DNA of 64,000 nt, from assembly GCF_012034175.1 (NCBI RefSeq), contig NZ_JAATEJ010000021.1, positions 1-64,000 of the forward strand, written 5' to 3'. Each line of letters starts with the position of its first letter. Position 1 is the first letter of the stretch. A program made the position numbers and the translations under genes. Source of the DNA: Actinacidiphila epipremni (lineage in GTDB: Bacteria > Actinomycetota > Actinomycetes > Streptomycetales > Streptomycetaceae). Shown piece after piece: positions 1 through 64,000 of the stretch. Under the pieces are notes generated by a model. It was not told the DNA's origin. It did not search any database and worked only from the letters and a program-made list of their open reading frames with translations.

Positions 1-1074
1 ACCGGTCGAAGAACTGTAGCCGGCCGCGTTGATGTTGGCCTGGACGGCGTTGTCGGTGGCGTCCGAGGGATATCCGGCGACGATGGCGCCCTCGTAGAAG
101 GTCCCCAGGGACTGGTTCGTGTTGCCGTTGCAGCAGTCGCCGCCGCTGCCGAGTACGATCGCGCCCTGCTTCTTCATCGGGCTGTAGCCGGAAGGCAGGG
201 CGCCGTCCCACAAGGTGGTCAGGCCTCCGGACTGCGCGTCGGCGCCCTTGATCGCGAATCTGGAGGTGCCGTTGTTCTTGAGCATCGCGGTGACGAACTT
301 GCTGGTGAAGGCCCGCTGACTGGTGTTCCAGGACTGGCTGCCGCCCGAGTACAGTCCGTATTCGAGGTCGGCCTGCACCCAGGGGCCACTGCCCGAGCAG
401 CCGCCGAACCAGCAGCTGGTACCGAAGTAGATGGCGTCCATCGCCCCGGCCCCGTCGGCCTTGCGGTCGGTCTCGCTGTTTCCGTAGTCGAAGCAGCAGC
501 CGTTGTTGACGTGGGTACCACTCGTCACCATGTAGGCGCCCTCCGGAGCACTGCCGGTGGGGACGCCGGTGAGATGGCCGTCACGCCAGTAGCTGTTGCC
601 CGGGTTGATGTACAGCGAGTAAGCCTTGCCCCCGCCGACCGTCAGTGACTCGGAGGTGGCGTTCGCCGGGGTGTCCGAGCCGCCCGCCCCGCCCGGGCCC
701 TGGTACTTCAGGTCGTTGCCGTGGCCCGACTGGTCGTAGACGGTCGTGATCACGCATGAGGTGTTCGCGCAGAAGGAGTCCTGGGCGGAGGCGTCGGCGC
801 GTCCTCCGGCGGCGACCACGCCGATGTCCTTGGTCGCGCTGTCCGACGAGCGCCGGACCTGGTAGAGACTGCCGGTATAGGCGGCGTAGAGCGCGCGGAC
901 CGTGCTGTGGGCCGCCACGCAGGGCGTGCCTCCGGCCGCGTAGATGTCGCATGACTGTTGTGCCGCGGCGTGCGACGTACCCGCGGCGCCCGTCAGAGCA
1001 CCGGCGGCCAGCGCTAACGTCGCCCCGGCGCCCAGCAGACCGCGCCGGCAACGGCGCAGCCATGATCGGATCAT
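1..1074 (-). CDS. Secreted alpha-L-arabinofuranosidase, GH54 (AbfB-type), 3' end outside window
   Basis: The 358 visible residues form a signal peptide (about 1-36, basic start then Leu/Ala-rich, ending near SHAAAQ) and a complete GH54 catalytic domain beginning CDIYAAGGTPCVAAHST. GH54 enzymes release L-arabinofuranose from arabinan and arabinoxylan outside the cell. The family nucleophile Glu is seen in ADLEYGLYSGG and the acid/base Asp in LGSGGDCCNG. The reading frame is still open at the left edge in a Ser/Thr/Gly stretch, so a linker and probably a carbohydrate-binding module follow. The ATG at 1074 is preceded by GAGAGGA at good spacing. Leu20 is encoded by TTA, which in streptomycetes makes translation depend on the bldA tRNA. 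A LacI-type palindrome lies 65 bases upstream. Family assignment is firm; substrate detail is family knowledge. Confidence 0.9.
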   Translation of the reverse strand, partial: MIRSWLRRCRRGLLGAGATLALAAGALTGAAGTSHAAAQQSCDIYAAGGTPCVAAHSTVRALYAAYTGSLYQVRRSSDSATKDIGVVAAGGRADASAQDSFCANTSCVITTVYDQSGHGNDLKYQGPGGAGGSDTPANATSESLTVGGGKAYSLYINPGNSYWRDGHLTGVPTGSAPEGAYMVTSGTHVNNGCCFDYGNSETDRKADGAGAMDAIYFGTSCWFGGCSGSGPWVQADLEYGLYSGGSQSWNTSQRAFTSKFVTAMLKNNGTSRFAIKGADAQSGGLTTLWDGALPSGYSPMKKQGAIVLGSGGDCCNGNTNQSLGTFYEGAIVAGYPSDATDNAVQANINAAGYSSSTG

Positions 1075-1138
1075 GACGTTCCTCTCTCGTTCGTGAGGCC
1101 GCCGCGGTGGCGACCGTGGCGGGCCGGACCAGCCGGGG

Positions 1139-1152
1139 TGTTAGCGCTAACA
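1139..1152. promoter_or_regulatory. LacI-type operator upstream of GH54 gene
   Basis: TGTTAGCGCTAACA is a perfect 14-base palindrome centred on CG, the usual shape of LacI/GalR operators. It sits 65 bases before the GH54 start, where repression of initiation or early elongation is expected. A 12/14 match occurs upstream of the CBM2 hydrolase at 32283-32296. No lacI gene is in the window. Confidence 0.75.
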
Positions 1153-1533
1153 CTTTCCACCTCGGAGAATTGCCGCTTTCCGAAGAGGGGCGGCCCCTCG
1201 TTGAGGCCGTCGGAGAGCCCTGGCGTGTCCGACACGGGACGGCAGGTCCGACCTGTCGGTGGGGGCCACTTTCCCCCCGGGGTGCGGCATGAGCGGCGAT
1301 GACGGGCCGCTTCCACGGTCGAACGTCCCATGCACTCCTAGGGATCCCACGAGTCCGGCGGCGTTGTCAAGAAGTGCGGCGCGGTGTGGGTAACGGAAGA
1401 CGACGGGTGCCGCAGAGGTGGCGAGGAGGTTCCGAAATTTTTCGTACTGATTGCCGCCCTCGCGGCGGCTCGTGCTGAGTCTGCCTGCTCGTCCGGACGC
1501 GCCGGGAGTCACCAGTTGTTTGTGTGAGACGTA

Positions 1534-1562
1534 TTGACGCAGTCCGGCGGTCGACCTAGGGT
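1534..1562 (+). promoter_or_regulatory. Sigma70-type promoter for sugar ABC operon 1
   Basis: TTGACG at 1534-1539 and TAGGGT at 1557-1562 are separated by exactly 17 bases, matching the streptomycete HrdB consensus well. It faces the binding-protein gene at 1872 and would give a leader of about 300 nt. Confidence 0.6.
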
Positions 1563-1584
1563 GCCCGAAACGATCGCAACGAGC

Positions 1585-1599
1585 GCGAAAAAGTTTCGC
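1585..1599. promoter_or_regulatory. Inverted repeat GCGAAA-N3-TTTCGC, possible operator
   Basis: Perfect 6-base arms with a 3-base spacer lie about 15 bases downstream of the expected transcription start of ABC operon 1. CGAAA/TTTCG repeats of this form are typical LacI-family targets in actinomycetes. A related half-site, CGAAACGATCG, precedes it at 1566-1576. The regulator is not in the window. Confidence 0.45.
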
Positions 1600-1871
1600 T
1601 CCAGGTGTGTGGGCCAGGGTGTTGAAACCGGACAACTCCGGGTTCACGCACGCGATCTGTCGAGGTGTGAGGGACGGTGCCGTCGCCCTCTCGATTTCCC
1701 GGACGCGGGGGAGGGCCCATCGGTGTTACCGCTCACCTGCCCGAGGGGCGTACCGGCCCCCGATGCCAGGGCCCGTGCCCCACGCAGATGCCTCGGCACG
1801 ACTGCCCAGGCGACCGGGACTGCTGTCCGGTAGCCGCCAGTCCATCGATGCCAGCTCAGGGAGTCTCCAGG

Positions 1872-3179
1872 ATGAGAAGGAACGTACGCGGCGCCACAGC
1901 CCTCGCGGTCGGTGTGGGCCTCGCGCTCGCCGTCACCGGATGCGCCGGCGGCAGCGACGACGGCGGCAGCGGCGGCAGCAGCGGTTCGTCGGGTGGCAAG
2001 GTGACGGTCACGTTCTGGGAGAACGCATCGCCCGGGCCCGGCGCGGAGTACTGGAAGGTCGCGGCCAAGGCGTTCCAGGCACTCCACCCGAACGTCACGA
2101 TCAAGATCCAGTACGTCCAGAACGAGGACTTCGACGGCAAGCTGCAGACCGCGCTCAACTCCGGCTCCGCACCGGATGTCTTCCTGCAGCGAGGCGGCGG
2201 CAAGATGCAGGCCATGGTCGACGCCGGTCAGCTCCAGGCGCTCGACCTCACCGCCGCCGACAAGGCGAACACCGGCGCGGCGGCGCTCGCAGCCGGGACG
2301 GTCGACGGCAAGGTGTACGGGATGCCGATCGACACGGCACCCGAGGGCATCTACTACAGCAAGGACCTCTTCCAGCAGGCCGGCATCACCTCACCCCCGG
2401 CGACGATGGACGAACTCCAGGCCGACGTGGCGAAGCTGAAGGCGACCGGTGTCGCGCCGATCGCGGTCGGCGCCAAGGACGCCTGGCCGGCCGCGCACTG
2501 GTACTACAACTTCGCACTGCGCGAGTGCAGCCAGGACACGATGACGAAGGCTGCGAAGTCGCTGAAGTTCGACGACCCGTGTTGGACCAAGGCGGGCGAG
2601 GACCTGGCCTCGTTCATGAAGGTCGACCCCTTCCAGAAGGGATTCCTGACGGCCTCGGCGCAGCAGGGCGCGGGATCCTCGGCCGGCATGCTGGCGAACC
2701 ACAAGGCGGCCATGGAGTTGATGGGCAACTGGGACCCCGGGGTGATCGCCGGGCTGACCCCGGACCAGAAGCCGCTTGCCGACCTCGGCTGGTTCCCCTT
2801 CCCCGCCGTGTCCGGCGGCCAGGGCGATCCGAGCGCGATCATGGGCAGCGCCGGCGTGTACTCGCTGTCCAAGAAGGCGCCCAAGGAGGCGTTCGAGTTC
2901 TTGGAGTTCCTTGTGACGAAGGAACAGCAGGAGGCGTACGCCAAGGCGTTCGTCGCAATCCCGGTGAACAAGCAGGCCCAGGGGGTCGTTACCGACTCCT
3001 ACAGCATTTCGGCGCTGGAGGCATTCAACAAGGCCGCCTACACGATGCAGTTCCTCGACACCGAGTACGGCCAGAACGTCGGCAACGCCATGAACACCGC
3101 CGTGGTGAACATGCTCGCTGGCAAGGGGTCGCCCACCGACATCGTCAAGGACACCAACACCGCCGCCGAGAGGGGCTGA
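1872..3179 (+). CDS. Carbohydrate ABC transporter substrate-binding lipoprotein
   Basis: A 435-residue extracytoplasmic binding protein of the bacterial SBP family 1 (maltose/oligosaccharide type). The first residues give a basic n-region, a hydrophobic stretch and a lipobox LAVTGC, so the mature protein should be lipid-anchored at Cys. A Gly/Ser linker is followed by the SBP fold starting VTVTFWENASPGPG. The ATG at 1872 was chosen because GGGAG lies 9 bases before it and the lipoprotein signal starts there; the frame stays open for 65 codons upstream but that part is not signal-like. Two permease genes follow at once and no ATPase is encoded, as usual for CUT1 systems that share MsiK. Nearby pectate lyases suggest a pectic or arabinan-derived oligosaccharide, which is an inference. 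Confidence 0.9.
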   Translation: MRRNVRGATALAVGVGLALAVTGCAGGSDDGGSGGSSGSSGGKVTVTFWENASPGPGAEYWKVAAKAFQALHPNVTIKIQYVQNEDFDGKLQTALNSGSAPDVFLQRGGGKMQAMVDAGQLQALDLTAADKANTGAAALAAGTVDGKVYGMPIDTAPEGIYYSKDLFQQAGITSPPATMDELQADVAKLKATGVAPIAVGAKDAWPAAHWYYNFALRECSQDTMTKAAKSLKFDDPCWTKAGEDLASFMKVDPFQKGFLTASAQQGAGSSAGMLANHKAAMELMGNWDPGVIAGLTPDQKPLADLGWFPFPAVSGGQGDPSAIMGSAGVYSLSKKAPKEAFEFLEFLVTKEQQEAYAKAFVAIPVNKQAQGVVTDSYSISALEAFNKAAYTMQFLDTEYGQNVGNAMNTAVVNMLAGKGSPTDIVKDTNTAAERG

Positions 3180-3190
3180 GCGACCAGTCC

Positions 3191-4210
3191 ATGAGCGACA
3201 CCCTGGGTACCGACGCGGCCGTCGGCCGCCAGTCGCGGGTAACGGCCGGGGCCAGGGGCGCTGCCAAGCTCCCGGCCCCGCCGCGAGCGACTGCGCGCCG
3301 CCGCGCCCGCGTCCGCTTGCGACTCGAGATCGCGCTGCTGTCCGCACCGGCGATCCTCATGTTCCTCGCGTTCGTGATCTTCCCGGTCGCGCTCGCCGCG
3401 TACTACGGGTTCTACCGGTGGCACGGCTACGGTGCGCCCACCGACTGGGTCGGACTGGGCAACTACCGGCTGATCCTCACCGATCCCGCGTTCCAGCAGG
3501 TCCTCAAGCACAGCTTCATGATCATGGGGCTCTCGCTGGTCATCCAGGGCCCGCTGGCGATCGGCCTCGCGCTCCTGCTCAACCAGAAGATCCGCGGCCG
3601 GTCCGCCATCCGGGTCCTGATCTTCGTGCCCTACATCATCTCCGAGGTCATCGTCGGCACCGGCTGGAGTCTCATGGCCCAGAGCGACGGAGCGATCAAC
3701 GACCTGCTGCGGCACATCGGACTGGGCGCGCTGCAGGCGGACTGGCTGTCGGACCCGAAGCTGGCCATCTGGACACTGATGGCCATCATCTCCTGGAAGT
3801 ACATCGGATTCGCGGTGATCTTGATGCTCGCCGGGCTGCAGTCGATCCCCCAGGAGCTCTTCGAGGCCGCCGCGATCGACGGGGCCTCGTACTGGCAGAT
3901 CCAGCGCCGGATCACCCTGCCGCTGCTCGGGCCGACGATCCGCATCTGGGCGTTCCTGTCTATCATCGGCTCGCTGCAGTTGTTCGACCTGGTCTACATC
4001 ATCTGGGGCCAGTACGTCTCCGGGACGGCAGGTACCTCGACCATGGCGATCTACATGGTCGCCCAGGGCCGCAACGCCGGCAACTACGGCTACGGCAGCG
4101 CCATCGCCGTCGTGATGTTCCTGATCTCGCTCGTTGTCGCGCTGGTCTACCAGCGCTTCGTCCTGCGCCGCGACCTGCGCGGCGCCGTGGCGGAAGGAGC
4201 CGTCCGATGA
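3191..4210 (+). CDS. Sugar ABC transporter permease, CUT1 MalF-like
   Basis: 339 residues with a cytoplasmic basic N-terminus (about 1-55), then six predicted membrane spans. The binding-protein-dependent permease loop reads FEAAAIDGASYWQIQRRITLP (EAA motif), which contacts the ATPase. It starts 11 bases after the binding-protein stop and its TGA overlaps the ATG of the next permease by ATGA, so the three genes form one translationally coupled operon. Substrate cannot be read from the sequence. Confidence 0.9.
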   Translation: MSDTLGTDAAVGRQSRVTAGARGAAKLPAPPRATARRRARVRLRLEIALLSAPAILMFLAFVIFPVALAAYYGFYRWHGYGAPTDWVGLGNYRLILTDPAFQQVLKHSFMIMGLSLVIQGPLAIGLALLLNQKIRGRSAIRVLIFVPYIISEVIVGTGWSLMAQSDGAINDLLRHIGLGALQADWLSDPKLAIWTLMAIISWKYIGFAVILMLAGLQSIPQELFEAAAIDGASYWQIQRRITLPLLGPTIRIWAFLSIIGSLQLFDLVYIIWGQYVSGTAGTSTMAIYMVAQGRNAGNYGYGSAIAVVMFLISLVVALVYQRFVLRRDLRGAVAEGAVR

Positions 4211-5103
4211 GCGCGACGACCGCCAGGTCCTGGTTCCCCGCGGGCCCGGGGGCGCCCGCCGGACGGGGCGCGGTCGGTGACAGACCACAGAAGTGGGGCC
4301 ACCCTGTCACCTACTTCGTCGCCCTGCTCTTCATCGGCGTCTGCATCGCGCCGGTCCTCTACATCGTGCTCGGCGGCTTCCGCACCAACTCGCAGATCAC
4401 CACGAGCCCGGCGGGCCTGCCGCATCCCTGGGTCATCGGCAACTACGTGGACGTCCTGAAGTCGAACAGGTTCTGGGGCGAGTTCGCAAACTCGCTGATG
4501 GTCGCGCTCGCAAGCACGCTCGGCATCGTCGTCCTCGGGCTGATGGTGAGCTACGCCATCGCGCGCTACGACTTCCGGCTCAAGGGCGCGATGTACTCCC
4601 TGTTCGCCGCGGGTCTGATGTTCCCGATGGTCATCGCGATCACCCCGCTGTACATCGTCGTCAAGGACCTCGGCCTCGTCGACAACCTGCTGGGTGTGAT
4701 CGTCCCGCAGATCGCCTTCGGCCTGCCGACGACCGTCATCATCCTGGTGCCGTTCCTGCGGGCCATTCCCGACGAGATCGAGGAGGCCGCCGCGATCGAC
4801 GGGGCGAGCCGGCTCGGGTTCTTCGTCCGCATGGCGGTTCCGCTGTCGCTGCCCGGCGTGGTGACGGTCGGCATCCTGGCGTTCATCGGCAGCTGGAACA
4901 ACTACGTCCTGCCCCTCTACATCCTCAACTCGCAGGCCAACTTCACCTTGCCGCTCGGCGTCCAGGCGTTCTCCTCGCAGTACTCCACGGACACCGCGAA
5001 GGTCCTGGCGTTCACCTCCCTGGCGATGCTGCCGGCGCTGGTCTTCTTCTCGGTATTCGAAAAGCGGATCGTCGGCGGTCTCACCGGCGCCGTCAAGGGA
5101 TGA
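4207..5103 (+). CDS. Sugar ABC transporter permease, CUT1 MalG-like
   Basis: 298 residues with an N-terminal cytoplasmic stretch, about six membrane spans and the MalG-type EAA loop IEEAAAIDGASRLGFFVRMA near residue 195. It overlaps the upstream permease by 4 bases. It ends the operon; a 16-bp perfect hairpin lies downstream at 5314-5351. As with the partner permease, the ATP-hydrolysing subunit is expected to be the shared MsiK protein encoded elsewhere. Confidence 0.9.
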   Translation: MSATTARSWFPAGPGAPAGRGAVGDRPQKWGHPVTYFVALLFIGVCIAPVLYIVLGGFRTNSQITTSPAGLPHPWVIGNYVDVLKSNRFWGEFANSLMVALASTLGIVVLGLMVSYAIARYDFRLKGAMYSLFAAGLMFPMVIAITPLYIVVKDLGLVDNLLGVIVPQIAFGLPTTVIILVPFLRAIPDEIEEAAAIDGASRLGFFVRMAVPLSLPGVVTVGILAFIGSWNNYVLPLYILNSQANFTLPLGVQAFSSQYSTDTAKVLAFTSLAMLPALVFFSVFEKRIVGGLTGAVKG

Positions 5104-5146
5104 AGCCACCCGGGGGGGCTGTCCGCACGGACCGGGCGGCGCGTCC

Positions 5147-5228
5147 CCGCCTGCGACGACTACTGCTTCCACCAGGTCTACGACTGCACCGGCCACGCCC
5201 CTCATGAGTGGGCCCGCGTCCCTGACCC
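5147..5228 (+). other. Coding-like relic of unknown origin
   Basis: Between the permease and the pectate lyase one frame shows nearly uniform C/G third positions and translates as VPACDDYCFHQVYDC then TGHAPHEWARVPDPSG, with no start codon or ribosome site. It looks like a short remnant of a cysteine- and aromatic-rich protein. I do not recognise the family. The rest of 5104-5439 holds only the hairpin at 5314-5351. Confidence 0.3.
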
Positions 5229-5313
5229 GTCCGGGCCGGCGCGGTGTACCAGCGGCCTCGGCCGGTGTTGCCAAAGTGCCCGGCGACATGGTCCCGTACT
5301 CCTCCGGGTGCCC

Positions 5314-5351
5314 GGCCGTGTCCGCCCGTCATGTCACGGGCGGACACGGCC
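5314..5351. terminator. Perfect 16-bp hairpin between convergent units
   Basis: GGCCGTGTCCGCCCGT at 5314-5329 pairs perfectly with 5336-5351 across a 6-base loop. It sits between the rightward ABC operon 1 and the leftward PL1 gene and could terminate both. There is no T-tract, as is common in streptomycetes. Confidence 0.75.
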
Positions 5352-5439
5352 ACCGCCGGGATCGAGCCGCTCGGCCAGGTGGCGGACGGCGGGCAGCCCG
5401 GCGTGCACGCCGGCGCGCTCCCGCGTCGCCGATGCCGGC

Positions 5440-6993
5440 TCAACCGGCGTAGGTCTCGTACTCCGCGACCTCGGGTGTGCCGTTCGAGCCGGTGATCTCG
5501 AAGGTGATCTTGCGGAGCGAGGTGGCGGCGAAGGTGATGGCTCCGGCCCCGGTCCCTGAGGCGAGTACGGCTCCGGTGTCGTGGTCGACGACCCGCCAGG
5601 AGCCGATGCGGCCCTCGGTGCCCGATGCCTCGCGGATGCGGATCGCGGACACGGTGACGGGGGAGGGCCACTTGACGGAGAGGGAACCGGTCGACCCGTT
5701 CGGCGACCAGTAGGTGCTCATGTCGCTGTCGATAGCGTTGCCGTAGCTCGTGCCGCCGCCCTTGCTCGAGCCGTCCGCGCCGGCGCCGATGCTGAGGTTG
5801 GTCCCGCTCGGCTGGGTCGGCGGGGCGGTGGGTCCCGTGGTGGTGGGGGTCGCCGTCGGCGTGGGCGTGGTCGGCTGCGAGGTGGGGACCGAGCAGTTGC
5901 CGTCCGAGACCTTCAGACCCTTGCCCGCGCCGGCGGTCCGGCCCACGATGTCCGGCACGCAGCTTGCGGCGTCCAGCGCGTAGGGGTACGGGATGGTGAC
6001 CGTGGTGTTGGACTGCGGGTCGGGTCCCGCGGGGTGGTTCTCACTACCGGGCGCCGTCCAGGTCACGTTGTCGTAGATGTTGCCGCTGACCTGCCAGTAG
6101 CCGAGTTCGTCGGTGTAGAAGGTGCCCAGGACGTCGCGGGAGTCCTTGAAGTAGTTGTTGTCGACTCTGGCGTGGCCGCCCATCCGGGAGTTGATGCCGG
6201 ACTTCGTCAGGCCCACGTAGTAGTTGTCGTAGCTGTGGGTGGTGCCGCCGCGCAGCAGGGGAGTGCGGGAGTCGATGTCCTGGTAGAGGTTGTGGTGGAA
6301 GGTGATGAAGCTGCTGCTGAGGTCGCTGTCGCTGTGCCCGATGAGGCCGCCGCGGCCGGAGTCGCGCAGGATGCTGTACGACAGGGTGACGTACTGGACG
6401 TTGTCCTTGAGGTCGAACAGACCGTCGTATCCGTCGTCCTCCCCGCCCGACGCCTCCAGGGTGGCGTGATCGACCCAGACGTTGTGGACGTCGGATTCCA
6501 TGCCGATGGCGTCCCCGCCGTTGGACGTCGGTGTGCCGGACTTCTTGACGTTCCTGACCGTGACGTTCTGGATGATGATGTTGCTGGACTCGCGGACGTG
6601 GATGCCCAGCTGGTCGAACACGGCGCCGCCGCCGACTCCGACGATCGTGACGTTGCTGATCTTCTTCAGGTCGATCTCGTCGTCGGCGGTGTCGCAGCTG
6701 CTGCCCGAGACCGAGCTGGTGTTGCCGTGGTTGACGGTTCCCTCGACCTCGATGGTGATCGGGGTGCTGCTGCTGGCCCGGTTGCACAGGGCGGCGTTGA
6801 TCTCGGTCCCGGTGGTGGCGCGTACCGTCTGGCCGCCCGCGCCGCCGGTGGTGCCGCCGTTCATGGTCGCGTAGCCGGTGGCGCCGGTGGCGGCGGCCGA
6901 TGCCTGGGGCATCAGCAGGACCACGCCGGTGACGGCCGCCAGGGCTGTCGTGGTCGCCGCCGCACAGAGCCGTATCGCGGTGGGTCGTTTCAT
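5440..6993 (-). CDS. Secreted pectate lyase PL1 with C-terminal carbohydrate-binding domain
   Basis: 517 residues: signal peptide (about 1-34, ending PQASAAA), a PL1 parallel beta-helix domain (about 40-375), a Thr/Pro linker (PTPTATPTTTGPTAPPT) and a C-terminal beta-sandwich of F5/8-type or CBM-like character (NLSIGAGADGSSKGGG to the end). PL1 enzymes cleave polygalacturonate by Ca-dependent beta-elimination. The family motif VWVDH, the Ca-site region GEDDGYDGLFDLKD and the catalytic-region RTPLLRGG are all present. The ATG at 6993 follows GAGAGGAC. It lies head to tail with the PL9 gene 126 bases away, so the two lyases may be co-expressed. Function is confident; the identity of the C-terminal module is less so. 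Confidence 0.92.
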   Translation of the reverse strand: MKRPTAIRLCAAATTTALAAVTGVVLLMPQASAAATGATGYATMNGGTTGGAGGQTVRATTGTEINAALCNRASSSTPITIEVEGTVNHGNTSSVSGSSCDTADDEIDLKKISNVTIVGVGGGAVFDQLGIHVRESSNIIIQNVTVRNVKKSGTPTSNGGDAIGMESDVHNVWVDHATLEASGGEDDGYDGLFDLKDNVQYVTLSYSILRDSGRGGLIGHSDSDLSSSFITFHHNLYQDIDSRTPLLRGGTTHSYDNYYVGLTKSGINSRMGGHARVDNNYFKDSRDVLGTFYTDELGYWQVSGNIYDNVTWTAPGSENHPAGPDPQSNTTVTIPYPYALDAASCVPDIVGRTAGAGKGLKVSDGNCSVPTSQPTTPTPTATPTTTGPTAPPTQPSGTNLSIGAGADGSSKGGGTSYGNAIDSDMSTYWSPNGSTGSLSVKWPSPVTVSAIRIREASGTEGRIGSWRVVDHDTGAVLASGTGAGAITFAATSLRKITFEITGSNGTPEVAEYETYAG

Positions 6994-7118
6994 GCTCGTC
7001 CTCTCGGTCCTCTCGTTCGCCGCGCAAGCGCCGGTCGGTGGGCGCTGCGGGCCGTGGGGGGTGGAGCGGGCGGCCGGGCCAGGCCGGCCGGGGTGCCGGC
7101 CGGCCCGGCCGCGGGGGG

Positions 7119-8873
7119 TTACGGCGTCACCGTCCTGCCGCCCAGGGTGACGACGAGCTTGCCGTCCGAGGCGAAGGACCAGCCGAGGGCTCCGCTGTAT
7201 GCCGAGCACTGCGAGCCGTTGGTGCCGGACCAGAACTGGTCGGAGCTGTCGGTGTCTCCGACGACCTTGTCGTTGGAGCCGCCCGACGCGAACCGGCACG
7301 AGGTGTCGTTGCGGAAGACGGAGGCACCGGTCTCCCAGTGGAAGTTGCGCTCGGAGTTGTCGATGCTGACGTTGTTCGTGACGGTCATGTCACCGGGGTT
7401 GCTGTTGTAGGTGAACCCGTCGTGGCCGTTGCCGTAGGCGATGTCGTGGCGGACCGCGTGGTCGACCGCGATCTTGTCGCCGCCGAGCTTGAAGCCGTTG
7501 CGGTCACCGGCGTCGTTCTGCTGCCCGTTGCTGAGGGTGCCGTTGCGGTAGGAGAGGGAGTACTCGATGGTGACGGCGCCGATGGGGCCCGTCTCGGTCT
7601 TGGTGAACAGGTCCCAGCCGTCGTCGATGTTGTTGTGGGAGACGTCGTAGCGGAAGACGTTTCCGGCACCGGAGGTGAGCTTGGCCGCGAAGCCGTCGGC
7701 GTCCTCGCCGTCGGAGTCGGAGTTGTCGTGCGACTCGCAGCTGAGGACGAGGTTGTCCGCCGGCCACTGGCTCTGGGGGGTGGTGGAGGCGATCCGGGAG
7801 ATCTGCAGCCCGGTGTCGTGGTTGTAGGCCGTGACCGTCCGCTCCACGATGTTGTGGCTGCCGCCGATGAAGATGCCGTTGTCACCGGCGTGCTGGACGA
7901 CGATGCCGTACACGTGCCAGTAGTCGCCGTCCAGTTCGAGGCCGCGGTTCGCCGAGTCCTCGCTCTGGGCGGAGAAGTCCAGTACGGGCGTCTCGCCGGG
8001 GTAGGCGGACAGCAGGGTGCGGGCGGCGGCCGTCCCGTTGTTGCCCTGTGCGACCACGACGGTCTGCGCGTACGCGTACGTGCCGCCGCGCAGGTAGATC
8101 GTCCCGCCGGGGCCGACCCGGCTGACCGCCGAGGCGAGCGTGGTGGGGTCCGACTGCGTCCCGGCAGCCGCGGAGGTGCCGCCGGGTGCCACGTAGATCG
8201 CGCCGGTGGTGGGCGGAGCCGTGGTGGGCGGAGCGGTGGTCGGTGGGGCAGTGGTCGGGGCGGTGGTCGGCGGTGAGGTGGGACCGGTACCGCCGGTCGC
8301 GGTGAGCGTCCAACGCTTCGTGGCGACGCTGTCGCAGGAGTTGGTCTGCACGAGTGCGCCCGCCGAGGTGGAGTTGTCCTTGATGTTCATGCACTTGCCG
8401 CCGTTGGCATTGGCGACCCGGTAGCTGCCGCCGTCGGCGGTCAGCGTCCAGGTCTGGCTCGCCGCACCGGTGCAGGTCTCCTGCCGGATCGGTGCGCCCG
8501 CGTTGGTCCTGGCGTCCTGGACGCCCACGCACAACCCGCTGGAAACCGAGCTGAGCGTGTACCCGCCGCTGACGGCGGTCAGCGTCCAGCGCTGGTTGCT
8601 GCCGTTGGCGCAGGTCTGCTGCTGCAACTGGACGTTCACGGCACCGCTGGAGCCGGGCACGTCCAGGCACAGCGAGCTGCCGGTGTTGGTCAGCGTGTAC
8701 GTTCCGGCGCCCACGGCTGACGCCGCTCCGGCTGCGTGGGCGGGCACGAAGGCCAGGCAGACGGCGGCGGCTGTCGCGGCCGTCGTGCCACCCGCGATGC
8801 CGGCGGCCTTGCGCCGGCGCGACCCGAGGCGCCGGGGGGCGTGCCTGGACGGGGGGTGGTCTGCTGAGTTCAT
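7119..8873 (-). CDS. Secreted pectate lyase PL9 with N-terminal ricin-type CBM13
   Basis: 584 residues: long signal peptide with many Arg then a hydrophobic stretch ending AHAAGA, a ricin-B type (CBM13) domain of three repeats with QxW-like ends (NQRWTL, SQTWTL, TKRWTL; about 60-190), a Thr/Pro linker of repeated TAPPTT, and a PL9 right-handed beta-helix domain (about 215-584). PL9 lyases use a catalytic Lys rather than Arg; the segment DADGFAAKLTSGAGN carries the expected Lys and Ca-binding Asp. Product release feeds the uronate genes nearby. The ATG at 8873 has ACGGAG upstream. It is divergent from ABC operon 2 across a 578-base region that contains a GntR-type operator. Confidence 0.92.
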   Translation of the reverse strand: MNSADHPPSRHAPRRLGSRRRKAAGIAGGTTAATAAAVCLAFVPAHAAGAASAVGAGTYTLTNTGSSLCLDVPGSSGAVNVQLQQQTCANGSNQRWTLTAVSGGYTLSSVSSGLCVGVQDARTNAGAPIRQETCTGAASQTWTLTADGGSYRVANANGGKCMNIKDNSTSAGALVQTNSCDSVATKRWTLTATGGTGPTSPPTTAPTTAPPTTAPPTTAPPTTGAIYVAPGGTSAAAGTQSDPTTLASAVSRVGPGGTIYLRGGTYAYAQTVVVAQGNNGTAAARTLLSAYPGETPVLDFSAQSEDSANRGLELDGDYWHVYGIVVQHAGDNGIFIGGSHNIVERTVTAYNHDTGLQISRIASTTPQSQWPADNLVLSCESHDNSDSDGEDADGFAAKLTSGAGNVFRYDVSHNNIDDGWDLFTKTETGPIGAVTIEYSLSYRNGTLSNGQQNDAGDRNGFKLGGDKIAVDHAVRHDIAYGNGHDGFTYNSNPGDMTVTNNVSIDNSERNFHWETGASVFRNDTSCRFASGGSNDKVVGDTDSSDQFWSGTNGSQCSAYSGALGWSFASDGKLVVTLGGRTVTP

Positions 8874-9301
8874 GGAGTGACTCCGTTTCACCGATACGGA
8901 AGCGTTCCCCCATGGGGCAGGTGCGACGTCCACCGCCAAGGCGGTGGGGCGTCGCGGAGCCGCGGACGGCAGGGTTCGGTCTGCTCCGCCGGCGCGAGCG
9001 CCGGACAGCCGGCGGCAGTGCGGACACGGCTCAGGTCCCCGGCGCGGTGGGGGGACGCGCCGGGTGTGCTCATGGCCGAGACCGGTAGGCGTGGACCACG
9101 GAAAAGTGGCGTCACATACATGACATGCTGTATACGACGCACTGGAGCACGGCCGAAGCTACGAGCCCGCTGACGGCATGTCAAGGCACCGGACCGACCT
9201 TCCCGCCCGGGCGTAAAGATCGCAGGTCCGCGCCAGGACCGCAAACCTACGCATCGACACACGTTCGACCAGGAGCTCCGCACGAAGTCGTGCGCATGGC
9301 A

Positions 9302-9330
9302 TTGACGGCTTCCCGGGGCGCCCCTACGGT
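9302..9330 (+). promoter_or_regulatory. Sigma70-type promoter for ABC operon 2
   Basis: TTGACG at 9302-9307 and TACGGT at 9325-9330 with a 17-base spacer. The start point would be near 9337, placing the operator at 9358-9369 in the early transcribed region, a roadblock position. Confidence 0.65.
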
Positions 9331-9357
9331 GACACCCCATGCAGCCCCTGTCGTACG

Positions 9358-9369
9358 TGATATATGATC
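9358..9369. promoter_or_regulatory. GntR-type operator, site 1
   Basis: TGATATATGATC matches the palindrome TCATATATGA at 9 of 10 bases over 9358-9367. On the opposite strand the flanks continue ATCACGTACGAC, closely matching site 3 (ATGACGTATGAC). The site lies just downstream of the ABC operon 2 promoter and upstream of the first permease gene. Confidence 0.7.
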
Positions 9370-9451
9370 CGTCGCCGATCATGCCGCCGGCAGCGCTTCC
9401 CGGAGGCACCACGCGTATGAGAGAGCGGCCCGGCCCACGGAGGAGAGCCCT

Positions 9452-10429
9452 ATGAGCAGCACTCAGGCGCGCCCGTACCCGGCCGAGGCACGATCCGGCA
9501 GCGAGCACACGGTCCCCGCAGCGCAGGCGGCTCGTATGCGCAGACGGCGGCGGCGCCGGGAGACGCTCACCGCCTACCTCTTCCTCGCACCCTGGTTCGG
9601 CGGGCTGCTGTTCATCACCGTGGGCCCGCTCCTGGCCTCCTTGTACCTGTCGTTCACCGACTACAGCCTCATCGGCGGCTCGCGCTGGGTCGGCCTGGAC
9701 AACTACACCCGGATGTTCACCGACGACCCGCGGTTTCTGAAGGCGCTGCAGAACACCACCGTCTACGTCTTCGTCTCGGTGCCCCTGCAACTGACCTTCG
9801 CCCTGCTGCTGGCCCTGCTGCTGGACCGGGGCGTGCGGGGCCTGGCGATCTACCGCTCGATCTACTACCTGCCCTCGCTGTTCGGCAGCAGCGTGGCCAT
9901 AGCCGTGCTGTGGCGGAAGGTCTTCGGTGACGACGGCCTCGTCAACCACTTCCTCGGCCTGTTCGGGATCAGCGGCCACAGTTGGATCGGCGACCCCTCC
10001 ACGGCGCTGTGGACGATCGTCGTCCTGAACGTGTGGACGTTCGGCTCACCGATGGTGATCTTCCTGGCCGGACTCCGGCAGATCCCGGTCAGCTACTACG
10101 AGGCCGCCGGCATCGACGGGGCCGGTAAAATGCGCCAGTTCTTCCACATCACACTGCCCCTGCTCACACCCGTCATCTTCTTCAACCTGATCCTGCAACT
10201 CATCCACGCCTTCCAGTCCTTCACCCAGGCATTCGTGGTCAGCGGGGGAAACGGAAGCCCGTCGGACTCCACGCTCTTCTACACGATGTACGTCTACATC
10301 AAGGGCTTCAACTCCTTCGAAATGGGCTATGCCTCGGCGATGGCCTGGTTCCTGGTGCTGATCGTCGCCTGCCTGACGGCACTGAACTTCCTGATGTCGA
10401 AGTACTGGGTGTTCTACGGTGACAACTGA
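9452..10429 (+). CDS. Sugar ABC transporter permease, CUT1 MalF-like
   Basis: 325 residues; a basic cytoplasmic leader (MRRRRRRRETLTAY) followed by six predicted spans and the EAA loop YYEAAGIDGAGKMRQFFHIT near residue 215. The ATG at 9452 follows GGAGGAGAG. First gene of a permease-permease-binding protein operon lying between pectate lyase and uronate catabolic genes and carrying the GntR-type operator, so it probably imports a pectin-derived (oligo)galacturonide. No ATPase gene is present, which again points to MsiK. Confidence 0.9.
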   Translation: MSSTQARPYPAEARSGSEHTVPAAQAARMRRRRRRRETLTAYLFLAPWFGGLLFITVGPLLASLYLSFTDYSLIGGSRWVGLDNYTRMFTDDPRFLKALQNTTVYVFVSVPLQLTFALLLALLLDRGVRGLAIYRSIYYLPSLFGSSVAIAVLWRKVFGDDGLVNHFLGLFGISGHSWIGDPSTALWTIVVLNVWTFGSPMVIFLAGLRQIPVSYYEAAGIDGAGKMRQFFHITLPLLTPVIFFNLILQLIHAFQSFTQAFVVSGGNGSPSDSTLFYTMYVYIKGFNSFEMGYASAMAWFLVLIVACLTALNFLMSKYWVFYGDN

Positions 10430-11321
10430 GGAGGCAGTCATAAAAGCCGCACGAGCCGGCCTGAACGACACACTGATGGCGAGAATCCTGCTCTCGCTCC
10501 GCGGGAAGAAACTCCTGGTCCATCTCGGCCTCGGCCTCTTCGGGCTGGTAATGCTCTATCCGCTGCTGTGGATGGTCTCCAGTTCCTTCAAACCCGACGG
10601 GCTGATCTTCCGCGAGCAGGGACTGATCCCCACCAGCGTCACCGGGCGGAACTACGCCGAGGGCTGGAACGCGCTGAGCAGCCCGTTCAGCCACTACGTG
10701 GTCAACTCGCTGATCGTCACGGGCGGCGCGGTCCTGGGGAACCTGACGGCCTGCTCGCTGGCCGCGTACGCGTTCGCCCGCATGGAGTTCCCGCTCAAGC
10801 GCCTGTGGTTCGCAGTGATGCTGGGCTCGATCATGCTGCCCGTGCAGGTGGTGATCGTGCCGCAGTACATCCTCTTCAAGCAACTGCACTGGATCAACAC
10901 GTTCTACCCGCTGATCGTGCCGAAGTTCCTGGCCACGGACGCCTTCTTCGTCTTCCTCATGGTGCAGTTCATCCGGACCCTCCCGCGTGATCTGGACGAG
11001 GCCGCACGGATCGACGGGGCCGGCCACTGGCGTGTCTTCAGCCGTATCATCCTGCCGCTGTCGCTCCCGGCGCTGGCCACCACAGCCATCTTCACCTTCA
11101 TATGGACCTGGAACGACTTCCTCGGCCAGTTGATCTTCCTGACCGAACCCGAGAAGCAGACCGTGCCGGTCGCTCTCCGCACTTTTCTCGACTCCACGGG
11201 CCAGTCGTCCTGGGGGCCGATGTTCGCGATGTCGGTGCTCTCTCTCGGCCCCATCTTCGGATTCTTCCTCGCGGGTCAGAAATACCTGGTCCGCGGTGTT
11301 GCCGTCACCGGCCTGAAATAG
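10419..11321 (+). CDS. Sugar ABC transporter permease, CUT1 MalG-like
   Basis: 300 residues from the GTG at 10419; six predicted spans, EAA loop LDEAARIDGAGHWRVFSRII. The start is uncertain. The GTG lies inside the end of the upstream gene and has no ribosome site, whereas a strong AGGAGG at 10429-10434 sits 5 bases before an in-frame ATA (10440). The next in-frame ATG is at 10476 and has no ribosome site. The membrane part is unaffected. Pairs with the upstream permease in one operon. Confidence 0.85.
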   Translation: MTTEEAVIKAARAGLNDTLMARILLSLRGKKLLVHLGLGLFGLVMLYPLLWMVSSSFKPDGLIFREQGLIPTSVTGRNYAEGWNALSSPFSHYVVNSLIVTGGAVLGNLTACSLAAYAFARMEFPLKRLWFAVMLGSIMLPVQVVIVPQYILFKQLHWINTFYPLIVPKFLATDAFFVFLMVQFIRTLPRDLDEAARIDGAGHWRVFSRIILPLSLPALATTAIFTFIWTWNDFLGQLIFLTEPEKQTVPVALRTFLDSTGQSSWGPMFAMSVLSLGPIFGFFLAGQKYLVRGVAVTGLK

Positions 11322-11387
11322 CCGCCGGCCGCCTGGCACCCGCCATCGCCGCCGGACCCGTTCCGGGCGGAACTCATCGAAGGAGAG

Positions 11388-12680
11388 ATGTCCGTGCTTC
11401 ACCAGCAGAAGAGAACGACAAGACTGTGCGTGGCGCTGGCGGTCGCCGGCGGAATGCTCGCCATCGCCGCCTGCGGAGGCGGCTCGGGGTCCGGCGGCGA
11501 CGGCAAGGTCACGCTCCGCGTCAGCTGGTGGGGGGACGCCAGCCGCGACAAGATCACCGAGCAGGCCGTCGCCCTGTTCGAGAAGCAGAATCCGAACATC
11601 GAGATCAAGTCGTCGTACTCCGACTGGGGTTCGTACTACGACCAGCTCACCACGAAGGTCGCCGCCGGGGACACGCCGGACGTCTTCGCCATCGAGATCC
11701 GCAAGCTCGGCGAATTCGCCCGCCGGGACACGCTCGCCGACCTCAAGGGGCTGGTGAACACCGCGGACCTCGACCAGAAGCTGCTCACCAGCGGTGTCGT
11801 GGACGGCACCCAGTACGGCATCCCCACCGGTGCCAACGCCTTCGCCGTGATGGCCAACACCTCGGTGTTCAAGAAGGCCGGCGTCCCCATCCCGGACGAC
11901 TCGTCCTGGACCTGGGAGGACTACCAGAAGGTGAGCGCCGAGCTCGGCGCGGCCGGCGGCAGCGGCATCTACGGTACCCAGCTCAACTTCAACGACGCCT
12001 TCCTGAAGGTCTTCGCCGCACAACACGGCGAACCCCTCTACAAGGACGGCAAGTTCGGCGTCTCGGCCGGCACCCTCGCCGACTGGTTCCAGCTCAGCGT
12101 GGACATGATCAAGGCCAAGGGCTCCCCGGACGCGAACCTCAGCAACGAGCTCGGCTCCGACAGCATCGAGCAGTCCCTCATCGGCACCAACAAGGGGGGC
12201 ATGGGCATGTACTGGACGAACCAGCTCAGCGCCGCCAGCACCGCCTCGGGCGGCCAGATCGACCTGCTGCGGATGCCGCGGGACGCCGGGGCGACAACCG
12301 GCGGCATGTTCCTCCAGCCCACGATGTTCTGGGCGGTCGGCGCGCACAGCAAGCAGCAGAAAGCGGCCGGCAAGCTCGTCGACTTCCTTGTCAACGACCC
12401 GCAGGCGGCGAAGATCCTCGGCAGCGACCGCGGCCTGCCGATGAACAGCAAGGTCCTGGCGGAGATCCGCGACAGCCTTCCCGCGGCCGACCAGGCGTCG
12501 CTGGCCTACGTCGACAAGGTCCGCACCACGCTTGCCGACTCACCGACCGCCTATCCGAACGGCGCCGCCGACATCCCGGACATGCTCCAGCGCTACGGGC
12601 AGGACGTCATATCGGGCCACAAGACCCCCGAGGCCGCCGCCAAGGCGTTCCTGAAGGAAGCCGACAGCACGCTCAGCTGA
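11388..12680 (+). CDS. Sugar ABC transporter substrate-binding lipoprotein
   Basis: 430 residues; N-terminal signal with lipobox LAIAAC, then a family 1 extracellular binding protein fold beginning VTLRVSWWGDASR. Aromatic residues in the SWWGD and SSWTWEDY segments are typical of sugar-binding clefts. The ATG at 11388 follows GGAGAG. It is the third gene of ABC operon 2, and a hairpin lies 13 bases after its stop. The binding specificity is inferred from context only (pectate lyases, uronate dehydrogenase). Confidence 0.9.
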   Translation: MSVLHQQKRTTRLCVALAVAGGMLAIAACGGGSGSGGDGKVTLRVSWWGDASRDKITEQAVALFEKQNPNIEIKSSYSDWGSYYDQLTTKVAAGDTPDVFAIEIRKLGEFARRDTLADLKGLVNTADLDQKLLTSGVVDGTQYGIPTGANAFAVMANTSVFKKAGVPIPDDSSWTWEDYQKVSAELGAAGGSGIYGTQLNFNDAFLKVFAAQHGEPLYKDGKFGVSAGTLADWFQLSVDMIKAKGSPDANLSNELGSDSIEQSLIGTNKGGMGMYWTNQLSAASTASGGQIDLLRMPRDAGATTGGMFLQPTMFWAVGAHSKQQKAAGKLVDFLVNDPQAAKILGSDRGLPMNSKVLAEIRDSLPAADQASLAYVDKVRTTLADSPTAYPNGAADIPDMLQRYGQDVISGHKTPEAAAKAFLKEADSTLS

Positions 12681-12692
12681 GCTGCCGCCCGT

Positions 12693-12728
12693 CGACGCCC
12701 GGCGCGGCGCAGCTGCGCCCGGGCGTCG
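12693..12728 (+). terminator. Hairpin after ABC operon 2
   Basis: CGACGCCCGG at 12693-12702 pairs with CCGGGCGTCG at 12719-12728, and the loop itself contains the palindrome GGCGCAGCTGCGCC. It follows the binding-protein stop directly. Confidence 0.7.
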
Positions 12729-12797
12729 GCCGTTCGCCGCACCGGCCCGGCCGGCACGTCCGCCCCCGGGGCACCGCCGTCGAGAACCACTGTCGAC

Positions 12798-12836
12798 GAC
12801 CGCTGTTGAAGACCGCCGTTGAAGACCGCCGTCGAG
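12798..12836. repeat. Three tandem 13-base repeats before Gfo/Idh gene
   Basis: GACCGCTGTTGAA, GACCGCCGTTGAA and GACCGCCGTCGAG follow one another without gaps, and a weaker fourth unit precedes them at 12785-12797. The array ends at the ribosome site of the oxidoreductase gene at 12846. Confidence 0.7.
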
Positions 12837-12845
12837 GAGTTGTCT

Positions 12846-14174
12846 GTGAAGCCGTACGGGAAACGCCGCTACGCCGTCGTCGGGCTCGGCAACCGGGCGC
12901 GCATGTACGTCGACGCCCTGCTGGGCGACTGGAGCGACACCGGGGAGATCGTCGCGCTCTGCGACACCAACCGCACCAGGATGGACTACTACAACCGGCG
13001 CATCACGGCGTCGGGCCGCCCGCCGGTGCCGTGCTTTGCCCCATCCGACTTCGCCACGATGCTCGCGGGGGCCGACGCGGTGGTGGTGACCTCGGTGGAC
13101 GCCACCCACACCCAGTACGTGTGTGCAGCGCTGGAGGCGGGGGTGGACGTCGTCGTGGAAAAGCCGCTCACGACCGACGCGGAGGGGTGCGCGGCCATCG
13201 AGACGGCCGCCGAACGCAGCGACGCCCGGGTCATCGTCACCTTCAACTACCGCTACTCGCCGCGCAATTCCGCGCTGCGCAGGCTCCTGGCCGACGGGGC
13301 CGTCGGCGAGGTGACCTCCGTGCACTTCGAATGGCTGCTGGACACCATCCACGGCGCCGACTACTTCCGCCGCTGGCACCGGGACAGGACACGCTCGGGC
13401 GGGCTGCTCGTGCACAAGTCCACCCATCACTTCGACCTGGTGAACTGGTGGCTGGCGGCGAACCCCGAACTGGTCTTCGCCCAGGCGGACCTGCTCTTCT
13501 ACGGCGCCGAGAACGCCGCGAGGCGCGGACTGGGCCCGCGGCCGAAGCGGGGGGCCGGCGCGCCGGCGATCGGAAGCGACCCGTTCCTGCTGGACATGTC
13601 GCGCGACGAACGCCTCGCGCGGCTCTACCTCGACGCCGAGCACGAGGACGGCTACCACCGGGATCAGGACGTGTTCGGCGACGGGGTGACGATCGACGAC
13701 ACCATGGCCGTCCTGGTCCGCTACGACAACCGCGCGATCCTGACGTACTCGCTGCACGCCCACGCCCCCTTCGAGGGATACCGCGTGGCGGTGAACGGCA
13801 CCGAGGGCCGGGCGGAACTGGAGGTCTGCGAACGCGCCTGGACGCCCCCGCACGCCGCCATCGACCCGTCGGCGAGGGCGAAGGAGCACGCCGAGGGAGC
13901 CTGGGAGCGGCTGTCCCTGCAACGGCACTGGGCCCGGCGGGAGGAGATCCCGCTGGACGGCACGGTGAGCCGCGGCAGGTCGGCGGGCGGGCACGGCGGC
14001 GGTGATCGGCTGCTGCTCGACGATGTGTTCCGCGGCCCCGGCGACGACCCGCTGGGCCGGCAGGCGGGATACCGCGACGGCATCCGCAGCGTGCTCGTGG
14101 GCGTTGCGGCAAGCGCCTCGGCTCGAACGCATGAGCCGGTAGGACTGGTGGAGAAGGGCACCTGCCTGCGATGA
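12846..14174 (+). CDS. Gfo/Idh/MocA-family oxidoreductase
   Basis: 442 residues. The N-terminal Rossmann domain starts YAVVGLGNRARMYVDAL, with the catalytic EKP motif at VVEKPLTTDAEG, then the GFO_IDH_MocA C-terminal alpha/beta domain with HHFDLVNWWLA. These enzymes are NAD(P)-dependent sugar or inositol dehydrogenases or related redox enzymes. The GTG at 12846 was chosen because GAGGAG lies 6 bases before it; a TTG at 12819 would add nine residues inside the repeat array. Located after ABC operon 2 and before the GntR gene, so probably part of uronate or pectic-sugar metabolism. The exact substrate is unknown. Confidence 0.85.
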   Translation: MKPYGKRRYAVVGLGNRARMYVDALLGDWSDTGEIVALCDTNRTRMDYYNRRITASGRPPVPCFAPSDFATMLAGADAVVVTSVDATHTQYVCAALEAGVDVVVEKPLTTDAEGCAAIETAAERSDARVIVTFNYRYSPRNSALRRLLADGAVGEVTSVHFEWLLDTIHGADYFRRWHRDRTRSGGLLVHKSTHHFDLVNWWLAANPELVFAQADLLFYGAENAARRGLGPRPKRGAGAPAIGSDPFLLDMSRDERLARLYLDAEHEDGYHRDQDVFGDGVTIDDTMAVLVRYDNRAILTYSLHAHAPFEGYRVAVNGTEGRAELEVCERAWTPPHAAIDPSARAKEHAEGAWERLSLQRHWARREEIPLDGTVSRGRSAGGHGGGDRLLLDDVFRGPGDDPLGRQAGYRDGIRSVLVGVAASASARTHEPVGLVEKGTCLR

Positions 14175-14241
14175 CCCCGGCCGGTGTCAGAGCCGGTGAA
14201 TCGATGCCGCCCTCGTGCTCCCAGCTGTGGCAACACCGCCG

Positions 14242-14251
14242 TCATATATGA
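14242..14251. promoter_or_regulatory. GntR-type operator, site 2 (autoregulation)
   Basis: TCATATATGA is a perfect palindrome 75 bases before the GntR start. It overlaps TATGAT (14247-14252), a good -10 hexamer, so binding would block the promoter of the regulator and its downstream operon. Confidence 0.75.
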
Positions 14252-14326
14252 TGTGCCAGGATTCATGTCCATCGGAGAAGGAGCGCACGCACTCATCTCC
14301 CCCCTCGCACCGTAGGAGTCCCGACA

Positions 14327-14998
14327 GTGGCCGACATGGTTGTGCCTTTCGGCAGCGCACGTCCGGGGGTGCTACCACCCTCCCGTACCGAGGCAGTCCT
14401 GGAAACGATCAAGCACGCGATCCTGATCGGCGAGCTCAAGCCGGGCCAGGCGCTGGTCGAGGCCGAATTGGCGGAGCGGCTGGGCATCTCCAAGACCCCG
14501 GTACGCGAGGCGCTCAAGACGCTGGCCGGCTCGGGACTGGTGGAGATGCTCCCCTACCGGGGGGTCACCGTCCGGCGGGTGGACACAGCCCTGGCACGTG
14601 CCGTGTACGACATGCGGCTGCTGCTGGAGCCGGTGGCCGCCGCCCGGGCCACGGCGTCCGGGCGCGTGACGGACGAGGCCGCCTCGGCGCTGGACCTCGC
14701 CGACGGGGCGGAGGACGCCGCCGACCGGTCACTGGCCAACCGGGCCTTCCACCGTGCCCTGTACGCGGGTTGCGGCAACCCACTGATGGTGAAAGCCCTC
14801 GACGACCTGCGGGACCAGACGGCCCTGGTGTCCAGTGCGGCATGGTCCCGGCAGCCGTCCTGGGAGCAGGAGGCCCGTGAACACCGCGAGATCCTGGCTG
14901 CCGCCCGGGCCGGGGACTCCGATCTTGTCCGGGCCCTGATGCGCGGCCACATCAGCGCGTTCGTGGCGCGCAACTTCCCTGAGAGCGAAGTGGAGTAG
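14327..14998 (+). CDS. GntR-family (FadR subfamily, FCD domain) transcriptional regulator
   Basis: 223 residues. A winged helix-turn-helix of GntR type spans about residues 20-85 (ELAERLGISKTPVREALKTL, then the wing GLVEMLPYRGVTV), followed by an all-helical FCD ligand domain (about 90-215). FCD regulators of sugar-acid operons usually bind an aldonate, uronate or related pathway intermediate and release DNA. The GTG at 14327 follows AGGAG at 8 bases. It is the first gene of a run with the KdgD-like and dehydratase genes. The palindrome TCATATATGA before this gene and before two other transcription units is its likely target. Confidence 0.92.
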   Translation: MADMVVPFGSARPGVLPPSRTEAVLETIKHAILIGELKPGQALVEAELAERLGISKTPVREALKTLAGSGLVEMLPYRGVTVRRVDTALARAVYDMRLLLEPVAAARATASGRVTDEAASALDLADGAEDAADRSLANRAFHRALYAGCGNPLMVKALDDLRDQTALVSSAAWSRQPSWEQEAREHREILAAARAGDSDLVRALMRGHISAFVARNFPESEVE

Positions 14999-15006
14999 GC
15001 CCACAT

Positions 15007-15948
15007 ATGACCGTGAAAGCGTATGAAAGCCCGGCACTCCTGGACGGCCTGCGCGCCAGGCTGGCGACAGTGGTGGCCGTCCCGGTGACGCCGTTTCGTC
15101 CCGACGGCGGTGTGGACTGGGACACTCATGCCGCGCTGATCCGGCACCTGATGGACAACGGCGTCGAGGTGGTCACTCCCAACGGCAACACCGGTGAGTT
15201 CTACACCCTCGACGCCGCCGAGACCCGCCGTGCCGTGGAGTCGACGGTGGCTGCGGCAGCCGGCCGCGCCGACGTGATGGCGGGCGTCGGACTGGACCTG
15301 GCCGGTGCCGTCGCCGCGGCCCGGCACGCCCGTGACGCCGGTGTCAGCTCGGTGATGGTGCACCAGCCGGTACACCCCTACCGCTCCGCCGAGGGATGGG
15401 TCGCCTACCACCGTGCCATCGCCGACGCCGTGCCCGAACTGGGCGTCGTGCCGTACATCCGCGATCCGCGCGTCGGCGGGGCGCAGGTGCGCATGCTGGC
15501 CGACCAGAGCCCGAACGTGATCGCCGTCAAGTACGCGGTCCCCGACCCGGTGCGCTTCGCCTCCGTGGCCCGGGACGCCGGGCTGCACCGCTTCACCTGG
15601 ATCGCCGGCCTGGCGGAGCTGTCGGCACCCGGTTACTGGGCGGTGGGCGCCACCGGCTTCACGTCCGGCCTGGTCAACGTGGCGCCGCGCCTTTCCGGGG
15701 CACTCCTGCGAGCCCTGCGCGAGGGTGACTTCGACCAGGCGATGGCGGTGTGGGAAGCCGTGCGGGTGTTCGAGGAGCTGCGGGCGGCGGATGCCTCCGC
15801 GGACAACGTCAGCGTCGTGAAGGAGACGCTGGCCCAGCTGGGCATGTGCGGGCCCGAGGTCCGGCCGCCGTCCCGGGCGCTGCCCGAGGCGGTCCGGCGG
15901 CGGATCGCCGAGGTCATAGCCGCATGGCGCGCGGGCGGCTGGCTGTGA
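15007..15948 (+). CDS. DHDPS-family enzyme, probable 5-dehydro-4-deoxyglucarate dehydratase
   Basis: 313 residues forming a DapA/NAL-type TIM barrel. The Schiff-base Lys175 lies in IAVKYAVPDP, the general-base Tyr150 in VPYIRDPR, and the substrate carboxylate loop is GNTGEFYTL. The YxRD arrangement and the neighbourhood fit 5-dehydro-4-deoxyglucarate dehydratase (KdgD), which yields 2-oxoglutarate semialdehyde, CO2 and water. A 2-keto-3-deoxy-L-arabinonate dehydratase or another 2-keto acid aldolase of the same family is possible. The ATG at 15007 is 8 bases after the GntR stop, and the stop overlaps the next start (GTGA), so the three genes are coupled. Confidence 0.8.
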   Translation: MTVKAYESPALLDGLRARLATVVAVPVTPFRPDGGVDWDTHAALIRHLMDNGVEVVTPNGNTGEFYTLDAAETRRAVESTVAAAAGRADVMAGVGLDLAGAVAAARHARDAGVSSVMVHQPVHPYRSAEGWVAYHRAIADAVPELGVVPYIRDPRVGGAQVRMLADQSPNVIAVKYAVPDPVRFASVARDAGLHRFTWIAGLAELSAPGYWAVGATGFTSGLVNVAPRLSGALLRALREGDFDQAMAVWEAVRVFEELRAADASADNVSVVKETLAQLGMCGPEVRPPSRALPEAVRRRIAEVIAAWRAGGWL

Positions 15949-17690
15949 GCGGCGGCGGGCCGGTGGTGCTGCGCAGCGCGGCATGGTTCGGCGAGGGCGC
16001 CACGGGCGGCGACCTGCGTGCCTTCAGCCACCGCTCGCGGATGCGCCAACTCGGCTACCTGCCCGAGGAGCACCTCGGCAAGCCCGTCATCGCGATCCTC
16101 AATCCGTGGTCGGACATCAACCCCTGCCACATGCATCTGCGGGAGCGGGCCGAGCAGGTCAGACGCGGTGTGTGGCAGGCGGGCGGCTTCCCGCTGGAGT
16201 TCCCCGTCTCCACCATGTCGGAGACGTTCCAGAAGCCCACGCCGATGCTCTACCGCAACCTCCTCGCCATGGAGGCCGAGGAGCTGCTGCGCTCCTACCC
16301 CGTCGACGGCGCCGTGCTGATGGGGGCCTGCGACAAGACGGTCCCCGCGCTGCTGATGGGGGCCACGAGCGCCGGGCTCCCGTCGATCGTCCTGCCGTCC
16401 GGGCCGATGCTGCGCGGCCACTACCGCGGCCGTACCCTCGGCAGCGGTACCGACCTGTTCGCGTACTGGGACGAGCACCGCGCCGGCCGGATCGGCGAGT
16501 GCGAACTGGCCGAGGTCGAGTGCGGACTGGCACGCTCAGCCGGCCACTGCATGACGATGGGTACCGCGTCCACCATGACGGCGGCGGCCGAGGCGCTGGG
16601 GATGGCGCTGCCCGGCTCCTCCTCCGTCCCGGCGGTGGACAGCGCCCATCACCGGATGGCCGCCGCCTGCGGTGCCCGCGCCGTGGCGCTGGTGCGGGAG
16701 GGGCTGACCCCGGCGAAGGTGCTCACCCGGGCGGCCTTCGAGGACGCCGCGGCCACCGTACTGGCGTTGGGCGGCTCCACGAACGCGCTGATCCACCTGA
16801 TCGCGATGGCCGGCCGGGCCGGGGTGGAGCTGTCCCTGGAGGACTTCGACACGATAGGCGCCCGGGTGCCGGTGCTGGCGGACGTACGGCCGGTCGGAGA
16901 CCACCTGATGGAGGACTTCTACTACGCAGGCGGCCTCCCGGCGCTGCTGGCGCAGCTGGCGCGGGATCCCGGTGTGCTGCATCCCGAGCGGGAGACCGTC
17001 TCCGGAAGGCCGTTCGCCTCCTACTACGCCGATGCCGAGATCCGCTTGCCGAAGGTGATCCGCACCCGCGAGGACCCGGTCGCCCCCGAGGGCGGAGTGG
17101 CCGTGCTGCGCGGCAACCTGGCCCCCGGCCGGGCGGTCGTCAAGCACCTGGCGGCCGATCCGAAGCTGCTCACCCACACCGGTCCCGCCGTGGTCTTCGA
17201 CTCCTACCGCGAGCTCAAGGACCGGATCGACGATCCGGCGCTCGGCATCACCGAGGACACCGTCCTGGTGCTCCGCGGCGCGGGACCGCTCGGTGGGCCG
17301 GGCATGCCCGAGTACGGGATGCTGCCGATCCCCGCCTACCTGCTCGAACGCGGCGTCAAGGACCTCGTGCGCATCTCCGACGCCCGGATGAGCGGCACCA
17401 GTTACGGCACCTGCGTCCTGCACGTCGCCCCCGAGTCGCATGTCGGGGGACCGCTCGCCCTGGTCCGCACCGGTGACCTGATCACCCTGGACGTGCCGAA
17501 CCGGCTGCTGACCCTTGAGGTGCAGGACGAGGAACTGCGACGCCGCCGCGCCGCCTGGCAGCCGCCCGCCCCGCACTACGAGCGCGGCTACGGAGCGCTG
17601 TACGCCGAGCATGTCACGCAGGCCGACACCGGTTGCGACTTCGACTTCCTGTCCCGGCCGGGACGCAACCCGGAACCCGATCCGCGCTGA
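15945..17690 (+). CDS. IlvD/Edd-family sugar-acid dehydratase
   Basis: 581 residues from the GTG that overlaps the KdgD-like stop; an ATG 21 bases upstream is an alternative. The sequence belongs to the L-arabinonate/D-xylonate/galactonate branch of the IlvD/Edd family: opening LRSAAWFGEG, then NPWSDINPCHMHLRE, the Fe-S cysteines in GACDKTVPALLMG and SAGHCMTMGTAS, and the C-terminal ARMSGTSYGTC. These [Fe-S] enzymes dehydrate aldonates to 2-keto-3-deoxy acids. Between a KdgD-like enzyme and a uronate dehydrogenase the missing step is dehydration of an aldarate, so this protein may act on galactarate or glucarate. That assignment is inference; an aldonate substrate is the conservative reading. 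Confidence 0.85.
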   Translation: MSGGGPVVLRSAAWFGEGATGGDLRAFSHRSRMRQLGYLPEEHLGKPVIAILNPWSDINPCHMHLRERAEQVRRGVWQAGGFPLEFPVSTMSETFQKPTPMLYRNLLAMEAEELLRSYPVDGAVLMGACDKTVPALLMGATSAGLPSIVLPSGPMLRGHYRGRTLGSGTDLFAYWDEHRAGRIGECELAEVECGLARSAGHCMTMGTASTMTAAAEALGMALPGSSSVPAVDSAHHRMAAACGARAVALVREGLTPAKVLTRAAFEDAAATVLALGGSTNALIHLIAMAGRAGVELSLEDFDTIGARVPVLADVRPVGDHLMEDFYYAGGLPALLAQLARDPGVLHPERETVSGRPFASYYADAEIRLPKVIRTREDPVAPEGGVAVLRGNLAPGRAVVKHLAADPKLLTHTGPAVVFDSYRELKDRIDDPALGITEDTVLVLRGAGPLGGPGMPEYGMLPIPAYLLERGVKDLVRISDARMSGTSYGTCVLHVAPESHVGGPLALVRTGDLITLDVPNRLLTLEVQDEELRRRRAAWQPPAPHYERGYGALYAEHVTQADTGCDFDFLSRPGRNPEPDPR

Positions 17691-17798
17691 GCCCGCCGGC
17701 GCCGGGCCGCTCCCCGTGCGTCCCCGTCCCGGGGCCCGCGCCCGCGGGTGCCGCGCTCGGCCGACCGTACCGCGTACCCGACGAAGGGCACCCCGACC

Positions 17799-18710
17799 AT
17801 GCCTCCAGCAGACGCACACCCCGCCCGGCAGCCGGCGGCCCGCGGACTCGACCGGGACCCGTCGACGGCGGCGTCCACCGGTACAGTCCTGCTGACCGGG
17901 GCGGCCGGCGCTGTGGGCACCTTCCTCCGGCGCGGCCTGCCGGCGCTCGGCTGGCACCTGCGCTGTCTCGACCTGGTGCGGCCCGCGCGGGACGACGGCC
18001 TGGAGTGGGTGACGGCCGACATCACACGTCCGGCGGAGCTGGCCGCTGCCATGGCGGAAGCCAGCGCGGTGGTGCACCTGGCGGGCATCCCCGGTGAGAC
18101 CGGTTTCGACCGGCTGCTGCACACCAACATCGACGGCACCTACCGCGTCTTCGAGGCGGCCGTGCGGGCGGGCGTCCGCCGGTTCGTCTACGCCAGCAGC
18201 AACCACGCCGTCGGCCGCCACCGGGCCGGTGCGCCGCTGGACGGCGCCGCTCCGGTGCGTCCCGATTCGCTGTACGGGGTGAGCAAGGCGTTCGGGGAGG
18301 CGCTGGGAGCCTACGTCGCCGACCGGTTCGGCATGGCCGTGGCCGGCATACGTATCGGCAGCTGCTGCGAGCGCCCGACACGGCTGCGCCACCTGGCCAC
18401 CTGGCTGAGTCCTGGTGACACCGTCCGGCTCGTCCACGCGATGCTCACCGCGCCGGGCCTGACCTACGCGACGGTGAACGGCGTCTCCGCCAACACCCGC
18501 GGCTGGTGGGAACTGGACAGCGCCAGGGCGATGGGCTACCAGCCGCAGGACGACGCCGAGGAGTACGCGCAGGAGCTGCTGGCCGGGTTCGGCGGTCCGC
18601 TCGCGGCAGACGACCCGGACGCGATGTACGCCGGCGGTCGCATGGCCGTCCCCGATCCGGCCGTGCCGGGAGGCGAACCGTCCGGCGGGTGTGCGGCGCC
18701 GCAGGCGTGA
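17799..18710 (+). CDS. udh: Uronate dehydrogenase (NAD-dependent SDR)
   Basis: 303 residues of the extended SDR fold. The nucleotide loop is LLTGAAGAVG. The segments FVYASSNHAVGRHR, PDSLYGVSKAFGE and RIGSCCERPTRLRHLATWLS follow the characteristic pattern of uronate dehydrogenases, with catalytic Tyr159 and Lys163. The enzyme oxidises D-galacturonate or D-glucuronate at C1 to the aldaro-lactone with NAD. The ATG at 17799 is the one after a modest AGGG; an in-frame ATG at 17748 would add 17 residues that look non-native. A disordered tail of about 40 residues follows the domain. It is separated by 108 bases from the dehydratase and convergent with the PmoA gene. Confidence 0.88.
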   Translation: MPPADAHPARQPAARGLDRDPSTAASTGTVLLTGAAGAVGTFLRRGLPALGWHLRCLDLVRPARDDGLEWVTADITRPAELAAAMAEASAVVHLAGIPGETGFDRLLHTNIDGTYRVFEAAVRAGVRRFVYASSNHAVGRHRAGAPLDGAAPVRPDSLYGVSKAFGEALGAYVADRFGMAVAGIRIGSCCERPTRLRHLATWLSPGDTVRLVHAMLTAPGLTYATVNGVSANTRGWWELDSARAMGYQPQDDAEEYAQELLAGFGGPLAADDPDAMYAGGRMAVPDPAVPGGEPSGGCAAPQA

Positions 18711-18759
18711 CCCGGGCCGCGTCCGCGGCCACTTCGCCCGGCCGGTGCCGGCTCGCGGC

Positions 18760-19605
18760 TCAGGGCCGCGGGTGCGGCGGCGCGGGTGGGGTCGCGCTCG
18801 CGCGGAACAGCTCCCCCGCCTCGGCGGGGCCGAGTTTGCCGTCGGCGATCACCGTCACGACGCGCCGTGTGACGGGCTCGGCGGCGGACACCGTCAGCGG
18901 CTGCGCCCACGCCAGGCCGGAGCCGACGCCCGGATACTGCCCGGCTCGGACGAACCACGGGTCGGCCCCGCCGAGGAGCAGGGTCCAACCGTCACCGGCC
19001 ATGCCCATCCATGCCGCATGGCGTCCGTGCACGGCCCGCTCGCCCTCCGCGCCGTCCGAGGCGTAGACCCGCGGCGGCCGGACGTGCTTGGGCGCACGCC
19101 AGAAGAAGCCGCCGTACCCCGCCCCGGGGCGGCCGTTCGCGGCCGGGCTCGCGAGACGCAGCGGCCGGCCCGTGGCGTTCGTGAGCGTGAAGGCCAGCTC
19201 CAGCCGCCAGGCGGTCGGGGACACCTCGCGCAGGCCCACCGTGCGCCGCTCCACGAGGAGCAGTTGCCCCTGCGCGGTCCAGGCGAGCTCTTCGTCGAAC
19301 CCGGTGGCCGACAGCCCGACCCAGCGGGTGTGGCGCTGGACGCCGTGGTTGTCCAGCTCCGTCGGCCCCTGCCCGTGCACGAAGGTCCGCCCGCCCCAGA
19401 AGTTGTACCCCCCGAGGTCGGGAACGGCCACGCTCGCCCCCAGGTGGTGCAGGTGGTCGGCCGGCATCAGCTCCGTGACCTGTGTGCCGCCGAGCGTGGT
19501 CAGCGGATGGAGGTACGGACGCGGCGACAGCCTCGCGGGCAGATCCGGCTCGTGGACGTACGTCCCCACCGCGCGCGTACCGCAGCGAAGTTCCACGGGG
19601 CTCAC
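18760..19605 (-). CDS. PmoA-family protein (DUF6807)
   Basis: 281 residues. The region LHPLTTLGGTQVTELMPADH, then HHLGASVAVPDLGGYNFWGG, followed by a beta-rich remainder, marks the DUF6807 (PmoA) family, often found next to Gfo/Idh oxidoreductases in sugar gene clusters but without an established reaction. There is no signal peptide, so it is cytoplasmic. The GTG at 19605 overlaps the upstream stop (GTGA), so it is co-translated with the Gfo/Idh gene. The operator site 3 upstream of that gene places both in the GntR regulon. Family call is good; function is unknown. Confidence 0.8.
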   Translation of the reverse strand: MSPVELRCGTRAVGTYVHEPDLPARLSPRPYLHPLTTLGGTQVTELMPADHLHHLGASVAVPDLGGYNFWGGRTFVHGQGPTELDNHGVQRHTRWVGLSATGFDEELAWTAQGQLLLVERRTVGLREVSPTAWRLELAFTLTNATGRPLRLASPAANGRPGAGYGGFFWRAPKHVRPPRVYASDGAEGERAVHGRHAAWMGMAGDGWTLLLGGADPWFVRAGQYPGVGSGLAWAQPLTVSAAEPVTRRVVTVIADGKLGPAEAGELFRASATPPAPPHPRP

Positions 19606-20759
19606 CGGGAACGCACCCGGCCGGCCGCCGCCACGGCCCAGGGGACGTCGAGTTCGGTGAACAGCTGGAGGGACCCGGCCGCGGCCTCCACCGCGCTGTC
19701 GACGCCGTCGATCACCCGGCGAGGTGAGTGCCGGCCGGGGACGCTCTGCCACCACCGGTCGGGGACCGCCGACGGTTCGGGTGCGGTGCGCACCGCCTCG
19801 ACGACTTTCGTGAACGCCCCGGTGGCGGACAGCGGCGCGATCAGTTCCGCGCGGTCCGCGACATGGTCGAGCAGGTTCTCCAGGAGATCGGTACGGCCGA
19901 AGAGCTGTTCGTCCGGACCGTGTCCTGCCCGCTGCACCAGCACCCGGTCCTGCTTGTACCAGAAGGTGATCCGGCCCCGCGTGCCGTGGACGACCACGTA
20001 GGGCTCGGCGGCCTGGCGCGCGCACAAGGTCGCGGCAACGGTGATCACCGTGCCGCGGGCGGTGCGGATCCGGACGCAGGAGGTGTCGTCGGCCTCGATG
20101 TCGTGCGCACGCAAGAGCTGCGTCTCGATCGCCACGACGTCCTGGGACCGGTCGCTCCTGTCGATCCGCAGCGCGGTGGCGACGGCATGGGCCAGCGGAT
20201 TGGTGAGGACGCCGTCGACGACGTCGGCGCCTCCCAGCCGCCGACGCCCGGACCAGGCCGACCGGGTGAAGTAGTGCTCCTCACGGACCCAGTTGCCCGC
20301 CGCCCCGATGCCGCGCACCTCTCCGATCGCCCCGTCCTCGACGAGGGTGCGCACGGCCGCCACGGCATGCGAGCCGAACGACTGGAAGCCGACCTGGCAC
20401 GCTCGCCCGGCGGCGTCCATGCCGTCGGCGAGCTCTTCGAACCGCGCCCAGGACGGCGCGGGCGGCTTCTCCAGCAGGACGTGCGCACCGTGCCGCGCGG
20501 CGGCCAGCGCCAGGGGGGTGTGGGTGTGTATCGGAGTGCAGACGATCGCCACGCGAGCCGCGGTCCTGTCGATCAGCGCCCCCAGGTCGCGGTCGAAGTC
20601 GGGGGCCCCGAGGCCGGCGGTGACCTCGTCCCCAGGAGGTTCGACGTCGCAGACGCCCACGAGCCGTACCGCCCCGCGGGGCACCAGCCTGCGCAAATTC
20701 TCCAGGTGCCACCGTCCGTGGCCATTCGCCCCCGCCAGGACCACGGAGATCTCTTCCAT
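19602..20759 (-). CDS. Gfo/Idh/MocA-family oxidoreductase
   Basis: 385 residues; Rossmann start VVLAGANGHGRWHLENL, EKP motif at VLLEKPPAPSWARF and a C-terminal domain with GVLTNPLAHAVATAL. The glycine motif GANGHGRWH departs from the usual GxGxxG. The ATG at 20759 follows GGAGGAG. It is coupled by GTGA to the PmoA gene. The pair is transcribed towards the uronate dehydrogenase and carries the TCATATATGA operator about 245 bases upstream. Only 20-25% like in feel to the oxidoreductase at 12846, so the two are probably not recent duplicates (judged by eye). Substrate unknown. Confidence 0.85.
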   Translation of the reverse strand: MEEISVVLAGANGHGRWHLENLRRLVPRGAVRLVGVCDVEPPGDEVTAGLGAPDFDRDLGALIDRTAARVAIVCTPIHTHTPLALAAARHGAHVLLEKPPAPSWARFEELADGMDAAGRACQVGFQSFGSHAVAAVRTLVEDGAIGEVRGIGAAGNWVREEHYFTRSAWSGRRRLGGADVVDGVLTNPLAHAVATALRIDRSDRSQDVVAIETQLLRAHDIEADDTSCVRIRTARGTVITVAATLCARQAAEPYVVVHGTRGRITFWYKQDRVLVQRAGHGPDEQLFGRTDLLENLLDHVADRAELIAPLSATGAFTKVVEAVRTAPEPSAVPDRWWQSVPGRHSPRRVIDGVDSAVEAAAGSLQLFTELDVPWAVAAAGRVRSR

Positions 20760-21004
20760 GCCGCTTCACTCCTCCACTTGGCTCGTACCGAGGCCGTGAC
20801 CCGGCCGTATCCGGTCGGGGGCAGGGCGATCGCCACACGCGTTTCGGAGAGCCCGCACGGGCCGGAGGCCGGCCGCGGCTCCGGCAGCGTCCGCTCGGCA
20901 GCGGGCGAGCCAAGGACGGTTGCCGGGCGGCATCCGGACGGTGTGGCGGGCAGACCGCGGCCACGCGTGGCAACCGTGAGCGAGAACCCTCCCATGAGCC
21001 CAGA
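20760..21004. other. Leader region of Gfo/Idh-PmoA operon
   Basis: No gene is supported in these 245 bases between operator site 3 and the Gfo/Idh start. No clear hairpin or riboswitch-like element is visible. Confidence 0.5.
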
Positions 21005-21014
21005 TCATATATGA
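21005..21014. promoter_or_regulatory. GntR-type operator, site 3
   Basis: TCATATATGA, perfect palindrome. On the minus strand it overlaps TATGAT. A TTGACA on the same strand (21057-21052) lies further upstream with a weak TGTTTT at 17-base spacing, so the operator could also sit just downstream of that start. Confidence 0.72.
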
Positions 21015-21099
21015 CGTATGACGCGCCGAAAACAGGAGTGGTCCAACGGCGTGTCAACGGCGCGTTCTTGCGTCGCGTCCGAGCCGCTTCCGAAGGTGG

Positions 21100-21290
21100 G
21101 CGAAGCCGTGACCGACGCGGATGCGTCCGGAGGAAGTGGGCCCAACGTGATGTGCCGGTACCAGCCGACGTAGCGGCGGACCTCGTACTGGTCAGGGCCG
21201 CACTCGTTCTTCGCAGCCTGGAAGCAGTCCTCGATGGCCCGACACGCCCACTCGCCTGCGTGGCCGCACGGCATGTGGCGTGAGCCGCCG
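21100..21290 (-). pseudogene. Transposase relic, IS701-like DDE C-terminal fragment
   Basis: On the minus strand the frame reads GEWACRAIEDCFQAAKNECG then PDQYEVRRYVGWYRHITL. This pattern (AIEDCFQAAK, DQYEVRRY, GWYRHITL) is the C-terminal end of IS701-type transposases. Only about 50-60 residues remain; the flanks are unrelated and no inverted repeats are evident. It marks the boundary between the uronate genes and the copper genes, so one of these blocks may have been inserted or rearranged here. Confidence 0.7.
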
Positions 21291-21350
21291 CCCAGTTGCG
21301 AAGCGACCACGGAGTTGGCGCATTCCGGCAGGTACGCCCGCCGGCCCGAC

Positions 21351-22067
21351 TCACAGCGCGGCAAGGAGCATGACCGCCATGCCCAGGGCCATCGCACCGT
21401 GGCATCCGGCGTCCGCCGCCCGCAGGAGCACGGCGGTCTCCTGCGGGCGGCGGACCGGCGCGGAGGGCCCGGCGGCAGACGGCAGCTCCTGTAGCGCCGG
21501 GGTGAGCCGGGCCGAGCCCAGGGGCAGGGACAGCCACCACAGCCCCATGGCGACGAAGACCGCGAGGAGCACCACGGCCACGCCGAAGGAGGGCCCGTGG
21601 AGGCGTACGGACATACCACCGCCGGGGCCGGACATGGCCATCCCGGGCATGCCGTGCATCGATCCGGACCCTTCGGCGCCCGAAGGCGCGCTGCCCATCC
21701 CGTCGGACATCGCGAGCAGCATCCACGCCATCCCGCCCATCATCACGGAGTGGAGCACGGCGTGCGTGCCGGGGTGGCCGGCATCCGCCGGACGCCCGCG
21801 CCGGCTCCCGCGGGCGCGCCGCACGGCCACTGCCGCGAACCAGCTCGCGGCGAGGGCGAAGAAGACCGCCTGCGGCGTCGCCGGGACGTCCATCCCGGCG
21901 GGCCAGGCCATGACCGCCATCGCGACGCCCATCACGGCGTGAAGGGCGTGCGCCGCCCGCTCCGTCGCCGGCAGCCCGTCCGGGCGCAGTGCCCGCATCA
22001 GGCTCACGACGGTGACGACGGCGAGCATCGTGGTCAGGACCCAGCGCAGCCCGTGCGCGGCGATCAC
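21351..22067 (-). CDS. DUF5134 multi-span membrane protein
   Basis: 238 residues with about five to six hydrophobic spans starting HGLRWVLTTMLAVVTVVSLM. The pattern of HALHAVMGVAMAVMAWPAGM and LHSVMMGGMAWMLLAMS matches the actinobacterial DUF5134 family. A loop GSMHGMPGMAMSGPGGGM is very rich in Met, His and Gly, as in Cu(I)-binding segments. The GTG at 22067 is preceded by GGAGG at 7 bases; the frame runs on upstream but without membrane or coding character. It is the first, divergent gene of a copper and cytochrome-oxidase cluster. A copper role is inferred from composition and neighbours. Confidence 0.75.
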   Translation of the reverse strand: MIAAHGLRWVLTTMLAVVTVVSLMRALRPDGLPATERAAHALHAVMGVAMAVMAWPAGMDVPATPQAVFFALAASWFAAVAVRRARGSRRGRPADAGHPGTHAVLHSVMMGGMAWMLLAMSDGMGSAPSGAEGSGSMHGMPGMAMSGPGGGMSVRLHGPSFGVAVVLLAVFVAMGLWWLSLPLGSARLTPALQELPSAAGPSAPVRRPQETAVLLRAADAGCHGAMALGMAVMLLAAL

Positions 22068-22248
22068 CGGGTGCCCTCCGCCGCCACGGGGCACGTCGCC
22101 GTCGCGCCCGCGGCCGGGCCGGCGCTCCCGAGCCGTCTGCCCCTGAGGAGGGCGGTGTCGCTCGCTGCCATACGGTCTCCTGTCCCTGCTCCTGCTCTGC
22201 CGAGCGATGCCGTGCAAGCGGCGAACCGTTCGCCCGCCCTCTTCATTC

Positions 22249-22274
22249 GTCGTGCCGACCGGGCAGGGAGTTCC
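22249..22274 (-). promoter_or_regulatory. ECF-type promoter candidate facing DUF5134
   Basis: Read on the minus strand, GGAAC (22274-22270), 17 bases, then CGAC (22252-22249). The same GGAAC-N17-CGAC arrangement precedes the PCuAC gene (27385-27410). GGAAC -35 elements are typical of ECF sigma factors, and one is encoded in this cluster at 26109. Confidence 0.4.
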
Positions 22275-22347
22275 GCGGGCGCGGAGCCGTCGCGCCCGTC
22301 CCGCTGCGGGTACGCCTTCGGTGGCGTCGGCGGCCCTCGTCACCGCC

Positions 22348-22372
22348 GGAACCGGCCGGGCACGCCGGCGTA
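22348..22372 (+). promoter_or_regulatory. ECF-type promoter candidate for 22448 gene
   Basis: GGAAC at 22348-22352, a 16-base spacer, then CGTA at 22369-22372, in the classical ECF form. It lies 75 bases before the start of the rightward copper genes. Confidence 0.4.
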
Positions 22373-22447
22373 CGAGCAGATCGCCGGTGCGGTGCGGGCG
22401 GACCCGTCCGGCGGGCGGAACGGACGCGGTGTCATGATGGCCGGACC

Positions 22448-23254
22448 ATGAGGCATTCGGGGCGGGCAGCCGCCGACGTACGACTACTGCGGGCCTCGGT
22501 GTTCGCGGTGGTGTGCGTCCTGCTGTCCGCGGCGGGGCACGCGGCGGCCGGCGGCGGCTTCCCGCGGCTGCCCGTCCAAGTGGCCGGATGGCTCGCGGTC
22601 ATGGCGTTTGCCGCACCGCTGGCCGGGCGGCCACGGCCTGGGCGCGGCATCGCGCTCGGCCTGGGCGCCGGGCAGTTCGGGCTGCACACGCTGTTCTGCC
22701 TCGCCGGCGCCATGCCGCCGGCCGCCGCGGCGCCCGCGGCCGGTGGACGGGCCGGAGTTCTCGCGCTGGCCGACCGGCTTCGCTGCGGCGGCCCGACGCA
22801 TCCCCTGACCTCTGCCCAGGCCGCCGCGCTGATCCGCGACGCGGGACTCGACCCCGCGCAGGCGGCCTCGTATTCCCCGGCTGCGGCCCACCACATGCCG
22901 GGCATGCCGATGACCTCCGCACCCGGGAATCTGCTGCACCTGCTGCCGTCGCCGGAGATGGCCGCAGCCCACCTCCTTGCCGCGGCGGTGCTGGGGCTCG
23001 TGCTCTGGCGGGGGGACGCGGCCTTGTGGGCGCTGCTGTCCGGGCCGCTCCAGACCCTCGCCCCGGCGCTCTTCGTCCTCGTACCGGCCGCGGTCGTCGC
23101 GCACGCCGCGCACGCCGCGACGCGGCTGCTGGCGGCCGTCCGCCGCAGCCTGCGCCGTCACCGGGACGGTGTGCACGCCCGGCCGCCGACCCGCTGGGCG
23201 GTGCTCGCAACGGTGGTCCGCCGCGGTCCGCCGACCGCCTTCGCCGCAGCCTGA
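22448..23254 (+). CDS. Small integral membrane protein of copper cluster, paralogue of 25209 gene
   Basis: 268 residues with about five predicted spans (RASVFAVVCVLLSAAGHAAAG; AVMAFAAPLAG; GLGAGQFGLHTLFCLAGAM; EMAAAHLLAAAVLGLVLWRG; ALFVLVPAAVVAHAAHAA). A central loop carries HHMPGMPMTS, rich in His and Met. The arrangement VFAxxC, H after the second span, HLLAAAVLGLxLWRG and a basic C-terminus recurs in the protein at 25209-25919, so the two are paralogues. Such proteins occur beside SCO1 and CtaG genes in actinobacteria, but no activity is established. A role in copper delivery or insertion into cytochrome oxidase is inferred. Confidence 0.7.
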   Translation: MRHSGRAAADVRLLRASVFAVVCVLLSAAGHAAAGGGFPRLPVQVAGWLAVMAFAAPLAGRPRPGRGIALGLGAGQFGLHTLFCLAGAMPPAAAAPAAGGRAGVLALADRLRCGGPTHPLTSAQAAALIRDAGLDPAQAASYSPAAAHHMPGMPMTSAPGNLLHLLPSPEMAAAHLLAAAVLGLVLWRGDAALWALLSGPLQTLAPALFVLVPAAVVAHAAHAATRLLAAVRRSLRRHRDGVHARPPTRWAVLATVVRRGPPTAFAAA

Positions 23255-23450
23255 GCCGGAGCCGTCCCTGGAAGGGCGCGCTGTCGGCTGCTCCTGCGGC
23301 CGGACACATCCCCCTTCCCTTCACGTGAGAGCGGCCCAAGCCGCCCGCGTGCGTGCCGGCGTGGCCGCGGACGAGTGCCGCGGGGCAGCTGCCGTGCGCC
23401 GCCGGGGCGCCCTGCGCCCTCTCACGGACGTCCTCCTCCGAGGTTTCTCG

Positions 23451-24122
23451 ATGCATCCCCGACCTGCCCTTGCCCTTGCCTGCGCCGGCCTTGCCGCCGC
23501 GGGCGCGCTCACCCTCTCCGCGTGCTCCTCCCGCTCCGGCGACTCCGCCGGCCAACCGCTCGCCGTCGTGTCCGCGCCGACCGACCCGTCCGCGCCTCCC
23601 GGGGCGATCTCCCTGGACACGCCGCTCGCCAAGCCCGACCTGGTGCTCACCGACCAGACCGGAAAGCCCTACGACCTCCGCAAGCGGACGGCCGGGCGGG
23701 CGCTGCTGCTCTACTTCGGCTACACCCACTGCCCGGACGTCTGCCCGACCACCATGGCCGACCTGGCGCTCGCCCTGCGCCGCCTGCCCTCCGGCACGGC
23801 GCGGCCCGACGTCGTCTTCGTCAGCACCGACCCGCAACGCGACACCCCCGGCCGCCTCAAGAGCTGGCTCGGCTTGATCGACACCCGCTTCACCGGCCTG
23901 ACCGGCGACTTCGCCACCATCCAGCACGCCGCGCAGCGGCTCGGCATCAGCGTCCAGGCGCCGCAACGGCAGGACGACGGCAGCGTGACCGTCAGCCACG
24001 GCGCGGAGGTGCTGGCCTTCTCGCCCGCCGACGACCGGGCCCATGTGCTCTTCCCCTCGGGCACGCCGGAGGCCACCTACGCCGCCGACCTGCCGAAGGT
24101 CGCCGCCGGGCGGAACCGGTGA
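23451..24122 (+). CDS. SCO1/SenC-family copper chaperone lipoprotein
   Basis: 223 residues: lipoprotein signal with LTLSAC lipobox, short linker, then a thioredoxin-like SCO domain (about 55-220). The Cu-binding CxxxC is at Cys94 and Cys98 in HCPDVCPTTM, and the third ligand His is in VSHGAEVLAF. SCO proteins deliver copper to the CuA site of cytochrome c oxidase, here on the outer face of the membrane. The ATG at 23451 follows GAGG at 8 bases. It is followed 31 bases later by the CtaG-type gene, another oxidase assembly factor, so the two act in the same process. Confidence 0.92.
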   Translation: MHPRPALALACAGLAAAGALTLSACSSRSGDSAGQPLAVVSAPTDPSAPPGAISLDTPLAKPDLVLTDQTGKPYDLRKRTAGRALLLYFGYTHCPDVCPTTMADLALALRRLPSGTARPDVVFVSTDPQRDTPGRLKSWLGLIDTRFTGLTGDFATIQHAAQRLGISVQAPQRQDDGSVTVSHGAEVLAFSPADDRAHVLFPSGTPEATYAADLPKVAAGRNR

Positions 24123-24153
24123 CCGGCCGGAAGCCGGCAGAAGGGGGACGCGC

Positions 24154-25212
24154 ATGCTGACGAAGGCGGTCGCGGCGGTGCTCGACGGGCAGTCCACGCC
24201 GGGGATGCCGGGGATGCCGGGGATGCCGGGCATGCCCGGGACGGGGGGACACGGCATGTCCGGGCCCATGTGGATGCCCACCGCCCCGCCGACTCCCGCG
24301 CGGCTGCTGGCCTGGCATCCGCAGCCGCTGCCGGTCGAGCCGGCGGTGTGCGCGCTCGCGCTGCTGCTCTACGCGGTCGCGGTCGTCCGGCTGCACCGGC
24401 GCGGTGACCCCTGGCCCGCCGGGCGCACCCTCGCCTGGACGGCGGGCGTGCTCAGCGTCGCCGCCGTGACCTGCACCGGCATCGGGGGTTACGCAATGGC
24501 CCTGTTCAGCGTGCACATGGTGCAGCACATGGTGCTGTCGATGCTGTCGCCGATCCTGCTGCTGCTCGGGGCGCCGACGACGCTGGCGCTGCGCGCCCTG
24601 CCGGCCGCCGCCCGCGGGCGGACCGGCCCGCGCGAGCTGCTGGTGCGGCTGCTGCACAGCAGGTTCACCCGGATCGTGTCGTCGCCGCTGTTCACGCTGC
24701 CGCTGTTCGTCGCGAGCCTGTACGGGCTGTACTTCACGCCGCTGTTCGACCGGGCGATGGGGTCGTGGCCGGGCCATGAGTGGATGCTCGCGCACTTCCT
24801 CGCCACCGGGCTGCTGTTCTTCTGGCCGATCATGGGCATCGACCCGGCGCCGCGGCGGCCCGCACACCTCATGCGGATGCTGGAGCTGTTCATCGGCATG
24901 CCCTTCCACGCCTTCTTCGGCATCGCGCTGATGATGGCGAGCAGCCCGCTCGTCGGCTTCTTCGCCCACCCCCCGGCCGGCTGGCACATCTCGGCGCTGG
25001 GCGACCAGGGCACCGGCGGCGGCATCGCCTGGGCGTTCAGCGAAGTGCCCACGCTGCTGGTGCTGTTGGCCCTGCTGGTGCAGTGGGCGCGCTCCGACAG
25101 CCGGGCCGCGGCCCGCGGCGACCGGCAGGCCGAACGCGACGACGACGCCGAACTCGCCGCCTACAACGCCTACCTGGCCCGGCTGGCCGGCGGTACGCCC
25201 GGATCGCCGTGA
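24154..25212 (+). CDS. CtaG-type (caa3_CtaG) cytochrome c oxidase assembly membrane protein
   Basis: 352 residues with about seven spans. The family blocks FSVHMVQHMVLSMLSPILLL, the segment FDRAMGSWPGHEWMLAHFLATG and the segment MPFHAFFGIALMM, all with conserved His, are clear. CtaG of this type helps build the CuB centre of caa3 or aa3 oxidase. The extracellular N-terminus holds four GMP repeats followed by HGMSGPMWMP, an unusually Met-rich stretch. The ATG at 24154 follows AAGGGGG. The stop overlaps the next gene (GTGA). Confidence 0.88.
   Translation: MLTKAVAAVLDGQSTPGMPGMPGMPGMPGTGGHGMSGPMWMPTAPPTPARLLAWHPQPLPVEPAVCALALLLYAVAVVRLHRRGDPWPAGRTLAWTAGVLSVAAVTCTGIGGYAMALFSVHMVQHMVLSMLSPILLLLGAPTTLALRALPAAARGRTGPRELLVRLLHSRFTRIVSSPLFTLPLFVASLYGLYFTPLFDRAMGSWPGHEWMLAHFLATGLLFFWPIMGIDPAPRRPAHLMRMLELFIGMPFHAFFGIALMMASSPLVGFFAHPPAGWHISALGDQGTGGGIAWAFSEVPTLLVLLALLVQWARSDSRAAARGDRQAERDDDAELAAYNAYLARLAGGTPGSP
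24200..24240. repeat. Tandem 9-base repeat coding for GMP units in CtaG
   Basis: GGGATGCCG is repeated in frame about four times, the last copy slightly altered (GGCATGCCC), giving the Gly-Met-Pro run of the N-terminus. Slippage could change its length between strains. Confidence 0.75.
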
Positions 25213-25919
25213 GGAGCCGGCGGCACGACCGCGGCACGAGGTCAGGCCGAGGCTTCCGGCTCGCCCGCGCGGCGGTCTTCGCCGCGCTGTGCGTCACGGT
25301 CAGCGGCCTCGGGCACTGCCTGATGTCCGGCTCCGGCGTGCCGGGCTGGGCGCTGGGCTACGCCTTCGCCTCCGTCACCGCCGCCGCCTGGTGGCTGACC
25401 GGCCGTCAGCGCGGCGGGGTCGCGGTGACGGGCGCGAGCGTGGCCACCCAGGGGCTTGTGCACCTGCTGTTCACGGTCGCCCAGGCGCTCGGGCCCGGCG
25501 GCCTGCCGCGCGGCGCGTCGACGGCCGCCGCCCACGGCCCGGGGGCGGCCGGCATGCGGGGCATGCACGAGTGGTCGCCGGGGATGCTGGCCGCGCACGC
25601 CGGCGCCGCCGTGCTCTGCGGCCTGTGGCTGTGGCGCGGCGAAGTGGCCGCGTGGCGGCTCGCGCGGCTGGTGGCGGCGCCCGTGGTGGCGCCGCTGCGG
25701 CGGGCCTGTTCCGCGTACGCGCTCGGCGCCGCCGTACGCGAACCCCGCAGGGTGGTGCCGGCCGCGCGGCCCCCGGTACGGGCGGGGGCGGGCGCCGTCC
25801 TGCGGCACGCGCTGGTACGGCGGGGTCCGCCGGCTGTCGCCGTGACGAGCTCACCGGCGCCCGGACCCCCGGGCAGGCCATTGCGCGGCCGGGCCCCTCG
25901 CGGGCCCGGCCGGGTCTGA
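25209..25919 (+). CDS. Small integral membrane protein of copper cluster, paralogue of 22448 gene
   Basis: 236 residues from the GTG overlapping the CtaG stop. Spans include RAAVFAALCVTVSGLGHCLM, then ALGYAFASVTAAAWWLTG, VTGASVATQGLVHLLFTVAQ and MLAAHAGAAVLCGLWLWRG. The loop MRGMHEWSPGM is Met/His-bearing. It shares topology and landmarks with the 22448 protein. Coupling to CtaG by GTGA suggests both function together. The C-terminal 60 residues are basic and probably cytoplasmic. Function otherwise unknown. Confidence 0.7.
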   Translation: MRSRRHDRGTRSGRGFRLARAAVFAALCVTVSGLGHCLMSGSGVPGWALGYAFASVTAAAWWLTGRQRGGVAVTGASVATQGLVHLLFTVAQALGPGGLPRGASTAAAHGPGAAGMRGMHEWSPGMLAAHAGAAVLCGLWLWRGEVAAWRLARLVAAPVVAPLRRACSAYALGAAVREPRRVVPAARPPVRAGAGAVLRHALVRRGPPAVAVTSSPAPGPPGRPLRGRAPRGPGRV

Positions 25920-26108
25920 CGGGGCGTGCCGGGCGCGGCGCCGGGCCCCGCCGCGAGCGGGCGCACCCGGACCCTTGTCCCGGCCCCGCGCCGTGGCGCA
26001 TCCGCGTGCCCGTTACGGGAGTCCCCGTGCCGGCCGCGCCGTCCGCCGCGTGGGCCGCCCCGTCCGCGCGACCGCCGTTCCGGTGGTCGCGCCAGTGGAG
26101 GACCCACC

Positions 26109-26726
26109 ATGACCGCATTTCCTGCTCACACCGCCCGCCCGCCGTCGGCGCGCAACGACTCCCAGGTGACCGCCTGGGCCCTCGCCGCCGGTGGCGGCGA
26201 CGCCGAGGCGGCCCGCCGCTTCATCGAGGCGACGCACGGCGACGTCCGCCGGTTCGTCACCCACCTCACCGCCGACCTGCCCGGCGCCGACGACCTCACC
26301 CAGGAGACGTATCTGCGCGCCCTGACCAGCCTGCCGCGTTTCGCCGGGCGGTCGAGTGCGCGCACCTGGCTGCTGTCGATCGCCCGCCGGGTGGTCGTGG
26401 ACCGCTACCGCCACGACGCCGCCCGGCCGAAACCGTCCGGCCACACCGATTGGCAGGAACTCGCCGAGCGGCGGCAGCCGGCCGGCCTGCCGGGATTCGA
26501 CGAGGGCGTCGTGCTGCTCGACCTGCTGCGTGCCCTGGAACGCCGGCGGCGCGAGGCCTTCGTGCTCACCCAGCTCCTGGGCCTGCCGTACGCCGACGCC
26601 GCCCTGCGGGCCGGCTGCCCCGTCGGGACGGTACGGTCCCGGGTCGCGCGGGCCCGCGAGGACCTCGCGCGGCTGGCCCTGGCCGACGAGGACGACCGGA
26701 CGCGGAAACTGACGACCGCCGCCTGA
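26109..26726 (+). CDS. ECF-type RNA polymerase sigma factor
   Basis: 205 residues. Region sigma2 (about 30-100) contains DDLTQETYLRALTSLPRFAG and ARTWLLSIARRVVVDRYRHD; region sigma4 (about 140-190) contains REAFVLTQLLGLPYADAAL followed by GTVRSRVARAREDL. No C-terminal extension is present and no classical anti-sigma gene follows. The ATG at 26109 follows GGAGG. Placed among copper and oxidase genes, it resembles in context the actinobacterial SigC group tied to copper or cytochrome oxidase status, but that orthology is an inference. A hairpin at 26743-26768 follows the stop. Confidence 0.9.
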   Translation: MTAFPAHTARPPSARNDSQVTAWALAAGGGDAEAARRFIEATHGDVRRFVTHLTADLPGADDLTQETYLRALTSLPRFAGRSSARTWLLSIARRVVVDRYRHDAARPKPSGHTDWQELAERRQPAGLPGFDEGVVLLDLLRALERRRREAFVLTQLLGLPYADAALRAGCPVGTVRSRVARAREDLARLALADEDDRTRKLTTAA

Positions 26727-26742
26727 CGGCCGTTCAGCCCCC

Positions 26743-26768
26743 GGGGGACGGTCCGCACGACCGCCCCC
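26743..26768 (+). terminator. Hairpin after ECF sigma gene
   Basis: GGGGG(A)CGGTC pairs with GACCGCCCCC around a 5-base loop with one bulged A. It begins 16 bases after the sigma factor stop and would separate it from the Cys-rich gene. Confidence 0.55.
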
Positions 26769-27019
26769 CGGGGGATCCGCCGCCGGGAGGCCGTGCGCGG
26801 CACCTCCTCGGAGGAGTCGTACGGGCGGCCTCCCGGGTTCCCCGACTCGCCCCACCGGCGGAAGCACGCGGGGCACAGGGGCGCGACGGCCGCGGCGACC
26901 GTGCTTCCGCGCGGCTGCGGCACGCGGTGGCGGCGCCGCGGGCCCGGGGTATGCCCCAGCCGGGGGACCGCGTGCCGCCCGCACCCGGACCCGACCCGTA
27001 CGCAGAAAGCAGGCCCGTC

Positions 27020-27229
27020 ATGACCGACCTCAGCAGCCTCGAACCCCTCGCGACCTTCTGCGGGAAGTGCGACTGCGGCTGCCCGCAGCTCTTCCTCGAC
27101 CCCGACGCGTCCGCGGAGCAGCGCGTCGTCATCACCGACGACTTCGGACACCAGGTGCGCATGAGCGCCGACCAGTTCGGCTCCCTGGTGGAGGACGCCA
27201 AGGCCGGACGGTTCGACGCGCTCGGCTGA
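27020..27229 (+). CDS. 69-residue cysteine-cluster protein next to ECF sigma
   Basis: The protein has one dense metal-ligand cluster, TFCGKCDCGCPQLFLD, with Cys in the order C-x2-C-x-C-x-C near residues 14-20, followed by an acidic, HTH-free helix-rich tail (VVITDDFGHQVRMSADQFG). No signal or membrane segment is present. I know of no function. The ATG at 27020 follows a purine-rich AGAAAGCAGG. Its place between a sigma factor gene and copper chaperone genes suggests a cytoplasmic Cu(I) or Zn sensor, buffer or anti-sigma-like partner; this is inference only. Confidence 0.75.
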   Translation: MTDLSSLEPLATFCGKCDCGCPQLFLDPDASAEQRVVITDDFGHQVRMSADQFGSLVEDAKAGRFDALG

Positions 27230-27299
27230 CGGCCGGCGCGCAATCCGCCCGGAGAGGCGGAGAGGCGGGAGCGGCCGGGGGGGGCCGGCCCCCTCGGTC

Positions 27300-27337
27300 G
27301 CCGCCCCGGTTGCCGCCCCGGTTGCCGCCCCGGTCGC
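27300..27337. repeat. Three 12-base GC-rich tandem repeats
   Basis: GCCGCCCCGGTT is repeated three times (last copy ends TC) in the gap between the Cys-cluster gene and the PCuAC gene. A GGGGCCGGCCCC palindrome at 27281-27292 just before it may be the terminator of the Cys-cluster gene. Confidence 0.5.
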
Positions 27338-27384
27338 CGGCTCGTGCGGCCGGCGGCCCGGGCGGTACGGCGCGGCAGCGTACG

Positions 27385-27410
27385 GGAACTTCTCCTCCCG
27401 CGCGGCCGAC
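27385..27410 (+). promoter_or_regulatory. ECF-type promoter candidate, leaderless for PCuAC gene
   Basis: GGAAC at 27385-27389, 17-base spacer, CGAC at 27407-27410. The GTG start of the PCuAC gene is only 9 bases after CGAC, about where transcription should begin, so the message may be leaderless. That fits the lack of a properly spaced ribosome site. Confidence 0.5.
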
Positions 27411-27419
27411 TGCTGAGAG

Positions 27420-27944
27420 GTGACGCACGACAACCGCGCGGCCGAACCCGTCGCGCCGAAGAACCCCCAGCGCCGTCCCGCCGGTCCGTGGCGCGGCGCC
27501 CTCGCGCCGCTCGCCGTGGTGGCCGTGGCGCTGTTCTCCCTCACGCTGTACGCCTCGTCCGGCGCCGCCGGTGCCCTGCCGGCCCGGATCAGGGTCACCG
27601 CCGGGCAGGTCCTCGCGCCCACCGGCTCCGAGACGACCTCGGCGTACTTCGACCTGGCCAACACCGGGCAGTCCGCCGACACCCTGCTGTCGGTCAGCTC
27701 CCCCCGGTTCGGCCGGGTCATGATGGCCCACACGGTGCAGGAGCACGGCGCCGGGCGCATGGAGCCCGTCCGGGCGCTCGCTCTCCCACCGGGCAGCCGC
27801 TTGGCGATGTCGCCCTTCGGCACCGACCTCATGCTGCCCGCCGACCCCTCGCAGACGCCGGGCAGCACCGTCGACTTCGACCTGCACTTCGCGGGCAGCG
27901 GCACGATCCGCGCCCGCGCGGTGGTCGTGCCGCTCGGCGGCTGA
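27420..27944 (+). CDS. PCuAC-family copper chaperone (DUF461), membrane-anchored
   Basis: 174 residues: a cytoplasmic basic leader, one N-terminal membrane anchor (LAPLAVVAVALFSLTLYASS) and a cupredoxin-like PCuAC domain (about 55-174). The family Cu(I) loop is seen as MMAHTVQEHGAGRMEPV followed by PPGSRLAMSPFGTDLML. It keeps Met and His residues, but the usual HLM of the last ligand pair is DLM here, so the ligand set may be altered. PCuAC proteins hand copper to SCO1 or directly to oxidase. The start is a GTG with a suspected leaderless promoter. Confidence 0.82.
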   Translation: MTHDNRAAEPVAPKNPQRRPAGPWRGALAPLAVVAVALFSLTLYASSGAAGALPARIRVTAGQVLAPTGSETTSAYFDLANTGQSADTLLSVSSPRFGRVMMAHTVQEHGAGRMEPVRALALPPGSRLAMSPFGTDLMLPADPSQTPGSTVDFDLHFAGSGTIRARAVVVPLGG

Positions 27945-28013
27945 CGCCGTACCGGCGTGCGAACGACACCACCCCCGTGCCGCCCGGCCGGCGGCGCCAT
28001 GCTCTGGAGAGAC

Positions 28014-28259
28014 ATGCCCCCCTTGCTTGCCGCCCCGCGCCCCGGTCCCATGACCGGGAGGCCCGCCGGTGCCGCACCCGCCCCGGCCGTCCTCGTCGTG
28101 GCTTTCGTCCTCTTCCTCGCCGTCGTCTTCGGCGCCTCCTACGCCGCAGGTGCCGCGGCCGGCCCCGTCAACCCCCGTATGCACCCCGCGCCGACGGGCG
28201 CGCCGGCCGACGGGCACGGCGGGACGGGGGACATGGGCGGGATGGGGGGCATGGGATGA
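28014..28259 (+). CDS. 81-residue single-span protein with Met/Gly tail
   Basis: A single strong hydrophobic helix (APAVLVVAFVLFLAVVFGAS) is followed by an outer segment with MHP, DGHGG and the tail GDMGGMGGMG. The composition suggests an extracytoplasmic Cu(I)-binding tail. The ATG at 28014 follows GGAGAG at 5 bases and the stop overlaps the CopA start (ATGA), so it is translated with the ATPase. I do not recognise a named family. It may feed or protect the exporter. Confidence 0.7.
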   Translation: MPPLLAAPRPGPMTGRPAGAAPAPAVLVVAFVLFLAVVFGASYAAGAAAGPVNPRMHPAPTGAPADGHGGTGDMGGMGGMG

Positions 28260-30562
28260 GCGCCGCACCCGCGGGAGCGCAGACGGCCGCGGCCCCGGAG
28301 AGCGCCGTGACCGACCCGACCGCGACCGACCTGACCGTGACCGACCTGACCGTCACGGGAATGACCTGCGCCGCCTGCGTGGCCAGGGTCGAAAAGCGGC
28401 TGGCGCGGCTGGACGGCGTCACCGCCACCGTCAACCTCGCGACCTCGACCGCGCATATCGCCCACCCCGCCTCGCTGACGGCCGCCGATCTCGTCGCCGC
28501 GGTCGAGGCCGCCGGGTACGGCGCGCAGCCGCGGCTGCCGGACGCCCCGGCCGACGAGCCCCGCGCCGACCGGGGCGAACTGCTGCGGCTGCTCGCGGTC
28601 GCCGTGCTGGCGCTGCCCGTGCTGGCCCTGTCGATGGTGCCGTCGTGGCAGTTCACCTCCTGGCAGTGGGTGTGCTTCGCGCTGGCCCTGCCGGTGGCGA
28701 CCTGGGGCTCCTGGCCCTTCCACGCCCGTGCCGTAAAAGGGCTGCGGCACGCCACCGCGACCATGGACAGCCTGGTCTCGCTCGGCGTGGCGGCCTCGCT
28801 CGGCTGGTCCACGTACGCGCTGCTGCTCGGCGGTGCGGGCGCGGCCGGTTACCGGATGCCGTTCACGCTGCTGCCCTCGACGCACCACGGCGTGCACGTC
28901 TACCTCGAAGGCGCGGTGAGCGTCCCGCTCGCGGTGCTCGCCGGGCGGCTGCTGGAGGGCAGGGCCCGCCGCGGCACGGGCGAGGCGCTGCGCGCGCTGG
29001 CGGAACTCACCGTCCCCGAGGTGGCCCTGCGCGCCGCGGACGGCACCGAGCGACTGGTGGCACCGGCGCAGCTGCGGGTCGGCGACCACTTCACCGTACG
29101 GCCCGGCGAGCGCGTCGCGACGGACGGCACCGTCGCCGAGGGGAATTCGGCGCTGGACCTGTCGCTGGTGACCGGTGAGAGCGAGCCGGCCGAAGTGCGG
29201 CCCGGCAGCCCGGTCGTGGGCGGCGCGGTCAACGCCGGCGGGCTGCTGGTGGTGCGTGCCACCGCGCTGGGGGCCGACACCCGGCTCGCCCGTATCACCC
29301 GGGCAGTCGCCGACGCGCAGACGCAGAAGGCGCGGGCGCAGCGGCTCGCCGACACCGTCGCCGGGATGTTCGTCCCGTCCGTGCTGGCCCTCGCCGTGGC
29401 AGTGCTGGGCTTCTGGCTCGGGGCGGGCGCGGCGGCCGAGGCGGCGGTGACGGCGGCGGTCGCGGTGCTGGTCGTGGCCTGCCCGTGCGCGCTCGGCCTG
29501 GCGACCCCGACCGCGCTGCTCGCCGCGACCGGCAGGGGCGCCCGCCTGGGCGTCCTGGTCTCCGGGGCCCGCGCCCTGGAGTCGCTGCGCGACATCGACA
29601 CCGTGGTGATGGACAAGACCGGCACGCTGACCGCCGGCCAGATGACCGTGACCGCGGTGGCGTGCCGGCCCGGGGGTCTCGGTGAGGAGGCGGTGCTGCG
29701 CCTCGCGGGCGCGGTCGAACGCGGCTCGGAGCACCCGCTGGGCCGGGCGTTGGCCGCCTACGCCGCCCGGCGCCGCCCTGCCGGCGGGGCGCTGCCCCCG
29801 GTCGAGGACTTCACCGCGATCCCGGGGCGGGGGGTCACCGGCACGGTGGAGGGGCACCGTACGGCGGTCTGCGCCCCGGACGAGGCACTGACCGGCCCCT
29901 TGGCCGCCGCCGTCGCCGAGGCCGCGGCGCAGGCCCGTACCTGCGTGCAGGTCACCGTCGACGGGGTCCCCGAGGCCGTGATCACCCTCGGCGACAGCCT
30001 GCGCGCCGACGCCTACCGGGCCGTGGACCACCTGCGCAGGCTCGGAGTCCACCCCGTGCTGGCCACCGGCGACAGCGAAGGTCCCGCCTTCGCTGTCGCC
30101 GAAGCGCTCGGCATCACCCGCGTCCATGCCCGCCTCACCCCCGAGGACAAGGCCGCGCTGGTACGCGACCTGCGCTCCGAGGGGCGCCGGGTCGCCGTGC
30201 TCGGCGACGGCGTCAACGACTCCGCCGCCCTGGCCACGGCCGACCTCGGCATCGCCATGGGCACCGGCACGGACGCCGCCCGCGCGGCCTCGGACGTCAC
30301 GCTGGTCCGCGGCGACATCCGCGCGGTCGGCGACGCGGTACGGCTCGCCCGCCGGACGATGACCACCATCCGCGCCAACCTCGCCTGGGCGTTCGCCTAC
30401 AACCTGGTGACCGTCCCGCTGGCCGCGACCGGCTGGCTCGACCCGATGCTCGCCGCGGTCGCGATGTCCCTCAGCTCGCTGCTCGTCGTCGCCAACAGCC
30501 TCCGCCTGCGCACCTGGGAGCCCACCTCGCACCGCCGGGCCGGGCGTACGCCACGGGGGTGA
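28256..30562 (+). CDS. Copper-translocating P1B-type ATPase (CopA/CtpA-like)
   Basis: 768 residues. An N-terminal stretch with a repeated TDLTVTDLTVT leads into one heavy-metal-associated domain with GMTCAAC (Cys38, Cys41). Eight spans are predicted, with the intramembrane CPC motif (near residue 408), phosphorylation site DKTGTLT (Asp near 453), TGES in the actuator domain, the SEHPLG motif and GDGVND near residue 650. CPC plus GMTCAAC defines Cu(I) transport. It either exports excess copper or loads extracytoplasmic proteins such as cytochrome oxidase; the neighbours SCO1, CtaG and PCuAC favour the second. It is coupled to the 81-residue protein by ATGA. Confidence 0.93.
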   Translation: MSAAPAGAQTAAAPESAVTDPTATDLTVTDLTVTGMTCAACVARVEKRLARLDGVTATVNLATSTAHIAHPASLTAADLVAAVEAAGYGAQPRLPDAPADEPRADRGELLRLLAVAVLALPVLALSMVPSWQFTSWQWVCFALALPVATWGSWPFHARAVKGLRHATATMDSLVSLGVAASLGWSTYALLLGGAGAAGYRMPFTLLPSTHHGVHVYLEGAVSVPLAVLAGRLLEGRARRGTGEALRALAELTVPEVALRAADGTERLVAPAQLRVGDHFTVRPGERVATDGTVAEGNSALDLSLVTGESEPAEVRPGSPVVGGAVNAGGLLVVRATALGADTRLARITRAVADAQTQKARAQRLADTVAGMFVPSVLALAVAVLGFWLGAGAAAEAAVTAAVAVLVVACPCALGLATPTALLAATGRGARLGVLVSGARALESLRDIDTVVMDKTGTLTAGQMTVTAVACRPGGLGEEAVLRLAGAVERGSEHPLGRALAAYAARRRPAGGALPPVEDFTAIPGRGVTGTVEGHRTAVCAPDEALTGPLAAAVAEAAAQARTCVQVTVDGVPEAVITLGDSLRADAYRAVDHLRRLGVHPVLATGDSEGPAFAVAEALGITRVHARLTPEDKAALVRDLRSEGRRVAVLGDGVNDSAALATADLGIAMGTGTDAARAASDVTLVRGDIRAVGDAVRLARRTMTTIRANLAWAFAYNLVTVPLAATGWLDPMLAAVAMSLSSLLVVANSLRLRTWEPTSHRRAGRTPRG

Positions 30563-30635
30563 CATCGGAGGAGGCCGCGCTTTGTCGGAGCGGCAGTGAG
30601 ACCACCTCGCGACGGCGTACGGGCGGCACCGCCAG

Positions 30636-30872
30636 CTACTCCCGGCCGTCGGCAGCGGAGCCCAACCACCTGGCCTCGTAGCCGGCGTCTTTGTCCTGCA
30701 CCGCGACGGGCATCGCCGAACGGGCCGTCATTGCCCTGCGCTCAAGTGCATCCGTTTCCCTGCTGAACGCGTCCTTCACACCGTCGCCCCCGTCGCCATG
30801 GTCCTGGGCGAGGGCGTTCAGGCGTCCGCGGAAGGGCTGTGCGGGGGCGGTTAGGGAGACCGGCGCGCTCAT
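30636..30872 (-). CDS. Hypothetical 78-residue protein
   Basis: The minus-strand frame from the ATG at 30872 has the strong third-position GC expected of coding DNA in its first half and gives a charged, soluble sequence (FRGRLNALAQDHGDGGDGV, DALERRAMTARSAM, YEARWLGSAADGRE). There is no ribosome site and no recognised family, and the last third has weaker codon bias. It could be a genuine small gene or the decayed end of one. Divergent from the lipoprotein at 30917. The rest of 30563-30916 shows nothing. Confidence 0.35.
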   Translation of the reverse strand: MSAPVSLTAPAQPFRGRLNALAQDHGDGGDGVKDAFSRETDALERRAMTARSAMPVAVQDKDAGYEARWLGSAADGRE

Positions 30873-30916
30873 GGGCGCGTGCCGAGGACGCGGACGATCG
30901 GGGGCGTGCGAGGGTG

Positions 30917-31936
30917 ATGCGGGCGAAGATGATCGCGGGGGCCGTGGTGCTCGCCGCAGTGGCGGTCGCGGGGTGCGGCGGCAGCGGCGGTGTCCACCGG
31001 GGCGCCGACGCGGATGACACCCTGCGCGCCGAGCTGGGCCGGATAACGGACACGGCCGAGCACCGCGCCTGGGTCGACTTCGGCGACCTCGAAGCCCAGC
31101 GCAAGGCCGGCCTGACGGGCACGGGACGGGCGGCCTCGCAGTTGAGCGCGCACGGGTGGGGCGAGATCGCATCCGCCGCCCAGCTCACCCAGCAGAGCTT
31201 CGGCTTCGACGGCCGCACGGCGAACGTCGCCGTCGAGGCCGGCAACCCGCCCGACACCGGCGGCCGGCTCGACGGCGGCATCGACCCGTCCGCGGTGACG
31301 CCGAAGCTCCAGGCGCTCGGCGGCACACCGGAGAAGGACGGGCCGACGGGCAAGACCTGGCGCCTCCAGCAGGACCACAAGATCTCCTTGACCGGCAAGC
31401 TCGCGGACACGTTCACCGGCGCCGCGGTCGGGCAGTTCAACCTCGTACGGACCGGCGGCTCGTCGCTCGTCCACGCCTCCTCGCTGGCCGCGCTCGACGG
31501 CGTCGACGCGGACGGCGGCCACACCCTCGGCAGCGACGCCGCCTTCAGCGCGGTCGCCGAATGCCTCGACCACCCGCTGGCCGCCGAGCTGACGGACCGC
31601 GGCACCGGCGACGTCAAAGCGGCGGTGAACGGCACGGTGCTCGGCGTGGGCACGCGCGGCACCTCGGCCGCGGACCTGACGAACGAGCTGTGCCGGACGA
31701 ACCCTTCCGCGTCCGCCGCGAACGCACTCGCGGCCCGGCTGCGCACCCAGCTTGCCTCGGGCAGCTCGCGCTCGGCCAACGAGCCGTGGTCGCAGCTGCT
31801 GACGGACGCGAAGGTCACGGTCGACGGCGGCGCGCAACACGTCGTGCGGCTGACGGCCCACCCCGCGGACGGCCGCGGCGACGTACTGATGCAGGCGCTC
31901 CTCACGGGCGACCTCGCACCCCTCCTCGGCACCTGA
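30917..31936 (+). CDS. Hypothetical lipoprotein
   Basis: 339 residues with a lipobox VAVAGC after a short basic start, then a soluble domain with regular alternating hydrophobics (LRAELGRITDTAEHRAWVDF, LVHASSLAALDGVDADGGHT). It is probably secreted and lipid-anchored. No enzymatic motif or family was recognised. ATG 30917 has AGGG too close to be ideal; ATG 30929 is an alternative that keeps the lipobox. Downstream is the relic region and the CBM2 hydrolase. It may be a cell-surface binding or sensing protein, but this cannot be supported further. Confidence 0.7.
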   Translation: MRAKMIAGAVVLAAVAVAGCGGSGGVHRGADADDTLRAELGRITDTAEHRAWVDFGDLEAQRKAGLTGTGRAASQLSAHGWGEIASAAQLTQQSFGFDGRTANVAVEAGNPPDTGGRLDGGIDPSAVTPKLQALGGTPEKDGPTGKTWRLQQDHKISLTGKLADTFTGAAVGQFNLVRTGGSSLVHASSLAALDGVDADGGHTLGSDAAFSAVAECLDHPLAAELTDRGTGDVKAAVNGTVLGVGTRGTSAADLTNELCRTNPSASAANALAARLRTQLASGSSRSANEPWSQLLTDAKVTVDGGAQHVVRLTAHPADGRGDVLMQALLTGDLAPLLGT

Positions 31937-31997
31937 CCCCCACCGGCCCGCGTAACACCGAGTCGCCGGCCCGCCCCCGAGACACTCCGCCCGGCGC

Positions 31998-32131
31998 CGA
32001 CGACCCGGGCGGCCACGCCGACTTCGGCTTCCAGATGTCCGACCGGGCGGTGTGGCCGGCCGTCAAGGCCCAGGGCTACCGGACGGGACACCCCCAGGCC
32101 GGCGCCTACGCCGACGGCGTGGTAACGAGAA
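31998..32131 (+). other. Coding-like relic upstream of CBM2 hydrolase
   Basis: One frame has uninterrupted G/C third positions and reads GGHADFGFQMSDRAVWPAVK then AQGYRTGHPQAGAYADGVV, with no start codon or ribosome site. After about 32131 the bias vanishes and the promoter region of the hydrolase begins. It looks like the stub of a deleted gene. Family not recognised. The remainder of 31937-32349 holds the LacI-type operator. Confidence 0.35.
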
Positions 32132-32282
32132 GTGTTCCGGCGGGGCTGCGTATCACCTCCGGCACCTGTGTGGACACCCTCCCCACCGCCACCACGGTTG
32201 ACAGTGCCACGCAGGTGATACATCCTGCCGCCGTCGGCTCCCGAGATCCCCACCTCTCGCGGCAGACAGCTGAGAAGACGAT

Positions 32283-32296
32283 TGTGAGCGCTAACG
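32283..32296. promoter_or_regulatory. LacI-type operator upstream of CBM2 hydrolase
   Basis: TGTGAGCGCTAACG matches the perfect palindrome before the GH54 gene at 12 of 14 bases. It is 54 bases before the hydrolase start, a similar distance as for GH54 (65 bases). Confidence 0.65.
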
Positions 32297-32349
32297 TTCC
32301 GCGTACGCCGAGAGCCTTGCCCGGTCCCCCACACCGCAAGGAGTATCCG

Positions 32350-34212
32350 ATGCACGTCCGAACGCCGCCCCCGCAGGGGCGTGAGCCGATGAACCCCCCG
32401 CGTCGTGCCCCGCTCGTGTGGGCCGCGACCGCCGTTCTCACCCTGCTGGGCGCGAGCCTGGCCGTGAGCCCCGACGCGTCCGCCGCCACGACGGCGGCGG
32501 TGACCGTGAACGCCGGGCAGGTGCTGGCGACCGTGCCTGCCACCGGTGTCGGGACCAACGTGGCCGTCTACGACGGCAACATGAACGACGCGGCCGTTCC
32601 CGGGCTGCTCAGTGCGGCTGGGATCAAGGCCGTGCGCTATCCCGGCGGCTCGTACTCGGACATCTACCACTGGCAGACCCACACCACCGACGGCGGCTAC
32701 GTCGCCCCTGGCACGGACTTCGACACGTACATGAGCACGGTGAAGGCCGCGGGCGCCCAGCCGATCGTCACCGCGGACTACGGTTCGGGGACGGCACAGG
32801 AAGCGGCCGACTGGGTACGGTACGCCAACGTGACGAAGGGCTACGGTGTCAGGTACTGGGAGATCGGCAACGAGGTCTACGGCAACGGGGAGTACGGCTC
32901 CAGTTGGGAGACCGACAAGCACTCCAGCCACAGTGCCACCACCTATGCGACCAACCTGGTGCAGTACGCCTCCGCCATGAAGGCCGTCGACCCGAGCATC
33001 AAGATCGGCGCGGTCCTGACCACGCCGGGCAACTGGCCGGACGGCCTCACGGGGCCGGGTGACACCGCCGACTGGAATCACACGGTCATGTCGATCGCCG
33101 GACCGAAGATCGACTTCGTGATCGTCCATCATTACCCGACCAGCTCCAGCGAGGCCGACCTGCTGGGCAAGCCGCACGCGGAGATCCCGGGCATGGCGAG
33201 CACCCTGCGCTCCCTCATCGACCAGTACGCCGGGAGCAACGCCCCCGACGTCGGGATCGCGGTCACCGAGGCCAACGGCAACATGTACAAGGATGCCGCC
33301 TCGAACGGGCTCTTCGCCCCGGACGAATACCTGACCTGGATGGAGAACGGTGCCTTCAACGTCGACTGGTGGGGCCTGCACAACGGGACCGACTGCAGCA
33401 AGGTGACCAGCGTCGACGGCGGCACCGACTACGACGACTACGGCGTCCTCTCCAGCGGCGCGTCCTGCGAGCCGCCGCTGGACACCCCCTTCGCGCCGTA
33501 CTACGGCACGCAGATGATCACGAAGCTCGCCGCGCCGGGCGACTGGCTGGTCCGCGGTTCGAGCTCCAGCTCCCTGCTGGCCGTGCACGCCGCCAAACGG
33601 GCCGACGGTGACGTCGATGTGATGCTGATCAACAAGGACCCGTCCAACGCGGTCGCCGTCTCGCTGGACTTCGACGGCTTCAGCCCGTCCGCCACCACCC
33701 CGACTGTCTATACATACGCCAAGAACGGCACCTCGATCACCTCCGCGGTCTCCGGCAGTGCCGCCCAGCAGAGCGTGCCGGCCTACTCGATCGTGGTCGT
33801 GCAGCTGCACCCGGGGAGCGGTGGCACCGCGACGGGCGGTACGACATCGGGCGGTGCGACGACGTCCGGCGGTACGAGTGGCGGCACCGGCTCGGGCGCG
33901 TGCGCGGTCACGTACACCAAGAGCGAGTGGCAGGGCGGTCTGACGGCGGACATCAAGGTCGCCAACACCGGGAGCACGCCCGTCAGCGGCTGGACGCTCG
34001 CCTTCAGCTTTCCCGGAGACACGAAGGTGACCAGCGTGTGGAACGCCGCGGTCACCCAGAGCGGCTCTGCGGTGAGCGCGAAGAGCCTCTCCTACAACGG
34101 CACCATCGCGCCGGGCGCCGACGTCTCCTTCGGTTTCCAGGGAGCATGGTCGCAGAACGACGCGAGCCCCGCGGTCTTCGCTCTCAACGGCGCCGCCTGC
34201 ACGGTCGGCTGA
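32350..34212 (+). CDS. Secreted clan GH-A glycoside hydrolase with C-terminal CBM2
   Basis: 620 residues: signal peptide (about 1-48, ending DASAATT), a TIM-barrel hydrolase (about 50-380) with acid/base Glu in YWEIGNEVYG and nucleophile Glu in IAVTEANGNMY, a beta-sandwich (about 390-490), a Gly/Ser/Thr linker (GTTSGGATTSGG) and a CBM2 domain (about 520-620) starting CAVTYTKSEWQGG. The GNE and TEANG pattern is that of alpha-L-arabinofuranosidase or related clan GH-A enzymes often called cellulose-binding proteins. CBM2 binds cellulose or xylan. The ATG at 32350 follows AAGGAG at 7 bases. The upstream LacI operator shared with GH54 supports a role in arabinan or arabinoxylan use. The precise GH family is not settled. 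Confidence 0.82.
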   Translation: MHVRTPPPQGREPMNPPRRAPLVWAATAVLTLLGASLAVSPDASAATTAAVTVNAGQVLATVPATGVGTNVAVYDGNMNDAAVPGLLSAAGIKAVRYPGGSYSDIYHWQTHTTDGGYVAPGTDFDTYMSTVKAAGAQPIVTADYGSGTAQEAADWVRYANVTKGYGVRYWEIGNEVYGNGEYGSSWETDKHSSHSATTYATNLVQYASAMKAVDPSIKIGAVLTTPGNWPDGLTGPGDTADWNHTVMSIAGPKIDFVIVHHYPTSSSEADLLGKPHAEIPGMASTLRSLIDQYAGSNAPDVGIAVTEANGNMYKDAASNGLFAPDEYLTWMENGAFNVDWWGLHNGTDCSKVTSVDGGTDYDDYGVLSSGASCEPPLDTPFAPYYGTQMITKLAAPGDWLVRGSSSSSLLAVHAAKRADGDVDVMLINKDPSNAVAVSLDFDGFSPSATTPTVYTYAKNGTSITSAVSGSAAQQSVPAYSIVVVQLHPGSGGTATGGTTSGGATTSGGTSGGTGSGACAVTYTKSEWQGGLTADIKVANTGSTPVSGWTLAFSFPGDTKVTSVWNAAVTQSGSAVSAKSLSYNGTIAPGADVSFGFQGAWSQNDASPAVFALNGAACTVG

Positions 34213-34217
34213 CTGCA

Positions 34218-34259
34218 CCGGGCGGCCGGGAACCCGAGGGGGGCGTCCCGGCCGCCCGG
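34218..34259 (+). terminator. 14-bp perfect hairpin after CBM2 hydrolase
   Basis: CCGGGCGGCCGGGA at 34218-34231 pairs perfectly with 34246-34259, 14-base loop, starting 6 bases after the stop codon. Confidence 0.75.
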
Positions 34260-34453
34260 CCCCCGGCGCGCGTGGCGCCGGGACCGGGCCCCGGTTTCGT
34301 ACGGAAGCCCGGCGTGCTGCATTCCGGCCACCCGCCCCTCCGGCCGCTCCCTTCCTGGGCCAGCGCCGGCAGCCGGCCGACGCCGCTCACCCGCTCACCC
34401 GCTCAGGAGCCTCGGAGGCTGGTCAAAGCCCTTTCGGGGACGGCGGACAAGGC

Positions 34454-34591
34454 ATGGGCGGTCGCCGGGATGCCGAGTCACGCCGTTTCGCGGGCAGGGC
34501 CAACAGCGGCGCCAGCTGGGCCGACGACACCCGGCATGGCGACCTGGTGCGCGACAACCACGGGCCGACGGCCGGCGTGGAGGCGCGATGA
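34454..34591 (+). CDS. Micro-ORF A, 45 residues, coupled to micro-ORF B
   Basis: ATG at 34454 opens a frame with strong GC third positions over its second half: SGASWADDTRHGDLVRDN then HGPTAGVEAR and stop. A GGACAAGG sequence precedes the ATG. Its TGA overlaps the next ATG (ATGA at 34588), the same coupling seen between true genes here. No family recognised. It may be the 3' end of a decayed gene rather than a functional peptide. Confidence 0.35.
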   Translation: MGGRRDAESRRFAGRANSGASWADDTRHGDLVRDNHGPTAGVEAR

Positions 34592-34878
34592 CGCTCTGCG
34601 GATCTTGCGATTTCTGCGCCGCCAGGGACGGGCAGGCCATCGGATGCGCGACTTATGTGTGGGGCCCACTCGTGAAGGGCATCGCCGGCTGCCGCGGGGG
34701 GTGTGAGGTTTCGGTGTGGGGGAGTGGCTACAGATGTCGACCTGCCCGAACGGGCCGCCGCGTTGGGTCGATATCTCTGTATGACTCATTGACACACCCT
34801 GGGTTTGCTTGGATGCTGCTGCCCACGCAGCTGGTGAACATCAGTTCACTCTACGAACAGATGGGGCTCGTATGTTGA
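34588..34878 (+). CDS. Micro-ORF B, Cys-rich, 96 residues
   Basis: The start MTLCGSCDFCAARDGQAIGC has four Cys in a zinc-finger-like spacing and a further CRGGCEV. Codon bias is mixed and falls off in the second half, which overlaps the start of the esterase gene. The real peptide may be shorter or degraded. No family recognised; the tandem micro-ORFs look like accessory DNA. The rest of 34260-34871 shows nothing except a weak TTGACA at 34789. Confidence 0.3.
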   Translation: MTLCGSCDFCAARDGQAIGCATYVWGPLVKGIAGCRGGCEVSVWGSGYRCRPARTGRRVGSISLYDSLTHPGFAWMLLPTQLVNISSLYEQMGLVC

Positions 34879-36554
34879 ATGAGAAGGCGCGCAGAGTCGG
34901 GCGCCGAACACCCACCGGCGTCAGCGGCCGGTGGAGAAAGCTGGCCGTCAAGGCCTCGGTCATCGCACTCCTGGCTGGTATGGCGGGGATGTCGCCCGCC
35001 TTCGCCGACGACGGTGACGTTCTTGCGTCACAGAACTTCACGAACATCGCGTACAAGGACCCGATCCCTGCCACGACGAAGGGCAACCTGCTCGACATCT
35101 ACCTGCCCGAACGGGCCAAGGGGGAGAAGCTTCCGCTGGTCATCTTCTCCAACGGCTCGGCCTGGACCGCGGACAGCGGCAAGGGCGGCGCGAACACGTG
35201 GGCGGCTGCTCTCGGCTCGGCCGGGTACGCGGTCGCCGGTGTGAGCATCCGGTCGAGTTCGCAGGTGCAGGCGCCCGGTCAGATCCAGGACGTTCACGAC
35301 GCCATCCGCTACCTGCGTGCTCACGCTGACGAGTACGGGTTCGACCCGAACCGGTTCGCGTTCGCGGGCTTTTCCTCGGGTGCTTGGGCCGCGGCCATCG
35401 CCGGCACGACCGGTGGCAGTGACAATCCGCTCTTCTGGGGTACCAACCCCGCCACCGAGGGCGTATCGGACAAAGTCCAGGCTGTCGTCACCTACGCACT
35501 TCCGGCGAACTTCCGCACCATGGACTCCCAGTGGGGTGGGGATGCAACGTGGGGCGTGGACGAGAACGGGCTCGCGGTTCCTCCGAGCGGAGTCGGCATC
35601 ACCGGACTGCAGCACAATCCCACGAACTCCCCGGAGTCGTCGCTCGTGGGATGCAAGGGCGGCAGCATGCCGGCCGGCCTCCAGGACCCGGACTGCGTCT
35701 GGGCCGACCCGGCCAGCCCCGTCCAGAACGTGTCGGCGGACGACCCGCCCTTCCTGCTCATGCACGGCGGGAGTGACAACCTTCTCCCCTTCCTCCAGAG
35801 CCAGCAGATGTTCGACGCCCTCGCGGCGGCATGCGTGGACGCGACGTTCCAGTGGGTCGCGGGCCAGGGCCACACGGGCAGCTACCCCGCCAGCGTCCAG
35901 AACGTGACTCGGAGGGTCCAGCAGGTCGACCCGAGCACGTGCAAGAAGCAACCGGTGCGCCAGTACTTCGGTACCGCGGACGCTCCCATCACTGACGAGT
36001 TGCCGAACTTCGGCTACGTACAGGCGTTCCTCGACCGGGTACTCGCCCCGACCCCGCCGACCGCCCCGTCCACCCAGGAACTCCTGGTGAACGTGCCGGA
36101 CGCACCTCCCGGTGAGTTCGGCTGGACGATCGACGGCGACAACGGCCTGGTGGACCTCGGCACCGCCGAGGACCACGACGGCGACTACTTCGACGCGACC
36201 GGGAAGATCAACCCCATCGCCGTGTCGGACAGCCGTCGCTCGCTCGCCCCGTGGTCGATCTCGGCCAGCGTGAGCGACTTCAAGGACGGCGACAAGCAGT
36301 TCTCCGGCGCCTACCTCGGCTGGACGCCGCAGGTACTGGAGGCCGGTGCGGGAGCCAAGGCCAGCGGCTCGGTGAGTCCCGGCTACGACGACCACGGCGC
36401 CGGCTTGTCCGTCTCTCGCGGCCTCGGCTGGGCCGACCAGAACCACCCCAAGGGCACGGCCAAGCTGGGCGCCGACCTGGAACTGAAGATCCCGGGCAGC
36501 GTCGACAAGGGCGCCTACCGCGCCACCCTCACGATCACCGCTCTGAGCAGCTGA
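34872..36554 (+). CDS. Secreted alpha/beta-hydrolase (esterase) with WxL-like C-terminal domain
   Basis: 560 residues: signal peptide (about 1-39, ending SPAFADD), an alpha/beta-hydrolase domain (about 40-390) of the BD-FAE/esterase type, and a C-terminal beta domain (about 405-560). The hydrolase has LPLVIFSNGSAW, the nucleophile Ser in FAGFSSGAWAA, an acidic residue in LMHGGSDNLLPF and the His in AGQGHTGSYP. The C-terminal domain shows WSISASVSDF, FSGAYLGWTP, KLGADLELKIPG and the end GAYRATLTITAL, the layout of Firmicute WxL wall-binding domains though with I in place of L. Downstream lies a DUF916 gene, the usual WxL partner. The substrate may be a wall polymer or plant ester; unknown. Confidence 0.8.
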   Translation: MLNEKARRVGRRTPTGVSGRWRKLAVKASVIALLAGMAGMSPAFADDGDVLASQNFTNIAYKDPIPATTKGNLLDIYLPERAKGEKLPLVIFSNGSAWTADSGKGGANTWAAALGSAGYAVAGVSIRSSSQVQAPGQIQDVHDAIRYLRAHADEYGFDPNRFAFAGFSSGAWAAAIAGTTGGSDNPLFWGTNPATEGVSDKVQAVVTYALPANFRTMDSQWGGDATWGVDENGLAVPPSGVGITGLQHNPTNSPESSLVGCKGGSMPAGLQDPDCVWADPASPVQNVSADDPPFLLMHGGSDNLLPFLQSQQMFDALAAACVDATFQWVAGQGHTGSYPASVQNVTRRVQQVDPSTCKKQPVRQYFGTADAPITDELPNFGYVQAFLDRVLAPTPPTAPSTQELLVNVPDAPPGEFGWTIDGDNGLVDLGTAEDHDGDYFDATGKINPIAVSDSRRSLAPWSISASVSDFKDGDKQFSGAYLGWTPQVLEAGAGAKASGSVSPGYDDHGAGLSVSRGLGWADQNHPKGTAKLGADLELKIPGSVDKGAYRATLTITALSS

Positions 36555-36574
36555 TCCGACCCGTTCCAACCGGT

Positions 36575-36604
36575 GGGGTGGGGCACCAGGAGGTGCCCCA
36601 CCCC
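36575..36604 (+). terminator. 13-bp perfect hairpin with T-rich tail inside esterase-DUF916 unit
   Basis: GGGGTGGGGCACC at 36575-36587 pairs with GGTGCCCCACCCC at 36592-36604, AGGA loop, followed by GTCTTTCTTT. It lies between the esterase stop and the DUF916 ribosome site (AGGAG at 36616-36620), so it should reduce downstream expression. Confidence 0.8.
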
Positions 36605-36630
36605 GTCTTTCTTTCCAGGAGACCCCTGAG

Positions 36631-37704
36631 ATGCACGTGCCCGTAGGTCGCCGGAAGACCACCGTCGCCGTTCTCCGCCGTATCGTCGCGGCGGCCCTGC
36701 TCGCCGCCTTCGCGTTTGCCGCCCTACCCGCCGGCCCCGCCGCCGCGGCGGACGGCGATGTGACCTGGACGGTCAAGACGGCGGCCAACAGCTACGGCGA
36801 CGACCGGCCCAGTTTCAGCTACGCAGTCAGCCCGGGCGGACAGGTCAAGGACGCCATGGTTGTCGCCAACCGCGGCAAGGTGCCGCTCGACCTCGCCGTC
36901 TACGCCGCCGATGGCTTCACGACCGACGCGGGGCAACTTGACCTGCTCGCCAGGGACAAGAAGTCCGTCGGAGTCGGCGCCTGGGTCCACGCCGGCCGCG
37001 ACAGCGTCGAGATCGAGCCCGGCAAGTCCGTCGAGGTCCCCTTCACCGCCACGGTTCCGGACAACGCCACCCCCGGCGATTACGTGGGCGGCATCCTCAC
37101 TTCGCTCACACAGCGCGACGATGCCGAGGGCATCAACGTGGACCGGCGCCTCGGTATCCGCGTCAAACTGCGGGTCAGCGGCGAGCTCAAGCCCGGTCTC
37201 GCGGTCGAGCACCTCAAGGTGAGCTACGCGGGCTCGCTCAACCCGTTCACCGGGGGCGACGCCACTGTCAGCTACACGATCCACAACACCGGCAACACCA
37301 CGCTGTCGGCCCGCCAGGCGGTATCGCTGCACGGCCCGTTCGGGTGGCTGCGGGCCGAATCGGACGACATTCCCCCGGCGCCGGACCTGCTGCCCGCGGA
37401 GAGCTGGAAGGTGACGGTGCCCGTGCATGACGTGGTACCAGGATTCAGCCTGACCGCGACCGCAGCCGTCACACCGCAGTTCGCCGACCCGTCGGGTTCC
37501 ACCACCTCGCTCAAGACGGTGCGGGCCTCGACGCACGGCTGGGCGGTCCCATGGACACTGCTGCTGCTGATCGTCCTACTGATCGTGATCTCTGTCGGGG
37601 TGCTGCTTCAAGCGCGCCGCCGCCGTACGCGGCGCAAGCTGCGTGAGGACGCCCTCGTACAGGCCGCCGTCGAGCAGGCGCTCAGCGACCGGACGACCCG
37701 GTAG
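36631..37704 (+). CDS. DUF916 (WxL-interacting-type) cell-wall protein with membrane anchor
   Basis: 357 residues: signal peptide (about 1-38, ending GPAAAADG), an Ig-like DUF916 peptidoglycan-binding region (about 40-185; FSYAVSPGGQVKDAMVVANR, then ATPGDYVGGILTSL, RLGIRVKLRVSGEL), a second beta domain (about 190-300) and a C-terminal membrane helix (WTLLLLIVLLIVISVGVLL) with a basic tail RRRRTRRKLRED. This matches WxL-interacting proteins, which are wall scaffolds in Firmicutes. It follows the esterase with the WxL-like domain, 76 bases away, so the two products probably associate at the cell surface. Confidence 0.82.
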   Translation: MHVPVGRRKTTVAVLRRIVAAALLAAFAFAALPAGPAAAADGDVTWTVKTAANSYGDDRPSFSYAVSPGGQVKDAMVVANRGKVPLDLAVYAADGFTTDAGQLDLLARDKKSVGVGAWVHAGRDSVEIEPGKSVEVPFTATVPDNATPGDYVGGILTSLTQRDDAEGINVDRRLGIRVKLRVSGELKPGLAVEHLKVSYAGSLNPFTGGDATVSYTIHNTGNTTLSARQAVSLHGPFGWLRAESDDIPPAPDLLPAESWKVTVPVHDVVPGFSLTATAAVTPQFADPSGSTTSLKTVRASTHGWAVPWTLLLLIVLLIVISVGVLLQARRRRTRRKLREDALVQAAVEQALSDRTTR

Positions 37705-37715
37705 CTGTCGTTGTT

Positions 37716-37746
37716 CCGACCTGGCGACGAGGTTCCGCCAGGTCGG
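37716..37746. terminator. 11-bp perfect hairpin between convergent units
   Basis: CCGACCTGGCG at 37716-37726 pairs with CGCCAGGTCGG at 37736-37746. It begins 11 bases after the DUF916 stop and separates it from the leftward ABC transporter operon. Confidence 0.75.
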
Positions 37747-37885
37747 GCAACAGCATCGCGTCGGTGCCACCCCGCGGTGGGGCCGTCACCAGGGGCCGGT
37801 GAGTGCGGTCCGCGCCTTGCCACGGCCGCGGCACCGACGCCGTCGGCCCCGTTCGGTCGAGCCGAGCGGGGCCGGGCCGGCCGGG

Positions 37886-38692
37886 TCAGGCCTTTGCCAC
37901 CTTGGCGGCCTGGATCTGCTCGTATATCCGGGTCCGGAAGGCTGTGAAGCGGGGGTCGGCGCGGGTGGTCAGCTGATCGCGCTCGTCGGGCAGGTCGATC
38001 GTGAGTTGTTCCTGCACCACAGTGGGGGAGTTGGACAGGACCAGTACCCGCTGGCCGAGGTAGACGGCCTCGTCGATGTCGTGGGTGACGAACAGGACGG
38101 TCACCCCAAGGTCCTGCCACACGCGCCGGACCAGGTCCTCCAGGTCGGCTCGGGTCTGGGCGTCCACGGCGGCGAAAGGCTCGTCCATGAGGAGCACTTC
38201 GGGCTCGTAGGCGATCGCCCGTGCGATGGCGACGCGCTGCTGCATGCCGCCGGAGAGCTGCCAGGGGTAGGCGTCGTGGGCATGCGTGAGCCCGACCTCG
38301 GCGAGGGAGCGTTCGACCAGTTCGCGGCGGCGCTGCCGGCTCATCTCCTTCTTCTGCCTCAGCGGTAGTTCCACGTTGTCGCGTACGCGCAGCCAGGGGT
38401 ACAGGCTGCGGCCGTACTCCTGGAAGACCAGTGCCATGCCCGGCGGCGGTGCGGTGACCTTGTGCCCGCCCAGCAGCACGTCGCCCGCGCTGGGCGCGAG
38501 CAGGCCGGCAAGGCACTTCAGCAGCGTGGTCTTGCCGCATCCCGAGGGGCCGACCAGGCAGGCGAGCTCTCCCGGTTCGAGTGTGAACGTGAGGTCGCGG
38601 ACGGCCTCCACCCGGCGTCCGGCGCCCTCGTACACCTTCTGCAGGCCGCGTACTTCGAGCATGGGTTGTCCGCTTCCGTTCTTGTGAGTCAT
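37886..38692 (-). CDS. ABC transporter ATPase, nitrate/sulfonate/taurine type (SsuB/TauB-like)
   Basis: 268 residues; Walker A GPSGCGKTT (48-56), Q-loop FQEYGRSLYPW, signature LSGGMQQRVAIARA, Walker B VLLMDEP, H-loop FVTHDIDEA. The insert EYGRSLYPWLRV is typical of the nitrate/taurine class. The ATG at 38692 overlaps the permease stop (ATGA). Last gene of a four-gene leftward operon (binding protein, two permeases, ATPase). Its substrate is probably an organic anion; the adjacent regulator and pca operon suggest an aromatic acid. Confidence 0.9.
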   Translation of the reverse strand: MTHKNGSGQPMLEVRGLQKVYEGAGRRVEAVRDLTFTLEPGELACLVGPSGCGKTTLLKCLAGLLAPSAGDVLLGGHKVTAPPPGMALVFQEYGRSLYPWLRVRDNVELPLRQKKEMSRQRRRELVERSLAEVGLTHAHDAYPWQLSGGMQQRVAIARAIAYEPEVLLMDEPFAAVDAQTRADLEDLVRRVWQDLGVTVLFVTHDIDEAVYLGQRVLVLSNSPTVVQEQLTIDLPDERDQLTTRADPRFTAFRTRIYEQIQAAKVAKA

Positions 38693-39477
38693 GAGGCCCG
38701 CCGGGACGCCCGCAGACCGTGGTACCAGGCCAGGGCTCGGCGCTCGACCAGTTGGAACAGCATGGAGAGTACGAAGCCGAGCAGGCCGAGGAGGAGGATG
38801 CCGCTCCACATCTCGGGGATGGCGAAGCTGCGCTGGAAGTCGACAATGGCGAAGCCGAGGCCGTTGCTGGCCGCGAACATCTCGCTGATGACCATCAGGA
38901 TGATGCCGATCGACAGCGCCTGGCGCAGGCCCGCGAAGATCTGCGGGCTCGCGGCGGGCAGTACGAGGTGGCGCAGCCGGGCGGGAGCCGGCAGCCGGTA
39001 GCTGCGGGCGGTCTCGATCATCACCTGGTCGACGGCACGCACTCCCTCGACCGTGTTGAGCAGAACCGGCCACAGGCAGCCGCTGGCGATGACGATGAGC
39101 TTCATGGTGTCGCCGATGCCGGCGAACAGCATGATGATCGGCACCAGAACCGGCGGCGGCAGGGCCCGAAGGAATTCCAGGACGGGTTCGAGCGTGGCCC
39201 GCAGCTGCGCGTGCAGACCCACGAGCAGCCCAAGACCGATGCCGGCCACGGCTGCCAGCAGGTAGCCGGCGGTCAGGCGCAGCAGGCTCGGCACCACGTC
39301 GTGGGTGAGCCTGTCGCCGTCCCAGGTCGGACCGAACGTGCGCAGAATTGTGCGCAGCGGCGGGGAGTAGATGCTGGTGCTGTCGTCGCTCACCAGCCAC
39401 CACGCGGCGATCAGCAGTGCCGGCAGTGTCAGGGCCCACATCACGTTGACCAGGATGCGTCTCATTACACGACCCAT
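38689..39477 (-). CDS. ABC transporter permease, SsuC/TauC-like
   Basis: 262 residues, about six spans, with the EAA-type loop IETARSYRLPAPARLRHLVLP near residue 150. The start ATG at 39477 shares one base with the upstream TAA (TAATG). It overlaps the ATPase gene by ATGA. A second in-frame ATG at 39465 starts MRRILVNVMW and is also possible. It pairs with the permease at 39477-40253, so the transporter has a heteromeric membrane part. Confidence 0.88.
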   Translation of the reverse strand: MGRVMRRILVNVMWALTLPALLIAAWWLVSDDSTSIYSPPLRTILRTFGPTWDGDRLTHDVVPSLLRLTAGYLLAAVAGIGLGLLVGLHAQLRATLEPVLEFLRALPPPVLVPIIMLFAGIGDTMKLIVIASGCLWPVLLNTVEGVRAVDQVMIETARSYRLPAPARLRHLVLPAASPQIFAGLRQALSIGIILMVISEMFAASNGLGFAIVDFQRSFAIPEMWSGILLLGLLGFVLSMLFQLVERRALAWYHGLRASRRAS

Positions 39478-40253
39478 TAGACGACTGCCTCTCCGCGGAC
39501 GGACTGGTGCCAGGAGAGCAGCCGGCGCTCCGCGGCCCGTGCGCCCAGGTTGATGCCCAGGCCGAGCAGTCCGGTGACCGCGATGAGCGCGTACATCTGC
39601 GGGACGGCCTGCGAGGACTGGGCGACGGCGATCCTGACGCCGAGGCCGGGCGCCCCGATGACCAGTTCGGCGGTGATGGCGAGGATCAACGCGACCGCGG
39701 CGGCAAGCCGGATGCCGGTCATCAGATAGGGCAGGCCGGTGGGCCACAGCAGGTAGCGGATCCGGGCCCAGGTCCCGAGCCGGTAGCTGCGAGCAGTTTC
39801 CTCCGCTACCGGGTCGATGTCCCCGACGCCGTAGAGCACCTGCACCAGTACTTGCCAGAAGGCCGCGTAGACCACCAGGAGCAGTGTGGAGCCGATCTGC
39901 GTGCCGTACAGCAGGACGGCCAGCGGGATCAGCGCCACCGAGGGTATAGGGCGCAGGAACTCGACGGTGGAGGCGGTGAACCGGCGAAGCCAGGGCACGA
40001 GGGCAAGCAGCACGCCGGCGACGACACCGCCAGCGACGGCGATCAGCAGCCCCAGACCCCAGGCGATGAGAGTGTCGCCAAGGGCCGACCAGAAGGAGCC
40101 CTGGAGCACCTGGTCCCACAGAGCCACCGCGATCCGGCTGGTCGGCGGGAAGTAGGCGGACGGCACCAGGCCGGTCCGTGGGAGCAGTTCGATGAGCACG
40201 AGGAATCCGAACAGCCCGCACAGACCCAGCCCGGCACGGCGGGCGGCGCTCAC
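39477..40253 (-). CDS. ABC transporter permease, SsuC/TauC-like
   Basis: 258 residues from the GTG that overlaps the binding-protein stop (GTGA). About six spans and the loop AEETARSYRLGTWARIRYLL near residue 150. It resembles the neighbouring permease in the loop ETARSYRL, so the two arose by duplication. Most members of this class use a homodimer; two distinct permeases are less usual. Confidence 0.88.
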   Translation of the reverse strand: MSAARRAGLGLCGLFGFLVLIELLPRTGLVPSAYFPPTSRIAVALWDQVLQGSFWSALGDTLIAWGLGLLIAVAGGVVAGVLLALVPWLRRFTASTVEFLRPIPSVALIPLAVLLYGTQIGSTLLLVVYAAFWQVLVQVLYGVGDIDPVAEETARSYRLGTWARIRYLLWPTGLPYLMTGIRLAAAVALILAITAELVIGAPGLGVRIAVAQSSQAVPQMYALIAVTGLLGLGINLGARAAERRLLSWHQSVRGEAVV

Positions 40254-41224
40254 GGAAGCAGCTTGCTCAGGTCGGGAGCCGAGGAGATCAGACCGTCCTG
40301 CTGCCCGAGCTTCCCGAGGGTCTCCAGCGATGCCTTGTCAGGCTCCGCCGGCCAACTCGGCAGGATGACCTGGGAGAGCAGGGACGCCGGGATCTGCGTG
40401 TAGGTGCTGACCACCTTCCGCACCTCGTCCGGGTGGGCGGTGGCGTAGGCGAGGGACTCGCTCAGAGCGGTCTGGAACTTCTTGACCTCGGCGGGATGCT
40501 GCGCGGCGTAGCTCGTCGAGGTGAAGTACAGGGCCACGGTCAGGTCGGGGGAGACGTCCACGAAGTTGGACGCGACCACCCGTCCGCCGCTGGCCTTCAC
40601 CGAGGCCAGGGCCGGCTCGACCACCCAGGCGGCGTCCACCTGGTGCTTGGTCAGCGCGGCGGGCATCTGGGCGAAGTCCATCTCGACGAACTTGACCTTG
40701 CTCGGATCGCCACCGGCCTTGCGCACCGACTCGCGCACGGTGGTGTCTCCGATGTTCTTCAGGGTGTTGACCGCGACGGTCTTGCCCTCAAGATCCTTCG
40801 CCGACGTGATCGGACTGTCCTTGGATACCGCGATGCCGCCGAAGTCCGCGCCGTCCTTGCCGGTCGAGTTGTTGCCCTCGGCCACGCCCTTGACGGGAAC
40901 GTTCTTGTCCTGCGCGACCATCAGCGAGGTCACGTTGGAGAAGCCGAACTGAAACTGGCCACTGACGACGCCGGGGACGATGGCGGCTCCGCCCTGGGCG
41001 GTGGAAAGATTGAGCTTGATGCCCTGTTTGTCGAAGAAGCCCTTCTCCTTGCCCAGGTAGATGGGTGCGACATCGACGATGGGCACCAGTCCCACGTTGA
41101 GGGTGACCGTGCCTCCGGCCTTGTCGGCGGCGGTGTTGTCGGAACCGGAACCGGAACCGGATCCGCAGGCCGCGGCCGTGAGAAGGACGGCGGTGACACT
41201 GAGGCCGGCGAGTATGCGGCGCAT
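40250..41224 (-). CDS. ABC transporter substrate-binding lipoprotein, NMT1/SsuA type
   Basis: 324 residues; lipobox LTAAAC, then Gly/Ser run and an NMT1-like fold: LNVGLVPIVDVAPIYLGKEK, FFDKQGIKLNLSTAQGG, VVSGQFQFGFSNV, KDLEGKTVAVNTLKNIGD and AAWVVEPALASV. The class binds nitrate, sulfonates, taurine, pyrimidines or aromatic acids such as phthalate. The ATG at 41224 follows AGGGG. An upstream in-frame start would add residues unlike a signal peptide. Close to pca genes, with GAACGTTC sites before the gene, an aromatic acid is plausible. Confidence 0.9.
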   Translation of the reverse strand: MRRILAGLSVTAVLLTAAACGSGSGSGSDNTAADKAGGTVTLNVGLVPIVDVAPIYLGKEKGFFDKQGIKLNLSTAQGGAAIVPGVVSGQFQFGFSNVTSLMVAQDKNVPVKGVAEGNNSTGKDGADFGGIAVSKDSPITSAKDLEGKTVAVNTLKNIGDTTVRESVRKAGGDPSKVKFVEMDFAQMPAALTKHQVDAAWVVEPALASVKASGGRVVASNFVDVSPDLTVALYFTSTSYAAQHPAEVKKFQTALSESLAYATAHPDEVRKVVSTYTQIPASLLSQVILPSWPAEPDKASLETLGKLGQQDGLISSAPDLSKLLP

Positions 41225-41498
41225 GAAGACCCCTGGTGATCGAAGCAGTGGAAGACACAGCAGGGCAGAGCAAATGTGCGCGTGGCGCACAAAGATTCTC
41301 ATCGAGAACATAGGGCCGCTCGCGGGTGAGGTCAACACTCCCGCTTGAGGCAGATCCGTAACGATGAGTCGGGACAAAACGACCGCTTCCGTCGCCGTCG
41401 GCTCGCGCTTTGGACGCTCCCGAACGTTCCCCCTGCGTGGGAACGTTCGCATAGCGCACGGTCCGGAACCGGTCTCAGCTTGTCCGCGGCTGCGCTTT
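41225..41498. other. Promoter region of the SsuA-type ABC operon
   Basis: 274 bases between the end of the IclR gene and the binding protein. It contains a perfect 11-base inverted repeat (41421-41449) and an A/T-richer patch around 41280-41310. No gene is supported. Confidence 0.55.
41421..41449. promoter_or_regulatory. Operator-like inverted repeat with two GAACGTTC cores
   Basis: CGAACGTTCCC (41421-41431) and GGGAACGTTCG (41439-41449) are perfect inverted copies around a 7-base spacer. Each arm contains the palindrome GAACGTTC. A related GAACGTTG is before pcaI (43259-43266). It is a likely site for the double IclR regulator next door. Confidence 0.65.
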
Positions 41499-43166
41499 CT
41501 ATGTGGTGGGCGGTGCGGTGAAGCGGCCGGCGATGCGCAGGTCCGACTCCACCGCCGCCGCGGACTCGCGAAGAGCGGGGAGGACGTCGCTCAGGCACTC
41601 GGCGAGCGACAGGCGAGCGCTGTGCATCGAGACGTTGATCGCGCCGACAACCCGGCCGGCGCTGTCGCGGACCGGGACTGCAAGGGAGCGCAGGCCGACT
41701 TCCAGTTCGTCGGTGACCACGGCGTATCCCGCGTCGGCGACCTGTTCGAGCACCCCGTCCAGCCGGGTGCGGTCTGTGATGGTGAACCGGGTGAGGGGAC
41801 GGAGCTCCTCCGTCGCCAGAAGCCTGCGGCGCTCGTCGTGCGGCAGGGCTGAGAGCAGGACGCGGCCCAGGCTCGTGGCGTAAGCGGGGAAACGGGTGCC
41901 GACGCTGATGTGGACGCTCATGATGCGGCTCGTCGCGACCCGGGCGGTGTAGCGGATGTCGGTCCCGTCAAGGACGGCCAGTGATGCCGATTCGTGGACC
42001 CTGGCGACCAGGCTGGCCAGATGGGGCTCGGCCAGACCCGGCAGGGCCACTCGGGACAGCGGGGCGTAGCCCAGCTCCAGCAGGGCTGGAGTCAGTCGGA
42101 AGGAGTACCCCTCCGTAGTCACGTAGCCGAGATGCTGCAGGGTGATCAGTGCGCGCCGGGCCGTCGCACGGGCCAGGCAGACGCCTTCCGCGACCGCGGA
42201 CAGGCGCAGTTCCGCGCGTCCCGCGTCGAAGGCTGTCGGCACGAGCAGCCCTCGGGCGAGGGATTCGATGAAATCCGCGCCCAGTTCGTCCTTCGAGGCG
42301 GAGATCCACTCCGCGGTGCGGGCGGGTACCTGCTCGGCGGGCGCGGGTGGCTCCCGTAGCACCTGTTCCATCGCGTCACGGGCGCGCGTCAGCGCGGGAA
42401 GCAGGGCCGTGCGGAGGTCGCGCGCACTGTGGCGGCTGGTGTGGCTGACCACGCTCAGCGCGCAGACCAGGGCGCCCTCGGGGTCGTGCACAGGAACGGC
42501 CATGGCCACCAGGCCGGGTTCGATCAGCTGGTCGTCCAGGGCCGAGCCGTCCACCTTCGCCCGTGCGGCGCGCTGCCGGAAGTCGGGGAGACCGCGCCTG
42601 CCGGGTGGCGCTGCGGGGAACGCGAGCTGGTCGGGATCGGCGGCGCGTCGGGTCTGCCAGTCCGCCCACTGCGCCGGACTCCACAGCGCGGCGAACAGTG
42701 CTCCGGGAGCCGTGCGTTCGGCCGGGAGCAGGTCGCCGATACGGAAGCTGAGCGAGAGGCTGCGGCGGCGGGTTGCCTGGTGGACAAAGCGGATGCCGTC
42801 GCGATCGGGGACGGCGAGAGAGACGGACTCGTCGAGCGTGTCGGCGAGGCGGTCGGCGATCGGGCCGAGCAGCTCCGGCAGGCGGGTGGCGGCGAGGTAG
42901 GCGTTGCCGAGTTCCATCAGCGGTGGCGCCAGCGACGCGCTTCGGCCGTCCAGGCGCACGTAGCCGGTGCGGGCGAGGGTCGCCGTGATCCGGTCGACGG
43001 TGGAACGGGCCAGGCCGGTGGTGCGGACCAGTTCGCCGAGCGTCAGCCGGTGCTCGGGAGCTGTGGCGAGGGTGCGCAGTATGGCGACGCCGCGCAGTAG
43101 CGGCCCGACGGCCTCCGCAGGGACGTCCGGCGAGGCCGATGTATCCGTGTGGATCGACTCGCGCAT
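41499..43166 (-). CDS. Double-length IclR-family regulator of the pca region
   Basis: 555 residues made of two complete IclR units in tandem: HTH about 20-85 (LTLGELVRTTGLARSTVDRI), effector domain about 90-270, then a second HTH about 305-365 (ELRLSAVAEGVCLARATARR) and effector domain about 370-550. Each half has the IclR beta-strand and SMHS-type signature (VCALSVVSHTS; VGAINVSMHSA). IclR proteins of the PcaR/PobR group activate aromatic operons with protocatechuate, 4-hydroxybenzoate or beta-ketoadipate as effector. The normal length is about 250-280, so this is a fusion duplication. It is divergent from pcaI. The ATG at 43166 follows AGGAG. Confidence 0.88.
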   Translation of the reverse strand: MRESIHTDTSASPDVPAEAVGPLLRGVAILRTLATAPEHRLTLGELVRTTGLARSTVDRITATLARTGYVRLDGRSASLAPPLMELGNAYLAATRLPELLGPIADRLADTLDESVSLAVPDRDGIRFVHQATRRRSLSLSFRIGDLLPAERTAPGALFAALWSPAQWADWQTRRAADPDQLAFPAAPPGRRGLPDFRQRAARAKVDGSALDDQLIEPGLVAMAVPVHDPEGALVCALSVVSHTSRHSARDLRTALLPALTRARDAMEQVLREPPAPAEQVPARTAEWISASKDELGADFIESLARGLLVPTAFDAGRAELRLSAVAEGVCLARATARRALITLQHLGYVTTEGYSFRLTPALLELGYAPLSRVALPGLAEPHLASLVARVHESASLAVLDGTDIRYTARVATSRIMSVHISVGTRFPAYATSLGRVLLSALPHDERRRLLATEELRPLTRFTITDRTRLDGVLEQVADAGYAVVTDELEVGLRSLAVPVRDSAGRVVGAINVSMHSARLSLAECLSDVLPALRESAAAVESDLRIAGRFTAPPTT

Positions 43167-43192
43167 CAGGCGGTTCTCCTGCCGGGAGGGTG

Positions 43193-43221
43193 TTGACAGC
43201 CGTGGCCGCAGTACGCAGACT
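43193..43221 (+). promoter_or_regulatory. Promoter of pca operon
   Basis: TTGACA (43193-43198), 17-base spacer, CAGACT (43216-43221). The start point would fall near 43228, so the GAAC half-sites at 43240-43262 lie immediately downstream of it and before the pcaI ATG at 43294. Confidence 0.6.
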
Positions 43222-43239
43222 GCACACCATGAGGGAACT

Positions 43240-43262
43240 GAACAATAGTTCGTCTAGTGAAC
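43240..43262. promoter_or_regulatory. Cluster of GAAC/GTTC half-sites before pcaI
   Basis: GAAC (43240-43243), GTTC (43248-43251) and GAAC (43259-43262), the last continuing to GAACGTTG, give three alternating half-sites spaced 8 and 11 bases apart. They lie between the pca promoter and pcaI and fit binding by an IclR protein. Confidence 0.5.
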
Positions 43263-43293
43263 GTTGGGCAAGTGGCCGGGGTGGGGCCGCCTA

Positions 43294-44076
43294 ATGGACA
43301 AGGTCCACCCCAGTGCCGCCGCTGCGGTGCGGGACATACCCGACGGCGCGTCACTCGCCGTCGGCGGCTTTGGTCTCAGCGGTGTGCCGAACACGTTGAT
43401 CAAGGCCCTGTACGAGCATGCCGCCAAAGACCTGCAGGTAGTGTCCAACAACTGCGGTGTGGACGGGGGCGGCCTCGGCATCCTGCTCGCGGCGGGCCGG
43501 ATCGCCCGGGTCACCGGCTCCTACATCGGTGACAACAGGGAGTTCGCCCGCCGTTATCTGGGCGGCGAACTGGAGGTGGAGCTCGTCCCGCAGGGGACGC
43601 TCGCGGAGCGGCTGCGAGCCGGTGGCTGCGGTATACCCGCCTTCTACACTCCGGCCGGAGTCGGCACCCAGGTCGCCGACGGCGGCCTGCCCTGGCGCTA
43701 CGACACCCAGGGCGGTGTTGCGCTGGCCTCTCCGCCGAAAGAGGTCCGCAGCTGGGACGGCCGTGCCTACGTGCTTGAGCGTGGCATCATCACCGACTAC
43801 GCGCTGGTGCGTGCCGCCAAGGGCGACCGGCACGGGAACCTGGTCTTCAACAAGGCGTCCCGCAACTTCAACCCGCTGGCGGGGATGGCCGGGCGGATCA
43901 CCGTCGCCGAGGTCGAGCAACTGGTCGAGCCCGGTGGTCTGGACCCCGACGAGATCCACCTCCCCGGCGTGTTCGTGCAGCGTGTGGTCGAGCTGACTCC
44001 CGCCCAGGCCGGGGACAAGGGCATAGAACGGCGCACGACCTCCGGGCCTCCTGGACGAGGGACGGTGCGCGCCTGA
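43294..44076 (+). CDS. pcaI: 3-oxoadipate CoA-transferase subunit A
   Basis: 260 residues; CoA-transferase family I alpha subunit. It contains [17 protein letters not shown], then [37 protein letters not shown] and [14 protein letters not shown]. With PcaJ it moves CoA from succinyl-CoA to 3-oxoadipate in the last but one step of the beta-ketoadipate pathway. ATG 43294 chosen over a TTG at 43264 because the family N-terminus aligns there. First gene of the pca operon; its stop overlaps pcaJ (TGATG). Confidence 0.92.
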
Positions 44077-44726
44077 TGGCATGGACCCGCAACGAAATGG
44101 CGGCCCGAGCGGCCTTGGAGCTCAAGGACGGCTCCTATGTCAACCTCGGCATCGGGCTGCCCACGCTGGTGCCGAGCTTCCTGCCCGCCGGCGTGGACGT
44201 CGTGCTGCACTCCGAGAACGGCCTGCTCGGCGTCGGCTCCTACCCGACCGAGGACGCGGTCGACCCCGACCTGATCAACGCGGGCAAGGAGACGGTCACC
44301 GTCGTGCCGGGGGCGTCGTTCTTCGACTCCTCGCTCTCCTTCGGCATGATCCGCGGTGGGCACATCGACGCCGCGGTCCTGGGCGCGATGCAGGTCTCGG
44401 CCTGCGGTGACCTGGCCAACTGGATGGTCCCAGGGAAAATGATCAAGGGCATGGGCGGTGCCATGGACCTGGTCCACGGCGCCCGCCGGGTCATCGTCGT
44501 CATGGAGCACACCGCCAAGGACGGCAGCCCGAAGATCGTGGACACCTGTACGCTCCCGCTGACCGGCCGCGGCTGCGTGCACCGCGTCATCACCGACCTC
44601 GGCGTGCTCGACGTGACCGAGGACGGGCTCGTTCTGGTCGAGACCGCGCCCGGCGTCACCGCCGAGGAGATCCAGGCGGCCACGGCCGCGCCGGTGCGCG
44701 CCGCTGCCGGCCCGGCCGAGAGCTGA
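44076..44726 (+). CDS. pcaJ: 3-oxoadipate CoA-transferase subunit B
   Basis: 216 residues; CoA-transferase beta subunit with the catalytic Glu47 in [13 protein letters not shown], typical [16 protein letters not shown] near the start, and [17 protein letters not shown] at 44076 shares a base with the pcaI stop. It forms the active heteromer with PcaI. Ala-rich C-terminal tail of about 15 residues. Confidence 0.93.
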
Positions 44727-44811
44727 CCCCCGTACCCGCAGACCCGATCCGGCTTCGCCCGACGCAGCGCCGGGTCCGCCGGCGCCCCACCCGCACGCAG
44801 GAGTTGCACCC

Positions 44812-46026
44812 GTGACCGACCGTCCCCGTGACGTCTATGTCGTCGATGCCGTCCGCACCCCGGTCGGCAAGTACGGCGGCGCGCTCGCCCCCGTACGACC
44901 GGACGACCTCGCCGCCCACGTGCTCCAGGCACTGCTGGACCGCACGCCGCAACTCGACCCCACCCTCATCGGTGACGTGTATCTCGGCAACGCCAACGGA
45001 GCCGGCGAGGAGAACCGCGATGTCGCCCGGATGGCCGTACTGCTGGCGGGCCTGCCGGTCAGCGTGCCCGGGGTCACCGTCAACCGTCTGTGCGCCTCCG
45101 GGCTTGAGGCGGTCATCCAGGGCGCGCGGGCCATCGCGCTCGGTGACGCTTCCCTCGTCCTGGCCGGCGGGGTCGAGTCGATGACCCGCGCACCCTATGT
45201 GCTGCCGAAGAGCGATCGCCCCTTCCCCGCGAGCCACACCGAATTGCACTCCACCACCTTGGGCTGGCGCATGGTGAACCCGCGCATGGCGCCCCAGTGG
45301 ACCGTCCCGCTCGGCGAGTCGGCGGAGCTGATCGCGGACAAGCACGGGATCACCCGCGAGCAGCAGGACGCCTACGCCCTCGCCAGCCACCGCAAGGCCG
45401 CCGCGGCATGGCGGAACGGAGACTTCGACGCCGAGATCGTCCCCGTCGCCGTTCCGCAGCGCAGGGGCGAACCGGTGATCGTCGACCGCGACGAATGCGT
45501 CCGCCCGGACGCCTCCCTGGAAGCAATGGCCAAGCTCAAGCCCTCCTTCCGCACGGACCACGGTACCGTCACGGCCGGCAACGCCTCCCCGCTCAACGAC
45601 GGCGCGGCAGCAATCCTGCTGGCAGACGAGGAGGGCCTCAAGGCCACCGGCCGTGAGCCCCTCGCCCGCGTCTCGGCCTCGGCCGTCACCGCCATCGAGC
45701 CGCACTACTTCGGCCTCGCACCCGTGGAAGCCGTCCGCCGGGCCCTCTCCAAAGCCGGCCGGACCTTCGCCGACCTGGCAACGCTCGAACTGAACGAGGC
45801 CTTCGCGGCCCAGGTGCTCGGTTGCGTGGCCGAATGGGAGGACCTCGACCCGCAGGTCCTCAACCCGCTCGGCGGAGCCATCGCCCTCGGCCACCCGCTC
45901 GGCGCCTCCGGCGCCCGGCTGGTCGCCACCGTCGCCCACCAGCTCAAAGCCCGGGGCGGCGGAACCGGCGTCGCGAGCCTGTGCATCGGCGTCGGCCAAG
46001 GCCTCGCCCTCGTCCTCGAAAGGTGA
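44812..46026 (+). CDS. pcaF: 3-oxoadipyl-CoA thiolase
   Basis: 404 residues, a type II thiolase: nucleophile Cys94 in NRLCASGLEAV, His361 in GGAIALGHPLGASGAR, second Cys391 in SLCIGVGQG. Also VDAVRTPVGKYGGALAPVRP at the start. Cleaves 3-oxoadipyl-CoA to succinyl-CoA and acetyl-CoA. The GTG start at 44812 follows AGGAG. A gap of 85 bases follows pcaJ, with no visible terminator, so it belongs to the same operon. Specificity for oxoadipyl-CoA rests on the operon context and the family. Confidence 0.92.
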   Translation: MTDRPRDVYVVDAVRTPVGKYGGALAPVRPDDLAAHVLQALLDRTPQLDPTLIGDVYLGNANGAGEENRDVARMAVLLAGLPVSVPGVTVNRLCASGLEAVIQGARAIALGDASLVLAGGVESMTRAPYVLPKSDRPFPASHTELHSTTLGWRMVNPRMAPQWTVPLGESAELIADKHGITREQQDAYALASHRKAAAAWRNGDFDAEIVPVAVPQRRGEPVIVDRDECVRPDASLEAMAKLKPSFRTDHGTVTAGNASPLNDGAAAILLADEEGLKATGREPLARVSASAVTAIEPHYFGLAPVEAVRRALSKAGRTFADLATLELNEAFAAQVLGCVAEWEDLDPQVLNPLGGAIALGHPLGASGARLVATVAHQLKARGGGTGVASLCIGVGQGLALVLER

Positions 46027-46031
46027 ACCCC

Positions 46032-46820
46032 GTGCCTCCGACCCAGAGCCGACCTCTCACCCAGCAGGAGATCTCGCGCGAGATCGCCGAACAGGCCAGG
46101 GCCCACGCGGACAGCGGTGTCGTCAGCTCACACCCCGACCGTGACTACGCCCCCTACCGCAGCAGCCTGCTCCGCCACCCGAAACAGCCGCTGGTCGTCC
46201 TGGACGACCCGGAGGCGGCGGAGCTGAGCGGCCCGGTCTTCGGCGTCACCGACGTCACCGACCTCGACCACGACCTGACACGGCAGCACCTCGCCGAGCC
46301 GCTCGGCGAGCGGATCACCGTCACCGGCCGTGTCCTGGACCGGGCCGGACGGCCCGTGGCCGGCCAGCTCGTCGAGATCTGGCAGGCCAACGCCTCAGGC
46401 CGTTACGCCCACCAGCGCGACCAGCACCCCGCCCCGCTCGATCCCAACTTCAGCGGTGTCGGCCGCTGCCTGACCGGTGGAGACGGAGAATACTCCTTCA
46501 CCACGATCAAGCCGGGCGCTTACCCGTGGCGCAACCACGAGAACGCGTGGCGGCCCGCGCACATCCACTTCTCGCTCTTCGGCACCGCGTTCAGCCAGCG
46601 GCTCGTCACCCAGATGTACTTCCCCGGCGACCCGCTCTTCGCCTACGACCCCATACTGCAGTCCGTCACCGACAACGCGGCACGCGAGCGCCTGGTCGCG
46701 GCATACGACCACGAACTCTCCCGGTCGGAGTGGTCACTCGGCTACCGCTGGGACATCGTCCTGGACGGCCCGGGCGCGACACTGACGGAAGACCGGCTCG
46801 GCACGGAGGCCGCACGATGA
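46032..46820 (+). CDS. pcaH: Protocatechuate 3,4-dioxygenase beta subunit
   Basis: 262 residues of the intradiol dioxygenase fold. Non-heme Fe(III) ligands are visible as Tyr in ASGRYAHQRD, Tyr in PGAYPWRNHENAWRP and the two His of AHIHFSLFG. It also has ITVTGRVLDRAGRPVAGQLV, then EIWQANASG. It cleaves protocatechuate to 3-carboxy-cis,cis-muconate as a complex with PcaG. GTG 46032 was chosen because GAAAGG lies 8 bases before it; another in-frame GTG at 46023 overlaps the pcaF stop. Stop overlaps pcaG by ATGA. Confidence 0.93.
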   Translation: MPPTQSRPLTQQEISREIAEQARAHADSGVVSSHPDRDYAPYRSSLLRHPKQPLVVLDDPEAAELSGPVFGVTDVTDLDHDLTRQHLAEPLGERITVTGRVLDRAGRPVAGQLVEIWQANASGRYAHQRDQHPAPLDPNFSGVGRCLTGGDGEYSFTTIKPGAYPWRNHENAWRPAHIHFSLFGTAFSQRLVTQMYFPGDPLFAYDPILQSVTDNAARERLVAAYDHELSRSEWSLGYRWDIVLDGPGATLTEDRLGTEAAR

Positions 46821-47386
46821 CACGATCAGTACCGGTGGAGCCCACTCCGTCGCAGACGGTCGGGCCGTTCTACGGCTACGCACTCCCCTTCGCCGGCGGC
46901 GGTCAGGTCGCCCCGGCGGACTGCCCGGACGCGATCACACTTCACGGGATCGTCCGCGACGGTGCCGGACAACCCGTCCCCGACGCGCTGATCGAGACCT
47001 GGCAGCCGGCGCCGGCCGGGGCGTCCGCGCCGTCCGGCTCCATGCGCCGCGATCCGGTGACCGGCCGCCACCTGGGCCGCAACGGCGTGGACTTCACAGG
47101 CTTCGGCCGTGTCGCCACGGACGCGGACGGCCGCTTCTGCGTGCGCACGCTGCCGCCGCCGGCGGCGAAGCCGTACGTGTCGCTGTGCGTTTTCGCCCGC
47201 GGCCTGCTGCACCATCTCTTCACCCGCGCCTACCTTGCGGCGCCGGAGGGCGAGCCACTGCTGGCCGCACTGGAGCCCGAGCGGAGCGCGACGTTGCTCG
47301 CGCGCCAGGAGCGCGCGGGGGTGTTCCGCTTCGACATCACACTCCAGGGGGAGAAGGAGACGGTCTTCCTTGACTTCCAGTCCTGA
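46817..47386 (+). CDS. pcaG: Protocatechuate 3,4-dioxygenase alpha subunit
   Basis: 189 residues. It starts PTPSQTVGPFYGYALPF, then has LHGIVRDGAGQPVPDALIET, WQPAPAG, FTGFGRVATDADGRF and SLCVFARGLLHHLFTRAYL. The alpha subunit lacks the full set of iron ligands, as usual, and completes the active-site pocket of PcaH. The ATG overlaps the pcaH stop. The stop lies 17 bases inside the pcaB reading frame if the TTG start is used. Confidence 0.93.
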   Translation: MTRSVPVEPTPSQTVGPFYGYALPFAGGGQVAPADCPDAITLHGIVRDGAGQPVPDALIETWQPAPAGASAPSGSMRRDPVTGRHLGRNGVDFTGFGRVATDADGRFCVRTLPPPAAKPYVSLCVFARGLLHHLFTRAYLAAPEGEPLLAALEPERSATLLARQERAGVFRFDITLQGEKETVFLDFQS

Positions 47387-48851
47387 GGGCCCGTCGAGCC
47401 AGGACCTGGACGTCGGCCTGCTGGCGCCCGTCTCGGTCGGCAGCGCGGCGGAGGCGCAGACCTCCGACCGGGCCTTTGTGCAGGCGATGCTTGACGCGGA
47501 GGCCGCGCTCACCCGTGCCCAGGCGCGGCTGGGCCTCGTGCCGCGCGCCGCCGCGAAGGCGGTGACCGGCGCCGCAAGGGCGGACGCCTTCGACCTGCGC
47601 GCGCTCGCGGTGGCCGCGAGGGCGGGCGGCAACCCCGTCATCCCGCTGGTCCCGGCGCTGACCGCGGCGGTCCCCGCGTCGGCGGCACCGTACGTGCACC
47701 AGGGGGCCACCAGCCAGGACATCATCGATACCGCCACCATGCTGGTTGCGGCCCGTACCCTCGACCCGCTGCTCGCCGACCTCCGCCGCGCGGCTCTTTT
47801 CCTCGCGGCGCTGGCGGCGCGCCACCGCGACACCCCGATGCCTGGCCGCACCCTGACCCAGCACGCGGTCCCCACGACCTTCGGCCTCAAAGCCGCCGGC
47901 TGGCGCGCCCTCCTCCTCGACGCCCACGACCGCCTCGCCGCCGTCCGCGCCGCGCTCCCCGCCCAACTGGGCGGCGCGGCGGGCACGCTCGCGGCCTTCA
48001 CCGCGGCGGCCGGAACCACGGGGGCGGAACCCGTTGCGACTCCCGCGACGGCTTCGGCCTCCGGGCCCACAACCGCAGGTGGCGACCTCGGCCTGCGGCT
48101 CGTCGCCGCGTACAGCGCCGAGCTCGGGCTCGCGGAGCCGGCTCTGCCATGGCACGTACTGCGGACGCCCGTCGCGGATCTCGGGGCCGCACTCGGCTTC
48201 ACGACCGCCGCCCTCGGGAAGCTCGCCGCTGACGTCCTCACGCTCTCGCGGACCGAGATCGGGGAGTTGTCCGAAGGCCACGGCGGCGGTTCCTCGGCCA
48301 TGCCGCACAAGAGGAACCCCGTCCGGGCCACGCTCATCGCCGCTGCGGCCCGCCAGGTACCCGCGCTCGCGACCGTCCTGATCGGGGCTCTCGCAGCAGG
48401 CGACGAGCGGGCGGCGGGAACGTGGCATGCCGAGTGGCAGCCGCTGCGCGAGGCGCTGCGGCTGACCGGCGGGGCCGCGCGCGACGCCGTGGAACTGGCC
48501 GAGGGCCTCGCCGTCCACACCGACCGGATGCGCGCCGGCCTCGACCTGACACAGGGGCTCATCGTCTCCGAGCGGCTGGGCATCACGCTCGCCGCCGTCC
48601 TCGGCCGCGACGCCGCCAGAACCGCCCTGACGGAGGCTTCCCGCCGCAGTGCGCAGGAGGGGACCCCGCTGGCCGACACCCTCCGCGACGTGCTCGGCGA
48701 CCGGTTCCCCCCGCGGACACCGGCCGTCTGCACCGACCCCACGACCTACCTCGGCTCCGCGCCTGCCCTCACCGACCGAGCCCTGCTGAGGCAGCCCGAT
48801 GCCGGACATCACCCGGCTCCGACCGACGACTCGCGGAGAGCCGACAGATGA
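47370..48851 (+). CDS. pcaB: 3-carboxy-cis,cis-muconate cycloisomerase
   Basis: 493 residues, aspartase/fumarase superfamily. The signature GGSSAMPHKRNPV is complete, along with HQGATSQDIIDTATML and RTLTQHAVPTTFGLK. It converts 3-carboxymuconate to 4-carboxymuconolactone. The start is a rare TTG at 47370, within the end of pcaG, preceded by GGAG about 10 bases upstream; no better in-frame start gives the family N-terminus GLLAPVSVGSAAEAQTSD. The stop overlaps pcaL by ATGA. Confidence 0.9.
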   Translation: MTSSPEGPSSQDLDVGLLAPVSVGSAAEAQTSDRAFVQAMLDAEAALTRAQARLGLVPRAAAKAVTGAARADAFDLRALAVAARAGGNPVIPLVPALTAAVPASAAPYVHQGATSQDIIDTATMLVAARTLDPLLADLRRAALFLAALAARHRDTPMPGRTLTQHAVPTTFGLKAAGWRALLLDAHDRLAAVRAALPAQLGGAAGTLAAFTAAAGTTGAEPVATPATASASGPTTAGGDLGLRLVAAYSAELGLAEPALPWHVLRTPVADLGAALGFTTAALGKLAADVLTLSRTEIGELSEGHGGGSSAMPHKRNPVRATLIAAAARQVPALATVLIGALAAGDERAAGTWHAEWQPLREALRLTGGAARDAVELAEGLAVHTDRMRAGLDLTQGLIVSERLGITLAAVLGRDAARTALTEASRRSAQEGTPLADTLRDVLGDRFPPRTPAVCTDPTTYLGSAPALTDRALLRQPDAGHHPAPTDDSRRADR

Positions 48852-49996
48852 CCACCCCTCGCCGCCTCCTCCACCACCGCATCGAAGGTCCGGCCGAAGC
48901 GCCCGTCGTCGTGCTCGGCCCGTCCCTCGGCACCTCGCTGCACGTCTGGGACGGCATCGTCCCCGCGATTGCCCGTGCATACCGGCTGGTCCGCTTCGAT
49001 CTGCCAGGACACGGCGCCTCCGCACCCGAACTGGTCAAGGCCGGCGCGAGCGTCGACGATCTCGCCGCGCTCGTACTCGAACTCGCCGACCACCTCGGTA
49101 TCGGGACCTTCGCCTACGCGGGTGTCTCCCTCGGCGGCGCGATCGGAGGCCACCTCGCCGTGCACCATCCACAGCGGCTCTCCGCTCTGGCACTGATCTG
49201 CTCCAGCGCCCGCTTCGGCGAGCCCGAGGCATGGCAGGCCCGCGCGGCACTCGTCCGCGGGGAGGGTACGAAGCAGCTCGCCGACAGCGCGCACGCGCGC
49301 TGGTTCACCCCCGGCTTCGACGGACCCGAGGCAGCCGAGCTGACCGCGGACCAGCGCAATACCGACCCCGCCGCTTACGCTGCCTGCTGCGACGCCCTCG
49401 CCACATTCGACCTGCGCGACCAACTGCCCCGTATCACCGCGCCCACCCTCGTCGTCGCCGGGCGCGAGGACAAGGCCACCCCGCCGCCCCACGCCCGTGC
49501 CCTCGCGGACGGCATCCGGAGCGCGACGCTCCTCGAACTGCCGGGCGCCGCCCACCTCGCGCCCGTCGAGCAGCCGGACGCCGTCGCCGAGGCCGTCCTG
49601 CGGCTTCTCCCGCCCACCCTCTCACCGGGGATGCGGGCCCGCCGGGCCGTCCTCGGAGACGCCCACGTCGACCGCGCCATCGCCAGGACCACCGACTTCA
49701 CCGTAACCTTCCAGGACTTCATCACCCGCTACGCCTGGGGTGAGATCTGGACCCGCCAAAGCCTGGACCGGGCGACCCGCAGCTGCATCACGCTCACCGC
49801 ACTCGTCGCGGGCGGACACCACGACGAGCTCGCCATGCACGTACGCGCCGCGCTGCGCAACGGGCTCACCGCCCAGCAGATCGGCGAGGTCCTGCTCCAG
49901 ACCGCTGTCTACTGCGGCGTCCCCGCCGCGAACAGCGCCTTCGCCATCGCTCAACAAGTCCTGGACCAGGACGACTCTCAAGGAGTTGACACGTGA
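48848..49996 (+). CDS. pcaL: Fused 3-oxoadipate enol-lactonase / 4-carboxymuconolactone decarboxylase
   Basis: 382 residues. N-terminal half (about 1-255) is the alpha/beta-hydrolase PcaD: oxyanion region LGPSLGTSLHVWD, nucleophile Ser94 in YAGVSLGGAIGG, Asp region AGREDKATPP, His in GAAHLAPVEQP. The C-terminal half (about 262-382) is the PcaC decarboxylase (CMD) domain: RRAVLGDAHVDRAIARTT, DFITRYAWGEIWTR, RNGLTAQQIGEVLLQTAVYC. The fusion does two consecutive steps and is known from Streptomyces as PcaL. Translation is coupled on both sides (ATGA, GTGA). Confidence 0.93.
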   Translation: MTTPRRLLHHRIEGPAEAPVVVLGPSLGTSLHVWDGIVPAIARAYRLVRFDLPGHGASAPELVKAGASVDDLAALVLELADHLGIGTFAYAGVSLGGAIGGHLAVHHPQRLSALALICSSARFGEPEAWQARAALVRGEGTKQLADSAHARWFTPGFDGPEAAELTADQRNTDPAAYAACCDALATFDLRDQLPRITAPTLVVAGREDKATPPPHARALADGIRSATLLELPGAAHLAPVEQPDAVAEAVLRLLPPTLSPGMRARRAVLGDAHVDRAIARTTDFTVTFQDFITRYAWGEIWTRQSLDRATRSCITLTALVAGGHHDELAMHVRAALRNGLTAQQIGEVLLQTAVYCGVPAANSAFAIAQQVLDQDDSQGVDT

Positions 49997-51168
49997 ACCC
50001 CACCACCGCCCGTACCACTGTGGGCATCATCGGCGGCGGGCCGGCCGGGCTGCTGCTCGCCCGTCTGCTGCACCGCGCGGGTGTGGACAGTGTCGTGCTG
50101 GAGAGATGCGACCGTGCTTACGTGGAGCAGCGTCAACGCGCCGGGATACTGGAGCAGGCCACCGTCGACGTACTGCGCGAAGTCGGTGCCGGTGAGCGGA
50201 TGGACCATGAGGGCCTGGTTCACCACGGCATCGAGCTCCGCTTCGACGGCCGCGCGCACCGTATCGACTTCCCTGGCCTGGCCTGCGGACGGTCCGTCAT
50301 GGTCTACGCGCAGACGGAGGTGGTCAAGGACCTGATAGCCCTCCAGCTCGCCCAGGGGGGGCCGCTGCTGTTCGAGGCGGAGGTCAGCCGGGTGACGGGC
50401 ACGGACACCGACAGCCCGGTCATCCACTACCGCCACGAGGGCCAGGACCGCACACTCGCCTGTGACGCCGTCGTCGGCTGCGACGGCTTTCACGGGGTCG
50501 CCCGCAACGTCTTCGACGGCCCCCGCGTCTTCGAGCGCACCTACCCGTACTCCTGGCTCGGCATCCTCGCCGACGCGCCGCCCTCCTACGACGAGCTGAT
50601 CTACGCCCACTCCGAGCGCGGTTTCGCGCTCGCCAGTATGCGCACCCCAACCGTCAGCCGCCTCTACCTCCAGGTGCCCAACGGCACCGACCCCGCCTCG
50701 TGGTCGGACGGGCAGATCTGGGACGAGCTTGACTTCCGGGTGGCCACGAAGATGAACCGCGGGGCGATCATGCAGAAGTCGGTGCTGCCGATGCGCAGCT
50801 TCGTCAGCGAACCGATGCGCTCCGGCAGCCTCTACCTCGCGGGCGACGCCGCCCATATCGTCCCGCCGACCGGCGCCAAGGGACTCAACCTGGCCATCAC
50901 CGACGTCGTCGTGCTCGCCCGCGCGCTCGCGCACCGGCAGGCGACCGGCGAGACAGCGCTTCTCGATTCCTACTCGGCTGACTCGCTGCGGCGGGTCTGG
51001 CGGGCAGAGCACTTCTCGTACTTCATGACCAGCACCCTGCACACCGCCCCGGACCAGTCCCCCTTCGAGACCCGCCTCCAGCTCGCACAGCTGGACCGGA
51101 TCGCCAGCTCACCGCATGCGGCGGCCGAGCTCGCGGAGAACTACACCGGACTGCCGTTGCGGCCGTAG
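49993..51168 (+). CDS. pobA: 4-hydroxybenzoate 3-monooxygenase
   Basis: 391 residues; class A flavoprotein hydroxylase: FAD loop GIIGGGPAGLLLARLLHRAG, then the DG segment VVGCDGFHGVAR and GDAAHIVPPTGAKGLNLAI. Also RQRAGILEQATVDVLREVG, as in PobA. Converts 4-hydroxybenzoate to protocatechuate with NAD(P)H and O2, feeding the pca operon. The GTG at 49993 overlaps the pcaL stop and follows AAGGAG. It is the last gene of the operon. Confidence 0.93.
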   Translation: MNPTTARTTVGIIGGGPAGLLLARLLHRAGVDSVVLERCDRAYVEQRQRAGILEQATVDVLREVGAGERMDHEGLVHHGIELRFDGRAHRIDFPGLACGRSVMVYAQTEVVKDLIALQLAQGGPLLFEAEVSRVTGTDTDSPVIHYRHEGQDRTLACDAVVGCDGFHGVARNVFDGPRVFERTYPYSWLGILADAPPSYDELIYAHSERGFALASMRTPTVSRLYLQVPNGTDPASWSDGQIWDELDFRVATKMNRGAIMQKSVLPMRSFVSEPMRSGSLYLAGDAAHIVPPTGAKGLNLAITDVVVLARALAHRQATGETALLDSYSADSLRRVWRAEHFSYFMTSTLHTAPDQSPFETRLQLAQLDRIASSPHAAAELAENYTGLPLRP

Positions 51169-51544
51169 CGGAGGCCGTGGCCCGCACGCGCGGCCACCTC
51201 GCCGTCCACAACGCCGAACTCGGCCGTGCGTACCGGGACGGCTGAGGGCGGCGGGAGTGGTCTGCCGTTCCTGCAGCAAGGAGATCTTGCGGTGCGGTGC
51301 GCTTACGCGTGCGAGGAAGTCCGTCTTCGTCAGCCCGGCTTCGGCGAGCGCATCTTCACTGCGCCGGCGAACAGGCCCCCGCTTCCGCGCGAGGTCGCTG
51401 GTCACGTGGTCTGGGCCCGGGCGGGCAGGTGGGGCAGGTCGGGCGTGACGTCGGGGCCACCCGGCGTTCTCCCAGGAGCGGCGAGGTCGGGGAAGCCGCG
51501 ATGCGGCGCCGGGGGGTGTCGCTTGCGCGTGGATACTGAGGGTC
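51169..51544. other. Gap with possible gene remnants
   Basis: No gene is supported. Right after pobA a short plus-strand frame reads AEAVARTRGHLAVHNAELGR then AYRDG and stop (51168-51246), with good third-position GC but no start. On the minus strand a stretch reading LAEAGLTKTDFLARVSAP looks equally gene-like. They may be stubs of lost genes. No terminator was recognised. Confidence 0.4.
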
Positions 51545-52159
51545 ATGCGCATTGACTTCGATCCTGAGCAGCTTGACCGCAATGCCTTCTACCGGCTTTT
51601 GACGGCGACGGTCGTGCCGCGGCCCATCGCGTGGGTGTCGACGACATCCGCCGCGGGGACGGACAACCTGGCGCCGCACAGCTTCTTTTCGGTGGCCTGC
51701 GTCAGCCCGCCCGTCGTGCAGTTCACGTCGGTGGGGCGGAAGGACTCGGTGCGGAACGTCGAGGAGACGGGGCAGTTCGTGGTGAACCTCGCGCCGGAGC
51801 ATCTGTTCGAGGAGGTCAACGCGACCGCCACGGCGTTCCCGCACGGGGTGAGCGAGTTCGACGAGGTCGGCATCGCGCGGGAGCCGAGTGCGCGGGTCAA
51901 GCCGCCGCGGGTGGCGGCGTCGCCGGTGGCGCTGGAGTGCGAGCTGCACAGCACCGTCAGGCTGGGGGACTCCACCGTGGTCTTCGGGCGGGTCGTGCAC
52001 GCGGCGGTGTCGGAGGCCGTGCTGGTCGACGGGCACCCCGATATCCACAAGCTGCGTCCGCTGACCCGTATGGGCAAGGACGAGTGGGGGACGCTCGGGG
52101 ATGTGCTGGAGATCCAGCGCATCCCGCTGCAGGAGTGGGAGGAGGGCCGGCGACGCTGA
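51545..52159 (+). CDS. Flavin reductase family (FMN-binding split barrel) protein
   Basis: 204 residues; starts MRIDFDPEQLDRNAFYRLLTA, then VVPRPIAWVSTTSAAGTDNL, APHSFFSVACVSPPVVQFTS and FVVNLAPEHLFEEVNATAT. This is the flavoredoxin/DIM6-like family, which binds FMN and reduces flavin or handles small aromatics; the exact role varies. The ATG at 51545 has no strong ribosome site. It may be associated with the aromatic genes, but the 376-base gap weakens that. Confidence 0.85.
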   Translation: MRIDFDPEQLDRNAFYRLLTATVVPRPIAWVSTTSAAGTDNLAPHSFFSVACVSPPVVQFTSVGRKDSVRNVEETGQFVVNLAPEHLFEEVNATATAFPHGVSEFDEVGIAREPSARVKPPRVAASPVALECELHSTVRLGDSTVVFGRVVHAAVSEAVLVDGHPDIHKLRPLTRMGKDEWGTLGDVLEIQRIPLQEWEEGRRR

Positions 52160-52210
52160 TCCGTCGCCCCCCGGCTCGGCGCGGTCCGGTGCGGCGGTCG
52201 GCCGCCGGGG

Positions 52211-52987
52211 CTAGCGGTCGGCGGGCGTCACGCCGCCGGCCGCGACTCCGCCCGCGGGTTCGGCGTCCCCGGCCGCGACCCCGCCCGCCGCTTCGGCGTC
52301 CCCGGTCGCCCGGCCGCGGCGGGTGCGGCGGGTGCGGGTGACGGCCAGTGCGCCGAGGGCCGTCACCGCGAGGAAGCCCAGTGCCAGCAGGAACACCGGC
52401 GAGGTGGGGGAGGCCGCACGGCTGCCGGCTGCCACGTAGGCGGCGGTGTTCGCCGTGCAGCCGGCTGCCGTCGCCGTGAGGAAGGGCAGCAGCCTCGCCC
52501 GCGACACGGCTGCGGCGTAGTTCGCGGCGGCGAAGGGCACGCCGGGGAAGAGCCGCATCGCCAGCGTGCTGCGGAAGTCGTGCGTGGACAGCTGCCGTTC
52601 GAGGGAGAGGGCGACCCGCCCCCGCAGCAGCGGGCGCAGTGCGTCGCGGCCCAGGAACCGTCCGAGGACGAAGGCCAGGCCCGCGCCCAGCACCGTGCCG
52701 CCGACCGCCGCCGGCAGGCCCGCGTGGATGCCGTAGAGCGCCCCGGCCGCCGCGTTGAGCAGCGGGCGCGGCACGAAAGCGACGGTGCACAGCCCGTACG
52801 CGAGGGCGAACAGCAGCACCGCCGCGAGCCCCGACGCGTGGGGCTGCCAGCCGTGCGCGGTCATCAGCCGCTGCGGTCGCCACGCCACCACCACCGCACC
52901 GGCGGCTGCGAGTACGGCGACGAGCACGGCGAACCGCCCCCACGGCGAGACCAGCACGCGGGAGACCCGAAGCACACCTGACGGCAC
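52211..52987 (-). CDS. TVP38/TMEM64-family membrane protein
   Basis: 258 residues with about five to six spans. The family core (SNARE-associated/VTT domain) shows [41 protein letters not shown] and [20 protein letters not shown]. The family is linked to lipid scrambling or transport in membranes. GTG 52987 begins the protein just before the first span; the frame runs on upstream without support. A repeated Gly-Ala-rich tail ([20 protein letters not shown]) is encoded by imperfect direct repeats. Confidence 0.8.
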
Positions 52988-53069
52988 CTCGGGAGCGTAA
53001 CCCCTCCGCGGGGCCGCGCCCACGCGGTGGAGCCGGAAAACCCTTCGACGGCACGCCCGTCCACCCGGC

Positions 53070-53222
53070 ATGATCGACCGTATGTTCCGGCTCGCCTTCC
53101 TCGCAGACGCCACCGCAGCAGCGGTCGCGGCGTCGAAGGCAGCCCTGCCCTCCGACGCGGCGAGCGGCGCGAAGCCCGCGCCCGCCGGCCGGAGCGCGCT
53201 CTTCGGCGGCGCCCGACGCTGA
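53070..53222 (+). CDS. Hypothetical 50-residue Ala-rich peptide
   Basis: [20 protein letters not shown] then [15 protein letters not shown]. The frame shows high third-position GC and lies 98 bases before the EF-Tu gene and divergent from the TVP38 gene. There is no clear ribosome site and no family. The hydrophobic-Ala start could be a small membrane-associated peptide. Kept at low confidence. Confidence 0.3.
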
Positions 53223-53320
53223 CCCTCCCCGGACCGACGTCCGGTGGGACCCCGCACGGGGAGGGTCGGCCCGACCCAGGGGTCCTCGACTCACCCGGCG
53301 TCCCAGGAGGAGACACCGTC

Positions 53321-54499
<1,179 letters not shown>

Positions 54500-54601
54500 G
54501 GCTGCTCCGGGGCTGCTCCGGGGCTGGTCCGAGGCCGCCCGGGCGCTGCTCGGGGGTCGCTCGGGGCGGGCGCGCGGCCCCGCCGGCCCGGTGGTCCGGC
54601 C

Positions 54602-54645
54602 CCCGCCGCTGCCCGGTACGGTGACACGTACCGGGCAGCGGCGGG
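54602..54645. terminator. 19-bp perfect hairpin after EF-Tu gene
   Basis: The arm at 54602-54620 pairs without mismatch with 54627-54645 across the loop GTGACA. It lies about 100 bases after the EF-Tu stop and 31 bases before the next start. Imperfect repeats of GGCTGCTCCGG fill part of the gap before it. Confidence 0.75.
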
Positions 54646-54675
54646 CCGTCCGCACCGGCACGGGACAATGACCCC

Positions 54676-55899
54676 GTGCCCGACAGCGACGACCCCCGCA
54701 ACGCCCCCGCCCCCGCCCCCGCCTCCGGCGACAGCCGCGCCGCCCGCAACCCTCATGGCGACAGCCACGCCGACGGGCACGCCCGCGGCGTCAGTGCCGC
54801 GCGCAGCCTCTATGGCTCACGCGACGCCGACTGGAAGGCCCCCGGCGACCGCGACGGCCGCAACACCCACGATGACGCCGCCGGCCGGGACCGCGGGGCC
54901 GGACCCCGCGACGCCGCCGCCGGCCCGGACCGCAGGGGCCGCGACCGCGACGACGACGCCGAGCCGGACGCCCGCGAGCCCGTCCCCGTCCTCCGTGAGG
55001 TCGACTTCGGCACCGCCCGGCTGCTCCCCGACATCGACCGCGACCGCGCATGGCTGCTCACCGTCGACGGGGCGCCGCAGTCGTACGTCGACCTCGACGA
55101 CCCCGGCCACCTGGAGTTCGAGTACGTACGCCGGATCGCCTACGCCGTCGAGGCCGCCTTCCCCGGCGGCGAGCCGCTGGACGCCGTCCACCTCGGCGGC
55201 GGCGCGATGACGCTGCCGCGCTGGCTGGCGCACGTACGCCCCGGGTCGCGGCAGCAGGTCGTCGAGGCCGACCGGCGGCTCGCCGCGCTGGTCGCCGAGG
55301 CGCTGCCGCTGCCCGAAGCCCAAGCAGCGCCCGCGGCGCCGGAAGCCCCGGAAGCGCCCGCGGCGCCGCATGCGCCGGAAGCCCAGAAAGCAGCGCTCAG
55401 CGTCCACACCCAGGACGCCCGCGCCTGGCTGCGGCACGCCCCGCCCGGCTCCGCCGACCTCCTCGTCGCCGACGTCTTCGGCGGCTCCCGCGTGCCCGCC
55501 GCCCTCACCTCCGTGGAGTTCGTCCGCGCCGCCGCCCGCGTACTGCGCCCCGAGGGGCTCTACGTCGCCAACCTCGCCGACTCCGCCCCCTTCGCCTTCC
55601 TGCGCTCCCAACTCGCCACGGTACGCGCCGCGTTCGCAGCCGAAGGCGGCGCCGACCTGTGCGTATTGGCCGAACCCGCGGTGCTGCGCGGACGCCGCTA
55701 CGGCAACGCCGTGCTCGCCGCGAGCCGCCGTCCGCTGCCGCTGGCCGCCCTCACCCGGCTGTGCGCCGCCGACGCCTTCCCGGCCCGCGCCGTCCACGGC
55801 CCCGACCTCGACCGCCTCACCGGCGCCGCCCGCCCGGTCACCGACGCCTCCGCGACCGCCTCGCCCGAGCCGCCGGCGGGCGCCTTCAGCGTCGGCTGA
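54676..55899 (+). CDS. Spermidine-synthase-like methyltransferase-fold protein
   Basis: 407 residues. About the first 100 are disordered, rich in Asp, Arg and Gly, and probably not part of the fold. From about 105 the family begins LREVDFGTARLLPDIDRDRA, then VHLGGGAMTLPRWLA (AdoMet-like loop), VEADRRLAALVAEAL and SADLLVADVFGGSRVP. Many actinobacterial relatives are named spermidine synthase without biochemical proof. A 45-residue Ala/Pro/Glu insert (QAAPAAPEAPEAPAAPHAPE) breaks the middle of the fold, probably by expansion of a GC-rich repeat. GTG 54676 is the first in-frame start after the hairpin; a start near the fold is also possible. Confidence 0.75.
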   Translation: MPDSDDPRNAPAPAPASGDSRAARNPHGDSHADGHARGVSAARSLYGSRDADWKAPGDRDGRNTHDDAAGRDRGAGPRDAAAGPDRRGRDRDDDAEPDAREPVPVLREVDFGTARLLPDIDRDRAWLLTVDGAPQSYVDLDDPGHLEFEYVRRIAYAVEAAFPGGEPLDAVHLGGGAMTLPRWLAHVRPGSRQQVVEADRRLAALVAEALPLPEAQAAPAAPEAPEAPAAPHAPEAQKAALSVHTQDARAWLRHAPPGSADLLVADVFGGSRVPAALTSVEFVRAAARVLRPEGLYVANLADSAPFAFLRSQLATVRAAFAAEGGADLCVLAEPAVLRGRRYGNAVLAASRRPLPLAALTRLCAADAFPARAVHGPDLDRLTGAARPVTDASATASPEPPAGAFSVG

Positions 55900-55906
55900 C
55901 CCCGCC

Positions 55907-57208
55907 TCACGCCGCCGCCCCCTGCTCCAGCCCCGCCGCCCCCTCCGCGTCCCGCCCGGCAGCGGCCCGGCCGCCCGCCGAGGCAGGCGCCAGCTCAAGC
56001 CGCCGGACGTCGCGCAGCACCAGCACCGCCGCCGTCAGCAGCACCACCAGCGCCGACGAACCCCACAGCGCCGCCCGCAACCCGAAAGCCGCCGCCACAG
56101 GCCCGGCCAGCGCCACCGCGAGCGGCGTCATCGCGACCGAGCCCAGCCAGTCGTACGCGGCCACCCGCGACATCAGGTCCGCCGGGATCTCCTGGTGCAT
56201 CGCCAGCATCCAGCCCACCGCGAAGACCTCCACCGCGAGCCCGCCGGCGAACATCACCAGCGCCAGCGACCACGCCGGCAGCAGCAGGGCCAGCGCCGCA
56301 CCCGGCAGGGCCAGCGGGAAGACGCACAGCGTCCCGACCAGCAGCGCCCTGCGCGGCTTCCAGCGCACCATCAGCACCGCGCCGCACGCCGTGCCGAGCC
56401 CGCCCGCCGCCAGCGCCAGGCCCCAGGGGCCCGCGCCGCCGAGGTGGTCGCGCGAGACGAGCGGCCCGTACACCGACTCGACGGCGGTGACCATGCCGTT
56501 CACGACGGAGAACTGCACCACGATGCCCCACAGCCACGGCCGCGACACCACCTCCCGCCAGCCCTCGCGCAAATCGCCCAGCACCCCGCCCGCCGGCGCC
56601 GCCCGCGCGGCGCCCGCGGTGTCGATACGGGCCCGCATCACCGCCGACACCGCGAAGCCCGCGGCGTCCGCCGCCAGCACCCATCCGGCGCCGACCGCCG
56701 CGACCAGGGCGCCGCCGAGAGCCGCGCCGCCCACCACGGCGGCGTTGGTGGCCAGCCGGTAGACGGAGATGGCCGGGCCCGCGTGCCCGGCCTCGACGGT
56801 GGCCAGCACCAGGCCCTGGGCCGCCGGCGCGAAGAACGCGTGCGCGCCGCCGCCGACCGCGGTCAGCACCGCCATCTGCCACAGCGCGGCGTGCCCGGTG
56901 AGCACCAGGGCGGCGAAGAGCGCCTGCGAGCAGGCGTTGACGACATTGGCGAGGGCCATCACCCGCTGCCGCGGCAGCCGGTCGGCGACCGCGCCGCCGA
57001 CGAGCAGCAGCACCACCATCGCCGCGGTGCGCGCCGCCGCGACCACGCCCACGTCGGTGGCGTCGCCGCCGGACTCGATGACGGCGAAGGCCGCGGCGAT
57101 CGTGGCGCCCGAGTTGCCCGCGCCGGTGACGAACGACGCGCCCACCAGGAGCCGGTAGTTCCGTCCCGCCCAGGGCGGGATGCCGAAGCGCTGCGCGTCT
57201 GCCGTCAT
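55907..57208 (-). CDS. MFS exporter
   Basis: 433 residues with 12 predicted spans, MFS type of the macrolide-efflux/enterobactin exporter (MFS_3) class: GASFVTGAGNSGATIAAAFA at the first span, ADRLPRQRVMALANVVNACS in the loop after span 2, and EGWREVVSRPWLWGIVV in the middle. Drug or siderophore export is usual for this class. The ATG at 57208 has no good ribosome site. Convergent with the spermidine-synthase-like gene, with 7 bases between stops. Confidence 0.85.
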   Translation of the reverse strand: MTADAQRFGIPPWAGRNYRLLVGASFVTGAGNSGATIAAAFAVIESGGDATDVGVVAAARTAAMVVLLLVGGAVADRLPRQRVMALANVVNACSQALFAALVLTGHAALWQMAVLTAVGGGAHAFFAPAAQGLVLATVEAGHAGPAISVYRLATNAAVVGGAALGGALVAAVGAGWVLAADAAGFAVSAVMRARIDTAGAARAAPAGGVLGDLREGWREVVSRPWLWGIVVQFSVVNGMVTAVESVYGPLVSRDHLGGAGPWGLALAAGGLGTACGAVLMVRWKPRRALLVGTLCVFPLALPGAALALLLPAWSLALVMFAGGLAVEVFAVGWMLAMHQEIPADLMSRVAAYDWLGSVAMTPLAVALAGPVAAAFGLRAALWGSSALVVLLTAAVLVLRDVRRLELAPASAGGRAAAGRDAEGAAGLEQGAAA

Positions 57209-57341
57209 CCGGGGACTATCGCGGACCGCCCGCCGCGCTGCCAAACGATTAAGCGGCCGTCCGGGGGCCGGGCGCCGGCGCCCGCCGGGAACGGGGAAGC
57301 GCACGTCCGGGGCCTGGCGCCGCCCGGCGAAGGCGCAAAAA

Positions 57342-57369
57342 GGCGGCGGCCGGACCCCCGGCCGCCGCC
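57342..57369 (-). terminator. 12-bp hairpin with T5 tract, minus-strand terminator
   Basis: GGCGGCGGCCGG (57342-57353) pairs with CCGGCCGCCGCC (57358-57369). On the minus strand the stem is followed by TTTTT, a classical rho-independent terminator 51 bases after the stop of the leftward gene ending at 57421. Confidence 0.85.
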
Positions 57370-57420
57370 CCGCTCACCCGTCACCCGCGCGCTTCACCCT
57401 TCACCCGCGCGGGTGCGCGC

Positions 57421-58611
57421 TCACTGCTTGATCGGCCGGATCGTGCTCTCGATCCGGTCGACGACCGACTGCGCGAGCTGGTCCGGCACGCCCTGCCGGG
57501 CCCACAGCACCCACACCACCGGCGTCGGCGTCTTCTGCGCCGGGTCCAGCCACGCGACGGCGTACGCGATGCCGTTCGACGAGCACTTGTTGGCCTTCGG
57601 CACGGCCGTCGTCGTGGCCTGCGCCTGCCAGCCGGTGATGCCGTAGGCGTTGTGGAAGGCCTTGCTGTTCTGCGCGGCCGAGACGGTGCCCTTGCCGTTC
57701 TCCTGGAAGGCGTACTTCGCCCACGCCCGGGCCTCGTTCTCGGCGGCCTCCTTCATGCTGGACGCGCCCGCGGCGCCCTTCGTGCCGGCGGTGGCGTTGG
57801 CGACGGTGTTCTTGCCGTTCTTGCAGGCGTCCTCCATGTAGTAGGCGGGCGCGCCCACCACGACCTGCGGCTTGCCGGCGTCGTCCTCGTAGCCGATGCT
57901 CAGGCTCTCGCTGCCGACCGTCCAGTTCGGCGGCACGTCGAAGGCCGAGTTGCGCTCCTCGCGCTTGACCGCGTGCCAGCCGGGGACGACCGGGTCGACC
58001 TGGCCGGTGCCCGCCGGGCCGCGCGCGCCGTCGTCGTCACCGCCGTCGTCGGCCGGCGGCTCCGTGGTGCCGGTGCCGGACGGCGTGGGCGCGGCGGTGG
58101 AGGTGGCGGCCGTCACCGAGGGCGAGGCCGAGTCGTGCGCGTCCGTCTTCTTGTCGTCGCCGGTGACGAAGACCACCGTCACCACGACCGCCGCGATCAC
58201 CGCGAGCGCGGCCCCGATGGCGACCGCGACCGTGGTCTTGTTACGGCCGCCGGGCCCGCCGCCGCCCGGAACGCCGGGCACGGGCGGGCCGAAAGCCTGC
58301 GGCGTCGGGTAGCCGCCGGGCCCGCCGGGCTTCTGGTAGCCGGGCTGCGCGTACGGGGAGGCCGTGCCGTACGGCTGCGTCGGCTGCTGGTACGGCGGCG
58401 GCTGGACCGGGGGTCCGGGCGGGCTTGGCGGCTGCGCCGGGGGCTGCTGGCCCTGCTGCGGGTACGCCGGCTGCTGCGGCGGATAGCCGGGCTGCCCGTA
58501 CGGGCTCGGCGGCTGCCCGTACGGTCCCTGGGGCTGCTGCGGCGGGGTATTGCCGGATGGGTACTGCTGTCCGCCGGATTGTCCCCCGGCCTGCTGGTCT
58601 CCTGGCCACAT
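57421..58611 (-). CDS. Proline-rich membrane-anchored protein
   Basis: 396 residues: a cytoplasmic N-terminal region of about 120 residues made of Pro, Gln, Gly and Tyr (repeats like PPSPYGQPGYPPQQP), one membrane span (TTVAVAIGAALAVIAAVVVTVVF), a Thr/Ser linker and an outer globular domain (about 215-396) with WHAVKREERNSAFDVPPNWT and KKAFHNAYGITGWQAQ-like text. Such architecture is common in actinobacteria for secreted-domain proteins of unknown role. A terminator follows. No catalytic motif was recognised. Confidence 0.8.
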   Translation of the reverse strand: MWPGDQQAGGQSGGQQYPSGNTPPQQPQGPYGQPPSPYGQPGYPPQQPAYPQQGQQPPAQPPSPPGPPVQPPPYQQPTQPYGTASPYAQPGYQKPGGPGGYPTPQAFGPPVPGVPGGGGPGGRNKTTVAVAIGAALAVIAAVVVTVVFVTGDDKKTDAHDSASPSVTAATSTAAPTPSGTGTTEPPADDGGDDDGARGPAGTGQVDPVVPGWHAVKREERNSAFDVPPNWTVGSESLSIGYEDDAGKPQVVVGAPAYYMEDACKNGKNTVANATAGTKGAAGASSMKEAAENEARAWAKYAFQENGKGTVSAAQNSKAFHNAYGITGWQAQATTTAVPKANKCSSNGIAYAVAWLDPAQKTPTPVVWVLWARQGVPDQLAQSVVDRIESTIRPIKQ

Positions 58612-58683
58612 GGCTGGAAACACTAGGGGAGCGGCGCCGCCGGTTCCACGCCGGATCGGCCTACTGGCTGGTAACATCCAGGC

Positions 58684-59226
58684 ATGCCCGAGACCTTGCC
58701 CGAAGAGCCCGCCGCACCCGCCTCTTCTGCGCCTTCCGCACCCGACGCCCCGGCCGCCCCCGCCGCACCCGCCGCGCAGTCCGCCCCGCCCTCCATAGGC
58801 GACCTGCTCACCGCGACCGTGCCGATGGTCCGCACCCTGAAGCTGCGGTACCTGGAGACCACCGCCGAGCGCGCGGTGCTCGCGCTGCCCGACGACCCCG
58901 AGTACCACAACCACGTCGCGGGCCCGCACGCCGGCGCGATGTTCACCCTCGCCGAGTCCGCGAGCGGCGCCGTCGTGCTCGGCGCGTTCGGCGACCAGCT
59001 CGGGCGGGCCGTGCCGCTGCCGGTGCGCGCCGAGATCGGCTGGACGAAGCTGGCCCGCGGCCCGCTCACCGCGACCGCCGTGCTCGGCCGCCCCGCCGCC
59101 GAGGTCCTGGCAGAACTGGACGCGGGCACCCGGCCGGAATTCCCCGTCGAGGTGTCGGTCCGCCGCGAGGACGGCGCCGAGACCTCGCACATGACGATCG
59201 TCTGGACGCTGCGCCCCAACGGCTGA
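58684..59226 (+). CDS. Hotdog-fold thioesterase-like protein (DUF4442)
   Basis: 180 residues. After an Ala/Pro leader of about 38 residues, the hotdog domain includes NHVAGPHAGAMFTLAESASG, then AVPLPVRAEIGWTKLARGPL, RPEFPVEVSVRREDGAETS and MTIVWTLRP. The HVAGPHAGAMFTLAE block matches DUF4442/YiiD-C type acyl-CoA thioesterase-like proteins. Substrate unknown. Start ATG 58684 gives the low-complexity leader; a later start is conceivable. Confidence 0.8.
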   Translation: MPETLPEEPAAPASSAPSAPDAPAAPAAPAAQSAPPSIGDLLTATVPMVRTLKLRYLETTAERAVLALPDDPEYHNHVAGPHAGAMFTLAESASGAVVLGAFGDQLGRAVPLPVRAEIGWTKLARGPLTATAVLGRPAAEVLAELDAGTRPEFPVEVSVRREDGAETSHMTIVWTLRPNG

Positions 59227-59334
59227 CCGGCCGGAACGCCCCGGCGGCCGGCCGCCGCCCGCCGCGGTTCGGTTAGGCTTCCTGTGAGTGCGCAGGGAGC
59301 GCGTTCGACCGTCGTCGCGGGGAGGGACACGCCT

Positions 59335-59994
59335 GTGCACGTCCAGGACTGGCTCGACGGCATCCCGCCGGTCGCCGTCTACCTGATGGTGGGTCTGGTG
59401 GTCGGCCTGGAGAGCCTGGGCATCCCGCTGCCCGGCGAGATCGTGCTCATGACGGCGGCCCTGATGTCGTCGCAGGGCCACGCCAACCCCTGGCTGGTCG
59501 CGACGGCGGCGATCATCGGCGCGGTCGGCGGCGACTCGGTCGGCTACGCCATAGGCCACCGCGGCGGGAAACCGCTGCTGGACCGGCTCGGCAGACGCTT
59601 CCCCTCCCACTTCTCGCCGGGCCACGTGGCCACCGCGGAGCGCTCCTTCCAGCGCTGGGGCATGTGGGCGGTCTTCTTCGGCCGCTTCGTCGCCCTGCTG
59701 CGGATCTTCGCCGGCCCGCTCGCCGGCGTCCTGAAGATGCCCTACGGCCGCTTCCTGACCGCCAACGCGCTCGGCGGCATCGTCTGGGCCGGCGGCATCA
59801 CCGCGGTGATCTATTACGTGGGCCAGGTCGCCGAGCCCTGGCTCAAGCGGTTCGGCTACGTCGGGCTCGGCGTCGCGGTGCTCTTCGGCATCGGCTCGCT
59901 GGTGCTCGTCAAGCGGCGGGCGGCCAAGGTCCAGGCCGAGATGACCGCCCCCGCGGAAGAGGTCGAGGTCGCGGCGGCCCAGCCCGGCGACTAG
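59335..59994 (+). CDS. DedA-family membrane protein
   Basis: 219 residues; spans and motifs of DedA: ESLGIPLPGEIVLMTAALM, then GDSVGYAIGHRGGKPLLDRL, FFGRFVALLRIFAGPLAGVL and NALGGIVWAGGITAVIYYVG. The segments E-x-x-x-P-x-P and GR-x-x-x-x-R are conserved residues for proton-coupled lipid carrier transport. The GTG at 59335 follows GGAGGGA at 8 bases; a GTG at 59284 would add 17 residues. Confidence 0.9.
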   Translation: MHVQDWLDGIPPVAVYLMVGLVVGLESLGIPLPGEIVLMTAALMSSQGHANPWLVATAAIIGAVGGDSVGYAIGHRGGKPLLDRLGRRFPSHFSPGHVATAERSFQRWGMWAVFFGRFVALLRIFAGPLAGVLKMPYGRFLTANALGGIVWAGGITAVIYYVGQVAEPWLKRFGYVGLGVAVLFGIGSLVLVKRRAAKVQAEMTAPAEEVEVAAAQPGD

Positions 59995-60083
59995 CCCGGC
60001 CCGCCGTCCCGCTCCTCAGTCCCGCCGACCGCCGGGCGGCCCTCAGCCCCGACCGCCCCCCGGAGCCGCCGCCCGCGGAGCCC

Positions 60084-60710
60084 TCAGCTCCGCCCGTCCC
60101 CGACCGCGTCCCGGTGCACCGCCGCCAGCGCCACGTAATGCTCCGCGTTGAGCCGCACCACCTCGCGCTCCTCCCGCGTCAGCTCCCGCCGCACCTTCGC
60201 CGGCACACCGGCCACCAGTGAGCCGGGCGGCACCTGCATGCCCTGCGGCACCAGCGCCTGCGCGGCCACCAGCGAACCCGCGCCGATCCGCGCGCCGTTC
60301 AGTACCGTCGCGCCCATCCCGACCAGCACGCCGTCCTCGACGACGCAGCCGTGCAGCACCGCGTTGTGGCCGACCGAGACGTTCCCGCCGACGACCACCG
60401 GGAAGCCGAGGTCGGCGTGGACGGAGCAGTTGTCCTGCACATTGGAGCCGGCGCCGATCGTGATCGACTCGCAGTCGCCGCGCAGCACCGCGTGGTACCA
60501 GACGCTCGCCCCGGGCCCGAGGGACACCCGCCCCAGCACCACCGAGGTCGGCGCGGTGTACGCGGCCGGGTCGATCTCGGGCCGCACGCCGAGGATCGCC
60601 GCGACCAGCGCCCCGGCCACCCCGCCGGCCACCCGCCCCGCCGCCCCGCCCGCCGGCTCCCCGGCGCCCTCCGCCGGTGCCGCTTCCCCCGCCCGCGCCT
60701 GCTCCGCCAT
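60084..60710 (-). CDS. Gamma-class carbonic anhydrase-like hexapeptide protein
   Basis: 208 residues: an Ala/Gly leader of about 45 residues, then a left-handed beta-helix. The three zinc-site His are present: one in DNCSVHADLGFP and two in VGHNAVLHGC. The Arg and Gln residues of the active site are seen in VLRGDCESITIG and NVQDN. Family members hydrate CO2, though many actinobacterial members are not tested. The ATG at 60710 is used; a start near the fold (GVRPEIDP) would also make sense. Divergent from the acyltransferase at 60769. Confidence 0.85.
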   Translation of the reverse strand: MAEQARAGEAAPAEGAGEPAGGAAGRVAGGVAGALVAAILGVRPEIDPAAYTAPTSVVLGRVSLGPGASVWYHAVLRGDCESITIGAGSNVQDNCSVHADLGFPVVVGGNVSVGHNAVLHGCVVEDGVLVGMGATVLNGARIGAGSLVAAQALVPQGMQVPPGSLVAGVPAKVRRELTREEREVVRLNAEHYVALAAVHRDAVGDGRS

Positions 60711-60768
60711 CCGTCCGCGTCCTCCGTGCCGGTCCGCCGCTTCCCCCGGCACCGTATACGGTGGCTGC

Positions 60769-61641
60769 GTGCGCAGGAACGAGAACGTGTTCTTCTCCGC
60801 GACCGGCAAGGCGCCCGCGGCCACGCCCGCCGGCCGGCCCGCCGGCGCCGTCGCCGCGGTCGCCGGATGGCGCCGGCGTGCCGCCTCGCGGCTGGTGCAC
60901 CGCGTCTGGCGCTGGGCGCACGAGGCCGGCGCGATCACCGCCGAGCGCCCGGGGCCGCTGCGCTTCCGCCGGATCGGGCCCGGCACCCGGCTCGCGCACC
61001 CGCAGGGCACCGTCTTCGGCGAGCACTGGATCCACCTCGGCGACCACTGCGTCATCGGCGAGCAGGTCACCCTCACCGTCGGCCTGCTCCCGCCCGAGGC
61101 CGCGCCCCCCGGCACCCCCGCCCCCGACTTCGGCCCGGAACCGGTGCTGCGGCTCGGCGACGGCGTGGTCCTGGGCCGCGACAGCCATGTCGTGGCGCTC
61201 GCCCCGATCACGATCGGCGACAACGTCTTCTGCGGCCCCAACGTCTACCTGACGAGCATCAACCACTCCTACGACGACATCACCCGGCCGATCGGCGAGC
61301 AGTGGCCGCGCACCGCGCCGGTCGAGGTCGGCGCCGGCAGCTGGCTCGGCGCCAACTGCGTCATCCTGCCCGGCGCCCGCCTCGGGCGGAACGTGGTGGT
61401 CGCCGCGGGCTCCGTCGTACGCGGCGAGGTGCCGGACTACGCGGTCGTCGCGGGCGCGCCGGCCCGGATCGTACGGCGCTGGGACGCCGGCGCGCAGGGC
61501 TGGGAGCCGCCGCTGCGCACCCCGGCGCCGGCCGTCCCCGTGGCGCCGGCCGAGGAGGCCACCGGGGCGGACCTGGGCGGCAAGGATGCCCCGGGTGGGG
61601 AACTGCTCCCGGCAGCAGGGGAGTTGGAGCAGCAGCCCTGA
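60769..61641 (+). CDS. Hexapeptide-repeat acyltransferase (LbH, MaaA-like)
   Basis: 290 residues. A basic leader of about 60 is followed by a left-handed beta-helix: FGEHWIHLGDHCVIGEQVTL, then LGDGVVLGRDSHVVALAPIT, IGDNVFCGPNVYLTSINHSY, DDITRPIGEQWPRTAPVEVG, and LGANCVILPGARLGRNVVVA. The SINHSYD segment carries the catalytic His expected in maltose/galactoside-type O-acetyltransferases. The acceptor is unknown. The GTG at 60769 lies just after TATACG (60754-60759), so the message may be leaderless. A Pro/Ala tail of about 45 residues follows. Confidence 0.82.
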   Translation: MRRNENVFFSATGKAPAATPAGRPAGAVAAVAGWRRRAASRLVHRVWRWAHEAGAITAERPGPLRFRRIGPGTRLAHPQGTVFGEHWIHLGDHCVIGEQVTLTVGLLPPEAAPPGTPAPDFGPEPVLRLGDGVVLGRDSHVVALAPITIGDNVFCGPNVYLTSINHSYDDITRPIGEQWPRTAPVEVGAGSWLGANCVILPGARLGRNVVVAAGSVVRGEVPDYAVVAGAPARIVRRWDAGAQGWEPPLRTPAPAVPVAPAEEATGADLGGKDAPGGELLPAAGELEQQP

Positions 61642-61677
61642 GCCTGCGGGGAGCCCGCGGTTTGTTAGATTCGCCGC

Positions 61678-62208
61678 ATGCGCGCCCCCATCGGAGACTT
61701 CGACGACGCCCAGCCCGCCACCGAACGCCGCGACCTGCTGCCGCCCCCGGTGGCCGCGGCCGTCACCGCCGAGATGGTCCACGTCGACAGCGACCCGGAG
61801 AAGGCGGACACCGCCGTCTTCGCCGCCACCTACGGCGAGTCGCTGCTGCGCCAGTCGGCGAACTGCGTGGTCGTCGCCGGCAAGCGCGGCCAGGACGTCA
61901 CCCTCGCGGCCTGCGTGGTGCTCTCCCACACACGTGTCGACGTCAACGGCGCGGTGCGCCGCCGGCTCGGCGCGCGCAAGGCGTCCTTCGCGCCGATGGA
62001 GACCGCGGTCGGCGCGACCGGCATGGAGTACGGCGGCATCACCCCGGTGGGCCTGCCCGCCGGCTGGCCGCTGCTGATCGACCCGGCCGTGGTGGAGACC
62101 CCGTGGGTGCTGCTCGGCAGCGGCTTGCGCCGCGGCAAGCTCATCGTGCCCGGCAAGCTGCTCGCCGACCTGCCGAACGCCGAGGTCGTCGACGGCCTCG
62201 GCATCTGA
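61678..62208 (+). CDS. YbaK/EbsC-family aminoacyl-tRNA deacylase-like protein
   Basis: 176 residues; the YbaK/ProX core shows NCVVVAGKRGQDVTLAACVV and ETAVGATGMEYGGITPVGLP. GGITPVGLP is the diagnostic loop. These proteins hydrolyse mischarged aminoacyl-tRNAs such as Cys-tRNA-Pro. It has no editing-domain fusion. The ATG at 61678 has a weak site. Confidence 0.85.
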   Translation: MRAPIGDFDDAQPATERRDLLPPPVAAAVTAEMVHVDSDPEKADTAVFAATYGESLLRQSANCVVVAGKRGQDVTLAACVVLSHTRVDVNGAVRRRLGARKASFAPMETAVGATGMEYGGITPVGLPAGWPLLIDPAVVETPWVLLGSGLRRGKLIVPGKLLADLPNAEVVDGLGI

Positions 62209-62248
62209 CCGCCCCGCCGGACCACCCCCGGCCCGCCGGCCGACGAGC

Positions 62249-62509
62249 TCAACGGCGCAGGCGGTCCCCCACCCAGCGGCTCGGGGCCGCGAGGGCGATC
62301 GCCAGCGGGTTGAAGAAGAACGTACGCACGTCCAGCGGGCGACGAGGGCCGCTGTGCACGGTCACGAATCCGCCGCCGGGGTGAGGAGTCGCCTTCGCCC
62401 GCGCACGGCGTTCCACGGCCGTCGCCAGCGGGTCGCCGACGAGCAGGAGAACCGGAGAGGCCGCGATGACGGCGGCATAGGTGAGGACGCTCACGCGCTT
62501 GGAGGGCAT
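62249..62509 (-). CDS. Small membrane protein, 86 residues
   Basis: Two hydrophobic segments (VLTYAAVIAASPVLLLVG and LDVRTFFFNPLAIALAA) flank a basic loop (ATAVERRARAKATPHPGGG). High third-position GC favours a real gene. The ATG at 62509 has a weak ribosome site. No named family recognised. Confidence 0.5.
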   Translation of the reverse strand: MPSKRVSVLTYAAVIAASPVLLLVGDPLATAVERRARAKATPHPGGGFVTVHSGPRRPLDVRTFFFNPLAIALAAPSRWVGDRLRR

Positions 62510-62588
62510 GACCGTCCAACGTCCCGCGCCCGCAGCACGGTTCCCGCGACGCGGACCGCTCCGACCCCCGGGGCGTAGAAGGACAAGC

Positions 62589-63014
62589 TCAGCCCAGCCG
62601 GGGGATCTCGATCGCGGGGCAGCGGTCCATCACCATCTCCAGGCCCGCCGCCCTCGTCCGCTCGTACGCGGCCTCGTCGATCACCCCGAGCTGGAACCAC
62701 ACCGCCTTCGCGCCGGCCGCGACCGCCTCGTCGGCGACCGCGCCGGCCAGGTCGGAGTTGACGAAGACGTCCACCACGTCCACCGGGAAGGGCACGTCGG
62801 CGAGCGAGGCGTACCCCTGCTCGCCGTGCACCGTCTCCGCCTTGGGGTGGACGGGCACGACGCGCTTGCCGAAGCGCTGGAGCACCGAGGCGACGCCGTA
62901 CGCCGCCCGGGACCGGTTGTTCGACAGGCCCACCACGGCCCAGGTGTCGCCGGACTCCCGCAGGATCCGCCGCACCGCCGCCGCGTCGCCGTACCCGCCG
63001 CCTTGCGTGGCCAT
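62589..63014 (-). CDS. CoA-binding (Rossmann) protein
   Basis: 141 residues; TWAVVGLSNNRSRAAYGVAS, then VVPVHPKAETVHGEQGYASL, DVVDVFVNSDLAGAVADEAV, AVWFQLGVIDEAAYERTRAA and VMDRCPAIEIPRLG. This is the YccU/CoA_binding_2 family, soluble, often binding CoA or nucleotides. No gene-specific role known. The ATG at 63014 follows a GGAAAGGG at long spacing. A further 132 bases separate it from the divergent IMPACT gene. Confidence 0.88.
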   Translation of the reverse strand: MATQGGGYGDAAAVRRILRESGDTWAVVGLSNNRSRAAYGVASVLQRFGKRVVPVHPKAETVHGEQGYASLADVPFPVDVVDVFVNSDLAGAVADEAVAAGAKAVWFQLGVIDEAAYERTRAAGLEMVMDRCPAIEIPRLG

Positions 63015-63146
63015 CGCCGCCCACCGCCCTTTCCGCCTCGTCGTGCACGATCCTGCCCGGTCCCGCACGATCCTGCCTGCTCCTGCCCGGTCAACCGGGA
63101 CCCGGCCGCCGCCATTCCCCGGACGGCCACGCTCTAGGGTGGGGGA

Positions 63147-63773
63147 ATGGCGGACTCGTACCTGACCGTGGCGCGCCGGGGCGTCCACGAGAGCGAGATC
63201 AAGCGCTCCCGCTTCCTGTGCACGCTCGCCCCCGCCGCCGACGAGGGCGCCGCGCAGGCCGTGATCCGCGAGGTCCGCACGGCGCACCCGGCCGCGACGC
63301 ACAACTGCTTCGCGTACGTCATCGGCCCCGACGGACGGCTGCACCGGGCCAGTGACGACGGCGAGCCGGGCGGCACCGCCGGTACGCCGATGCTCCAGGT
63401 GCTGCTCGGCCGCCAGGTGCGCGACACCGTCGCCGTCGTCACCCGCTACTACGGCGGTGTCCAGCTCGGTGCCGGCGGGCTCGCCCGCGCCTACGGCGGC
63501 GCGGTGTCGGCCGCGCTGGACGAGATCGGCACGGTCGAGCGGCGCCGGCTGGTGCTGCTCACGGTCGTCGTGGACCACGCGCGGGCCGGCCGGCTGGAGA
63601 ACGACCTGCGCGCCGCCGGCCGCGCCCTGCGGGACGTCGCGTACGGCGCCGCGGTGACCTTCACCGTCGGGGTGCCGGAGGCGGACGTGCCCGCCTTCAC
63701 GTCCTGGCTCGCCGACGTGACCGCGGGCGCCGCCGCCTGCACGGCGGGCGGCAGCGCCTACGTCGACGGGTGA
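63147..63773 (+). CDS. IMPACT/YigZ-family protein
   Basis: 208 residues; EIKRSRFLCTLAPAADEGAA, then THNCFAYVIGPDGRLHRASD, DGEPGGTAGTPMLQVLLGRQ, and VVTRYYGGVQLGAGGLARAY. The motif DGEPGGTAGTP with RYYGGVQLG is diagnostic. The C-terminal EF-G-like domain (DUF1949) follows from about residue 140. Thought to act in translation-related or stress processes. ATG at 63147. Convergent with the enolase-superfamily gene at the right edge. Confidence 0.93.
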   Translation: MADSYLTVARRGVHESEIKRSRFLCTLAPAADEGAAQAVIREVRTAHPAATHNCFAYVIGPDGRLHRASDDGEPGGTAGTPMLQVLLGRQVRDTVAVVTRYYGGVQLGAGGLARAYGGAVSAALDEIGTVERRRLVLLTVVVDHARAGRLENDLRAAGRALRDVAYGAAVTFTVGVPEADVPAFTSWLADVTAGAAACTAGGSAYVDG

Positions 63774-63780
63774 GGAGCCC

Positions 63781-64000
63781 TCACCAGCGCGGCGACCTGC
63801 CCTCGTACGACGGGTCGATGGAGCGCATGTAGCCGGTGTCGTCCCGGTTGCGCAGCCCGCAGCGCACATACGCCTCGTGCAGTCGCGCCAGCGCGTCCCG
63901 GTCCAGCTCCACCCCCAGCCCCGGTGTGCGCGGCACCCGTACCGAACCGCCGGCGAACTCCAGCGCGCCGGGGACGACGACCTCCTCGGTCTTCCACGGC
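63781..64000 (-). CDS. Enolase-superfamily dehydratase, glucarate dehydratase-like (C-terminal end only)
   Basis: Only the last 72 residues are visible, read as PWKTEEVVVPGALEFAGGSV, then RVPRTPGLGVELDRDALARL, HEAYVRCGLRNRDDTGYMRS and IDPSYEGRSPRW. The pattern G-G-x-V-R-V-P-x-x-PGLGVELDRDALARLHE is the C-terminus of mandelate racemase/muconate lactonising enzyme-type glucarate dehydratases. If so it would make 5-keto-4-deoxyglucarate, the presumed substrate of the KdgD-like enzyme at 15007. The catalytic barrel is outside the window, so the exact substrate is undecided. Confidence 0.65.
   Translation of the reverse strand, partial: PWKTEEVVVPGALEFAGGSVRVPRTPGLGVELDRDALARLHEAYVRCGLRNRDDTGYMRSIDPSYEGRSPRW

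Follow-up and report, generated by a model that had tools for sequence, protein, structure and literature searches.

Two adjacent genes on the forward strand of the window, by which we mean the whole 64,000-nucleotide stretch of Actinacidiphila epipremni DNA analysed here, encode a putatively secreted esterase and a WxLIP-type partner protein, with a hairpin between them. The features are as follows.

34872..36554, + strand: BD-FAE-family esterase, putatively secreted, 560 aa, with a C-terminal WxL-like domain (ATG at 34872, stop codon to 36554)
34872..35006, + strand: esterase signal peptide (roughly residues 1-45), read by eye
35007..36044, + strand: catalytic domain of the esterase (Pfam BD-FAE match)
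36072..36551, + strand: predicted WxL-like C-terminal docking domain, about residues 401-560, with the W codon of W-S-I at 36252
36572..36607, + strand: intergenic hairpin with a 13 bp stem (16 bp with G-U pairs and closing bases), followed by TTTCTTTCC
36631..37704, + strand: WxLIP-type partner, 357 aa, with a signal peptide, two Ig-like domains (the first being DUF916/PGBD), a C-terminal helix and a basic tail
around LTQRDDAEGINVDRR: DUF916 hairpin of the partner

The sequence-only reading had proposed an alpha/beta-hydrolase followed by a second gene, and both open reading frames are present at these coordinates, the first scoring 137.6 bits against the Pfam BD-FAE family (PF20434; cut-off 26.8). 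BD-FAE is a bifunctional feruloyl/acetyl xylan esterase with a Ser-Asp-His triad, whose founding enzyme comes from PULs of beaver and moose gut enrichments (PMC8165983). The window esterase belongs to the same Pfam family, and its candidate triad motifs, GFSSG (from residue 166), HGGSDN (298) and GQGHT (331), agree by inspection; from its sequence, it may be a feruloyl/acetyl-xylan esterase. No docking domain is mentioned for the founding enzyme in the available text of that paper. The same genome encodes a paralogue with 48% identity in the catalytic domain, whose tail is a CBM2-like domain (recognised by eye). Outside this genome, no match to the catalytic domain was found among the candidates scored in 35 genomes of the genus (E<=1e-40), 297 of the family (E<=1e-50) and 396 of the phylum (E<=1e-45), counts that are lower bounds, with at most 7 and at most 5 candidates scored per genome.

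The second gene had been described as encoding a membrane-anchored DUF916 protein, and this description is borne out: the product scores 32.9 bits against PF06030 (WxLIP_PGBD, DUF916; cut-off 27.3), and its predicted structure (pLDDT 86.8) consists of two tandem Ig-like domains and then a C-terminal helix (residues 268-316), while its signal peptide and hydrophobic stretch were read by inspection. A DUF916 match at E<=0.01 is found in 68 of 74 partner relatives, and a match to the DUF3324/HBD sequence model at the same threshold in none of the 74. The closest fold is a WxLIP of Enterococcus faecium (9i25_C; Z 16.5, rmsd 4.9, 240 residues aligned between 3 and 267); the entries 9i25 (bound to a long WxL) and 9i1y (alone) share the two-Ig-domain fold with the partner and score Z 16.5 and 15.8, at just 13-14% identity. 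In addition, a profile of 74 of the 79 candidate partners (5 overlong frames left out) matches the solved EfmWxLIP1 at E 1.3e-9. A narrower profile, built from the window and 75 of 80 loci (the partner being absent or truncated elsewhere), places two designed Ig proteins (0.0074 and 0.015) ahead of WxLIP (0.068). As judged from profiles and the predicted fold, the second gene product is homologous to WxLIP.

The C-terminal domain of the esterase is, on profile comparison, homologous to WxL. An alignment of 56 domains (the window, one further row from its own genome and 54 of 55 further representatives, chosen from 120 usable domains, with 2 short domains and locus L080 left out) matches five annotated Lactobacillales WxL domains by hhalign at 97.0% (E 1.2e-10, 140 columns), with crossed control comparisons at 0.3% and 0.2%; the match drops to 64.6% when the alignment is restricted to domains closely related to that of the window esterase. 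Against PF13731 (WxL), the esterase scores 14.8 bits as a whole protein, and the domain alone does match the model, but its 18.7 bits (E 0.0019) lie below the cut-off of 25. This weak match is more than chance: in the diverse set of 56, PF13731 is matched at E<=0.01 by 27 members (best 1.8e-9), and the other families that turn up are each matched by a single member; the domain of locus L140, a GH43 fusion, scores 32.5 bits and is thus above the Pfam cut-off. The domain lies at the extreme C-terminus, with 0-5 aa after it in all 122 domain open reading frames. All 56 aligned domains have D-x-R ahead of the first W motif, as in the D-x-R-G named for WxL domains (PMC1534035), and 54 have the first-motif W. 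The sequence-only reading of a C-terminal domain with the WxL layout therefore holds for homology and for the first W motif and fails at the proposed end, ATLTITAL, which has no W at the second W-x-L site, as in all 56 domains. The domain should be called WxL-like, because it lacks the dual W-x-L motif that defines WxL. Foldseek returned no match to the domain model at E<=0.001, no solved WxL chain is among the best 50 matches in each of the Foldseek and VIA structure searches, and the L140 domain matches only gamma-tubulin complex component 3 among solved structures.

Domain and partner occur together across Actinobacteria. Among 296 genomes of the class, the candidates scored included both profiles in 50 genomes, the domain only in 9, the partner only in 12 and neither in 225 (Fisher p 1.2e-35, uncorrected for relatedness), the domain counts being lower bounds with at most 12 candidates scored per genome; among 35 genomes of the genus, the domain is found in 25 and the partner in 23. 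Of 131 listed domain matches, 76 have a PF06030 match within 3 kb, the nearest being downstream on the same strand in 71, and among 80 named loci a DUF916 partner gene immediately follows the domain gene in 76. In some relatives, two domain genes lie near one partner. From the listed class matches of 22 bits or more, 108 regions were fetched, and the iterated model detects no domain in 6 of them. When both genes are sought with iterated models, a partner within 5 kb in the fetched stretch is missing for 23 of 122 domain open reading frames; lack of room at a contig end explains 3 of these, and 14 have fewer than 150 aa before the domain, some being cut at a contig end. Given these 23, and the 55 of the 131 matches that have no PF06030 match within 3 kb, it may be that individual copies work with no partner next to them. 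Distances between domains and between partners correlate (r 0.94 in 151 pairs), also across unrelated N-terminal parts (r 0.76 over 6392 comparisons), a correlation that also reflects shared descent of linked genes.

The proteins that carry the domain are diverse: it also forms the C-terminus of phosphatases and of GH18, GH43, peptidase, GDPD and HtaA proteins, and the N-terminal parts of the 122 open reading frames fall into 45 BLAST groups, counting singletons and with frames taken stop to stop, so that some include non-coding sequence. Pfam was run on 26 chosen frames of the 122, and the front part scores over cut-off in 14, of which 9 are enzymes; of the remaining 12, 9 have no match at all and 3 have no front-part match over cut-off. 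Because it is found behind so many different front parts, the domain looks, at the level of sequence, like a general display tag.

The known systems closest to this arrangement are the WxL/WxLIP (Csc) clusters of Lactobacillales, Enterococcus and Listeria, which are alike in the C-terminal WxL-homologous domain, in D-x-R before the first W motif, and in a neighbouring gene whose secreted product combines DUF916 with another Ig domain and a C-terminal helix. In three plasmids of lactic-acid bacteria a small WxL gene directly precedes the WxLIP gene, as in the window, whereas a fourth has the order WxLIP, IS element, small WxL, large WxL. These clusters have small and large WxL proteins, whereas the window has one domain protein; here, unlike in those clusters, the second W-x-L is absent, the DUF3324 model is unmatched, the fused front parts include enzymes (9 of 26 examined) and the hosts are high-GC actinobacteria. 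More than 91% of 938 WxL sequences are reported from Firmicutes (PMC9772566); since this is not all of them, some non-Firmicutes WxL sequences are already in Pfam. Two WxL papers do not mention "actino" or "Streptomyces", and no WxL-like enzyme fusions of actinobacteria were found by title or abstract in the literature searched, though they may exist in print elsewhere. In Actinomycetota, metallophosphatases and DUF916 have been reported as neighbours of Ang-2 (HupE/UreJ-2) (PMC12537917), and an Ang-2/HupE-like open reading frame lies upstream in 65 of 80 named loci; a WxL-like domain on the phosphatase is not mentioned in the available text of that paper, and, unlike at the Ang-2 loci, a CBM2-tailed protein is encoded directly upstream of the window pair. 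The WxL/WxLIP pairing, described chiefly in lactic-acid bacteria and related groups, recurs in other actinobacteria with many different front parts.

The reading that we favour, at a probability of roughly three in four, is that the two genes form an enzyme-display pair, in which the esterase is docked via its WxL-like domain on the membrane-anchored WxLIP-type partner at the surface. The esterase would be secreted, its C-terminal domain would dock on the Ig-like ectodomain of the partner, and the partner would be fixed in the membrane by its C-terminal helix, so the enzyme would be held at the cell surface. That domain and partner dock is inferred from two analogues, the E. faecium WxLIP-WxL complex and a strand insertion that has been predicted in Firmicutes; surface retention of the esterase is likewise predicted. 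This agrees with the two-gene surface-display module proposed earlier, which fits the partner homologies, the tight pairing and the presence of the domain behind many secreted front parts; a more fitting phrase than "held on the wall" may be "tethered to a membrane-anchored partner at the cell surface".

One may argue that the partner is instead a membrane-tethered folding chaperone that would complete the WxL-like domain during export and then free the enzyme. After WxLIP, many of the closest folds to the partner model are chaperone-usher chaperones (CfaA Z 12.6, CsuC 11.3, FimC 11.1, Caf1M 10.7), and the domain is predicted to be a pilin-like beta-sandwich (pLDDT 78) whose best structural matches are EcpA (Z 8.0), CfaE (7.2) and FimA/FimG (about 6). 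Nevertheless, both WxLIP structures score above the chaperones, Z values under 8 may reflect merely a common sandwich, and in Firmicutes the proposed role of WxLIP is that of a binding and stabilising partner of WxL at the surface of the peptidoglycan (PMC10599100), so we consider this unlikely. Chaperone-usher pili, whose chaperone and pilin show a general resemblance to the modelled partner and domain, also differ from the window pair in envelope type and outcome, and no sequence relation to them was seen. Less probable still is direct attachment of the WxL-like domain to peptidoglycan or a wall polymer without the DUF916 neighbour, which would then be an accessory: peptidoglycan binding has been reported for WxL domains (PMC10599100) and the copies with no partner nearby would fit, but the partner lies directly downstream in nearly all named loci, and the distances correlate across unrelated front parts. 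Finally, the domain might be a mere carbohydrate-binding or linker beta-sandwich with an unrelated neighbour, as the CBM2-like domain in the same position of the paralogous esterase (by eye) would suggest; the 56-domain profile matches only GH123 chains and PsaK among solved structures at E<=10 (N-terminal part of GH123, E 0.007), and Foldseek also relates the domain model to GH123 (E 0.0022). Both the genome-wide and local co-occurrence with PF06030 and the hhalign match to WxL argue against this, making it very improbable.

The hairpin between the two genes has a stem that recurs between domain and partner genes in many relatives. A plain terminator is a poor general description of it, because just 8 of 102 stems of at least 12 bp have at least 5 T within the next 9 bases, the window copy being T-rich; a canonical intrinsic terminator was thus rejected as such a description. 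In a set of 47 sequences (the window and 46 named loci, picked among those with a stem), 6 consensus pairs each show at least one double change, in an alignment that is poor because the Microbacteriaceae stems differ. Rfam gave no match at E<=1 in 34700-38000. So strong a hairpin could mean that the domain and partner genes are not fully co-transcribed. In the favoured reading, the hairpin would fix how much enzyme is made per anchor.

Among the many polymer-degrading enzymes that actinomycetes secrete, the surface retention of some without sortase motifs is poorly described. Adjacent to the pair lie genes for a PcaR-type regulator, pcaI, pcaJ, pcaH and pcaB-type, pcaF-like and pobA-like genes of protocatechuate catabolism. 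Because the locus adjoins this pathway, it suggests a surface-held feruloyl-esterase activity beside it, and hydroxycinnamates released by the esterase might feed the pathway. A broader reading, which we hold tentatively and at somewhat less than even odds, is that Actinobacteria own a general sortase-independent enzyme-display platform, with a movable cassette of WxL-like domain and membrane-anchored WxLIP swapped between unrelated enzymes, the conserved hairpin setting the ratio, and domain and partner probably locked by pilin-like donor-strand complementation; in the window, a feruloyl-type esterase would be tethered beside a candidate uptake system and the protocatechuate locus, and released aromatics would therefore be captured by the producing cell. 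If display is confirmed, a DUF916 gene placed after one that ends in a D-x-R...W domain would be a genomic signature of surface-held proteins across the class, many of them of unknown function, and Streptomyces would gain a portable tag for display. Proteins of this kind may escape notice, because an annotated Cellulosimicrobium plasmid record names the domain gene a hypothetical protein and the next gene DUF916. This genome's two related esterases, of which one carries a CBM2-like and the other a docking domain, are a natural test pair at hand.

The window holds one domain gene and one partner gene, and the genome contains only two further matches: a domain carried by a purple acid phosphatase, located at the end of one contig (C21), and a partner located where another contig (C46) begins. 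The window pair is 73% (domain) and 63% (partner) identical to this phosphatase cassette. The closest relatives of the window domain are L174 (Streptomyces sp. CB01373, 85%) and then L131 (82%), and those of the partner are L190 (73%), L131 (72%) and L174 (72%). Being nearer to other loci than to the phosphatase cassette, the window cassette is not favoured to have been born by duplication within the genome. The two halves of the phosphatase cassette, on different contig ends, are both nearest to L211 and L202.

The esterase gene and the gene that follows it constitute an actinobacterial variant of the WxL/WxLIP kind of pair, in which enzymes are among the cargo. This confirms and widens the finding of the sequence-only reading, an esterase with a WxL-type domain next to a membrane-anchored DUF916 (PF06030, WxLIP_PGBD) protein, which that reading proposed to be a two-gene surface-display module. 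Both genes lie where that reading had placed them:

34872-36554, + strand: esterase with a C-terminal WxL-like domain, 560 aa
36631-37704, + strand: WxLIP-type partner, 357 aa, with signal peptide (by inspection), DUF916 domain and C-terminal helix

The assignment of the C-terminal domain, which is about 160 aa long, had to be qualified. A search with the Pfam WxL model (PF13731) alone is undecided, as the window domain scores 18.7 bits against a cut-off of 25, but 27 of 56 diverse relatives match the model at E<=0.01, and the two other families that match do so in one relative each. When the profile of the 56-member set is compared with that of five domains annotated as WxL in plasmids of lactic-acid bacteria, the result is 97.0% (E 1.2e-10, 140 columns), with D-x-R and the first W motif aligned in register, whereas the two control pairings, each profile against the wrong counterpart, give 0.3% and 0.2%; a profile of the close relatives of the window domain alone reaches 64.6%. 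The D and R of D-x-R are conserved in all 56 domains and the first-motif W in 54, but the second-motif W occurs in none of the 56. By sequence, the domain is thus a WxL homologue without one defining motif, and is therefore called "WxL-like" here. The N-terminal part of GH123 (PDB 5l7r/5l7v and 5fqe) also ranks near the top for this domain (E 0.007 by profile, rank 1 by Foldseek), and GH123 chains are matched by the first Ig domain of the partner as well, at Z about 11.

The partner is a DUF916 protein by its Pfam match. Its DUF916 domain scores 32.9 bits, above the Pfam cut-off of 27.3, and its family profile matches the solved Enterococcus faecium WxLIP (E 1.3e-9) and, over the first part, four Lactobacillales DUF916-DUF3324 proteins (91.8%, E 7.2e-7). 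The predicted model (pLDDT 86.8) consists of two Ig domains and the helix, and its closest folds are 9i25_C (Z 16.5, 240 residues), from an entry titled 'WxLIP from Enterococcus faecium locus A bound to long WxL', and WxLIP alone (Z 15.8). Since the DUF3324 sequence model matches none of 74 partner relatives, the second Ig domain is present by predicted fold, without a match to that model. A Klebsiella pneumoniae plasmid (CP069367.1, 102103-102528), possibly a chimeric or contaminated assembly, also contains a WxLIP-like stretch that has no annotation and shares 58% identity with E. faecium WxLIP.

How the two proteins may join is suggested by their predicted folds. For Firmicutes, the reported prediction is that a strand of WxLIP closes a gap in the WxL domain (PMC10599100). 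After WxLIP itself, the partner fold resembles pilus chaperones, with fimbrial chaperones and other Ig proteins ranking from Z 12.6 downward. The domain model resembles the pilin subunits EcpA (Z 8.0) and CfaE (Z 7.2), although values below 8 can reflect just a common sandwich, and Foldseek with this model returned no match at E<=0.001. Because the domain model is pilin-like, with poor prediction quality at residues 17-32, and the partner is chaperone-like, the models fit donor-strand complementation, by which the two may join.

The pairing extends across Actinobacteria. A survey of 296 class genomes gave matches to the domain profile in at least 59 and to the Pfam DUF916 model in 62; both occur in 50, the domain alone in 9, DUF916 alone in 12 and neither in 225 (Fisher p 1.2e-35, uncorrected for relatedness). 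For 76 of 131 listed domain matches a DUF916 match lies within 3 kb, and for 55 it does not. In 71 of these 76 close pairs the nearest DUF916 lies downstream and on the same strand, and 66 of the 76 have a gap of 114-570 bases. Within the genus, the domain occurs in 25 of 35 genomes and the partner in 23. With iterated models, the partner is next downstream of 77 of 122 domain ORFs, elsewhere within 5 kb of 22, and absent within 5 kb of 23, three of which have no room before the contig end. The named loci, from Streptomyces, Dactylosporangium, Actinoplanes, Micromonospora, Herbidospora, Cellulomonas, Microbacterium, Agreia and Kineosporia among others, have the partner directly downstream in 76 of 80 cases, but as they were found with patterns from both domains of the window's own genome they are close relatives (60-84% identity) and not a random sample. 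In three of the remaining four the contig ends within 107 bases, which leaves one true exception (L175). One surveyed genome (G161) has six places (L129, L132-L136) with small stand-alone proteins that are almost wholly WxL-like domain, and no DUF916 gene is near them within the stretches fetched.

The domain is re-used behind very different front parts. It forms the extreme C-terminus, with 0-5 residues following, in all 122 ORFs, and front parts of at least 60 aa fall into 45 BLAST groups, singletons counted. Of 26 ORFs compared with Pfam, 12 have a front part that is not recognised above cut-off and 14 have one that is: purple acid phosphatase (two), another metallophosphatase and GDPD; GH18, and GH43 with a ricin-type lectin; peptidases S15 and M64 and an esterase of PF00756; and HtaA, RCC1, PD40, LVIVD and Big_3_5. 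Fewer than 130 aa precede the domain in 25 of the 122 ORFs, which can be likened to small WxL proteins. Domain and partner distances correlate closely (r 0.94, 151 pairs; highest of 1000 permutations 0.15), and the correlation is still 0.76 over 6392 comparisons with BLAST-unrelated front parts; thus, judged from these distances, the front part appears to be swapped while the domain stays with its partner.

The space between the two genes has a recurrent feature of its own. In the window pair, the 86-nt gap surpasses all but one of 200 shuffles in folding (z -2.6), with a stem of 13 bp (16 by G-U-tolerant count) at -37.3 kcal/mol (centroid). Of the class-survey pairs, 45 of 77 have a perfect stem of at least 12 bp, G-U allowed, after the domain gene, as do 57 of 76 named pairs; the two sets overlap in part and hence are not independent (L170 and L196 are one locus). 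Among dinucleotide shuffles the counts are 3 of 385 and 2 of 380, respectively. No such stem lies within the end of the domain gene (0/77 and 0/76), and fewer lie 3' of the partner gene (5/75 and 13/72). The 102 stems have 93 distinct 5' arms. A Cellulosimicrobium pair has a 14-bp stem and one lactic-acid-bacterium pair a 9-bp stem in the gap, while two other, nearly identical lactic-acid-bacterium pairs have an interrupted stem, then a T-run, and no perfect stem longer than 6 bp. A possible role of such a stem is to make the enzyme message more stable or to reduce read-through into the anchor gene.

The same genome probably has a second cassette: contig C21 has at its end a purple acid phosphatase that carries a WxL-like domain, and contig C46 begins with another DUF916 gene. 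In sequence, L211 and L202 are the nearest loci for each of the two, which makes it probable that an assembly gap has split a single module. Directly upstream of this phosphatase gene (seen at L005, 16343-19911) lies a HupE/UreJ-like (Ang-2-like) protein, whose mature form would, by eye, start with His, and a similar HupE-type ORF is upstream in 65 of 80 named loci. This agrees with the Ang-2 neighbourhood in a 2025 paper, which notes metallophosphatases and DUF916 beside Ang-2 (PMC12537917).

The window esterase has a signal peptide by inspection, and its hydrolase domain belongs to the BD-FAE family (137.6 bits, cut-off 26.8); the top-scoring solved relatives, 6xyc and 6tkx, are titled acetyl xylan esterase / carbohydrate esterase. 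A paralogue of 48% identity on contig C51 (L256, 4505-6064) ends in a CBM2-like domain (by eye) where the window esterase has the WxL-like domain, and adjoins a double-IclR protein 57% identical to the window PcaR-family regulator. Since no match beyond these two was found among the candidates scored in 35 genus genomes (E<=1e-40), 297 family genomes (E<=1e-50) and 396 phylum genomes (E<=1e-45), the fusion of esterase to docking domain looks recent or rare. Its surroundings are as follows:

32308-34212: CBM2-tailed protein, on one flank of the esterase
37886-41452: NMT1/SsuA-like ABC transporter, beside the esterase pair
41499-51168: protocatechuate / beta-ketoadipate locus, with a double-IclR PcaR-family regulator (429 bits, cut-off 284.75); pcaI, pcaJ and pcaH, each over its own cut-off; a pcaF-like thiolase, below its cut-off; a pcaB-type lyase that passes the pcaB cut-off; and a pobA-like hydroxylase

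The highest raw score of the lyase is to nitrosuccinate lyase, yet below that model's cut-off. Feruloyl and acetyl xylan esterase activity is reported for a BD-FAE enzyme (PMC8165983), and a putative but coherent role is that the surface-held esterase would supply aromatic acids to the cell that produces it. Elsewhere in the window, a long ORF at 27344-30562 resembles, by eye, a metal-transporting P-type ATPase with an N-terminal metal-binding motif.
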